Below are positions 1 to 37,994 of a stretch of DNA of 37,994 nt, piece by piece (positions within the stretch are counted from its first letter, which is position 1; each line of letters begins with the position of its first letter). The stretch covers positions 1 through 37,994 of the forward strand of contig CALVDM010000022.1 in assembly GCA_944326335.1 (NCBI GenBank). The letters run 5' to 3'. The notes beneath the pieces are model-generated. The model was not told where the DNA came from and made no database searches. It worked only from the letters and a program-made list of their open reading frames with translations. The DNA comes from an uncultured Bacteroidales bacterium. Its GTDB lineage: Bacteria > Bacteroidota > Bacteroidia > Bacteroidales > UBA932. The position numbers and the translations under genes were made by a program.

Positions 1-57
1 CAGGATATACTGATTACCTGTACCGACCATCGGTTTTCATTTAGCGGGAATACAGCG

Positions 58-1461
58 ATGTTCGAGAAGAAGACAAAGATAATATGCACCATATCCGATC
101 TCAGGTGCGACGTGGATTTCCTGACAAGACTCTACGAGAGCGGCATGAACATAGTCCGGATAAATTCGGCCCATGCCACTGTCGAAGGAGCACAGAAAAT
201 CGTGGACAACGTGCGCGCCGTATCGGACAAGATAGGCATCCTCGTTGACACGAAAGGCCCGGAAGTAAGGCTCACGGCCATGGCTGACGGCGAGGACTTC
301 ATAGCGAAGCAGGGCGACTGGATAGAGATACACAACGGGGTGGACTGCCTCTGCAAGTATCCTGTCCTGTACACCAGCTACGCCAATTTCGTGTCTGATG
401 TGCCTGTGGGCGCACATGTACTGATAGACGACGGGGCCGTGGACCTGTTCATAACCGGCAAGGACAACGACAAGCTCCTGTGCGAGGTACAGAACGACGG
501 TGTCATCAAGGGCAAGAAGAGCGTGAACGTGCCGAATGTGCACATCGCCCTTCCGGCCATGACGCCGAAGGACAGGATGTTCGTAAAGTGGGCCGTGGAC
601 GCGGACATAGACTTCATCGCCCACTCGTTCGTCAGGGGCAAGGAAGACCTTCTCGAGGTGCAGGAACTGCTCGACTCGTACAACAGCCATCTGAAGATAA
701 TATCGAAGATAGAAAACCAGCAGGGCATAGACAACCTCGACGAGATTCTCTCGCACACCTATGCCGTGATGGTGGCAAGGGGTGACCTCGGTGTGGAGAT
801 ACCTGCCGAAAGGATACCTCTCATCCAGAGGCAGATAATCCAGCGCTGCCGCTCCAGGAAGAAACCTGTGATAATAGCCACCCAGATGCTCCACACGATG
901 ATTGAGAATCCGAGGCCGACGAGGGCGGAGGTGACCGATGTCGCGAATGCCATATTCCAGAGCACCGACGCCATAATGCTGAGCGGGGAGACGGCCAGCG
1001 GGAAATATCCTGTTGAAGCCGTGGCTACGATGACGCGGATTGCCAAGGAGGCGGAGAAATCCATAGACATATCCCTCGACCTCAATCTCGAGAAAGTGTC
1101 CAAGCCGATTGCGGCAGTCCTTGCGAAGGAGCTCGTGGCCGCCACGCAGGACCTGCCTGTGAAGGCGATTATTTTCGATACATGGACGGGGCGTACGGGA
1201 AGGTACCTCTCGGAGTTCAGGCCGAAGGTGCCCATATATGCCATGTGCTACAATGACTTTACGATGAGGGAGCTCGCCCTCGCATACGACATATATTGCT
1301 ACCGCTTCCCGATACAGAAAAGCAAGGAGGATTTCGTCCGGAATGCCGTGCAGCTCCTGATGGACAACGGAAGGATTGCATCGGGCGACCTTGTGGCATT
1401 CATAGGCGGCAGCTTCAACGACGAGCTCGGGGCCACATATCTCGAATTCAAATATGTTTAG
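58..1461 (+). CDS. pyk: Pyruvate kinase
   Basis: Cytoplasmic glycolytic enzyme: phosphoenolpyruvate + ADP to pyruvate + ATP. The 467-residue protein has the full TIM-barrel core. Visible motifs are DTKGPEVR (about residue 64), the signature around the catalytic lysine IISKIENQQGI (about 214-224), the Mg/substrate segment VARGDLGVEIP, the ATQMLHTMIENPRPTRAEVTDVAN type segment and MLSGETASGKYP. The loop usually read as R-N-F-S-H-G is RINSAHAT here, a divergent form. The C-terminal domain has the usual shape but is short. ATG at 58 is the natural start, because the glycolytic N-terminus (KKTKIICTIS) begins at once. The stop overlaps the next start by 8 bases, which suggests translational coupling to the acetyltransferase. 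No clear promoter is visible in bases 1-57, so it may lie upstream of the window. Confidence 0.97.
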   Translation: MFEKKTKIICTISDLRCDVDFLTRLYESGMNIVRINSAHATVEGAQKIVDNVRAVSDKIGILVDTKGPEVRLTAMADGEDFIAKQGDWIEIHNGVDCLCKYPVLYTSYANFVSDVPVGAHVLIDDGAVDLFITGKDNDKLLCEVQNDGVIKGKKSVNVPNVHIALPAMTPKDRMFVKWAVDADIDFIAHSFVRGKEDLLEVQELLDSYNSHLKIISKIENQQGIDNLDEILSHTYAVMVARGDLGVEIPAERIPLIQRQIIQRCRSRKKPVIIATQMLHTMIENPRPTRAEVTDVANAIFQSTDAIMLSGETASGKYPVEAVATMTRIAKEAEKSIDISLDLNLEKVSKPIAAVLAKELVAATQDLPVKAIIFDTWTGRTGRYLSEFRPKVPIYAMCYNDFTMRELALAYDIYCYRFPIQKSKEDFVRNAVQLLMDNGRIASGDLVAFIGGSFNDELGATYLEFKYV

Positions 1462-2065
1462 GGAGCGTATGGAAAAAGACAGGGTTTACGTCCGGGACGC
1501 CCGCAGGGAGGATGCCCGGGACATCGCAGGACTGATTGTACATGCCTGGCCGGTGGAGGAATTTCTGAAGGTCCGCCCGGGGATGACTGTCGACCGGTTC
1601 TCGGAGTTCCTGCAGCGTTTTGTGGAAGCGGATAATACATTGTACAGCTATACAGTTACAAAAGTGGCTGTGGTTGCAGGCCAGGACGGCAGGGAACGTG
1701 TCGCGGGCATGATGAACGGCTATGACGGGGCCTTGTACGGGGAGTTGAAACGCCCTGTCATTGAGGCTCTGGTCAAGGAGTTCGGCAGTTGCGGCGACTT
1801 CGACAAGACCGTGGAGACTTCGGCAGGGGAGTTCTACCTCGACTCGGCAAGCGTAAGCCCGGAAATGCGTTCCATGGGAATCGGCTCCATGCTTTTCTCC
1901 GCCATGCTCGAAAGGGCCTCTGCCGAAGGATTCAAGGTCGTGGGCCTCATCGTGGATGAGGACAAGCCCAAGGCCGAGGCACTGTATCTGCGGCTCGGGT
2001 TCGAGGTTGTCGGATACAAGGACTTCCTCGGACACAGGATGAAGCACATGCAGAAAAGCCTGTGA
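1454..2065 (+). CDS. GNAT-family N-acetyltransferase
   Basis: Predicted cytoplasmic acetyl-CoA-dependent acyltransferase; the substrate cannot be read from sequence. The C-terminal half carries the GNAT core: a strand ending in SASVSPEMR, the acetyl-CoA pyrophosphate loop R-S-M-G-I-G-S-M-L (about residues 137-145), and the late segment AEALYLRLGFEVVGYKDF typical of GNAT motif B. The N-terminus (VRDARREDARDIAGLI) is also GNAT-like. Length (203) is at the long end, with an insert of about 40 residues before the core. The start at 1454 overlaps the pyk stop; an in-frame ATG at 1469 is a serious alternative because GGGAG lies just before it and the GNAT domain starts only after it. It is probably cotranscribed with pyk and the barrel genes that follow. 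Confidence 0.85.
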   Translation: MFRERMEKDRVYVRDARREDARDIAGLIVHAWPVEEFLKVRPGMTVDRFSEFLQRFVEADNTLYSYTVTKVAVVAGQDGRERVAGMMNGYDGALYGELKRPVIEALVKEFGSCGDFDKTVETSAGEFYLDSASVSPEMRSMGIGSMLFSAMLERASAEGFKVVGLIVDEDKPKAEALYLRLGFEVVGYKDFLGHRMKHMQKSL

Positions 2066-2066
2066 C

Positions 2067-2606
2067 ATGGTCAGGCCTTCCCGACTGGCATTCGTTGCTG
2101 TCTCCATCCTGCTGATGACAGATGCCGGAGTGGTCGCACAGAATCGTTCCGTCGGGGGGAATTTTGCATATAACGAGTTCTCAGCCATGCTGAGGATGCC
2201 TCTTGAGGAGAAGCAGTCTGTCAGGATATCGGCAAATCTCGACATGACGAATGTCATTTCGGGCAAGAACCTGTATCCCGGTGCATCTGTAGAGGTCCTC
2301 TATCTGTTCAGCTTCGCCCAAAAGCAGTTCGACTCGGGTGAAAGCATGCTCTTCTATGCCGGGCCTGGAATTAATGCCGGATATGTCAGGAATTTCGACG
2401 GCCGTTACGGGGTTATGGCCGCACTCTCGGGACATATCGGGTTCGAATATGTGTTCAATGTCCCCGTGTCACTGTCCCTTTCACTCGAACCCGCCCTCGG
2501 CATCCACGTGAACAGGGACAGGTTCGGCTACGTGAACACGGACCTGTACAGGGCGGGGCTGGCTCATTCACTCCTGCCTCATGTGGGGATAATGTATCAT
2601 TTCTGA
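2067..2606 (+). CDS. Small outer-membrane beta-barrel-like protein
   Basis: Unrecognised secreted protein of 179 residues. A signal peptide is clear: a positive start (MVRPSR), a hydrophobic stretch to about residue 20 and a likely cut after VVA-Q. The mature part alternates polar and hydrophobic residues in segments that look like about eight amphipathic strands, with glycine-rich turns (YAGPGINAGYV) and a terminal strand ending in aromatic F (GIMYHF), the usual end of an outer-membrane barrel. It starts one base after the acetyltransferase stop and is followed 18 bases later by a second barrel-like protein, so the pair is probably in the pyk transcript. An OmpA/OmpW-type eight-strand barrel is the best structural guess; function is unknown. 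Confidence 0.72.
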   Translation: MVRPSRLAFVAVSILLMTDAGVVAQNRSVGGNFAYNEFSAMLRMPLEEKQSVRISANLDMTNVISGKNLYPGASVEVLYLFSFAQKQFDSGESMLFYAGPGINAGYVRNFDGRYGVMAALSGHIGFEYVFNVPVSLSLSLEPALGIHVNRDRFGYVNTDLYRAGLAHSLLPHVGIMYHF

Positions 2607-2624
2607 ATCTGAGGGTCCTGCGGA

Positions 2625-3272
2625 ATGAGGAGAGGAATCATAACAACAGCAATCCTGCTGCTTTACGGGGCAGGGACGGCCTTTGCCGGCGGCAAGGACG
2701 GCCGGCCAAGGGAAAGCCGAGACATGCCGCTGTTCACTTTCGGCGTGGAATCGTCCTACGTGCTCACCTTCCTGAACTTCTCCCATTTCAATTTCATATC
2801 CGCCGACGGTGACAGGCGCGACCTGCGAGCCTCTACGTCCGGTGCCCTCAGCAACGGGCAGCTGCTTGTAGGAGGAGGTGTGAACATGTCCGCAAACTGG
2901 AACCTGTCCCTGTATACCGGCTATTGCGGAGTCTATGACAACGAGAGGCTTATACCCCTGACTGCACGTCTCACATGGCTCTCCGGGGACTCTCCGATGA
3001 AGGGACGCTGGCTGGTATTCCTCGGCGGCGGTATAGGGTTCAACAATCTCGAAAAGCCGGAAAACATCTCTGTCCTCGGGAAGATAGGTGCCGGAAGACG
3101 CGTCTCTCTCAACAGGTCCGTGAAACTGGACTTCCTCATCGGACTCCAGGAGACATATACCCATCCGAGGGCATACGAATCGGATGTCGGGAATTATGTG
3201 CCGGCAGAGAGGCTCCGGAGAAACGACGCTTTCATTTCCGCAGTCACGTTCGGTCTGGCACTCGTTTTCTGA
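2625..3272 (+). CDS. Outer-membrane beta-barrel-like protein
   Basis: Unrecognised secreted protein of 215 residues. It has a signal peptide (MRRGIITTAILLLYGAGTAFAGG, cut likely after AFA). The mature chain shows repeated amphipathic strands, e.g. FTFGVESSYVLTFL, WNLSLYTGYCGVY, RWLVFLGGGIGFN, VKLDFLIGLQETY, and ends AVTFGLALVF, with the terminal phenylalanine expected for BAM recognition. It resembles the preceding protein in architecture but not in obvious sequence, so a common origin is only possible. It is the last gene of the pyk-led run: a new promoter for the flavodiiron gene begins within 10 bases of its stop. Confidence 0.72.
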   Translation: MRRGIITTAILLLYGAGTAFAGGKDGRPRESRDMPLFTFGVESSYVLTFLNFSHFNFISADGDRRDLRASTSGALSNGQLLVGGGVNMSANWNLSLYTGYCGVYDNERLIPLTARLTWLSGDSPMKGRWLVFLGGGIGFNNLEKPENISVLGKIGAGRRVSLNRSVKLDFLIGLQETYTHPRAYESDVGNYVPAERLRRNDAFISAVTFGLALVF

Positions 3273-3277
3273 CACCT

Positions 3278-3309
3278 CTTGTAAAAACTGTTAAAAATTG
3301 ATATGTTTG
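3278..3309 (+). promoter_or_regulatory. Bacteroidota promoter of the flavodiiron gene
   Basis: CTTG at 3278-3281, a 20-base spacer and TATGTTTG at 3302-3309 match the Bacteroidota -33/-7 pattern (TTTG-N19-21-TAnnTTTG) with one mismatch in -33. Transcription would begin near 3315, giving a leader of about 15 bases before the ATG at 3329. Confidence 0.7.
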
Positions 3310-3328
3310 CAGCCTAAATACCGGAATT

Positions 3329-4531
3329 ATGGGAAGTATTTCAGAAAAGATACGTTATGTAGGGGTTAACGACCTCAAGAAGGTCATTTTCGAAGGCATG
3401 TGGCCGCTCCCGTTCGGAGTGAGCTACAATTCCTATCTCGTCATGGACGAGAAAGTGGCTCTTGTCGACACGGTGGAAGCGGACTTCGCCGCCGTATTCA
3501 TGGAAAATCTCCGCAGGGAACTCGGAGACAGAAAGGTGGACTATCTCATCGTGAACCACATGGAACCTGACCATTCTTCCCTCATAAGCCTCATACGGGA
3601 GACATGGCCGGATGTGCGCATTGTCGGGAACGCAAAGACCCTCCCGATGATTAAGGGCTACTACGGGATATCCGACAATGTGGCTGCAGTGAAGGAAGGG
3701 GAGAGCATCAGTCTCGGGGAGAGCACGCTGACTTTCTACATGGCCCCGATGGTACACTGGCCGGAGACCATGGTGACCTGGTTCAATGAGGAGAAGACCC
3801 TCTTTTCCGGGGATGCATTCGGCACATTCGGGGCAGTGGATGGTGACATTACGGATTCCGGCGCAGGGCTGCTCGGATGTTCCGACAGTGCAGGAAACAC
3901 CTTCGAGGCTTTCAACGAAGAGATGGTGCGCTACTATTCCAACATAGTCGGCAAATACGGGCAGACCGTGCAGGCTGCGATGAAGAAACTTTCATCACTT
4001 GACATAAAGAGAATATGCAGCACTCACGGCCCTGTGTGGGAACGCCATATCCCTGAAGTCCTTTCATGCTACGACAGGCTCAGCCGCTACGAAGGTGAGA
4101 AGGGTGTCTGCATAGTCTACGCCTCCATGTACGGAAACACTGCAAGGGCTGCCAAGGCTCTTTCCGCGGCTCTGACAGAAAGGGGAGTGGCTCACTCGAT
4201 ACATAACCTCTGCACCGGGAACGTCTCCTACGCATACCGTGATGCGTTCAGGTACAATACAATTATAGCCGGAGCTCCGACATACAACAACGATATCTTC
4301 CCTCCGGTCTATAACTTCATGTATGGAATATCTGCAAGGCTCCTGAAAAACAGGCATTTCGCTTCGTTCGGCTCGTTCACATGGGCTGGAGCGAGCGTGA
4401 AACTGATGAATGAGATGGCCGCGAAACTCGGTTTCGACATCATCTCGGAAGGTCTTTCCTTCCCTCAGGCCTACTCACCGGACAAATGCGACATGTCCGC
4501 ACTTGCAGACAGGATTGTCTCCGTGCTGTAG
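3329..4531 (+). CDS. fprA: Flavodiiron protein (A-type flavoprotein, FprA-like)
   Basis: Cytoplasmic diiron/FMN enzyme that reduces O2 to water or NO to N2O in anaerobes, fed by rubredoxin or another carrier. Residues 1-250 are the metallo-beta-lactamase-like diiron domain with ligands H77, E79, D81 (in HMEPDHS), H143 (MVHWPE), D162 (SGDAFGTFG) and H233 (STHGPVWE), all present. The C-terminal flavodoxin domain starts near residue 258 with the FMN phosphate loop YASMYGNTA and includes APTYNND. At 400 residues it is the two-domain class A form with no fused rubredoxin; none is visible nearby. It has its own promoter and ends only 6 bases from the convergent MscS gene, with no terminator between them. 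Whether O2 or NO is the main substrate cannot be told from sequence. Confidence 0.95.
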   Translation: MGSISEKIRYVGVNDLKKVIFEGMWPLPFGVSYNSYLVMDEKVALVDTVEADFAAVFMENLRRELGDRKVDYLIVNHMEPDHSSLISLIRETWPDVRIVGNAKTLPMIKGYYGISDNVAAVKEGESISLGESTLTFYMAPMVHWPETMVTWFNEEKTLFSGDAFGTFGAVDGDITDSGAGLLGCSDSAGNTFEAFNEEMVRYYSNIVGKYGQTVQAAMKKLSSLDIKRICSTHGPVWERHIPEVLSCYDRLSRYEGEKGVCIVYASMYGNTARAAKALSAALTERGVAHSIHNLCTGNVSYAYRDAFRYNTIIAGAPTYNNDIFPPVYNFMYGISARLLKNRHFASFGSFTWAGASVKLMNEMAAKLGFDIISEGLSFPQAYSPDKCDMSALADRIVSVL

Positions 4532-4537
4532 CTTTTC

Positions 4538-5464
4538 CTATTCAGCCTTTCCGATATGTACATCGAGCTGCGGGAACGGGAATCCTATGCCGTTCTCAGG
4601 CACTCTGTTGTATATCACCTCGTTCACGTCGTACAGCACTGACCAGTAGTCCTCGCTCCTGACCCAGGCCCTCATGACATACTGGACGCTGCTGTCTCTC
4701 AACGCGTTCAGGGCTACCATAGGGTCTGCCGGGACTTCAGGGGCACGCAAAATCCTCTTCTCGTCCCTGATTATCGACATCAGCACTTCCTTCATCTTTT
4801 CAGAGGACGCTCCGTATTCCACATCAACAAGCCACTCGAGCCGGCGGAAGCGGTTCTGGGAGTAATTGTTGATTGTCCCGTTCGACAGGGACCCGTTAGG
4901 GATGACGATTATGCGGTTGTCGGTAGTCGTGAGTTTGGTGCTCACAATAGAAACTTCAGAGACTGTTCCGCTGTATCCCTGGGCCTCGATGAAGTCACCT
5001 GCCTTGAACGGCTTGAACACAAGGAGCATGATTCCTCCGGCGAAATTCTGCACGGTGCCGCTGAGCGCCATACCTATTGCCATACCTCCTGCGGCAAGCA
5101 GGGCTGCGAGGGAAGTGGTGTTCACCCCGAGGGCGCTGATGGTGAATATTACAAGAAAGACAGTCAGGGCAATGCTGACGAGGCTTTCTACAAATGACGC
5201 AATCGAATGCTCGGTCTTCCTCCTGACGAAGATGTTGTGGACCATCTTCTTTATCTTCTTGATAATCCACGCGCCGATGATGTAGATTGCAAGTGCGGCA
5301 AGCACCTTGAGACCGAAGGCGATAGCCTTGTCTCCAAACTCCGACAGCAGCTGGTCAGCCGGAGTAGTGGCGATTTTCTCGACAAATTCCTCCGTGGCCT
5401 TCTGCAGGTCCAGAGTGTCCGCAGCAGCTGTAGCGGAAGCGGACTGCAATAATTGGAATAACAT
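4538..5464 (-). CDS. mscS: Small-conductance mechanosensitive channel (MscS family)
   Basis: Inner-membrane tension-gated channel that releases solutes on osmotic downshock. The 308-residue protein has an N-terminal periplasmic helix, TM1 (about 50-70, KVLAALAIYIIGAWII), TM2 (about 88-110) and the pore helix TM3 with the glycine/alanine pattern AALLAAGGMAIGMALSGTVQNFAGG. The beta domain follows (FKPFKAGDFIEAQGYSGTVSEVSIVSTKLTT, VIPNGSLSNGTINNYS), and the C-terminus ends in the family-typical FPFPQLDVHI. Length matches E. coli MscS (286) plus a short N-terminal extension. It starts 12 bases after the cysteate synthase stop and is the last gene of the hdr-like run, so it is probably cotranscribed. 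No functional link to that run is evident. Confidence 0.95.
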   Translation of the reverse strand: MLFQLLQSASATAAADTLDLQKATEEFVEKIATTPADQLLSEFGDKAIAFGLKVLAALAIYIIGAWIIKKIKKMVHNIFVRRKTEHSIASFVESLVSIALTVFLVIFTISALGVNTTSLAALLAAGGMAIGMALSGTVQNFAGGIMLLVFKPFKAGDFIEAQGYSGTVSEVSIVSTKLTTTDNRIIVIPNGSLSNGTINNYSQNRFRRLEWLVDVEYGASSEKMKEVLMSIIRDEKRILRAPEVPADPMVALNALRDSSVQYVMRAWVRSEDYWSVLYDVNEVIYNRVPENGIGFPFPQLDVHIGKAE

Positions 5465-5476
5465 GTTATGCAGATT

Positions 5477-6763
5477 TTAGAACAACTCTTCGATTCTGCG
5501 GATTATCTCTGCCGAGCCGAGCGACGGGTCAAGGACTATGTCCGGCTCCTCATACACCACATCCTTGCTGGATTTCGCGAAAGCCTCTCCGCCTCCCGTG
5601 ATATTCAGCATGATGATGTCCTCCCTGCCGACACGTCCTTCCTTCACGGCCTTGTCGAGGCTCGAAACAGCAACGGCAGCTGCGGAATAGATGTCAGTGC
5701 CTTCAAGCTCCAGGAATTTCGCCTTCCACAAGTCGATTTCACTGTTCGAGACATTGTATATGTCGCCACCGGTATCCGTCAGCGCGTCATAGACTCCTCC
5801 GGCGATTGAATACGGCGGTTTCCTGTTGGAAAGTACCTTGGCCTTTATGATGGAGGCCTGTTCCCTTGCGTCTTCCGGGGTGAGCGGAAGAAGGTCCCTC
5901 GAGGCCGCCTTCCATGAATCGTACATTATGGTGAAAGGGATGTTCTGTGAAGGGTACAGTTTCATCTTCTTCGTGCCGAAACGTCCGTCGGCAATGAGCC
6001 TGAGGTTGTTTTCCCATACAGCAATCGTTCCTGTGCCGCTTCCTATGGCCTGGAAGTAGGCATCCGGAATCTGTCCGATTTTCTCGACAGCAGACAGTAT
6101 GGTGGTGCCCATTCCGTCTCTCCTCGCTATGTTCTTCGCCCCTCCTTCTGCAAGGAAGCGTCCGGACTCGCACACTTTGTCCGCAAGGGCTATGGCGTCG
6201 AAATAGTCTGCGCCTGCCGGTGCCGCCATTATCTTCACGCAGTCGTCAAGAGGCTTGTCGAACCAAAGAGCATGGATGTTGTCGTACGGGATGCTGAGCA
6301 GAAGCGGAATCCCGTTGTCGGAGCAGACCTTTGCGAAGGCCCTTGCCGTGTTGCCGGCAGATGCCACCACAAGCACCCTCTCCTCGTCACGTGGAAGCCT
6401 GGCGCAAACTGAATACGCCTCTGTCTCCTTGAACGAGCACGTCTGCATGAACGCCCCGATTTCAGGATAGTAGCCTGAGAATGTTATGAAGAGATTGTCG
6501 AGCTTCAGCAAGTCCGCAAGTCCTTTACTCCTGTATGTGACGGGAGGGCATGAATTTGAAAGCGTCCTTTTAATAGGGAGCCAGTTGGCGAATCTGTAGA
6601 AACCGTCAAGGTCGTCCCTCACTTCGAACTTCCTGTTCGCGTACACTGCCCTGACAAGGGACGGTGTCTTGCTCTGAGGGTCTGAAAGCGTCCATCCGGC
6701 GTCCTCAAAAATCCTTCCGTCGGCGCAATTCATCAATTTGTAGTCTGTAGGTTTAAAGGTCAT
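5477..6763 (-). CDS. Cysteate synthase (threonine-synthase-like PLP enzyme)
   Basis: Predicted to replace the phosphate of O-phospho-L-serine with sulfite, giving L-cysteate. It is a fold-type II PLP protein of 428 residues. The Schiff-base lysine is K112 in TCSFKETEAY; the phosphate/PLP segment is ASAGNTARAFA (134-144), and a glycine loop AIGSGTG lies near 238-244. From memory of the archaeal (Methanosarcina) cysteate synthase, several stretches match it far better than threonine synthase: FANWLP, PVTYRSKGL, SGYYPEIGA, EGGAKNIARRDGMGT and NRKPPYSIAGGVYDALTDTGG. The N-terminal zinc-ribbon cysteines of the archaeal enzyme are mostly missing (only C13 remains). Cysteate feeds coenzyme M in some methanogens and capnine-type sulfonolipids in Bacteroidota; the second is likelier here. 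It lies 25 bases after the HdrDE-like gene and 12 before mscS. Automated annotation as threonine synthase is the alternative. Confidence 0.82.
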   Translation of the reverse strand: MTFKPTDYKLMNCADGRIFEDAGWTLSDPQSKTPSLVRAVYANRKFEVRDDLDGFYRFANWLPIKRTLSNSCPPVTYRSKGLADLLKLDNLFITFSGYYPEIGAFMQTCSFKETEAYSVCARLPRDEERVLVVASAGNTARAFAKVCSDNGIPLLLSIPYDNIHALWFDKPLDDCVKIMAAPAGADYFDAIALADKVCESGRFLAEGGAKNIARRDGMGTTILSAVEKIGQIPDAYFQAIGSGTGTIAVWENNLRLIADGRFGTKKMKLYPSQNIPFTIMYDSWKAASRDLLPLTPEDAREQASIIKAKVLSNRKPPYSIAGGVYDALTDTGGDIYNVSNSEIDLWKAKFLELEGTDIYSAAAVAVSSLDKAVKEGRVGREDIIMLNITGGGEAFAKSSKDVVYEEPDIVLDPSLGSAEIIRRIEELF

Positions 6764-6788
6764 GATATTCAGTACATTTATATCTTGT

Positions 6789-8654
6789 TCATGAAATTTT
6801 ACCGTATCCTGATGCCCTGTCCACCACCTGGGCGATATCCTCCACCGGGCGGTCGGAATATCTCGCGAAGGTGTCGAGGCAAAGAGGGCATGCGGTCACT
6901 ATCCTGTCCGGAGAAGCAGCGACAAGGTTTGACAAGGCGTTCTCTGTCATCGCCCTGCGCTTGTCGAATCCGAGAGTCAGGCTTCCGAGGCTTCCTCCGC
7001 AGCAGATGCTTTCCTTCCGGTTCCTGGCAGCTTCCACGACTTCTCCGGCGGCGGCTATCACGTTGCGCGGCTGTTCATACACTCCGCAGCCTCTTCCGAG
7101 TTCGCAAGGGTCGTGGAAGACGTATTTTGTCGAGCTCTTCCTCATCTTAAGCCTTCCGTCGGAAATCAGCCTCTCGAAATATTCAGTATGGTGTATTATC
7201 TCGATTCCCGGGAGCGTGTACCGCTCCCTGAAAATTTTGTAGCAGATAGGGCATGAGAGCAGAAGCACGTCGGCCCCCGAATTCATGATTATTTCCGTGT
7301 TCTTTGCCACGAGTTCGTCTGCCTGGGCGAATCTTCCTGCCATGAACATCGGCCTTCCGCAGCAGATTCCGCCGTCGCGGTCCATCATTTCATAGTCCAC
7401 ACCGGCCTTCGTGAGCACAGACTCGGTTGTCTTCCTTATGACAGGCGTCAAGGCTGTCATGCATCCGGCAAAATATAAGACGCGTTCATTATCAGTACGT
7501 GAAACATTATTGTTAATTTTCTTAACAAATTTGTTACATCTTTCTGACTGCAATTTTGTGTCTATATTAGAGTAGTCCGGGCCGAAATTGTACCTTCGGG
7601 TGGAGCGTTGGGCAATCCTCAGCTTGTCTCCTTCGACTCCGACAGGACACACTGCCGTGCACTTTCCGCAGAGAAGACATTTGTCGCTTATTTCCTCTAT
7701 CCTCGGCTCGTTCTTCCTGCGGATTTGCCTGTTCAGATAGACTGTCGTGTCCCTGATGTTCCCTTTCATCACACCCATAGGGCAGGCGTCTATGCACAGT
7801 CCGCAGCTCGGGCAGGAATATACCTGGGCCCTGGCGAAGCCTTTCCTTGCGTTGACTATCCTGATTCCTGCGTTCCTGAGCGGTATGAGCAGAATCTCGG
7901 CAGGGATGTGCATGTACCTAGTGAACGGGAGCACGCAGAAGAATATGCCCAGGGCGCAGGAATATGCCCACCAGGCCGGCAGCATGTTGGCATGGTTGCT
8001 CAGGAACTCCGTGAACACGTAGTTCAGTGACTTGGTCAGGAAGGAGCCTCCGCTTATGTCTGCAGTGAAGGATTCCGCAAGAAGCCTGAGCGGGAATATT
8101 GACCAGAGGGAATACAGCCCTATCAGGTCGAGGAAACTCGGGTTAGTCGTCCTGCGCATGCCGAAGAAACGGGAGCGAACCCTCTTGATTATGGCCAGCA
8201 CAATGCCGCTCAGCACGACAAGGAGGAAGAAGTCCATCAGAAAGAATATCAGGGCCCCCTTCATGGTGCTCTCGGTCTCAGCGACGAAGTATCTGAAGAA
8301 GATAGGGTAGTAGAGGGCTTTCGCGCCGAGATGCGAAGTGTACAGGAACACCTCTATATGTCCCACGACAATCAGCATGAACCATCCGAAAGCTATGCTC
8401 GAATGCATGTAGCCGAGCAGCTTGTTCCTTTTCCACAGGTCCACATGGATGAGGCATTTGAGGAAGATGTCCTTGACGTTCTTCACCATCGTCTTCGGCG
8501 TGACGAGCGAAAGGAAGAACCGTTTCCTGTCACTTGCCGGGAGCTGGGCGATTATCCTTATCAAGCCTACAAGGCAGTAGGTGAGCACGAACAGCATGCC
8601 CACCACGAACGGGAGCACGAAGTCGTTGTAGCCGGTAAGAAATCTCTCTCTCAT
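6789..8654 (-). CDS. Membrane HdrDE-like (NarI-type / Fe-S / double CCG) subunit
   Basis: Predicted inner-membrane electron-transfer subunit of 621 residues. Residues 1-280 hold about five or six transmembrane segments with histidines (LGYMHSS, IVVGHIE) resembling the NarI/HdrE haem b domain, which would exchange electrons with quinone. Residues about 300-400 hold two 4Fe-4S motifs, CPSCGLCIDACP and CLLCGKCTAVCP. The C-terminal part is HdrD/GlpC-like with two intact CCG modules: FAGC...GICCGRP...SCPIC and DPCELGRGCG...SICCGGS...ACPLC. The ATG at 8654 overlaps the stop of the small HdrC-like gene (ATGA) and is preceded by GGGAGG; a longer reading to 8879 would only shadow that gene. It most resembles HdrDE fusions. 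The electron acceptor or disulfide substrate is unknown. Confidence 0.88.
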   Translation of the reverse strand: MRERFLTGYNDFVLPFVVGMLFVLTYCLVGLIRIIAQLPASDRKRFFLSLVTPKTMVKNVKDIFLKCLIHVDLWKRNKLLGYMHSSIAFGWFMLIVVGHIEVFLYTSHLGAKALYYPIFFRYFVAETESTMKGALIFFLMDFFLLVVLSGIVLAIIKRVRSRFFGMRRTTNPSFLDLIGLYSLWSIFPLRLLAESFTADISGGSFLTKSLNYVFTEFLSNHANMLPAWWAYSCALGIFFCVLPFTRYMHIPAEILLIPLRNAGIRIVNARKGFARAQVYSCPSCGLCIDACPMGVMKGNIRDTTVYLNRQIRRKNEPRIEEISDKCLLCGKCTAVCPVGVEGDKLRIAQRSTRRYNFGPDYSNIDTKLQSERCNKFVKKINNNVSRTDNERVLYFAGCMTALTPVIRKTTESVLTKAGVDYEMMDRDGGICCGRPMFMAGRFAQADELVAKNTEIIMNSGADVLLLSCPICYKIFRERYTLPGIEIIHHTEYFERLISDGRLKMRKSSTKYVFHDPCELGRGCGVYEQPRNVIAAAGEVVEAARNRKESICCGGSLGSLTLGFDKRRAMTENALSNLVAASPDRIVTACPLCLDTFARYSDRPVEDIAQVVDRASGYGKIS

Positions 8655-8983
8655 TTCCCGTCCTCCCTGTATATCCTGAATATGGAAAGTATCAGATGCC
8701 TGGTGTTGATTCCTCTCGGGCAGACCATGCTGCACTTGCCGCACAGCATGCAGTTCCGGAGCATCGCCACGGCTTCCTTCTCCTTGCCCCTCTGCAGGGC
8801 GGTGATGACCTTCCTCATGCTCATGCCGGAGAATGGAGATGCCGGGCATGTCGCGCTGCAGGAACCGCAGGCCATGCACTTGTAGACATCGGGCTCCATC
8901 CTGTGAAGTTCCTCGAACTTTGTGAGGTCCACATTGTCGAGATTTATTGCAGAGCTCGGAGATATTTTGAAACCGAAATCCAT
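8651..8983 (-). CDS. HdrC-like ferredoxin subunit (small)
   Basis: Small cytoplasmic electron carrier of 110 residues with two 4Fe-4S motifs, CMACGSCSATCP (about residues 36-47) and CMLCGKCSMVCP (about 78-89), spaced as in HdrC and the N-terminus of GlpC/QmoC. The stretch ISPSSAINLDNVD before the first motif and the end HLILSIFRIYREDGK are also HdrC-like. The start is ATG at 8983, giving a one-base TGATG overlap with the HdrA-like stop; GTG at 8986 is possible. Its stop overlaps the ATG of the membrane subunit. The tight overlaps suggest a fixed stoichiometry with its neighbours. It likely passes electrons between the HdrA-like flavoprotein and the membrane subunit, as HdrC and QmoC modules do. 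Confidence 0.88.
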   Translation of the reverse strand: MDFGFKISPSSAINLDNVDLTKFEELHRMEPDVYKCMACGSCSATCPASPFSGMSMRKVITALQRGKEKEAVAMLRNCMLCGKCSMVCPRGINTRHLILSIFRIYREDGK

Positions 8984-10002
8984 CACTTCAACCCCTTTAT
9001 GAACAGATGCACCTTCAGAGCCGCAGCCCTTGCTTCGGCAAGGGTCTCAGGGACAGTCTTCGGCCCGGTGCAGGCTCCGGCATAGAATATCCCGTCCCTC
9101 GGGGACTCGATGATTTCCGCGACATTGTCCCTCGACTTCAGGAATCCGTCGGAGTCTATCGGGAGGCTGACCATGTTCGCAAGCCTTGTGCTGTCAGTGT
9201 TGCAGATTATGCCTGCCATGAGCACGAGCAGGTCGAGCGTCACTTTCACAGGCTTTCCGGACAGGGTGTCTTCAGCCTTCACTATCACCCTTCCGTCGAT
9301 GTTTTCGCTGACTTCCGATACCCTTCCGCGTATGAAACGGATTCCATAGTCCCGCTGGGCGTTGATGTAGAAATCCTCATACTTCTTCCCGAACATCCTC
9401 AGGTCCATGTAGAAGCAATAGACCATGGCCTCAGGGAATCTCTGCTTCAACTCGATGGCCTGCTTGATTGCCGTTATGCAGCAGACCTTGGAGCACTGGG
9501 GATTCCTTGCCTTCTCGTCTCTCGACCCTACGCAGTGTACAAAGCCGACGGCATTCATCGCGCTGTCGTTCACCCGCTTGTCGTCGCCGGTGTTGAACCA
9601 GTGTTCGAGATCCTTGTTGGTCATCACCTGGTCGTAGACCCCGTAACCGTATTCCTCCTTTTTCGCAGCGTCGAACAGGGCGAACCCCGTAGTCATCACG
9701 ATTATGCGCGTGTTTATGGATATGCCGTTGGACAGCATTATGTTATAGCTGTCCTTCAGTTTGTTCACGAATGATATTTCGGTATTCAGGAAGATGTTGG
9801 CTTCCGAAGCCCTTGCAATGAGGTTGCCTACCACGTCCCTTGCCGGAATCATGTCCGGGAACAGAAGGTTCCAGTCCGCCACATGGCCTCCGAGACGGTC
9901 CCGCTTCTCTATGACGATAGGCTTGTAGCCGAGGTCGAGCAGCTGGACGGCCACTTCAAGCCCTGCTATGCCGCCTCCTATTATGACTATGTTCTCTTTC
10001 AT
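8983..10002 (-). CDS. HdrA-like FAD-dependent oxidoreductase (minimal form)
   Basis: Cytoplasmic flavoprotein of 339 residues. The N-terminal Rossmann motif IVIIGGGIAGLEVAVQLLDLG followed by VIEKRDRLGGH binds FAD; the C-terminal FAD segment is GIFYAGACTGPKTVPETLAEARAAA. The middle has the HdrA-type cysteine cluster QCSKVCC (near 174-180) after GSRDEKARNP, and the FYMDLRMFGKKYEDFY block typical of HdrA and QmoA. Methanogen HdrA is about twice as long; this one has no C-terminal ferredoxin domains and no N-terminal extension, so it is closer in build to a QmoA-type core. It follows the HdrB-like gene by 32 bases and overlaps the small HdrC-like gene by one. A flavin hub for the complex is inferred; true electron bifurcation cannot be read from sequence. 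Confidence 0.88.
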   Translation of the reverse strand: MKENIVIIGGGIAGLEVAVQLLDLGYKPIVIEKRDRLGGHVADWNLLFPDMIPARDVVGNLIARASEANIFLNTEISFVNKLKDSYNIMLSNGISINTRIIVMTTGFALFDAAKKEEYGYGVYDQVMTNKDLEHWFNTGDDKRVNDSAMNAVGFVHCVGSRDEKARNPQCSKVCCITAIKQAIELKQRFPEAMVYCFYMDLRMFGKKYEDFYINAQRDYGIRFIRGRVSEVSENIDGRVIVKAEDTLSGKPVKVTLDLLVLMAGIICNTDSTRLANMVSLPIDSDGFLKSRDNVAEIIESPRDGIFYAGACTGPKTVPETLAEARAAALKVHLFIKGLK

Positions 10003-10034
10003 TCAGATTCAGGTTTCAGTGTATGTGACATTCC

Positions 10035-11105
10035 TCAGCAGCATCTGAGCACTCCGGGCAACTCCGGCCTGCTGAGTTCTTTCTCGTTAAGACCCTTGTA
10101 TTTCTCCGATGGGTCATATTCGACACCGAGCTTGTCGAGAAGCGGCTCCACGGCAACCTGATGAAGCTGGAGCCCTATGTCCCACGGATTGTACCCCAGC
10201 ACGAGCGATGCAAGCTCCTCGTAGGTGAGCACCGGGATTCCGTAGCCGTTTTCCCCGTAGGTCTTTCCCTCTGTCTCTGCGATGACATATTGCCACCTGT
10301 CCATGAAATACGGACATCCCGGGCAGTTTGTGAGGATGAAGTCCGGATGATATGGCGCCATCGACTCGAATTTCTTGTATGTGTTCGAGACAGAATAGCC
10401 CCTGTTCGCCTTCACATGATACTGCCTGAAGCCGTAGCCGCAGCAGTGACGCCGTTCAGGGTAGTCGATGACATTGCCGCCCCAGGATTCAATCATCCCG
10501 CACAGCACATACGGATATTCAGCACCTCCGACCCCTTTTGAAGGGAACATCTTGGAATAGTGGCACCCTATGTGCTCGACAACGCGCAGCGGCTCTCCCG
10601 TGAACCTGTTCACGAGCCTGAATTTTGCCCTGGACGCTATCTCGTTCCTGTACTTGTAGATGAGGTCGCTCGCATGGGCTACATATTTCGGCTTGTTGAA
10701 CTCCCTCCGGCATGCCTTCCACAGCATTTCCCTTATCCTCGTCTCGACCTCCGGGAATTCCCTCCAGGTCTCGAGTATCTCTATGTAGTTGCCGAATGAA
10801 GTTATGCAGGAGGCGACGTAGTTCTCGTATCCGGCCTCAGTCATGAGAGAGAACTGCCTTGCCACTATCGTCATGACAGTCTCCTGCGGTATGGTGTCGC
10901 AGTGATACGCTATGCCTCCGCATGTCGTGTGATATTCCGTCTCGTAGAAATCCTTCTTCAGGACTTCGCGGCAGATTTCGAGGAACATCTTCTCCGCCCC
11001 GGGAAAGAAATTCTGCCTTATGCAGCTTCTGACATAGAACCAGTGGTTGTCAGGAATCTCTTTCTGATAGTCTGCCCATATTTTCTGTTTACCTTGATAT
11101 ATCAT
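10035..11105 (-). CDS. HdrB-like CCG-domain protein
   Basis: Predicted soluble subunit of 356 residues related to HdrB, whose two CCG domains each hold a non-cubane 4Fe-4S cluster. The second domain is intact: HIGCHYSKMFP, HCCGYGFRQYH and TNCPGCPYF (residues about 177-270). The first looks degraded: after C28 (RSCIRQNFFPG) the CCG is TCGG (C62) and the final CxxC is CITS, so two of five canonical cysteines are missing. A tail of about 80 residues beyond the second domain ends in two cysteines (RCC). The start at 11105 is 24 bases after the HdrC-like stop. It would hold the substrate site for a disulfide or similar sulfur compound if the parallel with HdrB holds. The substrate is unknown. Confidence 0.85.
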   Translation of the reverse strand: MIYQGKQKIWADYQKEIPDNHWFYVRSCIRQNFFPGAEKMFLEICREVLKKDFYETEYHTTCGGIAYHCDTIPQETVMTIVARQFSLMTEAGYENYVASCITSFGNYIEILETWREFPEVETRIREMLWKACRREFNKPKYVAHASDLIYKYRNEIASRAKFRLVNRFTGEPLRVVEHIGCHYSKMFPSKGVGGAEYPYVLCGMIESWGGNVIDYPERRHCCGYGFRQYHVKANRGYSVSNTYKKFESMAPYHPDFILTNCPGCPYFMDRWQYVIAETEGKTYGENGYGIPVLTYEELASLVLGYNPWDIGLQLHQVAVEPLLDKLGVEYDPSEKYKGLNEKELSRPELPGVLRCC

Positions 11106-11129
11106 ATCCGGTGATTCATTCTTGAAAAT

Positions 11130-11831
11130 TCAGTCTTCGTTGTTGAGATGCCTTTCGGATGTGTGTTCGAAAGTCTCCTTGAAATAAGTGTCCATGTCCA
11201 TTCCCATTTCGGCCGCCTTCTCCCGGGAGTATTTCTCGACTGTCTCGATGCGTTCCGTACCTCCGGTGACGTCGAAGATTTTCTTGAGCTCGTCGAGCGA
11301 TTCCTGCGGGATATTCCTGAGCACCCCGGGACCTTCTCCCTTGAAATTGGCCCCGACGCGTTCCATGGAATCCCTGATATGCTCGGTGTGCCATTTCCAG
11401 ACAGGGCCGGATTCCATGTGGTCCTCCCATTTGAAGGTGTCCGGATAGACGCAGTATCCGTAATTAAGGATATTACCCGTGAGGATTCTGGTGAGCGGGT
11501 ACAGCTGGCGCCCCTTTTCGGAGCAGACAAAGTAGCCGAGTTTCGCTGAAAGGTTCCTCAAGGCCATTATCACGAGTCCCGGACCATTCTTCCGGGGACA
11601 GCGCGTGACGCAGGACATGCATTCCCCGCAATACCAGATGAAGTCGCTTTTCAGGAGTCTTTCGATTTCCTCCTCGTCACGGCTCTGGACAATGTCCATG
11701 ACCTTTCTCGGATCGTATTTGTAAAATTCGGCTGCAGGGCAGATGGCTGTGCATGTGCCGCAGTTTATGCAGGTCTTCAGACCCTCCTTCACCCTGTAAT
11801 CCTTCAGAAGTTCGTCGTATAATTTACCCAT
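11130..11831 (-). CDS. HdrC-like 4Fe-4S protein with C-terminal extension
   Basis: First gene of the hdr-like run, 233 residues. Two 4Fe-4S motifs, CINCGTCTAICP (21-32) and CGECMSCVTRCP (about 69-80), are spaced as in HdrC. A tail of about 130 residues follows, rich in charged and aromatic residues, ending in a predicted helical acidic stretch; HdrC proteins are normally shorter. The ATG at 11831 is chosen because a TATATTTG promoter element at 11853-11860 lies about 20 bases upstream, which rules out a longer reading to 11978 inside rlmD. It probably pairs with the HdrB-like protein encoded 24 bases downstream, as HdrC does with HdrB. Confidence 0.86.
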   Translation of the reverse strand: MGKLYDELLKDYRVKEGLKTCINCGTCTAICPAAEFYKYDPRKVMDIVQSRDEEEIERLLKSDFIWYCGECMSCVTRCPRKNGPGLVIMALRNLSAKLGYFVCSEKGRQLYPLTRILTGNILNYGYCVYPDTFKWEDHMESGPVWKWHTEHIRDSMERVGANFKGEGPGVLRNIPQESLDELKKIFDVTGGTERIETVEKYSREKAAEMGMDMDTYFKETFEHTSERHLNNED

Positions 11832-11852
11832 ATCATTTTCAGGCGTAAACTG

Positions 11853-11860
11853 CAAATATA
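11853..11860 (-). promoter_or_regulatory. -7 element for the hdr-like operon
   Basis: On the minus strand this reads TATATTTG, a perfect Bacteroidota -7 box, with a T-rich region upstream overlapping the end of rlmD. Transcription would start near 11847, about 16 bases before the HdrC-like ATG. No other promoter of this quality is seen before mscS, so this one may drive all seven genes. Confidence 0.65.
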
Positions 11861-11878
11861 GAAAATATCTGAAAAAAG

Positions 11879-13291
11879 TCAGCGGATGACACGCTCCAAC
11901 GCGCACACGTTTTCCACGTGATGCGTGTGAGGGAACATGTCCACAGGCCGCACGGCTGTAATCCGGTATTTCCGGCACAGGATGGCAAGGTCTCTGGCCT
12001 GTGACGCAGGATTGCAGCTTACATATACGATTCTGCGGGGTTCCGCCTCGAGTATGACATCCGCGACGTCCGGATGGATGCCGGCTCTCGGAGGGTCCAG
12101 TATCACGACATCCGGCCTACCGTGTGCCGCGATGAAATCTCCGGTGAGGATGTCCTTCATGTCCCCGGCGAAGAACCCGCAGTTCGTTATCCCGTTGTTC
12201 CTGGCGTTGGCTTTCGCGTCTTCAATGGCTTCCGGCACGTATTCTATGCCTATCACCTTTGCCGCACGGGAAGATACGAACTGGGCGATAGTCCCTGTGC
12301 CGGTGTAGAGGTCGTACACGGTTTCTCCGCCCTGCAGCGCGGCAAACTCCCTCGCGACACAGTAGAGCCTGTATGCCTGGAGGGAATTGGTCTGGTAGAA
12401 AGACTTCGGTCCTATCTTGAAGACAAGGCCTTCCATCTGTTCGTAAATCGCATCCTCACCTTTATATAATATGCACTCCTGGTCCGCTATCGAATCGTTT
12501 GCCTTGCCGTTTATGACATACCACAGCGAGCGTATCATCGGGAACTTCCCGGCCACGGCGTCGAGCAGGGCCGTCCTGGCCGCGGCATCCTCGTGGTAGA
12601 AGCATACGATGAGCATCACGTCCCCTTTCAGGTTATTGCGGATAATCATGTTCCTGAGGAATCCGCGATGCTCGCGGATATCGAAGAATTCGAGTCCGTT
12701 CTTCAGGGCATACTCCCTGATGAACAGCCTTATGCTGTCGGATGGCTCCTCCTGAAGGTAGCAGTGCCTTATGTCAACCACCTTGTCGAAGAAACGCCCC
12801 ACATGGAAACCGAGCCCGCATCTCTGCTCCGGGGAAAGGCTGTCAGGGTCTTCCCCGGCTTCAATCCATCTTCTGCTCGAGAATGTGAATTCGAGCTTGT
12901 TCCTGTATCCCACGGTCTTTTCCGCAGGGACTATCGGCTGGAGCCCGGGCAGCTCGAGATGTCCTATGCGGACAAGCTGGTCTTCCACCTGCCGCTGTTT
13001 TGCCTGAAGCTGCATTTCATAGGGGAGCGGCTGCCACTTGCACCCTCCGCACAGGCCGAAATGGCTGCAGAAAGGTTCGAGCCTGTGAGGTGAAGGCTGC
13101 ACAATCCTGAGGATGCAGCCTTCCATGTAGCTCTTCTTCTTTTTCGTGACACGCACGTCCACGATGTCCCCCGGCACGGCGAACTGCACGAAAAGCACGG
13201 CTCCGTCCACTCTGGCAAGGGCTTTCCCTTCCGCGGCAACTGCCTCTATCTCAATATTTTCAAGGATAATCTCCTTTTTCTTCCTGCTCAT
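11879..13291 (-). CDS. rlmD: 23S rRNA (uracil-C5)-methyltransferase RlmD/RumA type
   Basis: SAM-dependent methyltransferase that makes 5-methyluridine in 23S rRNA (U1939 in E. coli); related enzymes in the family modify other uridines. The 470-residue protein has an N-terminal TRAM domain (residues about 8-62) and a 4Fe-4S site, FCSHFGLCGGC plus a later cysteine in IRHCYLQ. The SAM motif is VYDLYTGTGTIAQFV, followed by ILDPPRAGIHP, and the catalytic cysteine lies in VYVSCNPASQARD. All key residues are present. It is transcribed away from the acidic lipoprotein gene, and its own -7 element lies 18 bases upstream. The exact uridine target is inferred from the family only. Confidence 0.93.
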   Translation of the reverse strand: MSRKKKEIILENIEIEAVAAEGKALARVDGAVLFVQFAVPGDIVDVRVTKKKKSYMEGCILRIVQPSPHRLEPFCSHFGLCGGCKWQPLPYEMQLQAKQRQVEDQLVRIGHLELPGLQPIVPAEKTVGYRNKLEFTFSSRRWIEAGEDPDSLSPEQRCGLGFHVGRFFDKVVDIRHCYLQEEPSDSIRLFIREYALKNGLEFFDIREHRGFLRNMIIRNNLKGDVMLIVCFYHEDAAARTALLDAVAGKFPMIRSLWYVINGKANDSIADQECILYKGEDAIYEQMEGLVFKIGPKSFYQTNSLQAYRLYCVAREFAALQGGETVYDLYTGTGTIAQFVSSRAAKVIGIEYVPEAIEDAKANARNNGITNCGFFAGDMKDILTGDFIAAHGRPDVVILDPPRAGIHPDVADVILEAEPRRIVYVSCNPASQARDLAILCRKYRITAVRPVDMFPHTHHVENVCALERVIR

Positions 13292-13308
13292 TCCTTTATA
13301 TTTTGATG

Positions 13309-13316
13309 CAAAAATA
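13309..13316 (-). promoter_or_regulatory. -7 element of rlmD
   Basis: The minus strand reads TATTTTTG followed by CATC, a perfect TAnnTTTG. Transcription would begin near 13302, about 11 bases before the ATG. It shares a 175-base divergent spacer with the lipoprotein promoter. Confidence 0.6.
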
Positions 13317-13382
13317 TGTTAAATCGACGACATATCTGCAAGAAAGTTATTGTCCCGTACATGATTTATCAAAAAACCTTCT

Positions 13383-13390
13383 TACTTTTG
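13383..13390 (+). promoter_or_regulatory. -7 element of the lipoprotein operon
   Basis: TACTTTTG followed by CA matches TAnnTTTG. The expected -33 region around 13360 shows only TTTA at a short spacing. The transcript would start near 13396, giving about 70 bases of leader before the lipoprotein, but only about 3 bases before the small ORF at 13399. Confidence 0.5.
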
Positions 13391-13398
13391 CATTTTAT

Positions 13399-13470
13399 AT
13401 GAAAGGTATTCCGGCTGACGCCGCCGGAAACAAATTGGTAGTATTTGTAAACTTAACAAAATCGAAATGA
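13399..13470 (+). CDS. Possible 23-residue leader ORF
   Basis: A short ATG-to-TGA frame lies between the predicted transcription start and the large lipoprotein gene, and its TGA overlaps the lipoprotein ATG as ATGA (13467-13470). The product would begin MKGIPADAAG and end NLTKSK, with a valine-rich middle and no signal peptide. The position suggests either a translated leader that couples initiation of the lipoprotein or a chance frame in the 5' leader. No family is recognised. Its start lies almost at the predicted transcription start, so it would be read from a nearly leaderless message. Confidence 0.3.
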   Translation: MKGIPADAAGNKLVVFVNLTKSK

Positions 13471-16400
13471 CAAAGCATTTGTTTAAACAGGCAGCCAGTG
13501 TCTTGGCTGCTGCCTCTGTCCTTGCCTTGTCCTCTGCGTGCGTCAATGAAGAATATGACTTGACGGACATAGACACGACTGTGGCATTCGGAGGTGAAGC
13601 TCTCGTGTTTCCGCTCGGAAGTACGGAATACATGAAGCTCGAGACTTTGCTCTCTGAAGAGGACTTCGATTACCTTGTGGAACTGGACGGGGGAGTCTAT
13701 GGATTCCAGATGGAGGACAACCTTGACCTTTCTGAAGAAATTCCGGATATCGCTTCCGAACTTCAGATGGAACCTGTCAGGATTGATGAGTCCTTCGGGC
13801 ATACGATAGACATAGACATGACCTCGATGAACATAGAGGAGACACGGTTCCCGGCTGACGGGGAGGGGGACATCACATTTTCCGATGTGGAGATTCCGGA
13901 CATAGACAACATCATTCCGGCCGGGCCTTACAGCCAGTCAGTGAAGCCGGAACTGCCGGATGTGTCACAGATGGACCTCGACCTTCACCTCCAGTCGTAC
14001 GAAATGTCGTCCGGAAACCTGTATGACCCTTCCGAACTCATCCAGTACATAGATGCACTGCAGGTAGGGGATGACGAGCCGGTAACCATCGAGGAGAAGT
14101 GGATGAATATGGCCATTCCTTTACGCAAGGGGGATGCCCAGGCGAACATCTCCGTGCACATAGAGCTCGACGAATCTCTGTCGGACATCCAGGTCACGGA
14201 ACTTTCCGACCAGGCCAGAATGATTGTCACTGCAACCCTCGACAATTCATTCTTTTCGTCCGGGACAGTGACTCCGGAGATAACACTGGAGAACATAGGG
14301 GAAATCGTTACTCTCATGGAGGACGACGGATTCGACCCTGCTGACGGTTCGCTGGACCTCGGCAGGAAACTGGCCTTCAATGCTGACGGTTCCGTAAATC
14401 CTACGGCAAGGTATGAATATGCGATTACCGGACTCGGCGACATGCAGTGGACCGGCAATGTGCTTGACAAGAATATCTCCATCTCGGCTCTCGGCGACAT
14501 CCGGCTTTCCGGTGTAACCACGACGAAATCCCTCGTCAAAAATTCGGGGGCCCTCGGCATAGACGTGTCCATAGCATTCGAGAATGTTGAGATAGAAGAC
14601 ATGACAATGCAGGTCGGGCAGATTTCGGAGCAGGAGAACACTCGGATTGACCTCGGCATAGAGCCTGTCACGCTTCAGGACCCGGTGCAGTCTGTAGGCG
14701 AAATCCTCATGGAAGAAAATTCTTTCCTGAACATAATGATCGGTTCGGAAGGTATGGCACACATGCCCGGACTTGACGCAAAACTCGGAAATCTGGTCAT
14801 AAAGTTCCCGGATGAGATAAAATTCGGCGATTACCAGGGTCTTGACAGGAACAGCAACACTCTCTCAATGACGGATATAGACCTCATGAGCGAGAGCCGG
14901 ATATCTTTGCCTGTACTCTCCATAGTGCCTCCTGCACCTGTGGACAACCAGATTGTCTTCGACGGGCAGGTACTCGTGGAGGCTGCATTCTCGGCAGGCG
15001 GGGAAGTGACCCTGTCCGGGCTCAGACAGGCAGCTGAACCTGCAGTCAATTTCAATGTCGAGCCTGACATCCGTGTTGCGTACTACAATGTCGCGGTAAA
15101 CCCCGTAGAGCACGATGTTGACATCAGGGAGGACATGTCGATACAGCTTCCCGAGAACATGGAGGATATCGGGACGGTAAAGGTGACCCCTGACAATACC
15201 AAAAGCATCATCATTGACATAGCCGCCCCAGATCTTCAGGATCTGAAAATTGCCGGCGACAATCTCAAAATTTCATTCCCGGACATGATTGTATTCAAGG
15301 ATATGGACGGCTCCTACGGCTACGACCCTTCCGACAATTCGCTGAATTTCAACGGAGCGTTGCCTCAGGACCCGATTATCCTGGACATAGATTACATACG
15401 GGTGGTGCCTGAAAAGGACGAGACCGGGACCGGTTATGTGGCAAGCGGTGAAGTGTCCATCACCGGGAAAGCTGTGCTGAGAAGCGTCAACAGCGACAAC
15501 TCCGTGCGGAAGTCCGACATAGAAGCGATTTTCGACGAGACATCGGGCGGCATTTCCGTGAGCGGGACCGTACCGGCAATCAATATCGCCGAATGTACAG
15601 TGGAGATGGAACGTTTCGAAGTGCAGGTGGACGAGACCGTGTCCGTGGATATTTTCGACACCGGCAAGCTTCCGGAAGGGATTGAAAGCATAACCATAGA
15701 CCAGGTTCTTCTCAAGGACTCCGAACTCAATCTCGGCCTCATCGCGTCCAGCCTGCCTGACCTCGGTTCGGATCCTAAGCTGGATATCGAAGTGCAGCTG
15801 CCTCCGGAGATTGTCACCGGAAGTGACCTGGTGGATAGCGACAATGTGCTCCACCTGACCGGCACATTCTCTGAAAACGAGTATCACATGGAGCCGGTCG
15901 CCATCACGTCGATCGACCTGAGCAACGTGGACCTCATGGAAGGCGGAATGATAGCAAGGGACATCGTCATAACCGGAAGAATCTATGTGGAAGCTCCGAG
16001 CATCTCCGACCCTGAGTCGCTGAACGGCACCGAAGTCAGCGTCAATGTGACCGGAAACATGAATGTCGGGATAGACAAGATAACCGGAAATCTCGGCTAC
16101 AAGATAGGGGAGGACGGCTCTGACAACATGAGCCAGGAGATAAGCCTCGAGGACCTTCCCGAGTTCATGAAAGGCGAAGATTTCGTGCTTGATTTCACCA
16201 ATCCGCACATCATACTCGATGTGGAGAGCAATGTCGGCATTCCTGTCAAAGGGACTGTTGCGATAGTTCCTGTCTACGGGGACACTCAGGACGATTCCAA
16301 AAAGCAGACACTTGAAATAACCATACCGAAGGCGGATGGCGTACTCACCACCACTTCGTTCTGGGTTTCAGCAGAAGACAATGCCCCGTCGGGCTACAGC

Positions 16401-17096
16401 TGGCTGAAGGCCGATATCCCGGCTCTGTTGAGACAGATTCCTGACAAGCTCCAGATTGACATAACGGCAGAGACGGACCCTGACGAGAAATTCGAGGTTG
16501 TCACGTTCATCGACGAGGACAATGACGGAATAAATGACGGGTACACATTCAGCCTCGGCTACAATGTAGTGGTTCCGTTCGAGTTCGGGGAAGACCTTGA
16601 CATTAAGATGGATATTACCTATCCGGACTCAGGGGACGGAGAGCAGGCAGGTGACGGCACAGAAGGTGGAGACACCGGAAGCGAGACACTTCCTCCTGTG
16701 CTCGGGGAGCTCCTGAACATGAATTCACTCGGCCTGAGCGGAGAGATAGAATCAACTCTTCCTCTGCAGATGCGCCTTGTCATCGAACTCCTTGATTCTG
16801 AAAAGAAGGTCATCGCTACTGAGCCGATGTCAATGAACATTGCAGCAGGCAGGGAAGGGGAGCCGTCCATATCTCCGATAGACATGCAGATAAAGCTGGC
16901 ACAGGGTGCTGACGGAAAAGACCTCAGCTATATCAAACTCAATTTCGAGATAACTTCCGGCAACATGAGCGGTGAGCCTGTGACGAAAGATTCGTATATC
17001 CGCGCAACTCTGAAGGCAAAGGTGCCTGGAGGGGTGACTATTGACCTGAGCGAACTCGGAGAAAGCGAAAATTCCGAATCCGAAACAGAAAACTGA
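13467..17096 (+). CDS. Large acidic repeat-containing lipoprotein
   Basis: Unrecognised exported lipoprotein of 1,209 residues. The signal peptide ends in the lipobox LSSAC (C25); acidic residues right after it (CVNEEYD) resemble Bacteroidota surface-export signals, so an outer-face location is plausible. The mature chain is very acidic and beta-rich, with long strands separated by D/E/S/N turns. Degenerate repeats recur near residues 440, 598 and 772, each with a strand plus a proline-aspartate turn (VIKFPDEIKF, KISFPDMIVF, EVQLPPEIV). A calcium-loop-like DEDNDGINDG lies near 1018-1027 and a Gly/Asp/Glu linker near 1053-1075. Its N-terminal pattern (YDLTDIDTT) resembles uncharacterised Bacteroidales lipoproteins. 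The DUF5723 gene follows after 5 bases, so the two are probably one unit. Function is unknown. Confidence 0.88.
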   Translation: MTKHLFKQAASVLAAASVLALSSACVNEEYDLTDIDTTVAFGGEALVFPLGSTEYMKLETLLSEEDFDYLVELDGGVYGFQMEDNLDLSEEIPDIASELQMEPVRIDESFGHTIDIDMTSMNIEETRFPADGEGDITFSDVEIPDIDNIIPAGPYSQSVKPELPDVSQMDLDLHLQSYEMSSGNLYDPSELIQYIDALQVGDDEPVTIEEKWMNMAIPLRKGDAQANISVHIELDESLSDIQVTELSDQARMIVTATLDNSFFSSGTVTPEITLENIGEIVTLMEDDGFDPADGSLDLGRKLAFNADGSVNPTARYEYAITGLGDMQWTGNVLDKNISISALGDIRLSGVTTTKSLVKNSGALGIDVSIAFENVEIEDMTMQVGQISEQENTRIDLGIEPVTLQDPVQSVGEILMEENSFLNIMIGSEGMAHMPGLDAKLGNLVIKFPDEIKFGDYQGLDRNSNTLSMTDIDLMSESRISLPVLSIVPPAPVDNQIVFDGQVLVEAAFSAGGEVTLSGLRQAAEPAVNFNVEPDIRVAYYNVAVNPVEHDVDIREDMSIQLPENMEDIGTVKVTPDNTKSIIIDIAAPDLQDLKIAGDNLKISFPDMIVFKDMDGSYGYDPSDNSLNFNGALPQDPIILDIDYIRVVPEKDETGTGYVASGEVSITGKAVLRSVNSDNSVRKSDIEAIFDETSGGISVSGTVPAINIAECTVEMERFEVQVDETVSVDIFDTGKLPEGIESITIDQVLLKDSELNLGLIASSLPDLGSDPKLDIEVQLPPEIVTGSDLVDSDNVLHLTGTFSENEYHMEPVAITSIDLSNVDLMEGGMIARDIVITGRIYVEAPSISDPESLNGTEVSVNVTGNMNVGIDKITGNLGYKIGEDGSDNMSQEISLEDLPEFMKGEDFVLDFTNPHIILDVESNVGIPVKGTVAIVPVYGDTQDDSKKQTLEITIPKADGVLTTTSFWVSAEDNAPSGYSWLKADIPALLRQIPDKLQIDITAETDPDEKFEVVTFIDEDNDGINDGYTFSLGYNVVVPFEFGEDLDIKMDITYPDSGDGEQAGDGTEGGDTGSETLPPVLGELLNMNSLGLSGEIESTLPLQMRLVIELLDSEKKVIATEPMSMNIAAGREGEPSISPIDMQIKLAQGADGKDLSYIKLNFEITSGNMSGEPVTKDSYIRATLKAKVPGGVTIDLSELGESENSESETEN

Positions 17097-17101
17097 TTGT
17101 C

Positions 17102-18574
17102 ATGAAAAAATTGTATTTATCCATAATGATATGCCTGCTCCCGCTTCTTGCAAGCGGCCAGGCTTTGAAAGGCAGCTATTTCTCCGAGTATTCTGTCTTG
17201 AGGAACAAGTTGAATCCGGCCTTTGTGCCACGGTCTTCATATCTCGGATTCGCGGGTCTGGACAATATAGGGCTCGGGATAACCGGCAACATCGGTGCGG
17301 CGAACTTCCTGTTTCCGGACAACGGTGTCGTGAAGACTTTCATGCACCCGGACGTGTCTTCCGAGGCTTTCCTCGGGAGTCTGCCTGCAAATCCTCACTT
17401 TGACATCGATGTTGATACCGACATACTGAATGTCGGCTTCTTCACCGGAAGGAACAGTTTCTGGTCGATAGGACTCGGCATAAAGGCAGATGCCGAGATG
17501 AATATCCCCAAGGAACTCTTCACTTTCCTGAAAAACGGGGCGGCTACCGACCCGCAGGAATATAACATAAGGAATCTCAGCGTGATACAGAACGCATACG
17601 CAGAACTTTCGCTTGGATACTCGCACAATTTCTCCGACCTGGTGAAAGGGCTCAGCGTCGGTGCCCGTGTCAAATTCCTTGCGGCAGTGGACAGGGTGGA
17701 CCTGAGGATAAGGGAGCTGAACCTGCGTATGGCATCGGACAAGTGGCAGGTCTCTGCCGATGCGTCCGGCCAGGTGATGGCGAAGGGGCTCGACGTGTCC
17801 ATAACTGACGGACCGTCAGTCAACACCGATTTCAACATGTGCCAGCTCGGCCTGGCAGGAATGGGTGCAGCCTTCGACCTCGGAGCAGAGTACAGGCTCT
17901 ATATCAACAGGTTTTTCGACAGCATCAGGTTCTCTGCAGCGGTTACTGACCTCGGCTTCATAAGCTATCCGGGAGATGCTGTCCAGAAGTTCACATCGTC
18001 CAACAACGTGGAGTTCAGCGGATTCGAGAATGTGAGCATGAATGGTGACCTCAATGTCGACGAGACTGTCAACGCGTTGAAAGACGGACTGCTCGAGATT
18101 CTGGATTTCCAGGAGACCGAAGGGGAGAAGACCGTCTCACGCATCAGACCTCAGGTTTTTGCAGGTGTCGAGGTGCCGTTCCTGTGGAACAGGATGAGTC
18201 TCGGCCTGCTGTACAGCGCAAAATTCGGATATACGAGCACGAGGAACGAGCTTACACTCGCTCTCAACATGCGTCCTGGCAAGTGGTTCAATCTCGGTGT
18301 CAACTATTCGATGCTCAACACCCAAAAGTCGTTCGGATGGCTGCTTGAGTTCATACCTCGTGCCGGTATAGGTTTCTTCATGGGGTCTGACTATACGTTC
18401 CTGGAGGTCGCCAGGTTTAATGTCGGAGAGTCTTGCATTCCGTTCTTTTATCCGGTGAACGAGATAAACTTCAACTTCAGGCTCGGCTGCCACATAGCTA
18501 TGGGCAATGCATACGACGACAAAGCCATGGCAAGGAAGGCTGCCCGAGCTGAGCGCAGGGCCAGCAGGAACTGA
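17102..18574 (+). CDS. DUF5723-type outer-membrane protein
   Basis: Secreted 490-residue protein with a signal peptide (MKKLYLSIMICLLPLLASGQ). The opening of the mature part (SYFSEYSVLRNKLNPAFVPRSSYLGF) is typical of DUF5723, a Bacteroidota family predicted to form an outer-membrane barrel of the FadL/PorV sort. Many amphipathic strands follow, ending near INFNFRLGCHIAMGNAYD, then a basic tail (ARKAARAERRASRN) beyond the last strand, which is unusual because barrels normally end in the strand. It is cotranscribed with the large lipoprotein, which could be its surface partner (inference). A strong terminator follows 25 bases after the stop. Family assignment is from recalled sequence style. 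Confidence 0.8.
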   Translation: MKKLYLSIMICLLPLLASGQALKGSYFSEYSVLRNKLNPAFVPRSSYLGFAGLDNIGLGITGNIGAANFLFPDNGVVKTFMHPDVSSEAFLGSLPANPHFDIDVDTDILNVGFFTGRNSFWSIGLGIKADAEMNIPKELFTFLKNGAATDPQEYNIRNLSVIQNAYAELSLGYSHNFSDLVKGLSVGARVKFLAAVDRVDLRIRELNLRMASDKWQVSADASGQVMAKGLDVSITDGPSVNTDFNMCQLGLAGMGAAFDLGAEYRLYINRFFDSIRFSAAVTDLGFISYPGDAVQKFTSSNNVEFSGFENVSMNGDLNVDETVNALKDGLLEILDFQETEGEKTVSRIRPQVFAGVEVPFLWNRMSLGLLYSAKFGYTSTRNELTLALNMRPGKWFNLGVNYSMLNTQKSFGWLLEFIPRAGIGFFMGSDYTFLEVARFNVGESCIPFFYPVNEINFNFRLGCHIAMGNAYDDKAMARKAARAERRASRN

Positions 18575-18598
18575 GTTGTCTGAGGCTGACTTTTTCAT

Positions 18599-18638
18599 AA
18601 AGGGGCTGTGTCAACTTGACACAGCCCCTTTAATTTTT
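18599..18638 (+). terminator. Intrinsic terminator after the DUF5723 gene
   Basis: A perfect 14-base-pair stem, AAAGGGGCTGTGTC (18599-18612) with GACACAGCCCCTTT (18618-18631), closes a five-base AACTT loop and is followed by AATTTTT. The minus strand lacks a T-run, so it acts on + transcripts. Confidence 0.92.
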
Positions 18639-18764
18639 GACGTGTAAGTTTTGCGGCAGGGAATGACACACATCACTTTCATGTGTGATTACTTAACATA
18701 ATATAAATTGTGTGACAAAATTTACTAACTAATATAGCTCCCGTTCGGCAAATCGAAAGTAAAC

Positions 18765-18796
18765 TTTGCTTTGCTCTCACTTATTCGCTATATTTG
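18765..18796 (+). promoter_or_regulatory. Consensus Bacteroidota promoter, close to a start codon
   Basis: TTTG at 18765-18768, a 20-base spacer and TATATTTG at 18789-18796 give a perfect match to the -33/-7 consensus. The predicted transcript starts at about 18801-18803, only 4-6 bases before the ATG at 18807. Confidence 0.75.
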
Positions 18797-18806
18797 TCAG
18801 CTGAAT

Positions 18807-19253
18807 ATGAAAAACCTGTGCTTGACAATATCCGCCGTTGTATTTTTCATGACGGCAATCTGCTCTCTGCTGGTCCGGACCCAGGGAGAAAATGCACAGT
18901 CTTCAACATCGTCAGCTACGTCACGGCATGACACCGTGGCTCAGCCGGACGGCACCATATCCGGAGCGGATGCCGCATCTTTCACCGCATACAACCTGCT
19001 CAACGGCACTTCAGCCAAAATCCACGCTACCGACAGGCAGACCGTACTGTACAGGAACCAGAGCAATGCAGCATCCGTATTCCAACAGGCATCGAAAAGA
19101 CAGCTCAACTTCAAGTTCCAGGATGCAGAATCCGGAATGGCACATCGGCTGTGGGTGAAATACCGCTACAACAGACAGAAAGCGGACATTCTTTACGGAG
19201 GGCTTTCCTCCAATTCAGACAGGATACATCTTCTGAGGGTGCTGATAATTTAA
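18807..19253 (+). CDS. Hypothetical exported or membrane-anchored protein
   Basis: Unrecognised protein of 148 residues. It starts with a hydrophobic segment (residues 4-23, LCLTISAVVFFMTAICSLLV) that is either an uncleaved anchor or a signal peptide. A Ser/Thr/Ala-rich, low-complexity stretch follows (about 28-60), then a more ordered basic C-terminal half with NFKFQDAESGMAHRLWVKYRYNRQ and a hydrophobic end (RVLII). An upstream in-frame start at 18771 is rejected because the consensus promoter lies between it and 18807. It lies between a terminator and a strong hairpin, so it is probably a single-gene transcript. Confidence 0.6.
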   Translation: MKNLCLTISAVVFFMTAICSLLVRTQGENAQSSTSSATSRHDTVAQPDGTISGADAASFTAYNLLNGTSAKIHATDRQTVLYRNQSNAASVFQQASKRQLNFKFQDAESGMAHRLWVKYRYNRQKADILYGGLSSNSDRIHLLRVLII

Positions 19254-19259
19254 CGTACA

Positions 19260-19294
19260 GGCGGCAACGGAAGTCCCGGAAGGGACATGCCGCC
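19260..19294 (+). other. Compact two-part RNA hairpin with GGAA loop
   Basis: An outer 7-base-pair stem, GGCGGCA (19260-19266) with TGCCGCC (19288-19294), encloses an inner 5-base-pair stem, GTCCC (19273-19277) with GGGAC (19282-19286), capped by GGAA, a GNRA-type tetraloop. A six-base bulge lies on the left arm. It starts 6 bases after the preceding stop. There is no T-run, so it may be a 3'-end stability element or a regulatory structure rather than a terminator. Confidence 0.6.
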
Positions 19295-19359
19295 ATACAG
19301 GGATAATTCGTCAATCCGACGACAGATTTATTGGTTTCACCATCAAAATGATGTAAAAA

Positions 19360-19806
19360 ATGGAAAAAGAATTCAGCAGAGTACGCTCTGCGAAAGATAT
19401 TGTCATATCACTCATACTCATTGCAGCCGGCGCCGTACTTGTGGCACTGCCCACGGGAACATCGGTAAACATTATTGGCTTCTTCATGATATTCACCGGA
19501 CTCGTGCTTCTGCTCGTGCTCAGGACATCATACAGGCTTGACGGCACGAAGGAGTTCTACAAGAAGAAGGAGTTCTTCTTCCCTCAGAGCAAAAAGGATT
19601 CATTCACAGCCGCGCTCCAGAAGGACCCGTCGGCCGTTGACTTGTCAGAGGAGAACAAAGGCAATGGACTGCGCCTGGATATCTTCTTCAGCCACAAGAC
19701 CGGGAAGGCATACTGCAGACTTTACGAGTACATCCCGTACCGTTACGAGCCTTGCTCGCCTTATTTCGAGTATGAAGTTGAAAAAGTGACAAAACTTATC
19801 GGATAA
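19360..19806 (+). CDS. Hypothetical small inner-membrane protein
   Basis: Unrecognised protein of 148 residues. Two adjacent transmembrane helices occupy about residues 13-30 (IVISLILIAAGAVLVAL) and 36-54 (NIIGFFMIFTGLVLLLVL), joined by a short PTGTSV turn. A cytoplasmic domain of about 90 residues follows, with a lysine-rich EFYKKKEFFFPQSKKD stretch and a more ordered end (LRLDIFFSHKTGKAYCRLYEYIPYRYEPC). The layout resembles small membrane proteins conserved as hypotheticals in Bacteroidales. It follows the compact hairpin by 65 bases; no clear TAnnTTTG promoter lies directly upstream. A dyad at 19851-19886 follows it. Confidence 0.68.
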   Translation: MEKEFSRVRSAKDIVISLILIAAGAVLVALPTGTSVNIIGFFMIFTGLVLLLVLRTSYRLDGTKEFYKKKEFFFPQSKKDSFTAALQKDPSAVDLSEENKGNGLRLDIFFSHKTGKAYCRLYEYIPYRYEPCSPYFEYEVEKVTKLIG

Positions 19807-19850
19807 AGACAGTCCGTATCGGGGTTTCGTGTCTTTCTTTGAAAGACGTT

Positions 19851-19886
19851 AGGGGGAGGCCAAAAGTTCATTTTCGGCCTCCCCCT
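19851..19886. terminator. Strong dyad between convergent genes
   Basis: AGGGGGAGGCC (19851-19861) pairs perfectly with GGCCTCCCCCT (19876-19886), with AAAA and TTTT continuing into the loop. The following T-run is weak on both strands (TT only). Its place between two convergent genes supports termination for both. Confidence 0.65.
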
Positions 19887-19916
19887 TGATGTCTGTCGGA
19901 ACTTATCTCAACATGG

Positions 19917-21098
19917 TCACTGCCACTGGTATTTCCATGCAGGCAAATCGGCCCTCTGTGCAAGCAGTTCCTTGGCGAGTACGGGATTGGAATAGATGCG
20001 AATGAAAATGTCTTTCAGACCTTCCCTGTCCAGCGACTTCTCCACCGTGTCCAGCTGATGCTCCATATACTCTGTGAACCGTTCCACATCTTCCCTGTTG
20101 TACATCTCCGCATATTTCGACCCGCCGTCCACGATGTCGTATGCGATATAGTTTGTCTTCCAAAGCTTGTATCCGTCGATTACGCGGAGGTCCACAGCAT
20201 GCCTTATCCACTGGTAGCGGTCGTTCTTGTCGCACTGCGAAGCCTTCTCTATCTCTTCCGGGGTCAGCGGCAGCCCGATGTTCAGGTGGATGTTCCCTTT
20301 CTGCTGCTTAATCCCCGTGAGGATGCTGTTCAGGTCTTCTCCTGGAGCTTTCACATATTTCTGAGTCTTCGATATGAGCAGCTCACGCGCTTTCAGTGCA
20401 TCGCACGGTTCGTATTCGTATGAAATGCTGAGCGGAATTATGTTCAGTTCCTCAAAATTGTGCCTGAAATCGGATGTACCGCTCATGTCGAGCATTTTCA
20501 GAAGTCCCTGCTCGGTTATGTCCTCCCCGTCTTTCGTGCGTCCCTGACGCTGCGCGAGCCATATCGAGCTTTTCTGTTCAGTGATGCTCAACCGGATGTA
20601 TCTCGAGAGCAGCTGCGACGAGAGATACAACTCCCGTGCAGATATGCCCCTGACTACCTTTATCATCCTGTTGGAGCGGATGAGGTACTCAATGAACTTG
20701 TTGGTTATGAGGTTGTCCCCGACAGCTATCTCGGTGAGCGGAATCCCGTTCCTGTACAGCACAAGCTGCGTGATGGCCGGGTCGAGGATTATATCCCGGT
20801 GGTTGGAAAGGGCAAGGAATTTCCTGTCCTTTGGAATGTTTCCTATGCCGTCATAGGAAAAGTTATGTGCCGTGTGCTCAATCACCCATTCCACGACCTT
20901 GGACATGACCATGACCTGGAAATCGTCTATGCTCCGGACCTGCTTCAGCAGATTCTGGAGGTATTCAGGGGATTCGGCAGGGAAAAAATATTGCGAAACC
21001 TCTTTCAGGACGGGATTTTCGGCCACTATATTAAGCGCTTTCACAGCCTCTTCGTCTGTGTAGGGGCTTATGCTCTCGAATTCGGATAAATCTATCAT
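19917..21098 (-). CDS. 1-acyl-glycerol-3-phosphate acyltransferase-like protein (PlsC/GPAT domain)
   Basis: Predicted membrane-associated acyltransferase, possibly for phospholipid or another glycolipid. The core has LALSNHRDIILDPAI in place of the NHxxxxD block: the histidine is kept but the aspartate spacing is H-x5-D (with another D two residues after H). Later blocks include NRMIKVVRGISARELYLSS, SIWLAQRQGRTKDGEDITEQGLL (the E-G-x-R-like region) and LNIIPLSISYEYEPCDA, in the order seen for acyltransferases. I choose ATG 21098 (393 residues) over 21149: a TAAATTTG -7 element at 21116-21123 lies between them, and the protein from 21098 (MIDLSEFESISPYTDEEA) starts in the family manner. It is followed downstream only by the convergent dyad. 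Confidence 0.8.
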   Translation of the reverse strand: MIDLSEFESISPYTDEEAVKALNIVAENPVLKEVSQYFFPAESPEYLQNLLKQVRSIDDFQVMVMSKVVEWVIEHTAHNFSYDGIGNIPKDRKFLALSNHRDIILDPAITQLVLYRNGIPLTEIAVGDNLITNKFIEYLIRSNRMIKVVRGISARELYLSSQLLSRYIRLSITEQKSSIWLAQRQGRTKDGEDITEQGLLKMLDMSGTSDFRHNFEELNIIPLSISYEYEPCDALKARELLISKTQKYVKAPGEDLNSILTGIKQQKGNIHLNIGLPLTPEEIEKASQCDKNDRYQWIRHAVDLRVIDGYKLWKTNYIAYDIVDGGSKYAEMYNREDVERFTEYMEHQLDTVEKSLDREGLKDIFIRIYSNPVLAKELLAQRADLPAWKYQWQ

Positions 21099-21115
21099 TT
21101 CGTCTGTTTTTGCGG

Positions 21116-21123
21116 CAAATTTA
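21116..21123 (-). promoter_or_regulatory. -7 element of the acyltransferase gene
   Basis: The minus strand reads TAAATTTG then CCGC, with a TTGT-like -33 about 21 bases upstream. Transcription would begin near 21110, about 12 bases before the ATG at 21098, and this decides the start codon. Confidence 0.6.
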
Positions 21124-21216
21124 GGAACAGTTTTACTATTTTTAAACAATCTCTGCTAAATTTTTAGACATAATGAAATGAAAATTTATCAGAATTGTAA
21201 TCAAAACTTGACTGAT

Positions 21217-21230
21217 GGCTGAAGGCAGCC
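21217..21230 (-). terminator. Weak hairpin after queA
   Basis: GGCTG and CAGCC around an AAGG/CCTT loop form a short five-pair stem directly after the queA stop. The downstream minus-strand sequence has only a short TTTT about 13 bases on, so this is at best a weak terminator. Confidence 0.3.
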
Positions 21231-22445
21231 TTACCTGTCCCTGAAAAGGATGGAGCTGTCCCCGTAGCTCAGGAAACGGAATCCATGCTCCATAGCGAAG
21301 TCATACACAGGTCTCCATCCGCCTCCGATGAAAGCGGATATAAGGAGCAGCAGAGTGCTCTGGGGCTGATGGAAATTCGTCACGAGGGCATCGGTTATCC
21401 TGAACCTGAAGCCCGGGACGATGATTATCCTCGTGCCGAGTTTCAGTTCGTCGAGGCCGTTCCTGTCGAGATAGTCAGATATGGCCAGCAAGGCTTCACG
21501 GGTGCTGTATTGATATTCCCTCTCGTAGGGACACCATTGTCCCACATCTTCAGGATGTCCTTTCTCAATGCAGCTGACACCGGCATAGTACAGGGATTCG
21601 AGAGTCCTTACGGATGTCGTTCCTACAGCCGTGACATGCTTCCTGTGCTCCGCCGCAAGCGTCCGGAGCAGGGATTTGCTGACAGTGAAAGGCTCTCTGT
21701 GCATGCGGTGTCCGGATATCGTCTCCGACTTCACCGGCAGGAATGTCCCTGCCCCTACATGAAGGCACACGGTCTCCATGTCAACGCCTTTCCCCCGGAT
21801 TGCCCCGATTTCGGCATCGGTGAAATGAAGGCCGGCAGTAGGCGCGGCGACGGAGCCACGGTATTTTGCGTACAGAGTCTGGTACCGTTCCCGGTCTATG
21901 GCTTCCGTATCTCTGTTGAGATAAGGCGGGATGGGGATTGAGCCGCATATCTCAAGGACCTTGGAAAAGGGCTCGCCACCTTTCCACGACAGTTCTACGA
22001 CGGCCACTTCGTTGTCCCGCCCAACCAGTTCCGCCCTCAGGTCCATGGCCGTGACTGCCGGGTCTGAGGATGGGTTGTACAGATGCAGCACATCTGATTT
22101 CCAGCGTTTTACGTTCCCTACGATGCATTTCCACCGGCATTTTCCTGTGGTCGAAAATATCTGGTTGTATTCGGCAGGCTGCACAGGCTCGAGGCAGAAT
22201 ATCTCGATGTGTGCGCCGGTATCCCTCTGGAAATGCAGCCTTGCAGGCACCACCTTGGTGTCGTTGAATACCATGACGGAGTCTCCCGGTATGAAGTCCG
22301 GTATTTCCTTGAATGAATGTTCCCGTGGGGTGCCGTCCTTGTAGACGAGCAGTTTGGACGAATCCCGCTGCGGCAGGGGATATTTTGCAATCCTCTCCTC
22401 CGGGAGTACGTAATCGTAGTCTGTTATCTTTATTACAGGTATCAT
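21231..22445 (-). CDS. queA: tRNA S-adenosylmethionine ribosyltransferase-isomerase
   Basis: Transfers and isomerises the ribosyl part of SAM onto 7-aminomethyl-7-deazaguanine in tRNA (wobble position of GUN anticodons), giving epoxyqueuosine. At 404 residues it is longer than the usual about 345 of E. coli QueA. Motifs include the N-terminal YDYVLPEERIAKYPLPQRD and SKLLVY, VFNDTKVVPARL, the central AAPTAGLHFT, HVGAGTFLPVK, the glycine-rich VGTTSVRTLESL, and the C-terminal TNFHQPQSTLLLLISAFIG. All match the family. The extra length comes mainly from an insert around residues 95-130 (CRWKCIVGNVKRWK). A TATTTTCG -7-like element lies at 22466-22473. No other queuosine gene is nearby. Confidence 0.95.
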   Translation of the reverse strand: MIPVIKITDYDYVLPEERIAKYPLPQRDSSKLLVYKDGTPREHSFKEIPDFIPGDSVMVFNDTKVVPARLHFQRDTGAHIEIFCLEPVQPAEYNQIFSTTGKCRWKCIVGNVKRWKSDVLHLYNPSSDPAVTAMDLRAELVGRDNEVAVVELSWKGGEPFSKVLEICGSIPIPPYLNRDTEAIDRERYQTLYAKYRGSVAAPTAGLHFTDAEIGAIRGKGVDMETVCLHVGAGTFLPVKSETISGHRMHREPFTVSKSLLRTLAAEHRKHVTAVGTTSVRTLESLYYAGVSCIEKGHPEDVGQWCPYEREYQYSTREALLAISDYLDRNGLDELKLGTRIIIVPGFRFRITDALVTNFHQPQSTLLLLISAFIGGGWRPVYDFAMEHGFRFLSYGDSSILFRDR

Positions 22446-22930
22446 CTCATTAAAAAAAACTTATGCGAAAATACTCAATTCATGTCAAAACAGAAAACAA
22501 CATCTCTAAATCTTCGTTATTTACAAATGTAATTTACATCTTGAACCACACAGATAACATTATTATACAAAAATCCAGGATTATGGGAGATTTTGGGAAC
22601 TTCTGTAAAATGTTCAGAAATGTTTAATAAGAAAAATTTATCCTAAAAAATCTTATGTATAAATACAGTATAATCAGAGTTTTACCGATAATCATATAAA
22701 TTAATGCGAGATATTGTACGTGTAAATTTCCAGTCTAATTTGTCTAAAAATGTAAATTTGCGGAGATGTGGGAATCAAATCCAATATATTCAGACGATTA
22801 CAGATATAACATAAAGTAATGCTTCAACAAGTTATCCTGTCCTCCCCTATCTATTTCCAAATGTAAACCGAGAATTGATTACATTTGCTAACAAATTTTT
22901 CGTTACATTTGTAAACAAAACGATTACAAT
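22446..22930. promoter_or_regulatory. AT-rich divergent control region
   Basis: A gene-free stretch of 485 bases, far richer in A and T than its surroundings. It holds the queA -7-like box (22466-22473, minus: TATTTTCG), a minus-strand TACATTTG near 22513-22520, TGTAAATTT repeated 30 bases apart (22721-22729 and 22751-22759), a TAAATTTG box at 22753-22760 on the plus strand, and two TACATTTG boxes before the HTH gene. I see no coding frame of note and no recognisable structured RNA. Confidence 0.7.
22880..22919 (+). promoter_or_regulatory. Promoter and likely operators of the HTH regulator
   Basis: Two boxes, TACATTTG at 22880-22887 and at 22904-22911, start 24 bases apart. Each runs into a partial inverted repeat, TTTGCTAACAAA (22884-22895) and TTTGTAAACAAA (22908-22919), i.e. 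TTTG-N4-CAAA. The second box fits a -7 element 20 bases before the ATG, so a dimer bound here would cover the promoter. Autoregulation is inferred. Confidence 0.55.
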
Positions 22931-23365
22931 ATGAACGAGCGTCTGAAGCAGTTTCTTGCTGCGGAAAACATATCGCAGGCGGCCTTTGCAGACAAGATTG
23001 ACGTTGCGAGGGCGAATGTCTCGCATATACTGTCCGGACGTAACAGGCCCGGATATGACTTTTTTGCAAGCCTGATCAGAAACTACCCTTCCCTGAACAT
23101 CGAGTGGCTCATCACCGGCAAAGGCAGGATGTACAAGACTTCCACGCAGGAAGCGGCTTCAGCTTCAGACCTGTTCTCCTTCCCTGCGGCACAGGAAAAA
23201 AAGACGGAAACGCCTGTACAGGACACTGTGGAGGCGGTCCCGGTGCAGGAAAATGCCATGGAAGCACCCTCCGGCTCCCCTTCTGCCCCTGCCGTGAAGC
23301 CGCGCAAAGCCGTGAAGATAATCGTATTCTACGATGACAATACGTTCGAGGAATTTGAAAAATGA
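22931..23365 (+). CDS. XRE-type helix-turn-helix regulator
   Basis: Predicted DNA-binding protein of 144 residues. Residues about 1-65 form a Cro/CI-type HTH: the recognition part is AFADKIDVARANVSHILSGRNRPGYDF, followed by SLNIEWLITGKGRM, the usual end of this domain in Bacteroidota. A long low-complexity linker of Ala/Pro/Glu/Ser (about 70-125) leads to a basic stretch (KPRKAVKIIVFY) and a short acidic tail (DDNTFEEFEK). That tail pattern recurs in small Bacteroidota HTH proteins; its role is unknown. The control sites directly upstream look like operators for an XRE dimer. A separate promoter for pyrD follows, so the regulator may be monocistronic. Confidence 0.85.
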   Translation: MNERLKQFLAAENISQAAFADKIDVARANVSHILSGRNRPGYDFFASLIRNYPSLNIEWLITGKGRMYKTSTQEAASASDLFSFPAAQEKKTETPVQDTVEAVPVQENAMEAPSGSPSAPAVKPRKAVKIIVFYDDNTFEEFEK

Positions 23366-23418
23366 CGTACCTGTGAATTTTCCATGGTCACGAGCGGCAT
23401 AAATCGGAAATTTATGTG

Positions 23419-23426
23419 TAAGTTTG
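23419..23426 (+). promoter_or_regulatory. -7 element of pyrD
   Basis: TAAGTTTG followed by CGCC matches TAnnTTTG. Transcription would begin near 23432, about 20 bases before the pyrD ATG. The -33 region is not recognisable. Confidence 0.5.
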
Positions 23427-23451
23427 CGCCTGACAAAGGAACTACGAAGAG

Positions 23452-24513
23452 ATGTACAAGCAGTTAATCCGTCCTATTCTGTTCAGTTTCAATCCGGAAG
23501 CCGCACACAACCTTACCTTGGCAGCACTCGGGGCCACAAGATATATCCCGTTTCTCGGCTCTATAATAAGGATGCTCTACCGTAAGAGCGACCCGGAGCT
23601 TGAACGCGAAGTCTTCGGGCTGAAGTTTCCGAACCCTGTCGGACTTGCCGGAGGGCTCGACAAGAACGGGGAATTCTTCAACGAGCTTTCGGATTTCGGG
23701 TTCGGTTTCGTGGAGATAGGGTCCCTCACCCCTGAGCCGCAGCCCGGCAACCCGAGACCGAGACTTTTCCGTCTGGTCAAGGACCGTGCTATAATAAACA
23801 GGATGGGCATAAACAACAAAGGCGTGAAGAATGCCGTCGAGCACCTCAAGCGTGTAAAGCCGAGAGTGCTTGTGGCAGGAAACATATCAAAGAATACATC
23901 CAGTATAAACGACGATGCTGCAAAGGATTACGAGTCGGCCTTCGCGATGCTGTACGACTTCGTGGACATGTTCGTCATAAATCTGTCCTGCCCTAACGTG
24001 AGCGGGCTCTCCGACCTGCAGGACGTGTCGTCGCTCTCGGAGATTGTGGACAAGCTCCTGAATCTGAGGATGTATTTCGATGAATACCGCCCTATATTGA
24101 TCAAGGTCTCCCCTGACATCTCACACCAGCAGCTCGACGAGATAATAGACTATTCACTGATGTCCGGTGTGGACGGGATTGTGGCCGGGAACACGACCAG
24201 AGGTCGCGAGGGGCTGACTGTGGAGCAGGAAAAGATAGACGAGATAGGTAACGGGGGCATGTCAGGGGCTCCGCTGTTCCGGAAGAGCATCGCCCTTGTC
24301 AGGTATATCAGCGAAAAATCCATGGGCAAGCTCCCCATAATAGGTGTAGGAGGCATAATGTCTGGAGAACAGGCCCGGCAGATGCTCGATGCGGGTGCTT
24401 CTCTTGTCGAAATCTACAGCGGTTTCATATACGAAGGCCCTTCACTCGTCAAGAAGATAAACAGCTATATCCTCCAGACAGCGCGCTCGAGGGATAAATC
24501 CGATATGCAATGA
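23452..24513 (+). CDS. pyrD: Dihydroorotate dehydrogenase (quinone type)
   Basis: Oxidises dihydroorotate to orotate in pyrimidine synthesis, with FMN, passing electrons to membrane quinone. The N-terminal amphipathic extension (MYKQLIRPILFSFNPEAAHNLTL) and the blocks GLKFPNPVGLAGGLDKNGEF, EIGSLTPEPQPGNPRPRLFRL and INRMGINNKG define class 2. At the active site the segment is NLSCPN (N177, C180, N182): cysteine sits where E. coli class 2 has the base serine (S175) and where class 1 enzymes use cysteine. FMN-phosphate loops GVGGIMS and EIYSGFIYEGP are present near the end. It overlaps cinA by 4 bases (ATGA). The start follows from the promoter and the conserved N-terminus. Confidence 0.95.
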   Translation: MYKQLIRPILFSFNPEAAHNLTLAALGATRYIPFLGSIIRMLYRKSDPELEREVFGLKFPNPVGLAGGLDKNGEFFNELSDFGFGFVEIGSLTPEPQPGNPRPRLFRLVKDRAIINRMGINNKGVKNAVEHLKRVKPRVLVAGNISKNTSSINDDAAKDYESAFAMLYDFVDMFVINLSCPNVSGLSDLQDVSSLSEIVDKLLNLRMYFDEYRPILIKVSPDISHQQLDEIIDYSLMSGVDGIVAGNTTRGREGLTVEQEKIDEIGNGGMSGAPLFRKSIALVRYISEKSMGKLPIIGVGGIMSGEQARQMLDAGASLVEIYSGFIYEGPSLVKKINSYILQTARSRDKSDMQ

Positions 24514-25763
24514 CAACGGCAAGCATCTGTACGATAGGAGACGAGATTCTCATAGGCCAGATTACCGACACTAATTCGGCGAAAATCGCCGTGGAGCTCG
24601 GCAAGGCCGGGATAAGGGTCACCAGGATGGTTTCGGTCGGGGATTCGCGGCCTGAGATAGAGAATATGCTCACGGAACTTCTCGGCAGTTCCGATGTGGT
24701 AATCGTTACCGGCGGGCTCGGCCCGACAAAGGACGATGTCACGAAGAATGTGATTTTCGGGCTTTCAGGAAGCCGCAGGTATGTGACAGACGAGGAGCAG
24801 CTCTCCATAATACACAGGATATTGTCTTCAAGGGGACTCGATGTGCTGGAAAGCAACAGGAGGCAGGCTTCTGTGCCCGAGAACTGCGATGTGATTCCTA
24901 ACAGGCTCGGTACGGCTCCGGTGACTGTCACGAGATTCCCTGAGGGGAGATTCGGGCATAAGGCCACATTGTATTCCCTGCCTGGCGTGCCATACGAGGC
25001 ACTCGGCGCAATGCCGGACGTGATAAAGGATATCTGTGCATCATACATGCTCGCACCGATATACCACAAGACAATAATGACATACGGGATAGCGGAATCC
25101 GCCCTTGCGGAGAAAATTTCCGCTTGGGAAGAAAGCCTTCCGTCAGGATTCAGCCTTGCGTATCTCCCGGACCCTGTGAAGGGAGTTGCGCTCAGACTGT
25201 CCGTATATGGGGAGAAACCGGCCGACGATGTACTTGAAGGGCTTCTTTCCGGCCTGAGGGCTATATTGGGAGATGCGATATATTCCGAGCAGGAAGACAC
25301 TCTGCAGGCGGTCGTAGGGAAACTCCTGAGCGGTTCAGGCAAGACCGTAAGCACGGCAGAGTCATGTACCGGAGGTAAGATAGCCTCACTCATCACATCT
25401 GTAGCCGGAGCTTCAGCCTATTATCTCGGCTCTGTCGTCTCATATTCGGAAAGCGTGAAGGAGAGCGTACTCGGCGTCCGGCATGAAATCATTTCGCGTC
25501 ATGGAGTCGTGAGCCCGGAATGCGTGGCAGCCATGGCTGAAGGAGTCAGGCGGCTCACAGGCAGCGACTTCTCCGTGGCCACATCCGGTTATGCAGGCCC
25601 TGACGGAAACCCTGCAGGCCTCGTGTGGGTAGGCCTCAGCTCAGCCTCAAGCACAAAGACCGCGAGTTTCAGTTTCAGGAATGACAGATTGCGCAATATC
25701 GAACGCTTTTCGGCGTCGGCTCTGGACGCGCTGCGCAGATTCATCCTATCCGAGAACGCGTAG
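24510..25763 (+). CDS. cinA: CinA family protein (NMN deamidase / molybdopterin-binding-like)
   Basis: Two-domain cytoplasmic protein of 417 residues. The N-terminal MoCF/MogA-like domain has TIGDEILIGQITDTNSAKIA and VIVTGGLGPTKDDVTKNV. The C-terminal CinA domain has STAESCTGGKIASLITSVAGASAYYLGSVVSYS and ATSGYAGPDGNPAGLVWVG, which in characterised homologues forms nicotinamide mononucleotide deamidase in pyridine-nucleotide recycling. Length matches the usual full-length CinA. The start overlaps the pyrD stop (ATGA), so expression is coupled to pyrD. The last 18 bases overlap the end of the convergent dipeptidase gene, with both stops inside the other gene. Confidence 0.94.
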   Translation: MTTASICTIGDEILIGQITDTNSAKIAVELGKAGIRVTRMVSVGDSRPEIENMLTELLGSSDVVIVTGGLGPTKDDVTKNVIFGLSGSRRYVTDEEQLSIIHRILSSRGLDVLESNRRQASVPENCDVIPNRLGTAPVTVTRFPEGRFGHKATLYSLPGVPYEALGAMPDVIKDICASYMLAPIYHKTIMTYGIAESALAEKISAWEESLPSGFSLAYLPDPVKGVALRLSVYGEKPADDVLEGLLSGLRAILGDAIYSEQEDTLQAVVGKLLSGSGKTVSTAESCTGGKIASLITSVAGASAYYLGSVVSYSESVKESVLGVRHEIISRHGVVSPECVAAMAEGVRRLTGSDFSVATSGYAGPDGNPAGLVWVGLSSASSTKTASFSFRNDRLRNIERFSASALDALRRFILSENA

Positions 25764-26810
25764 GAAATTCCCTCCTGCAATTTTTGCGATGTCATCTTCC
25801 CTGTAGCCGCGCTCCCTCAGGTCGTCGAATACGAGGCTGAACCGCGATATGTCCTCCATCCCTTCCGGAGTCACCGCTATGCCGTCGAAATCGGAGCCTA
25901 TCCCTACGTGGTCCGGTCCTGCAACGCTGACGGCGTGGTCGATATGGTCTGCAATCAGCCTGTAGGACGGGCGCGCAAGCTCCTTCAACCTGTCTTCAAT
26001 CTCATACCAGGCTGCCCTTTTTCCGGGATCTGAAGGGTCTGCGATGAATTCCGCTTCAATGCGCTCCCCTTCGTCGAGCAGCCCTGATTTTTCGAGCACC
26101 TGCATGAAGGCCGCATCGAGAAAGACCGGGTAGAAGTTTATCTGGAGGACTCCCCCGTTGTCTGCCAGGGCACGTATCATTTCATCCGAGAGATTGCGCC
26201 TGTGGTCCGACAACGACCTGCAGCATGAATGTGTTGCGACCACCGGAGCCGTCGAGTGCTCGAGCACATCGTAGAACGTCCTGTCTGAGGCGTGCGACAC
26301 ATCTATCAGCATGCCGAGCCTGTTCATTTCCGCGACCACTTCCCTGCCGAACGGACTCAGACCGCCCCAGAATCCGGTGTCAGGTGCGCTTGAGTCGCAT
26401 ATCTCGTTGTGCTGCGAATGCGTGAGGGTGACATAACGCACCCCGGCCCTGTAGAAAAGCCGCAGCAGAGGCAGTGACTTCTGGATGGCGGAACCGTTCT
26501 CGAGCCCGAGGAAGACAGAAAGAAGTCCCTTTTCCTTGGCTGCATACGCTTCTTCCGCGCATGTCGCAAGCACCGCCTTGTCGGGATTGGCATCTATGGC
26601 GTCGCACACGTCTGCCAGCAGTTCCATCGCATACGATGTCGCTTCCGGCCCCTTCAGCGAGGCCGGGACATACAGGGCGAAGAATGAGCCGTCCACTCCC
26701 CCTTCCTTCATCCTCGGGAAATCCACATGGCCGTGCGCATTCCTCATGCCGACGTTTCTCAGCCTGTGTATCTGGGACGGCGTGTCGCAGTGTGAATCGA
26801 GTACGAACAT
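25746..26810 (-). CDS. Membrane dipeptidase-type metallopeptidase (M19)
   Basis: Zinc peptidase of the renal dipeptidase family, cleaving dipeptides including those with D-residues; 354 residues. The binuclear site is visible: H7 and D9 in LDSHCDTP, the bridging glutamate in VFLGLENGSAI, then LIDVSHASD and VATHSCCRSLSDHRRNLSD. GSDFDGIA near the end is also family-typical. No signal peptide is visible at the chosen start, so a cytoplasmic location is likely, unlike the membrane-anchored animal form. The ATG is 2 bases after the rlmB stop, so it is coupled to rlmB and is the last gene of the long minus-strand run. It overlaps cinA by 18 bases at the 3' end. Confidence 0.92.
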   Translation of the reverse strand: MFVLDSHCDTPSQIHRLRNVGMRNAHGHVDFPRMKEGGVDGSFFALYVPASLKGPEATSYAMELLADVCDAIDANPDKAVLATCAEEAYAAKEKGLLSVFLGLENGSAIQKSLPLLRLFYRAGVRYVTLTHSQHNEICDSSAPDTGFWGGLSPFGREVVAEMNRLGMLIDVSHASDRTFYDVLEHSTAPVVATHSCCRSLSDHRRNLSDEMIRALADNGGVLQINFYPVFLDAAFMQVLEKSGLLDEGERIEAEFIADPSDPGKRAAWYEIEDRLKELARPSYRLIADHIDHAVSVAGPDHVGIGSDFDGIAVTPEGMEDISRFSLVFDDLRERGYREDDIAKIAGGNFLRVLG

Positions 26811-26812
26811 GT

Positions 26813-27556
26813 TTATTTCATCCGTTGTCTCACAGCCTCATACAGCACTACGGAAGTGGCGACCGAGACATTCAGCGAAGATATGCTGCCGGACATCGGG
26901 ATTGACACCTTGTCGTCCGACAGTTCCAGCATCGACTGCGAGATGCCCTTGCCCTCGGAGCCCATGACAAAGGCGCAAGGCCCAGTCATGTCTGCATCGT
27001 ATATCAGCCTGTCGGCTTTCTCCGTGAGGGATATGAGCCGGAAGCCGCTCTGCTTCAGATAATAGGCGGCAAGCCTCAGATTCGGGACCTTGGCCACGGA
27101 AAGCCGCATGAGTGCGCCGGCGGAAGCCTTTATCGCCTCGGCATTCAGGGCTGCCCCGCCCTTTGCAGGGACGATTATCCCGCTTCCTCCCGCACATTCG
27201 AGTGTCCTGGCTATGGCTCCGAGGTTCCTGACATCGCTCACACCGTCGAGAATCACGATGACCGGGGCTTCGGAAGTGGCGAGGGAGGTGTCAATCAGCG
27301 TCTCGTACGGGACGTAGTCGATGCATGAGATATATGCCACGACACCCTGGTGCGCACCTTTCACAATCCTGTTGAGCCTTTCCACCGGAACGTACTGGAC
27401 AGGTATGCTGTTCCTGGCCAGCAATGCGGTCAGTTCCCTGTAGAGCGGGCCTTCCATGCCTTGTTTGAGCAGGACCTTGTCGAATTTCTTGCCTGCCTTT
27501 ACAGCTTCCATGACGGGATGAATCCCGAACAGGTGCTGGAGTTTTTGTTCTTCCAT
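26813..27556 (-). CDS. rlmB: 23S rRNA (guanosine-2'-O)-methyltransferase RlmB / TrmH family
   Basis: SPOUT-class methyltransferase, predicted to methylate the ribose of a 23S rRNA guanosine (G2251 in E. coli); 247 residues. An N-terminal substrate-binding domain (LFGIHPVMEAVKAGKKFDKVLL) precedes the knotted SAM domain, whose motifs are VILDGVSDVRNLGAIARTLEC, AIKASAGALMRL, FVMGSEGKGIS and SIPMSGSISSLNVSVATSVVLYE. The catalytic N and R of motif 1 and the NVS of motif 3 are present. It starts 15 bases after the ABC-F stop and runs into the dipeptidase with a 2-base gap. TrmH-like tRNA specificity cannot be excluded. Confidence 0.93.
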   Translation of the reverse strand: MEEQKLQHLFGIHPVMEAVKAGKKFDKVLLKQGMEGPLYRELTALLARNSIPVQYVPVERLNRIVKGAHQGVVAYISCIDYVPYETLIDTSLATSEAPVIVILDGVSDVRNLGAIARTLECAGGSGIIVPAKGGAALNAEAIKASAGALMRLSVAKVPNLRLAAYYLKQSGFRLISLTEKADRLIYDADMTGPCAFVMGSEGKGISQSMLELSDDKVSIPMSGSISSLNVSVATSVVLYEAVRQRMK

Positions 27557-27571
27557 ATAAGATATCTGTTG

Positions 27572-29518
27572 TCAGTCCGATGAATCCACGAGTTTCCCCC
27601 ATTCCTCCGTATTGGCATCGAGGTCCCTCTTCATTTCGAGATACTGCCTCGTCAGCTCCATTATGTCGTCCGAAGGGCCCGGTGAGGCAAGTATGGATTC
27701 GATTTCCTTCATTTTTTTCTCCGTCTCCTCTATCGCCTTCTCGAGGAATGTAATCCTGTTCCGGATTTTCCTTTCCTCCTTGGAGATGTATTTTTTCTGC
27801 TGGTATTCCTGTCTGGAAACGGCCTTCTGAGCCGGTTCCGCCTCCCTGACAGGCTTGGCGGCCTGTGCCTTGCGCTCAAGTTCGCTCAGATTCTCTATCC
27901 TGCGCTTCCGGAGGAAGTCCTCGATGCCGCCGAGATGCTCCGTGACTTTCCCGTCGCGGAACTCGTACAGCTTGTCTACGAGTCCGTCGAGGAAGTCCCT
28001 GTCGTGCGAGACCACCAGAAGGGTGCCGTCGTATGCCTTCAACGCCTGCTTGAGTATGTCCTTCGACCTTATGTCCATGTGGTTGGTGGGCTCGTCAAGG
28101 GCAAGCAGGTTGTATGGCTTGAGCATGAGCTTCGCCATGGCAAGCCTTGCCCTCTCGCCTCCGCTCAGGACAGCGACCTTCTTGTCTATGTCCTCCCCCT
28201 TGAAGAGGAAGGCCGCGAGTATGTCCCTCAGCTTGGTCCGTATGTCCCCTACGGCAATCCTGTCAAGGGTCCCGAACACGGTATCGCTCTTGTCGAGTAT
28301 GTCCTCCTGGTTCTGGGCATAGTATCCGATATTCACGTTGTGGCCGAGACGTGCTGTGCCTGAGAGCGGGGCGAGTTCTCCTGTCAATGCCCTCATGAGG
28401 GTGGTCTTGCCTTCTCCGTTCCTGCCCACGAGGGCCACTTTCTCTCCCCTGCGTATCTCGATATTGGCTCCCTTGAACACCACCTTCAGCCCTTTGTCGG
28501 GATTGTTGTATCCGAGAGACAGTGCCTCGGCCTTGAATACCACGTCTCCTGACCTCGGGGCCGGAGGGAATTTCACGCTGAGGGCAGAATTGTCCTCGAT
28601 GTCAACCTCAATCCTCTCGAGCTTGTCGAGCTGCTTGATTCTCGACTGTACCTGGTTGGATTTCGTAGGCTTGTAGCGGAATCTTTCTATGAAGTCCTCC
28701 GTCTTCTCAATCATGCGCTGCTGGTTCTCGTACGCTGCCGTCTGCTGGGCTATCCTTTCCTTGCGGAGTTCGAGATACCGGCTGTACGGGACCTTGTAGT
28801 CATGTATGTGGCCGAGCATTATCTCCACGGTCCTGTTCGTGATGTTGTCCAGGAATTTCCTGTCGTGGGATATGAGCACGAGAGAGCCCTTGTACGCCTT
28901 CAGATAGTCTTCAAGCCACTCTATCGACTCTATGTCAAGATGGTTGGTAGGCTCGTCCAGCAGCAGAATGTCCGGTTTGGAAAGCAGTATCTTGGCAAGT
29001 TCGATGCGCATGTTCCAGCCCTGGCTGAATGTCTCCGTGGGTCTGCCGAGCTCGTCCTGCCGGAACCCGAGTCCGGTCAATGTCCTTTCGGCGGCCACTT
29101 CCGGGGAATCTGCCCTGGAATATGAAAGACGGTCGTTCACGTCGTTCATCCTTTCAATCAGCTTCCTGTATTCCGGCGAGTCATAGTCATCCCTCGACGA
29201 CAGCTGTTCCATAAGGGAATCCAGTTCGGCCTCCATGGCGAACAGCTCCGAAAATGCCGTCATGGTCTCGTCAATGACGCTTTTCCCCTTGTGGTGCTCC
29301 ATAATCTGGGGAAGATAGCCTATGCGCATATCCGACGGCATCTCTATCTTTCCCGATGTGGGCTTCTGCAGGCCGCATATCAGCTTCAGTATGGTGGACT
29401 TCCCTGCCCCGTTCTTGCCGACAAGCCCTATCTTGTCATTCTCGCTGATATGGAAACTTATGTCGTCAAGCAGGGTGAAACCGCCGTATGCAACCGTCAA
29501 TGAATTTATTGAAATCAT
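27572..29518 (-). CDS. ABC-F ATPase (translation factor type)
   Basis: Soluble ribosome-associated ATPase with two ATP-binding cassettes and no membrane domain; 648 residues. Cassette 1 has GKNGAGKST, the signature region FSQGWNMRIELA and LLDEPTNHLD. An interdomain linker rich in basic and helical residues follows (RFRYKPTKSNQVQSRIKQLDKLERIEVD). Cassette 2 has GRNGEGKTT, LSGGERARLAMA and LALDEPTNHMD. A C-terminal Lys/Glu coiled coil (about 555-645) resembles Uup-type tails. The start is MISINSLTVAY at 29518; a longer reading to 29602 has no cassette-like residues and overlaps the upstream thioesterase. Members act on stalled ribosomes or antibiotic resistance; nothing here favours resistance. 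Confidence 0.93.
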   Translation of the reverse strand: MISINSLTVAYGGFTLLDDISFHISENDKIGLVGKNGAGKSTILKLICGLQKPTSGKIEMPSDMRIGYLPQIMEHHKGKSVIDETMTAFSELFAMEAELDSLMEQLSSRDDYDSPEYRKLIERMNDVNDRLSYSRADSPEVAAERTLTGLGFRQDELGRPTETFSQGWNMRIELAKILLSKPDILLLDEPTNHLDIESIEWLEDYLKAYKGSLVLISHDRKFLDNITNRTVEIMLGHIHDYKVPYSRYLELRKERIAQQTAAYENQQRMIEKTEDFIERFRYKPTKSNQVQSRIKQLDKLERIEVDIEDNSALSVKFPPAPRSGDVVFKAEALSLGYNNPDKGLKVVFKGANIEIRRGEKVALVGRNGEGKTTLMRALTGELAPLSGTARLGHNVNIGYYAQNQEDILDKSDTVFGTLDRIAVGDIRTKLRDILAAFLFKGEDIDKKVAVLSGGERARLAMAKLMLKPYNLLALDEPTNHMDIRSKDILKQALKAYDGTLLVVSHDRDFLDGLVDKLYEFRDGKVTEHLGGIEDFLRKRRIENLSELERKAQAAKPVREAEPAQKAVSRQEYQQKKYISKEERKIRNRITFLEKAIEETEKKMKEIESILASPGPSDDIMELTRQYLEMKRDLDANTEEWGKLVDSSD

Positions 29519-29553
29519 GCCTGAGTCCTTCTGAAAAACCGGAGCACGCCAGG

Positions 29554-29961
29554 TCACTCCGTAATGTTGCTGCCTATCAGTTCCGCAAGTTTCTGCGGGC
29601 ATCTCACCGGATGCCTTGTGACCGCATCGATGAACCCGAGCACAACCTTGCCGGTGCAGAGCAGCTCGCCGTTCTGGTTGTATATCTCAGTATCCACGAC
29701 GAGTTTGGCCATTGGCACCTTGCTGATGGCCGACACAATCCTGAGCGTATCACCCATCTTTGCAGGTGTCCTGTAGCGGGCTTCTACCGACACTACCGGA
29801 AGCATCACCCCTTCCTGCTCTATCACTTCTATCGGAAGACCGTATTTCTTCATCATGTCCGAACGCCCGCACTCGAAATAGCGTATGTAATTCGAGTGAT
29901 GCACTATACCCATCTGGTCCGTCTCATAGTAGCGGACCGCCAGTTCAAGTTCTGCCTTCAT
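29554..29961 (-). CDS. Acyl-CoA thioesterase (YbgC/4HBT type)
   Basis: Small hot-dog-fold thioesterase of 135 residues that would hydrolyse an acyl-CoA or acyl-ACP thioester in the cytoplasm. The catalytic motif YYETDQMGIVHHSNYIRYFE holds the aspartate (D16) and the paired histidines. The central helix is ECGRSDMMKKYGLPI, and the later strands KLVVDTEIYNQNGELLCTGKVVLGFID match the family. It lies 16 bases after valS and 35 before the ABC-F gene, all on the same strand. Substrate chain length is not readable; YbgC-type enzymes are linked to the Tol-Pal locus in proteobacteria, but no tol gene is here. Confidence 0.9.
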   Translation of the reverse strand: MKAELELAVRYYETDQMGIVHHSNYIRYFECGRSDMMKKYGLPIEVIEQEGVMLPVVSVEARYRTPAKMGDTLRIVSAISKVPMAKLVVDTEIYNQNGELLCTGKVVLGFIDAVTRHPVRCPQKLAELIGSNITE

Positions 29962-29977
29962 GGTAAAATCTCCGCAT

Positions 29978-32623
29978 TCAACCTTTCAGTGCCTTCAGTG
30001 ACGCCCGCGCCGCCTCTATCTTGGCGAGGGAGTCGGCTTCCTTCTTCCGTTCCGTCTCTACGACCTTTTCCGGTGCACTGTTGACGAACTTTTCGTTCGA
30101 GAGCTTCCTGCGCACGCTTTCAAGGAATTTTTCCTGATATGCTATCGCAGCTTCGAGCTTGGCAATCTCCTCCTCCACGTTCACAAGACCGGTGAGAGGG
30201 ACGGACAGCTCGAATGTGCGGACAAGGAACGTCACTCCTGTCTCCTTGCCGGCATCCCCGTCAGGAGACACTTCCACATTGGCAAGCTTGGATATGACAG
30301 GAATCACCCTTTCAGGGAATCCCGCCTTGACATTCAGGACGAGAGTCTCCTTCGGGGATATGTTCTTCTGCTGGCGAATGTTGCGCACCCCGGCCACGGT
30401 CTCGAATGCTATCTCGAAATCCGATATGAGGGAACTGTCGTATTTCCCGGCGGAAGGATAGCGCTGGAGCATTATGGTTTCCCCGTCTTTCCTCGGCTCC
30501 ATGGACTGCCAGAGCTCCTCTGTGATGAATGGCATCACAGGATGTATCATCTTCAGCAATGAGCTGAAGAATTCCCTTGTGGCCCTATATGTGGACGCGT
30601 CAATACCCGTGTTGTATGCCGGTTTCACTATTTCGAGATACCAGGAGCAGAACTCATCCCAGAAGAATTTGTATATCGTCATGAGCGCATCCGAAATCCT
30701 GAATTTGGAGAAATGGTCCTCCACCTGCTCGACAACCTGGTTCATCCTGTCCCTGAACCACCCGACAGCTATTCCGGAAGCAGCAGGGACACGTGCGTCC
30801 CCGTCCACCTTCCATCCGGAGATAAGGCGGTATGCGTTCCATATCTTGTTGCAGAAATTCCTGCCCTGCTCTATCTGCGCCTCGTCGTAAAGTATGTCGT
30901 TGCCTGCAGAACTGCACAGCAGCATGCCGAGCCTCACTGCGTCCGCACCGTACTTTCCTATGAGGTCAAGCGGGTCCGGCGAGTTGCCGAGCGTCTTGGA
31001 CATCTTCCTGCCGAGCTTGTCGCGGACGATGCCCGTGAGATAGACATTGCGGAAAGGTATGTCCTTCATGAATTCGTTTCCGGCCATTATCATCCTCGCC
31101 ACCCAGAAGAACAGGATGTCCGGACCTGTCACAAGGTCGTTGGTCGGATAGTAGTATGCAAGGTCCTTCCCCGGTGCAGCCTCAGGGTGCCCTGGTTTTG
31201 CCGGGTCGAACACGGAAATAGGCCAGAGCCAGGAGGAGAACCATGTGTCGAGCACGTCTTCATCCTGCCTGAGGTCGGAGGACGTGATTGCAGGGTCCAG
31301 CTTCCTCGCAGCCGCAAGAGCCTCTTCCGGTGTCGGCTCCACAACGAAACGCCCGTCAGGAAGATAGTATGCAGGTATGCGCTGCCCCCACCAGAGCTGG
31401 CGGGAGATGCACCAGTCCTTCACATTCTCCATCCAGTGCCTGTATGTGTTCCTGTATTTGTCCGGTATGAGCTTGACCTTTCCGCTTTCCACAGACTCGA
31501 GAGCCTCTTTTGCAAGTGCATCCATCTTCAGGAACCACTGCATGGACAGCCTCGGCTCTATGACTGCGTCAGTCCTTTCCGAGTACCCGACAGGTGAGGT
31601 GTAGTCCTCCACTTTCTCGAGGTTTCCGGCTTCACGGAGCATCCCCTCTATCTTGCGGCGGGCATCGAACCTGTCCTCTCCCACAAGTATCTGGGCCTTT
31701 TCGTTCAGACGGCCGTGGTCGTCTATTATGTCAAGTACGGGGAGGTTGTGCCTCATGCCTATTTCGTAGTCGTTGACATCATGTGCAGGGGTCACCTTCA
31801 GGCAGCCGGTACCGAATCCCATTTCGACATAGCTGTCTTCGATGACTGGTATCTCCTTGTTTATGAGCGGTATGAGGACCTTCTTCCCTTTCAGCCAATG
31901 ATATCTTTCGTCTTCAGGGTTGATACATATCGCCGCATCTGCCATGATTGTCTCAGGGCGTGTCGTGGCTATTATTATGTATCTGTCCGTAGGGTTTCCG
32001 TTCCCGTCCGATATGAAATACCTCAGATGGTAGAACTTGCTCACGGTATCCCTGTGTATCACTTCCTCGTCGCTGACTGCAGTGTGGCCGACAGGGTCCC
32101 AGTTCACCATCCTTATCCCTCTGTATATGTATCCCTTCCGGTAGAAATAGACAAAGGTGTTTATAACGGCCTCGCTCAGGTCCGGGTCCATCGTGAACCT
32201 TGTCCTGTCCCAGTCGCATGATGCCCCGAGCTTGCGGAGCTGGCTGAGGATTATGCCGCCGTGTTTCTCTTTCCATTCCCATGCATATTTCAGGAATTCC
32301 TCCCTTGTGAGGTCCTCCTTCTCGATGCCTTCCGCCCTGAGCTTGGCCACCACCTTGTTCTCGGTGGCTATCGAGGCATGGTCTGTCCCGGGTACCCAGC
32401 ACGCGTTCTTCCCGTCCATCCTCGCCTTGCGTACGAGCACGTCGTTCAGCGTGTTGTTCAGCACATGTCCCATGTGCAGTATCCCGGTGACATTCGGTGG
32501 CGGTATCACCACGGTATAGGGTTCACGGTCATCGGGCTCAGAGTGGAAAAACTTGTGTTCCAGCCAGTAGGCGTACCATTTGTCTTCAGTTTCCGAAGGG
32601 TTGTATTTAGCGGAAAGTTCCAT
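29978..32623 (-). CDS. valS: Valyl-tRNA synthetase
   Basis: Class I aminoacyl-tRNA synthetase charging tRNA-Val; 881 residues, as expected. The ATP-binding HIGH motif is PPNVTGILHMGH and the KMSKS motif is GRKMSKTLGNSPDPLD. The CP1 editing domain (ATTRPETIMADAAICINPEDE, GCLKVTPAHDVNDYEIG), the anticodon-binding domain and the C-terminal tRNA-binding coiled coil (VEEEIAKLEAAIAYQEKFLESVRRKLS) are all present. The ATG at 32623 is preceded by a leader of about 70 bases with a good TATCTTTG promoter and a strong hairpin, so valS is transcribed apart from the upstream maf gene. It is the head of a valS-thioesterase-ABC-F-rlmB-dipeptidase run. Confidence 0.97.
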   Translation of the reverse strand: MELSAKYNPSETEDKWYAYWLEHKFFHSEPDDREPYTVVIPPPNVTGILHMGHVLNNTLNDVLVRKARMDGKNACWVPGTDHASIATENKVVAKLRAEGIEKEDLTREEFLKYAWEWKEKHGGIILSQLRKLGASCDWDRTRFTMDPDLSEAVINTFVYFYRKGYIYRGIRMVNWDPVGHTAVSDEEVIHRDTVSKFYHLRYFISDGNGNPTDRYIIIATTRPETIMADAAICINPEDERYHWLKGKKVLIPLINKEIPVIEDSYVEMGFGTGCLKVTPAHDVNDYEIGMRHNLPVLDIIDDHGRLNEKAQILVGEDRFDARRKIEGMLREAGNLEKVEDYTSPVGYSERTDAVIEPRLSMQWFLKMDALAKEALESVESGKVKLIPDKYRNTYRHWMENVKDWCISRQLWWGQRIPAYYLPDGRFVVEPTPEEALAAARKLDPAITSSDLRQDEDVLDTWFSSWLWPISVFDPAKPGHPEAAPGKDLAYYYPTNDLVTGPDILFFWVARMIMAGNEFMKDIPFRNVYLTGIVRDKLGRKMSKTLGNSPDPLDLIGKYGADAVRLGMLLCSSAGNDILYDEAQIEQGRNFCNKIWNAYRLISGWKVDGDARVPAASGIAVGWFRDRMNQVVEQVEDHFSKFRISDALMTIYKFFWDEFCSWYLEIVKPAYNTGIDASTYRATREFFSSLLKMIHPVMPFITEELWQSMEPRKDGETIMLQRYPSAGKYDSSLISDFEIAFETVAGVRNIRQQKNISPKETLVLNVKAGFPERVIPVISKLANVEVSPDGDAGKETGVTFLVRTFELSVPLTGLVNVEEEIAKLEAAIAYQEKFLESVRRKLSNEKFVNSAPEKVVETERKKEADSLAKIEAARASLKALKG

Positions 32624-32646
32624 ATTTTATAACGTTATCTTGGAAA

Positions 32647-32685
32647 GGGAATTGTCATATCCGCTTGCAGGTCATGACAGTTCCC
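32647..32685 (-). promoter_or_regulatory. Structured valS leader hairpin
   Basis: GGGAATTGTCAT (32647-32658) and ATGACAGTTCCC (32674-32685) form a 12-base-pair stem with one mismatch around a 15-base loop, in the valS leader as read from the minus strand. A small dyad GCAC-AAAC-GTGC lies next to it (32688-32699). The structure is not followed by a T-run, so it is a candidate leader control element, not a terminator. Confidence 0.5.
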
Positions 32686-32698
32686 GCGCACAAACGTG

Positions 32699-32706
32699 CA
32701 AAGATA
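32699..32706 (-). promoter_or_regulatory. -7 element of valS
   Basis: The minus strand reads TATCTTTG followed by CACG, a perfect TAnnTTTG. Transcription would start near 32693, about 70 bases before the ATG. The -33 region is not clear. Confidence 0.6.
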
Positions 32707-32728
32707 ATATTTAATTCCGGATTACAGG

Positions 32729-33319
32729 CTATCGCTCATCGAGAAATGTCTTGAGCCGTGCATAGACTTTCTGTACCGGCAGCCCCATTATCGTGTAGAA
32801 GGAGCCTTCGATGCTTTCGATGCAGGCATAGCCTATCCATTCCTGGATTCCGTAAGCACCGGCCTTGTCGTATGGTCTGTATCTGTCGATGTAGTAATCA
32901 ATCTCAGTATCCTCGAGGGCGGAGAAGCGGACTTTTGCAACATCGGAAAATGTCTCCTCCCGTTCCGTGGACCTGATTGTCACGGCCGTGACCACTTCAT
33001 GCTCCCGGCCGGACAGCTCCCGCAGCATACGCACGGCATCTTCCCTGTCCCTGGGCTTCCCGAGGACCTTTCCGCCGCATATCACCACGGTGTCTGATGT
33101 TATAAGGATTTCGTCATCGGAGAGGGGCCGGTGGAAGCCGTGCGACTTCCCCTCGGACATCATCGCAGGAATCTCCGCAGACGAGGGCATCCCGCTGAAA
33201 TTTTCCTCGAAGTTGTTGTCCGTGTCCACCACGAAGTCCAGGTCGAGTCCTGCAAGCAGCTCCCTCCTTCTCGGGGAGGCACTGCCGAGGATTATCTTCT
33301 TTCCTTTAAACGGTTCCAT
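32729..33319 (-). CDS. maf: Maf-type nucleotide pyrophosphatase
   Basis: House-cleaning hydrolase of dTTP/UTP and modified nucleotides; 196 residues. The N-terminal loop LGSASPRRRELLAGL binds the triphosphate. The catalytic base aspartate lies in ITSDTVV, followed by GKVLGKPRDREDAVRMLRELSGREHEV, and later segments KAGAYGIQEW and SFYTIMGLPV complete the fold. The ATG at 33319 (MEPFKGKK) is chosen; a longer reading to 33406 lies inside kdsC and has no Maf features. It starts 2 bases after the kdsC stop, so the two are coupled. In proteobacteria Maf is called a septum-formation inhibitor, but no division phenotype is implied here. Confidence 0.94.
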   Translation of the reverse strand: MEPFKGKKIILGSASPRRRELLAGLDLDFVVDTDNNFEENFSGMPSSAEIPAMMSEGKSHGFHRPLSDDEILITSDTVVICGGKVLGKPRDREDAVRMLRELSGREHEVVTAVTIRSTEREETFSDVAKVRFSALEDTEIDYYIDRYRPYDKAGAYGIQEWIGYACIESIEGSFYTIMGLPVQKVYARLKTFLDER

Positions 33320-33321
33320 AT

Positions 33322-33864
33322 TCAGAACTTTGCCTTGTACAGCTCCACGTCGAGCTGCCATTTGCCCTGGTGGCGCATCACCTTCTCCACGGCTTCCCTT
33401 GCGCATGCCTTTCCGCCGGGACGTGGGGACACATAGTCTGCAATCTCGAGGACCTCAGCCACGGCATCAGCCGGGGCGGCGCCGCAGCCGCATTCGAGCA
33501 TCACCGGAATGTCCGGGAGGTCGTCCCCGAAATACATGACTTCATCCGGCGCGAGACCGTGCCTTTTGCAGAAGTCATGGAAATCCTCGATTTTCGCCCT
33601 CGACCCGAGGTAGACGTCTTCAGGCTTCACCCCGCAAGTCATGAACCGTTTCCGGATGCTTTCGGAGCGGCCGCCCGTTATTATTGCAACTGCATATCCG
33701 GCCATTGAAGCCATCCTGAGGGCGAATCCGTCCTTGGAGTCGAATGTGCGGAACAGTTCGCCGTCCAGGTTTGCCAGGATGCCGCCGTCGGTCAGGACCC
33801 CGTCCACATCAAATGCGAAGGCCTTGATTTTCCCCGCAATCTCTTCGAAATTTCTCTTTCCCAT
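33322..33864 (-). CDS. kdsC: 3-deoxy-D-manno-octulosonate 8-phosphate phosphatase
   Basis: HAD-superfamily (subclass III) phosphatase that removes phosphate from KDO-8-phosphate for lipopolysaccharide core synthesis; 180 residues, as usual. Motif I is AFDVDGVLTDG with the nucleophile and general-acid aspartates, motif II is ITGG, the conserved lysine lies in SRAKIEDFH, and motif III/IV is YFGDDLPDIPVM. The end, DYVSPRPGGKACAREAVEKVM, matches KdsC. It lies 12 bases after the DUF3467 gene and 2 before maf. An N-acylneuraminate cytidylyltransferase-linked homologue is the alternative, but no such partner is nearby. Confidence 0.92.
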   Translation of the reverse strand: MGKRNFEEIAGKIKAFAFDVDGVLTDGGILANLDGELFRTFDSKDGFALRMASMAGYAVAIITGGRSESIRKRFMTCGVKPEDVYLGSRAKIEDFHDFCKRHGLAPDEVMYFGDDLPDIPVMLECGCGAAPADAVAEVLEIADYVSPRPGGKACAREAVEKVMRHQGKWQLDVELYKAKF

Positions 33865-33876
33865 CTTGTGCCGCCA

Positions 33877-34212
33877 CTATGAGATGCCTCCGTTCTTCGG
33901 ACCGAAACCTCCCATAGGGAACGTGGCTGTCGGCTTGTTTTCAGGGCCGAATTGTATGGTTCCGAACTGGTTCTCGTATTTGTTCACGTTGTCCTGAAGG
34001 GCCAGCATGAGTTTCTTCGCATTCTCCGGTGTCATTATCACCCTGCTGAGCACCTCCGGTTTGGAGAAGCCCGGAAGCATGCTTGCGAAGTCCACGACGA
34101 ACTCCGCCGGTGAGTGCGTGATTACCGCGAGATTGGAATAGATGCCTTTCGCCACCTCCGGCTTGACCTCTATGCTCAATGTATTGCCTTTCTTGGTATT
34201 CTGGTCTTCCAT
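33877..34212 (-). CDS. DUF3467 family protein
   Basis: Small protein of 111 residues with no known activity. The body matches DUF3467: IEVKPEVAKGIYSNLAVITHSPAEFVVDFA, then LPGFSKPEVLSRVIMTPENAKKLMLALQDNVNKYE, followed by a glycine/proline-rich tail (TFPMGGFGPKNGG). No signal or membrane segment is present, so it is cytoplasmic. The ATG is 1 base after the cytochrome peroxidase stop and the gene is followed 12 bases later by kdsC, so it is an interior operon gene. The family is common in Bacteroidota, and no function should be assigned. Confidence 0.9.
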   Translation of the reverse strand: MEDQNTKKGNTLSIEVKPEVAKGIYSNLAVITHSPAEFVVDFASMLPGFSKPEVLSRVIMTPENAKKLMLALQDNVNKYENQFGTIQFGPENKPTATFPMGGFGPKNGGIS

Positions 34213-34213
34213 A

Positions 34214-35626
34214 TTACTCTGATTGATTTTCGTTTTGCATATTCATGTTTGTAAGGGTCCTGCCCTGATATTCGCCGGTGAGGGCTTCGAGATAGCTTTC
34301 TATTTTCCCGCAGTCATTCGCGGAGATTTTTCTGCCCACCTGGAATCTCGCCATCTTGGTTATGGCTTCACCGAGAGACCCGACGCTGCCGTCATGATAG
34401 TACGGCCATGTGAGAGCCACGTTGCGCAGCCCCGGAGTCTTGAACCTGTAGCGGTCCCTCTCTACCCCGGTCTGTGCCCAGCGGCCGTTGTCCCCGTCCG
34501 TAAGGCCGGACTTGAGGGTGAGGTCGCGGTCTTCGAAATAGTTGTCGCGCTGCCCCATCAGCTCATATGTCAGGCCTCCCATATTCACTCCGGCATGGCA
34601 TGTCGCACAGTTGTATTCCTTGAAAAGCCCGTAACCTTCAATCTGTTCCGCAGTCATGGCGTCGTCATCGCCCTTGAGATAGCGGTCAAACGCCGAATCC
34701 GGGGTTATGAGGGTCTTCTCGAACTCTGCGATGGCGTCCGTTATTGTCTCCTGGCTGAGACCTTCAGGGTACACGGCCGTGAACTTCCTGACGAAGTCCC
34801 TGTCTTCCGAAAGCCTTCCCACAATCTCGCCGAAATCCTTGCAGCCCATCTCGACAGGATTCAATGGAGGTCCGCCGGCCTGTTCCGCAAGTGTAGCCGC
34901 ACGACCGTCCCAGAACTGCACGAAATTGAACACGGAATTGAAGACAGTAGGGGCGTTCACTCCGCCGAACTGTCCGCCTATACCTTCCGAGTAACGCTTG
35001 TTGTCAACTCCCGCGGTCTGGAGCCCGTGGCATGTCGCACACGAGACGGTGCCGTCTGCGGAAAGCCTCGTGTCATGATAGAGCAAATCCCCGAGTTCGG
35101 CCTTACGGGCATCGTAAGGCACGCTGTCAGGTATCGGACGTATGGGTTCGTCGGCGAATTGCGGTGCTGAAAGCGGGCTCGGATAGAACTTTGTACGCAA
35201 TTCCTTCACGGCGGCAAGGGCAATCTGCTCCTTCGCTCCGGTGATTGACGAGCCCCAATGCACGAGATAATACTGGGCAAGAGGCATGGAGCCGTCAGAG
35301 AGACTCCGCTCCACCTTTGCGAGGTCCACTTCACAAGGAGCGTCCCCGTCTGCGAGAGAGTTCTCGAAAGGCATTATGTCAAACACCGCATAGCCTTCTT
35401 CAATATGTTTTCCAATCAGGGATTTCGCCACCGGCCACTTCGCGTAGAACGGCAATACCGGATTTGCGGAATGGCATTCCGCGCATCCCCCGTCCTGAAG
35501 AATCTGCAGCAGCTGCTCCCGGGCCGCAAGTTCTGCGGATGGAGCCTTGTTTACAGCCCTGTAGACTATTGCAAGCACGGCCACCACGACCACGGCGGCG
35601 AGCAGGATTTTAGAGCTATTCTTCAT
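34214..35626 (-). CDS. Tri-haem cytochrome c peroxidase
   Basis: Predicted periplasmic, membrane-anchored peroxidase reducing H2O2 with electrons from a c-type cytochrome or quinol. It has 470 residues with an N-terminal anchor (about 7-24, ILLAAVVVVAVLAIVYRAV). Three CxxCH haem sites are visible: CAECH at 48-52 in an extra N-terminal haem domain (about 30-150), and CATCH near 195-199 and 337-341 in the usual di-haem peroxidase core. Core segments VNAPTVFNSVFNFVQFWDGR and KTPGLRNVALTWPYYHDGSV are CcpA/MauG-like. The extra domain could deliver electrons directly, as in quinol-linked tri-haem peroxidases. It is encoded 61 bases after the haem-assembly genes resB and ccsA, so its maturation is probably their job. 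Confidence 0.93.
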   Translation of the reverse strand: MKNSSKILLAAVVVVAVLAIVYRAVNKAPSAELAAREQLLQILQDGGCAECHSANPVLPFYAKWPVAKSLIGKHIEEGYAVFDIMPFENSLADGDAPCEVDLAKVERSLSDGSMPLAQYYLVHWGSSITGAKEQIALAAVKELRTKFYPSPLSAPQFADEPIRPIPDSVPYDARKAELGDLLYHDTRLSADGTVSCATCHGLQTAGVDNKRYSEGIGGQFGGVNAPTVFNSVFNFVQFWDGRAATLAEQAGGPPLNPVEMGCKDFGEIVGRLSEDRDFVRKFTAVYPEGLSQETITDAIAEFEKTLITPDSAFDRYLKGDDDAMTAEQIEGYGLFKEYNCATCHAGVNMGGLTYELMGQRDNYFEDRDLTLKSGLTDGDNGRWAQTGVERDRYRFKTPGLRNVALTWPYYHDGSVGSLGEAITKMARFQVGRKISANDCGKIESYLEALTGEYQGRTLTNMNMQNENQSE

Positions 35627-35687
35627 AAGTCATGTATTTATATCGTATAATCCTCGTATCGTTTCCAAATATCGCAATAATTCCCGT

Positions 35688-36467
35688 TCATTGTCCATAT
35701 ACATGCATACTTTCCCGTGCAGAAGGCAGCAGATTCACTCCGTACCAGCACATCTGCAGCCCGATGAAAGCAAGGATGACAAGAAGACATCCGGCCTTCC
35801 ACGACTGACGCCTGTACAGTCTGAAGTGTATGTATGCCAGACAGATGGCCCATGTGGCCGCTGCCCAGGTCTCCTTTGGGTCCCAGCTCCAGTGCATTCC
35901 CCATGCCTCCTTTGCCCAGAGAGCCCCGCTGAGCATGCCGAAAGTGAGGAAGGCGGTGCCGATGTACATGAGGCTGTCTGCCGAGTCCATGAATCTGTCC
36001 GTCTTCATGACCAGGCCGGCGGCCGCCATGATTGCCGCACATCCCACGACCGAATACGAGAACATGTACACGGTGACATGTGGCACGAACCATCCGCTCT
36101 GGAGAGCAGGCATCAGAGTCCGGTCGTGGATTTCAGGCATGAGCACGTCCATTGCCGCGAACACTGCGGCGAGAACCGCGGAGAACAGGAGTATCCACCT
36201 GAATCTCCATCTGGCATATACTGCTATGCCCGAGACCATCATGAAGAACGAGTACCAGAGCCTCGTTTCACCGAGAGTGCGCATCGGAGGCCGCTGGAGT
36301 GACGCCCACAGTAATGCTATGAATGAGGCATACACGACAAGGCCTGCAGCTGAAAGCCACAGGGCGGCCGCAGACTTCCCCTTCCATGCCGCAAAGGCCC
36401 CTGCAGACCACAGAAGCACCGATGCGGCCGCAAAATACACGAACACTTCCCAGGCATTCACAGGCAT
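35688..36467 (-). CDS. ccsA: CcsA-like cytochrome c assembly protein
   Basis: Inner-membrane haem-handling protein of system II cytochrome c maturation; 259 residues with about eight hydrophobic helices. The family tryptophan-rich haem motif is WGMHWSWDPKETWA. Flanking histidines (VPHVTVYMFSYSVVG) and an early segment (RPPMRTLGETRLWYSF) match CcsA/CcmC-type proteins. The ATG at 36467 (MPVNAWEVFVYFAA) overlaps the resB-like stop by 10 bases; the longer reading to 36599 is inside resB. It works with the ResB-like partner, and the next gene encodes a cytochrome c peroxidase. No nitrite reductase (nrf) genes, often found with this pair in Bacteroidota, are in the window. Confidence 0.9.
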   Translation of the reverse strand: MPVNAWEVFVYFAAASVLLWSAGAFAAWKGKSAAALWLSAAGLVVYASFIALLWASLQRPPMRTLGETRLWYSFFMMVSGIAVYARWRFRWILLFSAVLAAVFAAMDVLMPEIHDRTLMPALQSGWFVPHVTVYMFSYSVVGCAAIMAAAGLVMKTDRFMDSADSLMYIGTAFLTFGMLSGALWAKEAWGMHWSWDPKETWAAATWAICLAYIHFRLYRRQSWKAGCLLVILAFIGLQMCWYGVNLLPSARESMHVYGQ

Positions 36468-37354
36468 GTCCCTCCATCTTTTCCGGCGGATTCCCGACGG
36501 TTTCCGGTGCCGGGCGTTTTTCCGGCAGGTCCCTGAAGAAAGAGCAGCAGACATCCTGCCAGCATCATCAGGATGCCGGATATCTCGGCATATTTCCACG
36601 GGTGCCGGACCACCTGGAGTATGCAGTTCCCGGCCATGTCGCAGTCATCCTCCCCTGCCGGAGAAAAACCGGACAGGTACAGGTCGTCCTTCCATGACAG
36701 CCTGTAGGGCTTGTTGACCTTGAGAACCGCTGTCCTGCATCCGTCCACGATGACGGATGCTTCATAGCTTCTTGCGGTACCGTTCCCGTATGTATCGATA
36801 TAGAAACCGGCGAGCTGCAGGTCGTAGTCGAGAGATGACAGGTTTCCCTGCCTGTCCACAGCCTCCCTCGATGGCCCGGCAAGGTTCACTGCAGTCTTCC
36901 ATTCCCTTGTGTCGGGGCTTCCGAAGAAACCGCCCGCAAGGGCAAGAAGCAGTCCCGCATGGTTAAGGATGAACCGCAGCCTGAACGGTCTTCTGTGGTC
37001 CGAACCTCTGAGCAGCACGAGAAGCAGGTGGGTCAGCAGAGCGAATACGGCAGCCACGAACCACCATGTCCCTGAAAGCCTGGAGTGGCTGAATCCCTGG
37101 ATGAGGCATACGGCAGTGAACACGGCTAAGACGGTTGCCGTAGTATGAGGGGAAAGGAGGAAGGCGGCGGCTGTCGAATTTCTGCCTTCCCTGTAAAGAA
37201 GCCATGCCGAGACTGCCCACAGCAGAAGTACGGCCGCATTGACAGGGAACTCGAAGAATGCCGACGGAAAGTCACCCCAGACGGCCTGACACACCGCAGC
37301 AGCGATGAAATATGCCGCCCAGATTATGTAGACAGATCCTTTCCTCATTGACAT
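36458..37354 (-). CDS. ResB-like cytochrome c biogenesis protein
   Basis: Predicted inner-membrane partner of CcsA in haem export and attachment; 298 residues from ATG 37354. It has about four transmembrane helices at the N-terminus, a periplasmic domain (about 150-240, REWKTAVNLAGPSREAVDR, YDLQLAGFYIDTYGNG) and a final helix (YAEISGILMMLAGCLLLFLQG), the ResB/Ccs1 layout in short form. A TATATTTT -7-like element at 37371-37378 places the transcription start near 37365, so the in-frame ATG at 37381 is unlikely; 37348 (MRKGS) is also possible. It heads the long minus-strand run. Assignment rests on layout plus the neighbouring ccsA, as ResB sequences are very diverse. Confidence 0.8.
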   Translation of the reverse strand: MSMRKGSVYIIWAAYFIAAAVCQAVWGDFPSAFFEFPVNAAVLLLWAVSAWLLYREGRNSTAAAFLLSPHTTATVLAVFTAVCLIQGFSHSRLSGTWWFVAAVFALLTHLLLVLLRGSDHRRPFRLRFILNHAGLLLALAGGFFGSPDTREWKTAVNLAGPSREAVDRQGNLSSLDYDLQLAGFYIDTYGNGTARSYEASVIVDGCRTAVLKVNKPYRLSWKDDLYLSGFSPAGEDDCDMAGNCILQVVRHPWKYAEISGILMMLAGCLLLFLQGPAGKTPGTGNRRESAGKDGGTCL

Positions 37355-37370
37355 GCCAAATCTGGTGGCG

Positions 37371-37378
37371 AAAATATA
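37371..37378 (-). promoter_or_regulatory. -7-like element of the resB-ccsA operon
   Basis: The minus strand reads TATATTTT followed by CGCC, one mismatch from TAnnTTTG. It lies about 17 bases before the preferred ATG at 37354. No -33 box is clear. Confidence 0.45.
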
Positions 37379-37899
37379 CATAATTTCCCATTATCCATCC
37401 ATAAGTCGGGAAAAATTTCACATCTGCTTCCGCTGCCAGCCGTCCAGACACCAGAGGCCACCACTTCTCCCACGCTGGTCCAGCCGAGATAATCTGACCT
37501 GCACCGTATCGGGCAGGAAGACAAGGCACGCCGGGAGGCATTCTCAGAAGAGATAAAGTATTTCATCGAACAGTACGGAAGGGAGCAGTCCCATTTCTCG
37601 GACAGCCCTGCCGCCGAGGAGTAGCCCTCCGTCAGCTTCTTAAATAAAGTATATTTTTCAGGCCACTGACCGGCAAAAATGCAGTTGATGAATAATAATT
37701 GCAGCCCGCAAAACGGATTTTATACCGCTTTACGGGCATTAACCCGGACAGTATGGAACTTGTACTCACCACGCTCCCGTCGGACGGAACACCGGCGGTG
37801 CGCAGTGAGCGAGGTACTATATGCGCCATTTTACTGAATAAATCGCTGCCAAATTCCCTATTATTTCTATGCCAAATTACTGAATTTGCAAAAACTTTA
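37379..37899. other. Intergenic region with coding-like remnant
   Basis: About 520 bases with no intact gene. Bases 37493-37624 on the plus strand hold an open frame with no good start that reads like the end of a protein (see the pseudogene entry). The middle part (about 37630-37720) is AT-rich. Bases 37740-37830 are GC-rich and include a short palindrome CCGTCGGACGG. Towards the right edge GCCAAATT occurs twice, about 22 bases apart (near 37849 and 37871), just before the last promoter. I see no RNA gene. Confidence 0.5.
37493..37624 (+). pseudogene. Possible 3' remnant of a lost gene
   Basis: After a stop at 37490 the frame continues for 43 codons to TAG at 37622. The residues (QEDKARREAF, EEIKYFIEQYGREQ, FSDSPAAEE) look like a normal hydrophilic helical C-terminus, and codon choice (TTC, ATC, GAG, AAG, TAC) matches the genes in this window. 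There is no start codon or promoter for it. Upstream of the stop the same frame also stays open for some 30 codons. It is either a relic of a degraded gene or chance; no family is recognised. Confidence 0.25.
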
Positions 37900-37907
37900 T
37901 ACCTTTG
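37900..37907 (+). promoter_or_regulatory. -7 element of the right-edge gene
   Basis: TACCTTTG followed by CC is a perfect TAnnTTTG. The transcript would start near 37913, about 13 bases before the ATG at 37926. Confidence 0.55.
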
Positions 37908-37925
37908 CCTATAAACAATTAGGAT

Positions 37926-37994
37926 ATGGAAGGTTACAAACATAGGATTATGGATGGTCTGCTGGCCAAGAAATTGCAGGCCAAAGGTGCGGTA
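37926..37994 (+). CDS. Partial gene, probable ATP-binding protein (AAA/DUF4143 type)
   Basis: Only the first 23 codons are in the window; the gene runs off the right edge. The visible start, MEGYKHRIMDGLLAKKLQAK followed by GAV, resembles the N-terminus of Bacteroidota AAA-type ATPases with a C-terminal DUF4143, where the strand after it leads to a Walker A loop. The Walker A itself is outside the window. A perfect -7 box 19 bases upstream supports this start. The family call is recalled from similar N-termini and is tentative. Confidence 0.55.
   Translation, partial: MEGYKHRIMDGLLAKKLQAKGAV

Follow-up and report, generated by a model that had tools for sequence, protein, structure and literature searches.

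An hdr-like gene set that runs into a cysteate synthase gene in a Bacteroidales genome, and its possible role in supplying sulfite for sulfonolipid synthesis

The window, by which we mean the whole analysed stretch of 37,994 nucleotides, carries on its minus strand a set of genes for heterodisulfide reductase (Hdr)-like proteins, a cysteate synthase (CS) gene and a channel gene. From 5' to 3' on that strand, the features are:

11853..11860, minus strand: TATATTTG, putative -7 promoter element of Bacteroidetes type, upstream of hdrC1 (pattern search)
11130..11831, minus strand: HdrC1, 233 aa, two 4Fe-4S motifs (Hdr model match, motifs, alignment)
10035..11105, minus strand: HdrB, 356 aa, CCG motifs, one complete and one degenerate (Hdr model match, motifs)
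8983..10002, minus strand: short HdrA, 339 aa flavoprotein, one 4Fe-4S motif (full-length match to PDB 6tjr)
8651..8983, minus strand: HdrC2, 110 aa, two 4Fe-4S motifs (Hdr model match, motifs)
6789..8654, minus strand: HdrDE, 621 aa, membrane part, two 4Fe-4S and two complete CCG motifs (Hdr model match, motifs)
5477..6763, minus strand: predicted cysteate synthase (PLP enzyme), 428 aa (TIGR03844, PDB 9k3c)
4538..5464, minus strand: MscS-type channel (Pfam-type matches)

The first six genes, in the order hdrC1-hdrB-hdrA-hdrC2-hdrDE-CS, are intact and separated by at most 32 bases or overlapping, as the original prediction had described. The gaps are 24 bases (HdrC1-HdrB), 32 bases (HdrB-HdrA) and 25 bases (HdrDE-CS); HdrA and HdrC2 overlap by 1 base if HdrC2 starts at the ATG at 8983 (a GTG at 8986 fits as an alternative), and HdrC2 and HdrDE by 4 (HdrDE ATG at 8654). 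A shared operon would have been doubtful had a terminator or a promoter separated CS from HdrDE. A simple scan found no terminator there, and on the minus strand from 4538 to 11860 the pattern TAnnTTTG, which we take to be the promoter box of Bacteroidetes type, occurs only at 11853-11860, just 5' of HdrC1. Because the whole window holds 17 such boxes against 10.5 expected, the lone box is weak evidence, and no convincing -33 box goes with it. Two sigma-70-like promoter matches near 6762-6823 are of a type presumably not expected in this host. The hdr genes and CS are probably carried on one transcript, of which MscS is probably the last gene.

As first described, the operon ends one gene short, since MscS follows CS by 12 bases. 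MscS lies 3' of CS in 50 of the 56 related loci that have the hdr-CS junction; it has no known part in the sulfonolipid pathway.

Judged by its sequence, the protein encoded at 5477..6763 is a cysteate synthase, as had been proposed: it scores 442.5 bits against TIGR03844, above the equivalog cut-off of 324.9, and aligns over residues 3-428 with PDB 9k3c, 'Cysteate synthase' (E 5e-167). The five subunits encoded upstream match Hdr models, and alignment revealed invariant residues in each: the eight motif cysteines plus C127 of HdrC1 (24 sequences); C28, C62, C100, C181, C221, C222, C261 and C264 of HdrB (22 sequences); C157, C170, C174 and C175 of HdrA (22 sequences); eight cysteines of HdrC2 (22 sequences); and His 70, 84 and 249 together with the motif cysteines of HdrDE (25 sequences, with a further alignment of 13), a protein with four hydrophobic segments. 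HdrA has neither the N-terminal nor the ferredoxin extension and aligns full-length (4-330 against 3-335, E 4e-60) with the chain of PDB 6tjr, which we take to be sHdrA of Hyphomicrobium.

Membership of coenzyme M/B metabolism was considered and rejected, because the subunits fall below the NCBIfam cut-offs for CoB-CoM Hdr (bits against cut-off: HdrA 252 vs 1100, HdrB 125 vs 450, HdrC1 82 vs 350, HdrC2 38 vs 160); the analogy to CoM-S-S-CoB reduction and coenzyme M synthesis drawn in the original prediction is therefore not upheld. HdrC1 scores 49.5 bits against QmoC (cut-off 300), below the level of QmoABC, and HdrDE scores 50.5 against DsrK (cut-off 400) and 62.7 against TmcB (cut-off 735), below that of DsrMK/Tmc. 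Among 57 loci for which the ORF caller returned all five hdr genes, the order is C1-B-A-C2-DE in 55 and C1-C2-DE-B-A in 2, with internal gaps of up to 180 bases in 56 and of 782 in the other (L234); 20 further hdr loci were incomplete by ORF caller or lay at contig ends. The spaces between the hdr genes hold neither a gene for a lipoate-binding protein nor any extra gene of the sHdr type, and Pfam gave no GcvH-type match among the 23 window proteins scanned.

HdrDE lies directly 5' of CS in 56 of the best 80 CS loci (two of which come from one MAG), with gaps of -4 to 50 bases. This conservation does not extend across the order. Among the 77 hdr-positive genomes of the order-level sample defined below, hdr adjoins CS or CFAT in at least 8 (tables joined by eye), and canonical CS lies away from hdr in the sampled hdr-positive genomes outside the window's family. 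At order level, hdr without an adjoining synthase is widespread and the synthase usually sits elsewhere, both of which count against the original prediction.

Some clusters link hdr to CFAT, the first enzyme of sulfonolipid synthesis. Among the related loci, four have a single operon, VOC-CFAT-SDR-hdrC1-B-A-C2-DE-CS in L112, L117 and L118, and the same without the SDR gene in L116. Other hdr-CFAT arrangements, in differing orders, occur in four further families; here we met CFAT-CSlow-hdr (L144), CFAT-CSlow-hdr-SDR-VOC (L145), CFAT-CSlow-SDR followed by hdr (L142 and L143, with VOC seen in L142) and hdr-CFAT (L228). From its position beside CFAT, we infer CS-low to be a cysteate synthase, perhaps CapA-like. 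Elsewhere, CS/CFAT clusters carry the sulfate-to-sulfite genes cysH, cysD and cysN in place of hdr: VOC-cysH-cysD-cysN-transporter-CysQ-type-CSlow adjoins CFAT in L224-L226 (cysN, transporter and phosphatase being Pfam-assigned in L224 only), L229 and L230 have cysH-cysD-cysN-CSlow, L233 has CFAT-cysH-transporter-CSlow, and L221-L223 and L227 have CFAT-cysH-like-CSlow, with cysH-like genes below the TIGR02055 cut-off. No cysH was found in the 20 hdr-linked relatives sampled of the 56.

VOC accompanies CFAT in hdr-type and cysH-type clusters alike. Its company would suit a complex that acts, perhaps together with VOC, in some other redox reaction of the sulfonolipid pathway rather than in sulfite supply. 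We regard this as very unlikely: the presence of VOC in cysH clusters makes it independent of hdr, the distribution of hdr relative to cysD and cysH would be left unexplained, and the known reductase step uses NADPH (KCR; excerpts of PMC11211663).

The order-level sample comprised 247 Bacteroidales genomes. We scored hdr as present from HdrDE at E <= 1e-60 (77 genomes, with a partial or split match only in G047, G072, G097 and G101), CFAT at E <= 1e-100 (175 genomes; 42 with weaker matches and 30 with no match were counted negative), cysH at E <= 1e-30 (133 above the cut-off, 22 below) and cysD at E <= 1e-60. Two CFAT calls are doubtful, G227 (6e-81) and G154 (1e-102 in three pieces, counted positive). 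CS-high was assigned to 67 genomes (66 above the cut-off plus the fragment G110) and CS-low, searched with that clade's own protein, to 46; the two never co-occur in the 247 genomes. The halt of CS-low scores near 107 bits was merely produced by the E-value limit. In a class-level search of 198 genomes, two, of which one is the window's own, gave an HdrDE match at E <= 1e-50.

hdr is present in 73 of 175 CFAT-positive genomes as compared to 4 of 72 CFAT-negative ones (none of the 37 in which the sulfate genes are missing as well, and 4 of the 35 in which only CFAT is missing). Tracking with CS alone was not found (CS in 41 of 77 hdr-positive vs 72 of 170 hdr-negative genomes, p=0.13), and the expected co-occurrence with sulfonolipid genes holds for CFAT and is not significant for the synthase by itself. 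Among the 102 genomes with both CFAT and CS, a link to sulfate assimilation appears: hdr is found in 20 of the 24 without cysD/cysH and in 18 of the 78 with either (17/21 vs 16/51 at completeness >=95%). Drawing one genome per family (57 families, 500 draws) gave a median p of 0.001 and a largest p of 0.03, and a Pagel test of hdr against sulfate genes in 75 of the 102 genomes gave p 0.001 (simulation p 0.0036). The underlying ValS tree took 80 of the 102 genomes and left out 22 of the 60 sulfate-assimilating genomes without hdr, an omission that lowers the association; 5 of the 80 had no ValS match, including two counter-examples (G055, G058). Phylogenetically independent pairs (two in the same direction, one opposite) were too few to be informative.

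The 24 loci of the 80 in which CS does not adjoin hdr belong to relatives of which 14 have hdr elsewhere in the genome; two of the 24 (G257, G261) have hdr and CS with no CFAT match, and one (G247) appears to be G018 of the order sample, with identical contig and coordinates. Eight, whose genomes may be incomplete, had no match to hdr or cysH, the genes covered by that search. With G003, G055, G058 and G201 of the order sample, this makes 12 CFAT- and CS-positive genomes with neither hdr nor the sulfate genes searched. These 24 loci, and the 69 of 77 order-sample genomes in which, by eye and among the matches listed, the hdr operon was not seen adjoining CS or CFAT, would fit a complex for general electron transfer in anaerobic metabolism whose position beside CS is accidental. 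We set this reading aside as highly unlikely: the CFAT-(SDR)-hdr-CS operons, the variety of hdr-sulfonolipid arrangements, spread over five families, and the scarcity of hdr in genomes without CFAT argue that the sulfonolipid link is not accidental.

Since hdr is kept in 18 of 78 sulfate-assimilating genomes with CFAT and CS, it is not purely a replacement for that route, and 35 genomes with hdr and CFAT have neither CS type at the thresholds used. Both observations would be in line with a complex that detoxified sulfide or sulfane sulfur, passing electrons to quinone, with sulfite a by-product buried in lipid by CS and CFAT and the lipid link secondary. An SQR gene in a cyanobacterial hdr operon points the same way, as do excerpts of PMC11129491, in which the Hdr of Black Sea isolates, some of them Bacteroidota, is proposed to oxidise sulfur and to ease the toxic effect of sulfide. 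Detoxification alone, however, leaves unexplained the enrichment of hdr with CFAT (73/175 vs 4/72), the CFAT-(SDR)-hdr-CS operons and the presence of cysH in comparable clusters, and we consider it unlikely.

Electrons might also flow in reverse, with menaquinol reducing a disulfide, persulfide or sulfite for pathway protection or disposal of excess sulfite. The two complete CCG motifs of HdrDE are compatible with this, and in its classical form HdrDE reduces a disulfide at the membrane with electrons from a quinol-type carrier. However, hdr occurs in CFAT- and CS-positive genomes mainly where sulfite-making genes are missing, whereas a complex that removes sulfite should show the reverse pattern, and comparable clusters are occupied by cysH; reverse flow therefore seems quite unlikely to us.

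The host genome (89.7% complete) encodes a CFAT at G000:C2:96865-98109 (E 3e-178 to the CFAT of L107, which matches PDB 7u7h and 28eh). In this CFAT/SulA, the lysine of SQIYAKSLPM corresponds, as placed by motif, to the reported SulA-specific Lys281. An SDR gene lies next to it (L232:5997-6818), although SDRs are too numerous for assignment as 3-ketocapnine reductase by sequence. Neither cysD nor cysH had a match in this genome or in two others of the family, G008 and G224.

Together, these data lead us to favour, as somewhat probable, a membrane, probably menaquinone-linked relative of sHdr that makes sulfite for CS and replaces CysDNH. HdrC1-B-A-C2 would form a cytoplasmic flavin/iron-sulfur complex attached to a membrane haem/iron-sulfur HdrDE; reduced sulfur, probably protein-bound or sulfane, would be oxidised to sulfite, with electrons passing to menaquinone; CS would then convert sulfite and phosphoserine to cysteate, which CFAT and probably the adjacent SDR, encoded elsewhere in the genome, would take to capnine and sulfonolipid. 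Sulfite would thereby come from the complex where other organisms obtain it by assimilatory reduction of sulfate (CysDNH). To this extent the original prediction, in which a quinone-linked complex has to do with the supply of cysteate and sulfonolipid, is favoured by the CFAT-hdr-CS operons, by the other hdr-sulfonolipid arrangements and by hdr occurring mainly where sulfate assimilation is missing; its sulfite step is one that we infer. More tentatively, in a proposal we find about evenly poised, sulfonolipid makers may run sulfur oxidation for biosynthesis, taking anoxic sulfide-level sulfur to sulfite, so that the sulfonate of their outer-membrane lipids would derive from sulfide or thiols of the gut rather than from sulfate.

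The hdr-CFAT-CS operons offer a concrete candidate source of sulfite for cysteate where sulfate assimilation is absent. If correct, sulfite supply by Hdr would explain the widespread 'heterodisulfide reductase' annotation in Bacteroidales, add an anaerobic sulfite-forming route, and give Hdr a third function beside disulfide reduction in methanogens and sulfur oxidation in lithotrophs. It would also tie a bioactive lipid that acts on the host to gut sulfide and to fumarate respiration; sulfonolipids of gut Bacteroidota (Alistipes, Odoribacter) are reported to suppress inflammation (excerpts of PMC9304779). Our search found no literature joining an Hdr complex to sulfonolipid. One paper sampled on Alistipes and heterodisulfide reductase showed no link to the topic, 'sulfite' is absent from the text of PMC10191378 (as is 'sulphite') and of PMC9304779, and in one paper sampled for sulfonolipid and sulfite the 'sulfonolipid' was a plant lipid.

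Among known systems, sHdr of Hyphomicrobium denitrificans (hdrC1B1A-hyp-hdrC2B2 plus LbpA), which is reported to release sulfite, shares the C1-B1-A-C2 order and a short, unextended HdrA. It differs in that HdrB2 is here replaced by a membrane HdrDE fusion and neither hyp nor LbpA lies between the hdr genes (hyp is absent and B2 replaced in all 57 loci); moreover, sHdr serves lithotrophy, whereas the present complex is linked to a lipid-building pathway. A plasmid search for HdrA kin returned 2 records; the hdrC1-B1-A-C2-B2-SQR plasmid operon of Picosynechococcus sp. PCC 7003 has the same order, with nearly full-length identities of 44% (HdrC1), 39% (HdrB) and 43% (HdrA), but carries a soluble HdrB2 and SQR where HdrDE stands here, and the annotation of the plasmid stretch covered shows neither CS nor CFAT. 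CoB-CoM heterodisulfide reductase (HdrABC, HdrDE) shares subunit families and CCG and 4Fe-4S motifs, while the proteins described here score below its curated cut-offs, have a short HdrA and fused HdrE- and HdrD-like parts, and lack a coenzyme M context. The archaeal-type CS of sulfonolipid-forming gut Bacteroidota, already reported in Alistipes and Odoribacter (excerpts of PMC10191378), resembles ours in passing the TIGR03844 cut-off and in full-length homology to 9k3c; here, by contrast, the gene lies within an hdr operon. Finally, the assimilatory APS reductase route (CysDN/CysH) likewise yields sulfite and clusters with CS-low/CFAT in other families, but starts from sulfate and employs unrelated proteins.

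On the minus strand of the window, rlmD is followed by the heterodisulfide-reductase-like (hdr) genes hdrC1, hdrB, hdrA, hdrC2 and hdrDE, then by the cysteate synthase gene (CS) and mscS, with gaps of at most 32 bases or small overlaps from hdrC1 through mscS, so that the hdr genes do run into CS on one strand, as originally noted. A terminator between hdrDE and CS had been named as evidence that would speak against this reading, and our scan revealed no terminator-like site there. A pattern search placed one TATATTTG box ahead of the block and found no further box of this type inside it on the minus strand.

13291-11879, minus strand: rlmD, upstream of hdrC1
11853-11860, minus strand: TATATTTG box, immediately 5' of hdrC1

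The window makes up an entire contig (G000:C22) of the host genome (2.34 Mb, 61 contigs, 89.7% complete), which has Candidatus Cryptobacteroides as its nearest relatives bearing a genus-like name. Elsewhere, the window holds five TAnnTTTG boxes within ~390 bases (22524-22911, between an ORF that ends at 22445 and one that starts at 22931), a 1209-aa protein (13467-17096, plus strand) that has no Pfam match at 1e-5 and precedes a DUF5723 protein, and a MauG/di-haem cytochrome c peroxidase-type gene (34214-35626, minus strand).

The CS protein scores 442.5 bits against TIGR03844 (cut-off 324.9), and PDB 9k3c ('Cysteate synthase') aligns to its residues 3-428. HdrA is short (339 aa), gives a full-length match to PDB 6tjr, and is matched across its core by methanogen HdrA. 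Comparison of the five Hdr subunits with 22-25 homologues revealed invariant motif cysteines throughout. HdrC1 keeps eight as well as C127, HdrC2 and HdrB keep eight each, and HdrA keeps four; HdrB carries one complete and one degenerate CCG motif. In HdrDE the invariant residues make up two complete CCG motifs and two 4Fe-4S sites, along with three histidines of the membrane part. Judged from sequence, the subunits are equipped as expected for a functional electron-transfer complex that has sites of the disulfide or persulfide type, and of which a haem/quinone module, with putative haem and quinone, is a probable part. Every Hdr subunit falls below the cut-offs for CoB-CoM Hdr, Qmo, DsrK and TmcB.

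HdrDE lies directly 5' of CS, at a gap of -4 to 50 bases, in 56 of 80 CS loci from GTDB contigs (the best 80 of 93). All five hdr genes were detected by tblastn in 48 of these 56 junction loci, the other eight stopping at contig edges, and mscS is downstream of CS in 50. In the other 24 loci CS is away from hdr, which occurs elsewhere in 14 of the genomes and is absent from 10; cysH has a match in four of the 24 (one partial), and hdr and cysH are both missing from eight, cysH being the sulfate gene covered here. Among seven junction-less loci annotated, four (L111, L119, L121 and L136) carry, 5' of CS, a gene resembling Na/Ca exchangers, assigned by Pfam for L119 and by eye for the others. 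The L119 gene (L119:9026-9985) sits between rlmD and CS, where hdr stands in the window's lineage, as do like genes in L111 and L121. In the hdr-CS operon of genome G224, a SulP sulfate-permease-family gene (L147:12876-14651, plus strand) overlaps the 3' end of CS.

Several relatives join hdr to CFAT (SulA), the first sulfonolipid enzyme. VOC-CFAT-SDR-hdrC1-hdrB-hdrA-hdrC2-hdrDE-CS forms one operon in L112, L117 and L118, and L116 has the same operon without SDR, a possible 3-ketocapnine reductase (KCR). Elsewhere in Bacteroidales hdr accompanies CFAT and CS-low, a second, putative cysteate synthase type, in other gene orders (L142/L143, L144, L145), and in L228 CFAT comes after hdr. The CFAT family, queried with the L107 protein, matches solved chains 7u7h and 28eh ('Cysteate-C-fatty acyltransferase'), the former of which we take to be A. 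finegoldii SulA. The window genome's own CFAT (G000:C2:96865-98109; 62% identity to the L107 protein) keeps the Lys reported to be SulA-specific, judged by motif, and is adjoined by an SDR; the window operon therefore probably covers one half of a pathway and another contig the remaining half. A 439-aa protein (L232:4681-6000, minus strand, on the same contig) overlaps this SDR; it has no Pfam match at 1e-5, resembles condensation-type acyltransferases by a motif, and is a candidate for the missing capnine N-acyltransferase. A VOC/glyoxalase-family protein of ~356 aa accompanies CFAT or hdr in hdr-type and cysH-type sulfonolipid clusters alike.

VOC proteins, by locus and coordinates
L112:1870-2940
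L116:2648-3718
L117:1892-2968
L118:362-1438
L142:7169-8239
L145:12902-13966
L158:5233-6303
L221:13207-14262
L224:13962-15065
L225:7237-8331
L226:6153-7268
L233:11078-12199

Across 247 Bacteroidales genomes sampled evenly in a single draw, we found hdr in 77 (HdrDE at E <= 1e-60), CFAT in 175 (E <= 1e-100), canonical cysteate synthase (CS-high) in 67, CS-low in 46, cysD in 161 and cysH in 155. CS-high and the threonine-synthase-like CS-low never occur together, the pattern expected from two enzymes with one job. hdr is present in 73/175 genomes with CFAT vs 4/72 without it; those four include the doubtful G227 and, at 76-82% completeness, G156 and G164. In the 102 genomes that combine CFAT and CS, hdr is found in 20/24 lacking cysD and cysH vs 18/78 with either (Fisher p 2e-7), a contrast also seen at completeness >=95% (17/21 vs 16/51) and with one genome per family (median p 0.001, largest 0.03; 500 draws). 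Genomes without CFAT have hdr in 0/37 lacking sulfate genes and 4/35 carrying them. Pagel's dependent model outperformed the independent one (LR 18.5, p 0.001; ValS tree, 75 genomes; p 0.0036 by simulation, 5/1676), with best-fit rates almost confining sulfate-gene loss to the hdr-bearing state; one clade supplies many of the points in this association, and the number of independent pairs is too small for a verdict. HdrDE is rare beyond the order (1/197 other genomes, in a class-level draw that includes some of the order).

Other results weigh against the sulfonolipid link. The adjacency of hdr and CS, frequent among the best CS loci, was not general order-wide, where hdr was seen to adjoin CS or CFAT in at least 8 of the 77 hdr-bearing genomes (G000, the window's own, G008, G224, G081, G185, G108, G041 and G141; tables joined by eye). 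Among order-level genomes with CFAT and CS, four lack both hdr and sulfate genes and 18 combine hdr with sulfate assimilation. The eight junction-less relatives missing hdr and cysH also count against the link. CFAT has no match in G257 and G261, which carry hdr and CS, and 35 genomes (e.g. G064, G112, G217, G221) have hdr and CFAT without either CS type, which makes a third source of cysteate probable.

Sulfate-assimilating families carry cysH, whose product is sulfite, inside the CS-low/CFAT cluster (L224, L225, L226, L229, L230, L233), in several cases with cysD and cysN; thus hdr and cysH occupy comparable clusters. The clusters of L224, L225 and L226 also include a transporter, a CysQ-type phosphatase and the VOC gene of hdr-type operons, and cysH-like genes below the family cut-off occur in L221, L222, L223 and L227. 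Gene calls rest on Pfam for L224 and L221 and on similarity for other loci. All these loci were picked for tabulated gene proximity, so they establish the existence of such clusters and say nothing of their frequency.

Parts of this pathway are already published, as the available text of each source indicates: archaeal-type cysteate synthase in Alistipes and Odoribacter (PMC10191378), CFAT/SulA (PMC9304779) and KCR (PMC11211663). The accessible portion of a study of Black Sea isolates mentions that the Hdr system may serve sulfur oxidation or detoxification, and treats capnine lipids in a separate section, unlinked there to Hdr (PMC11129491). It alone combined capnine with heterodisulfide, and no paper combined sulfonolipid with heterodisulfide, in the literature searched, which leaves out bioRxiv preprints entirely and the majority of subscription journals.

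We infer that the Hdr complex forms sulfite, a product that CS would take up. The sulfite/sulfide potential lies near -0.12 V and that of menaquinone near -0.07 V, so oxidation to sulfite with menaquinone would be slightly downhill. A Picosynechococcus plasmid operon encodes subunits 44% (HdrC1), 39% (HdrB) and 43% (HdrA) identical to those of the window in the order hdrC1-B1-A-C2-B2, followed by sulfide:quinone reductase, an order resembling that of sHdr, the sulfur-oxidising heterodisulfide-reductase-like complex. For sHdr, the available text of two papers reports that sulfane sulfur is converted and released as sulfite (PMC6067878, PMC12423496). Where Picosynechococcus and sHdr have the soluble HdrB2, the window complex has HdrDE, so that its electrons would exit to the quinone pool rather than to a lipoate protein.
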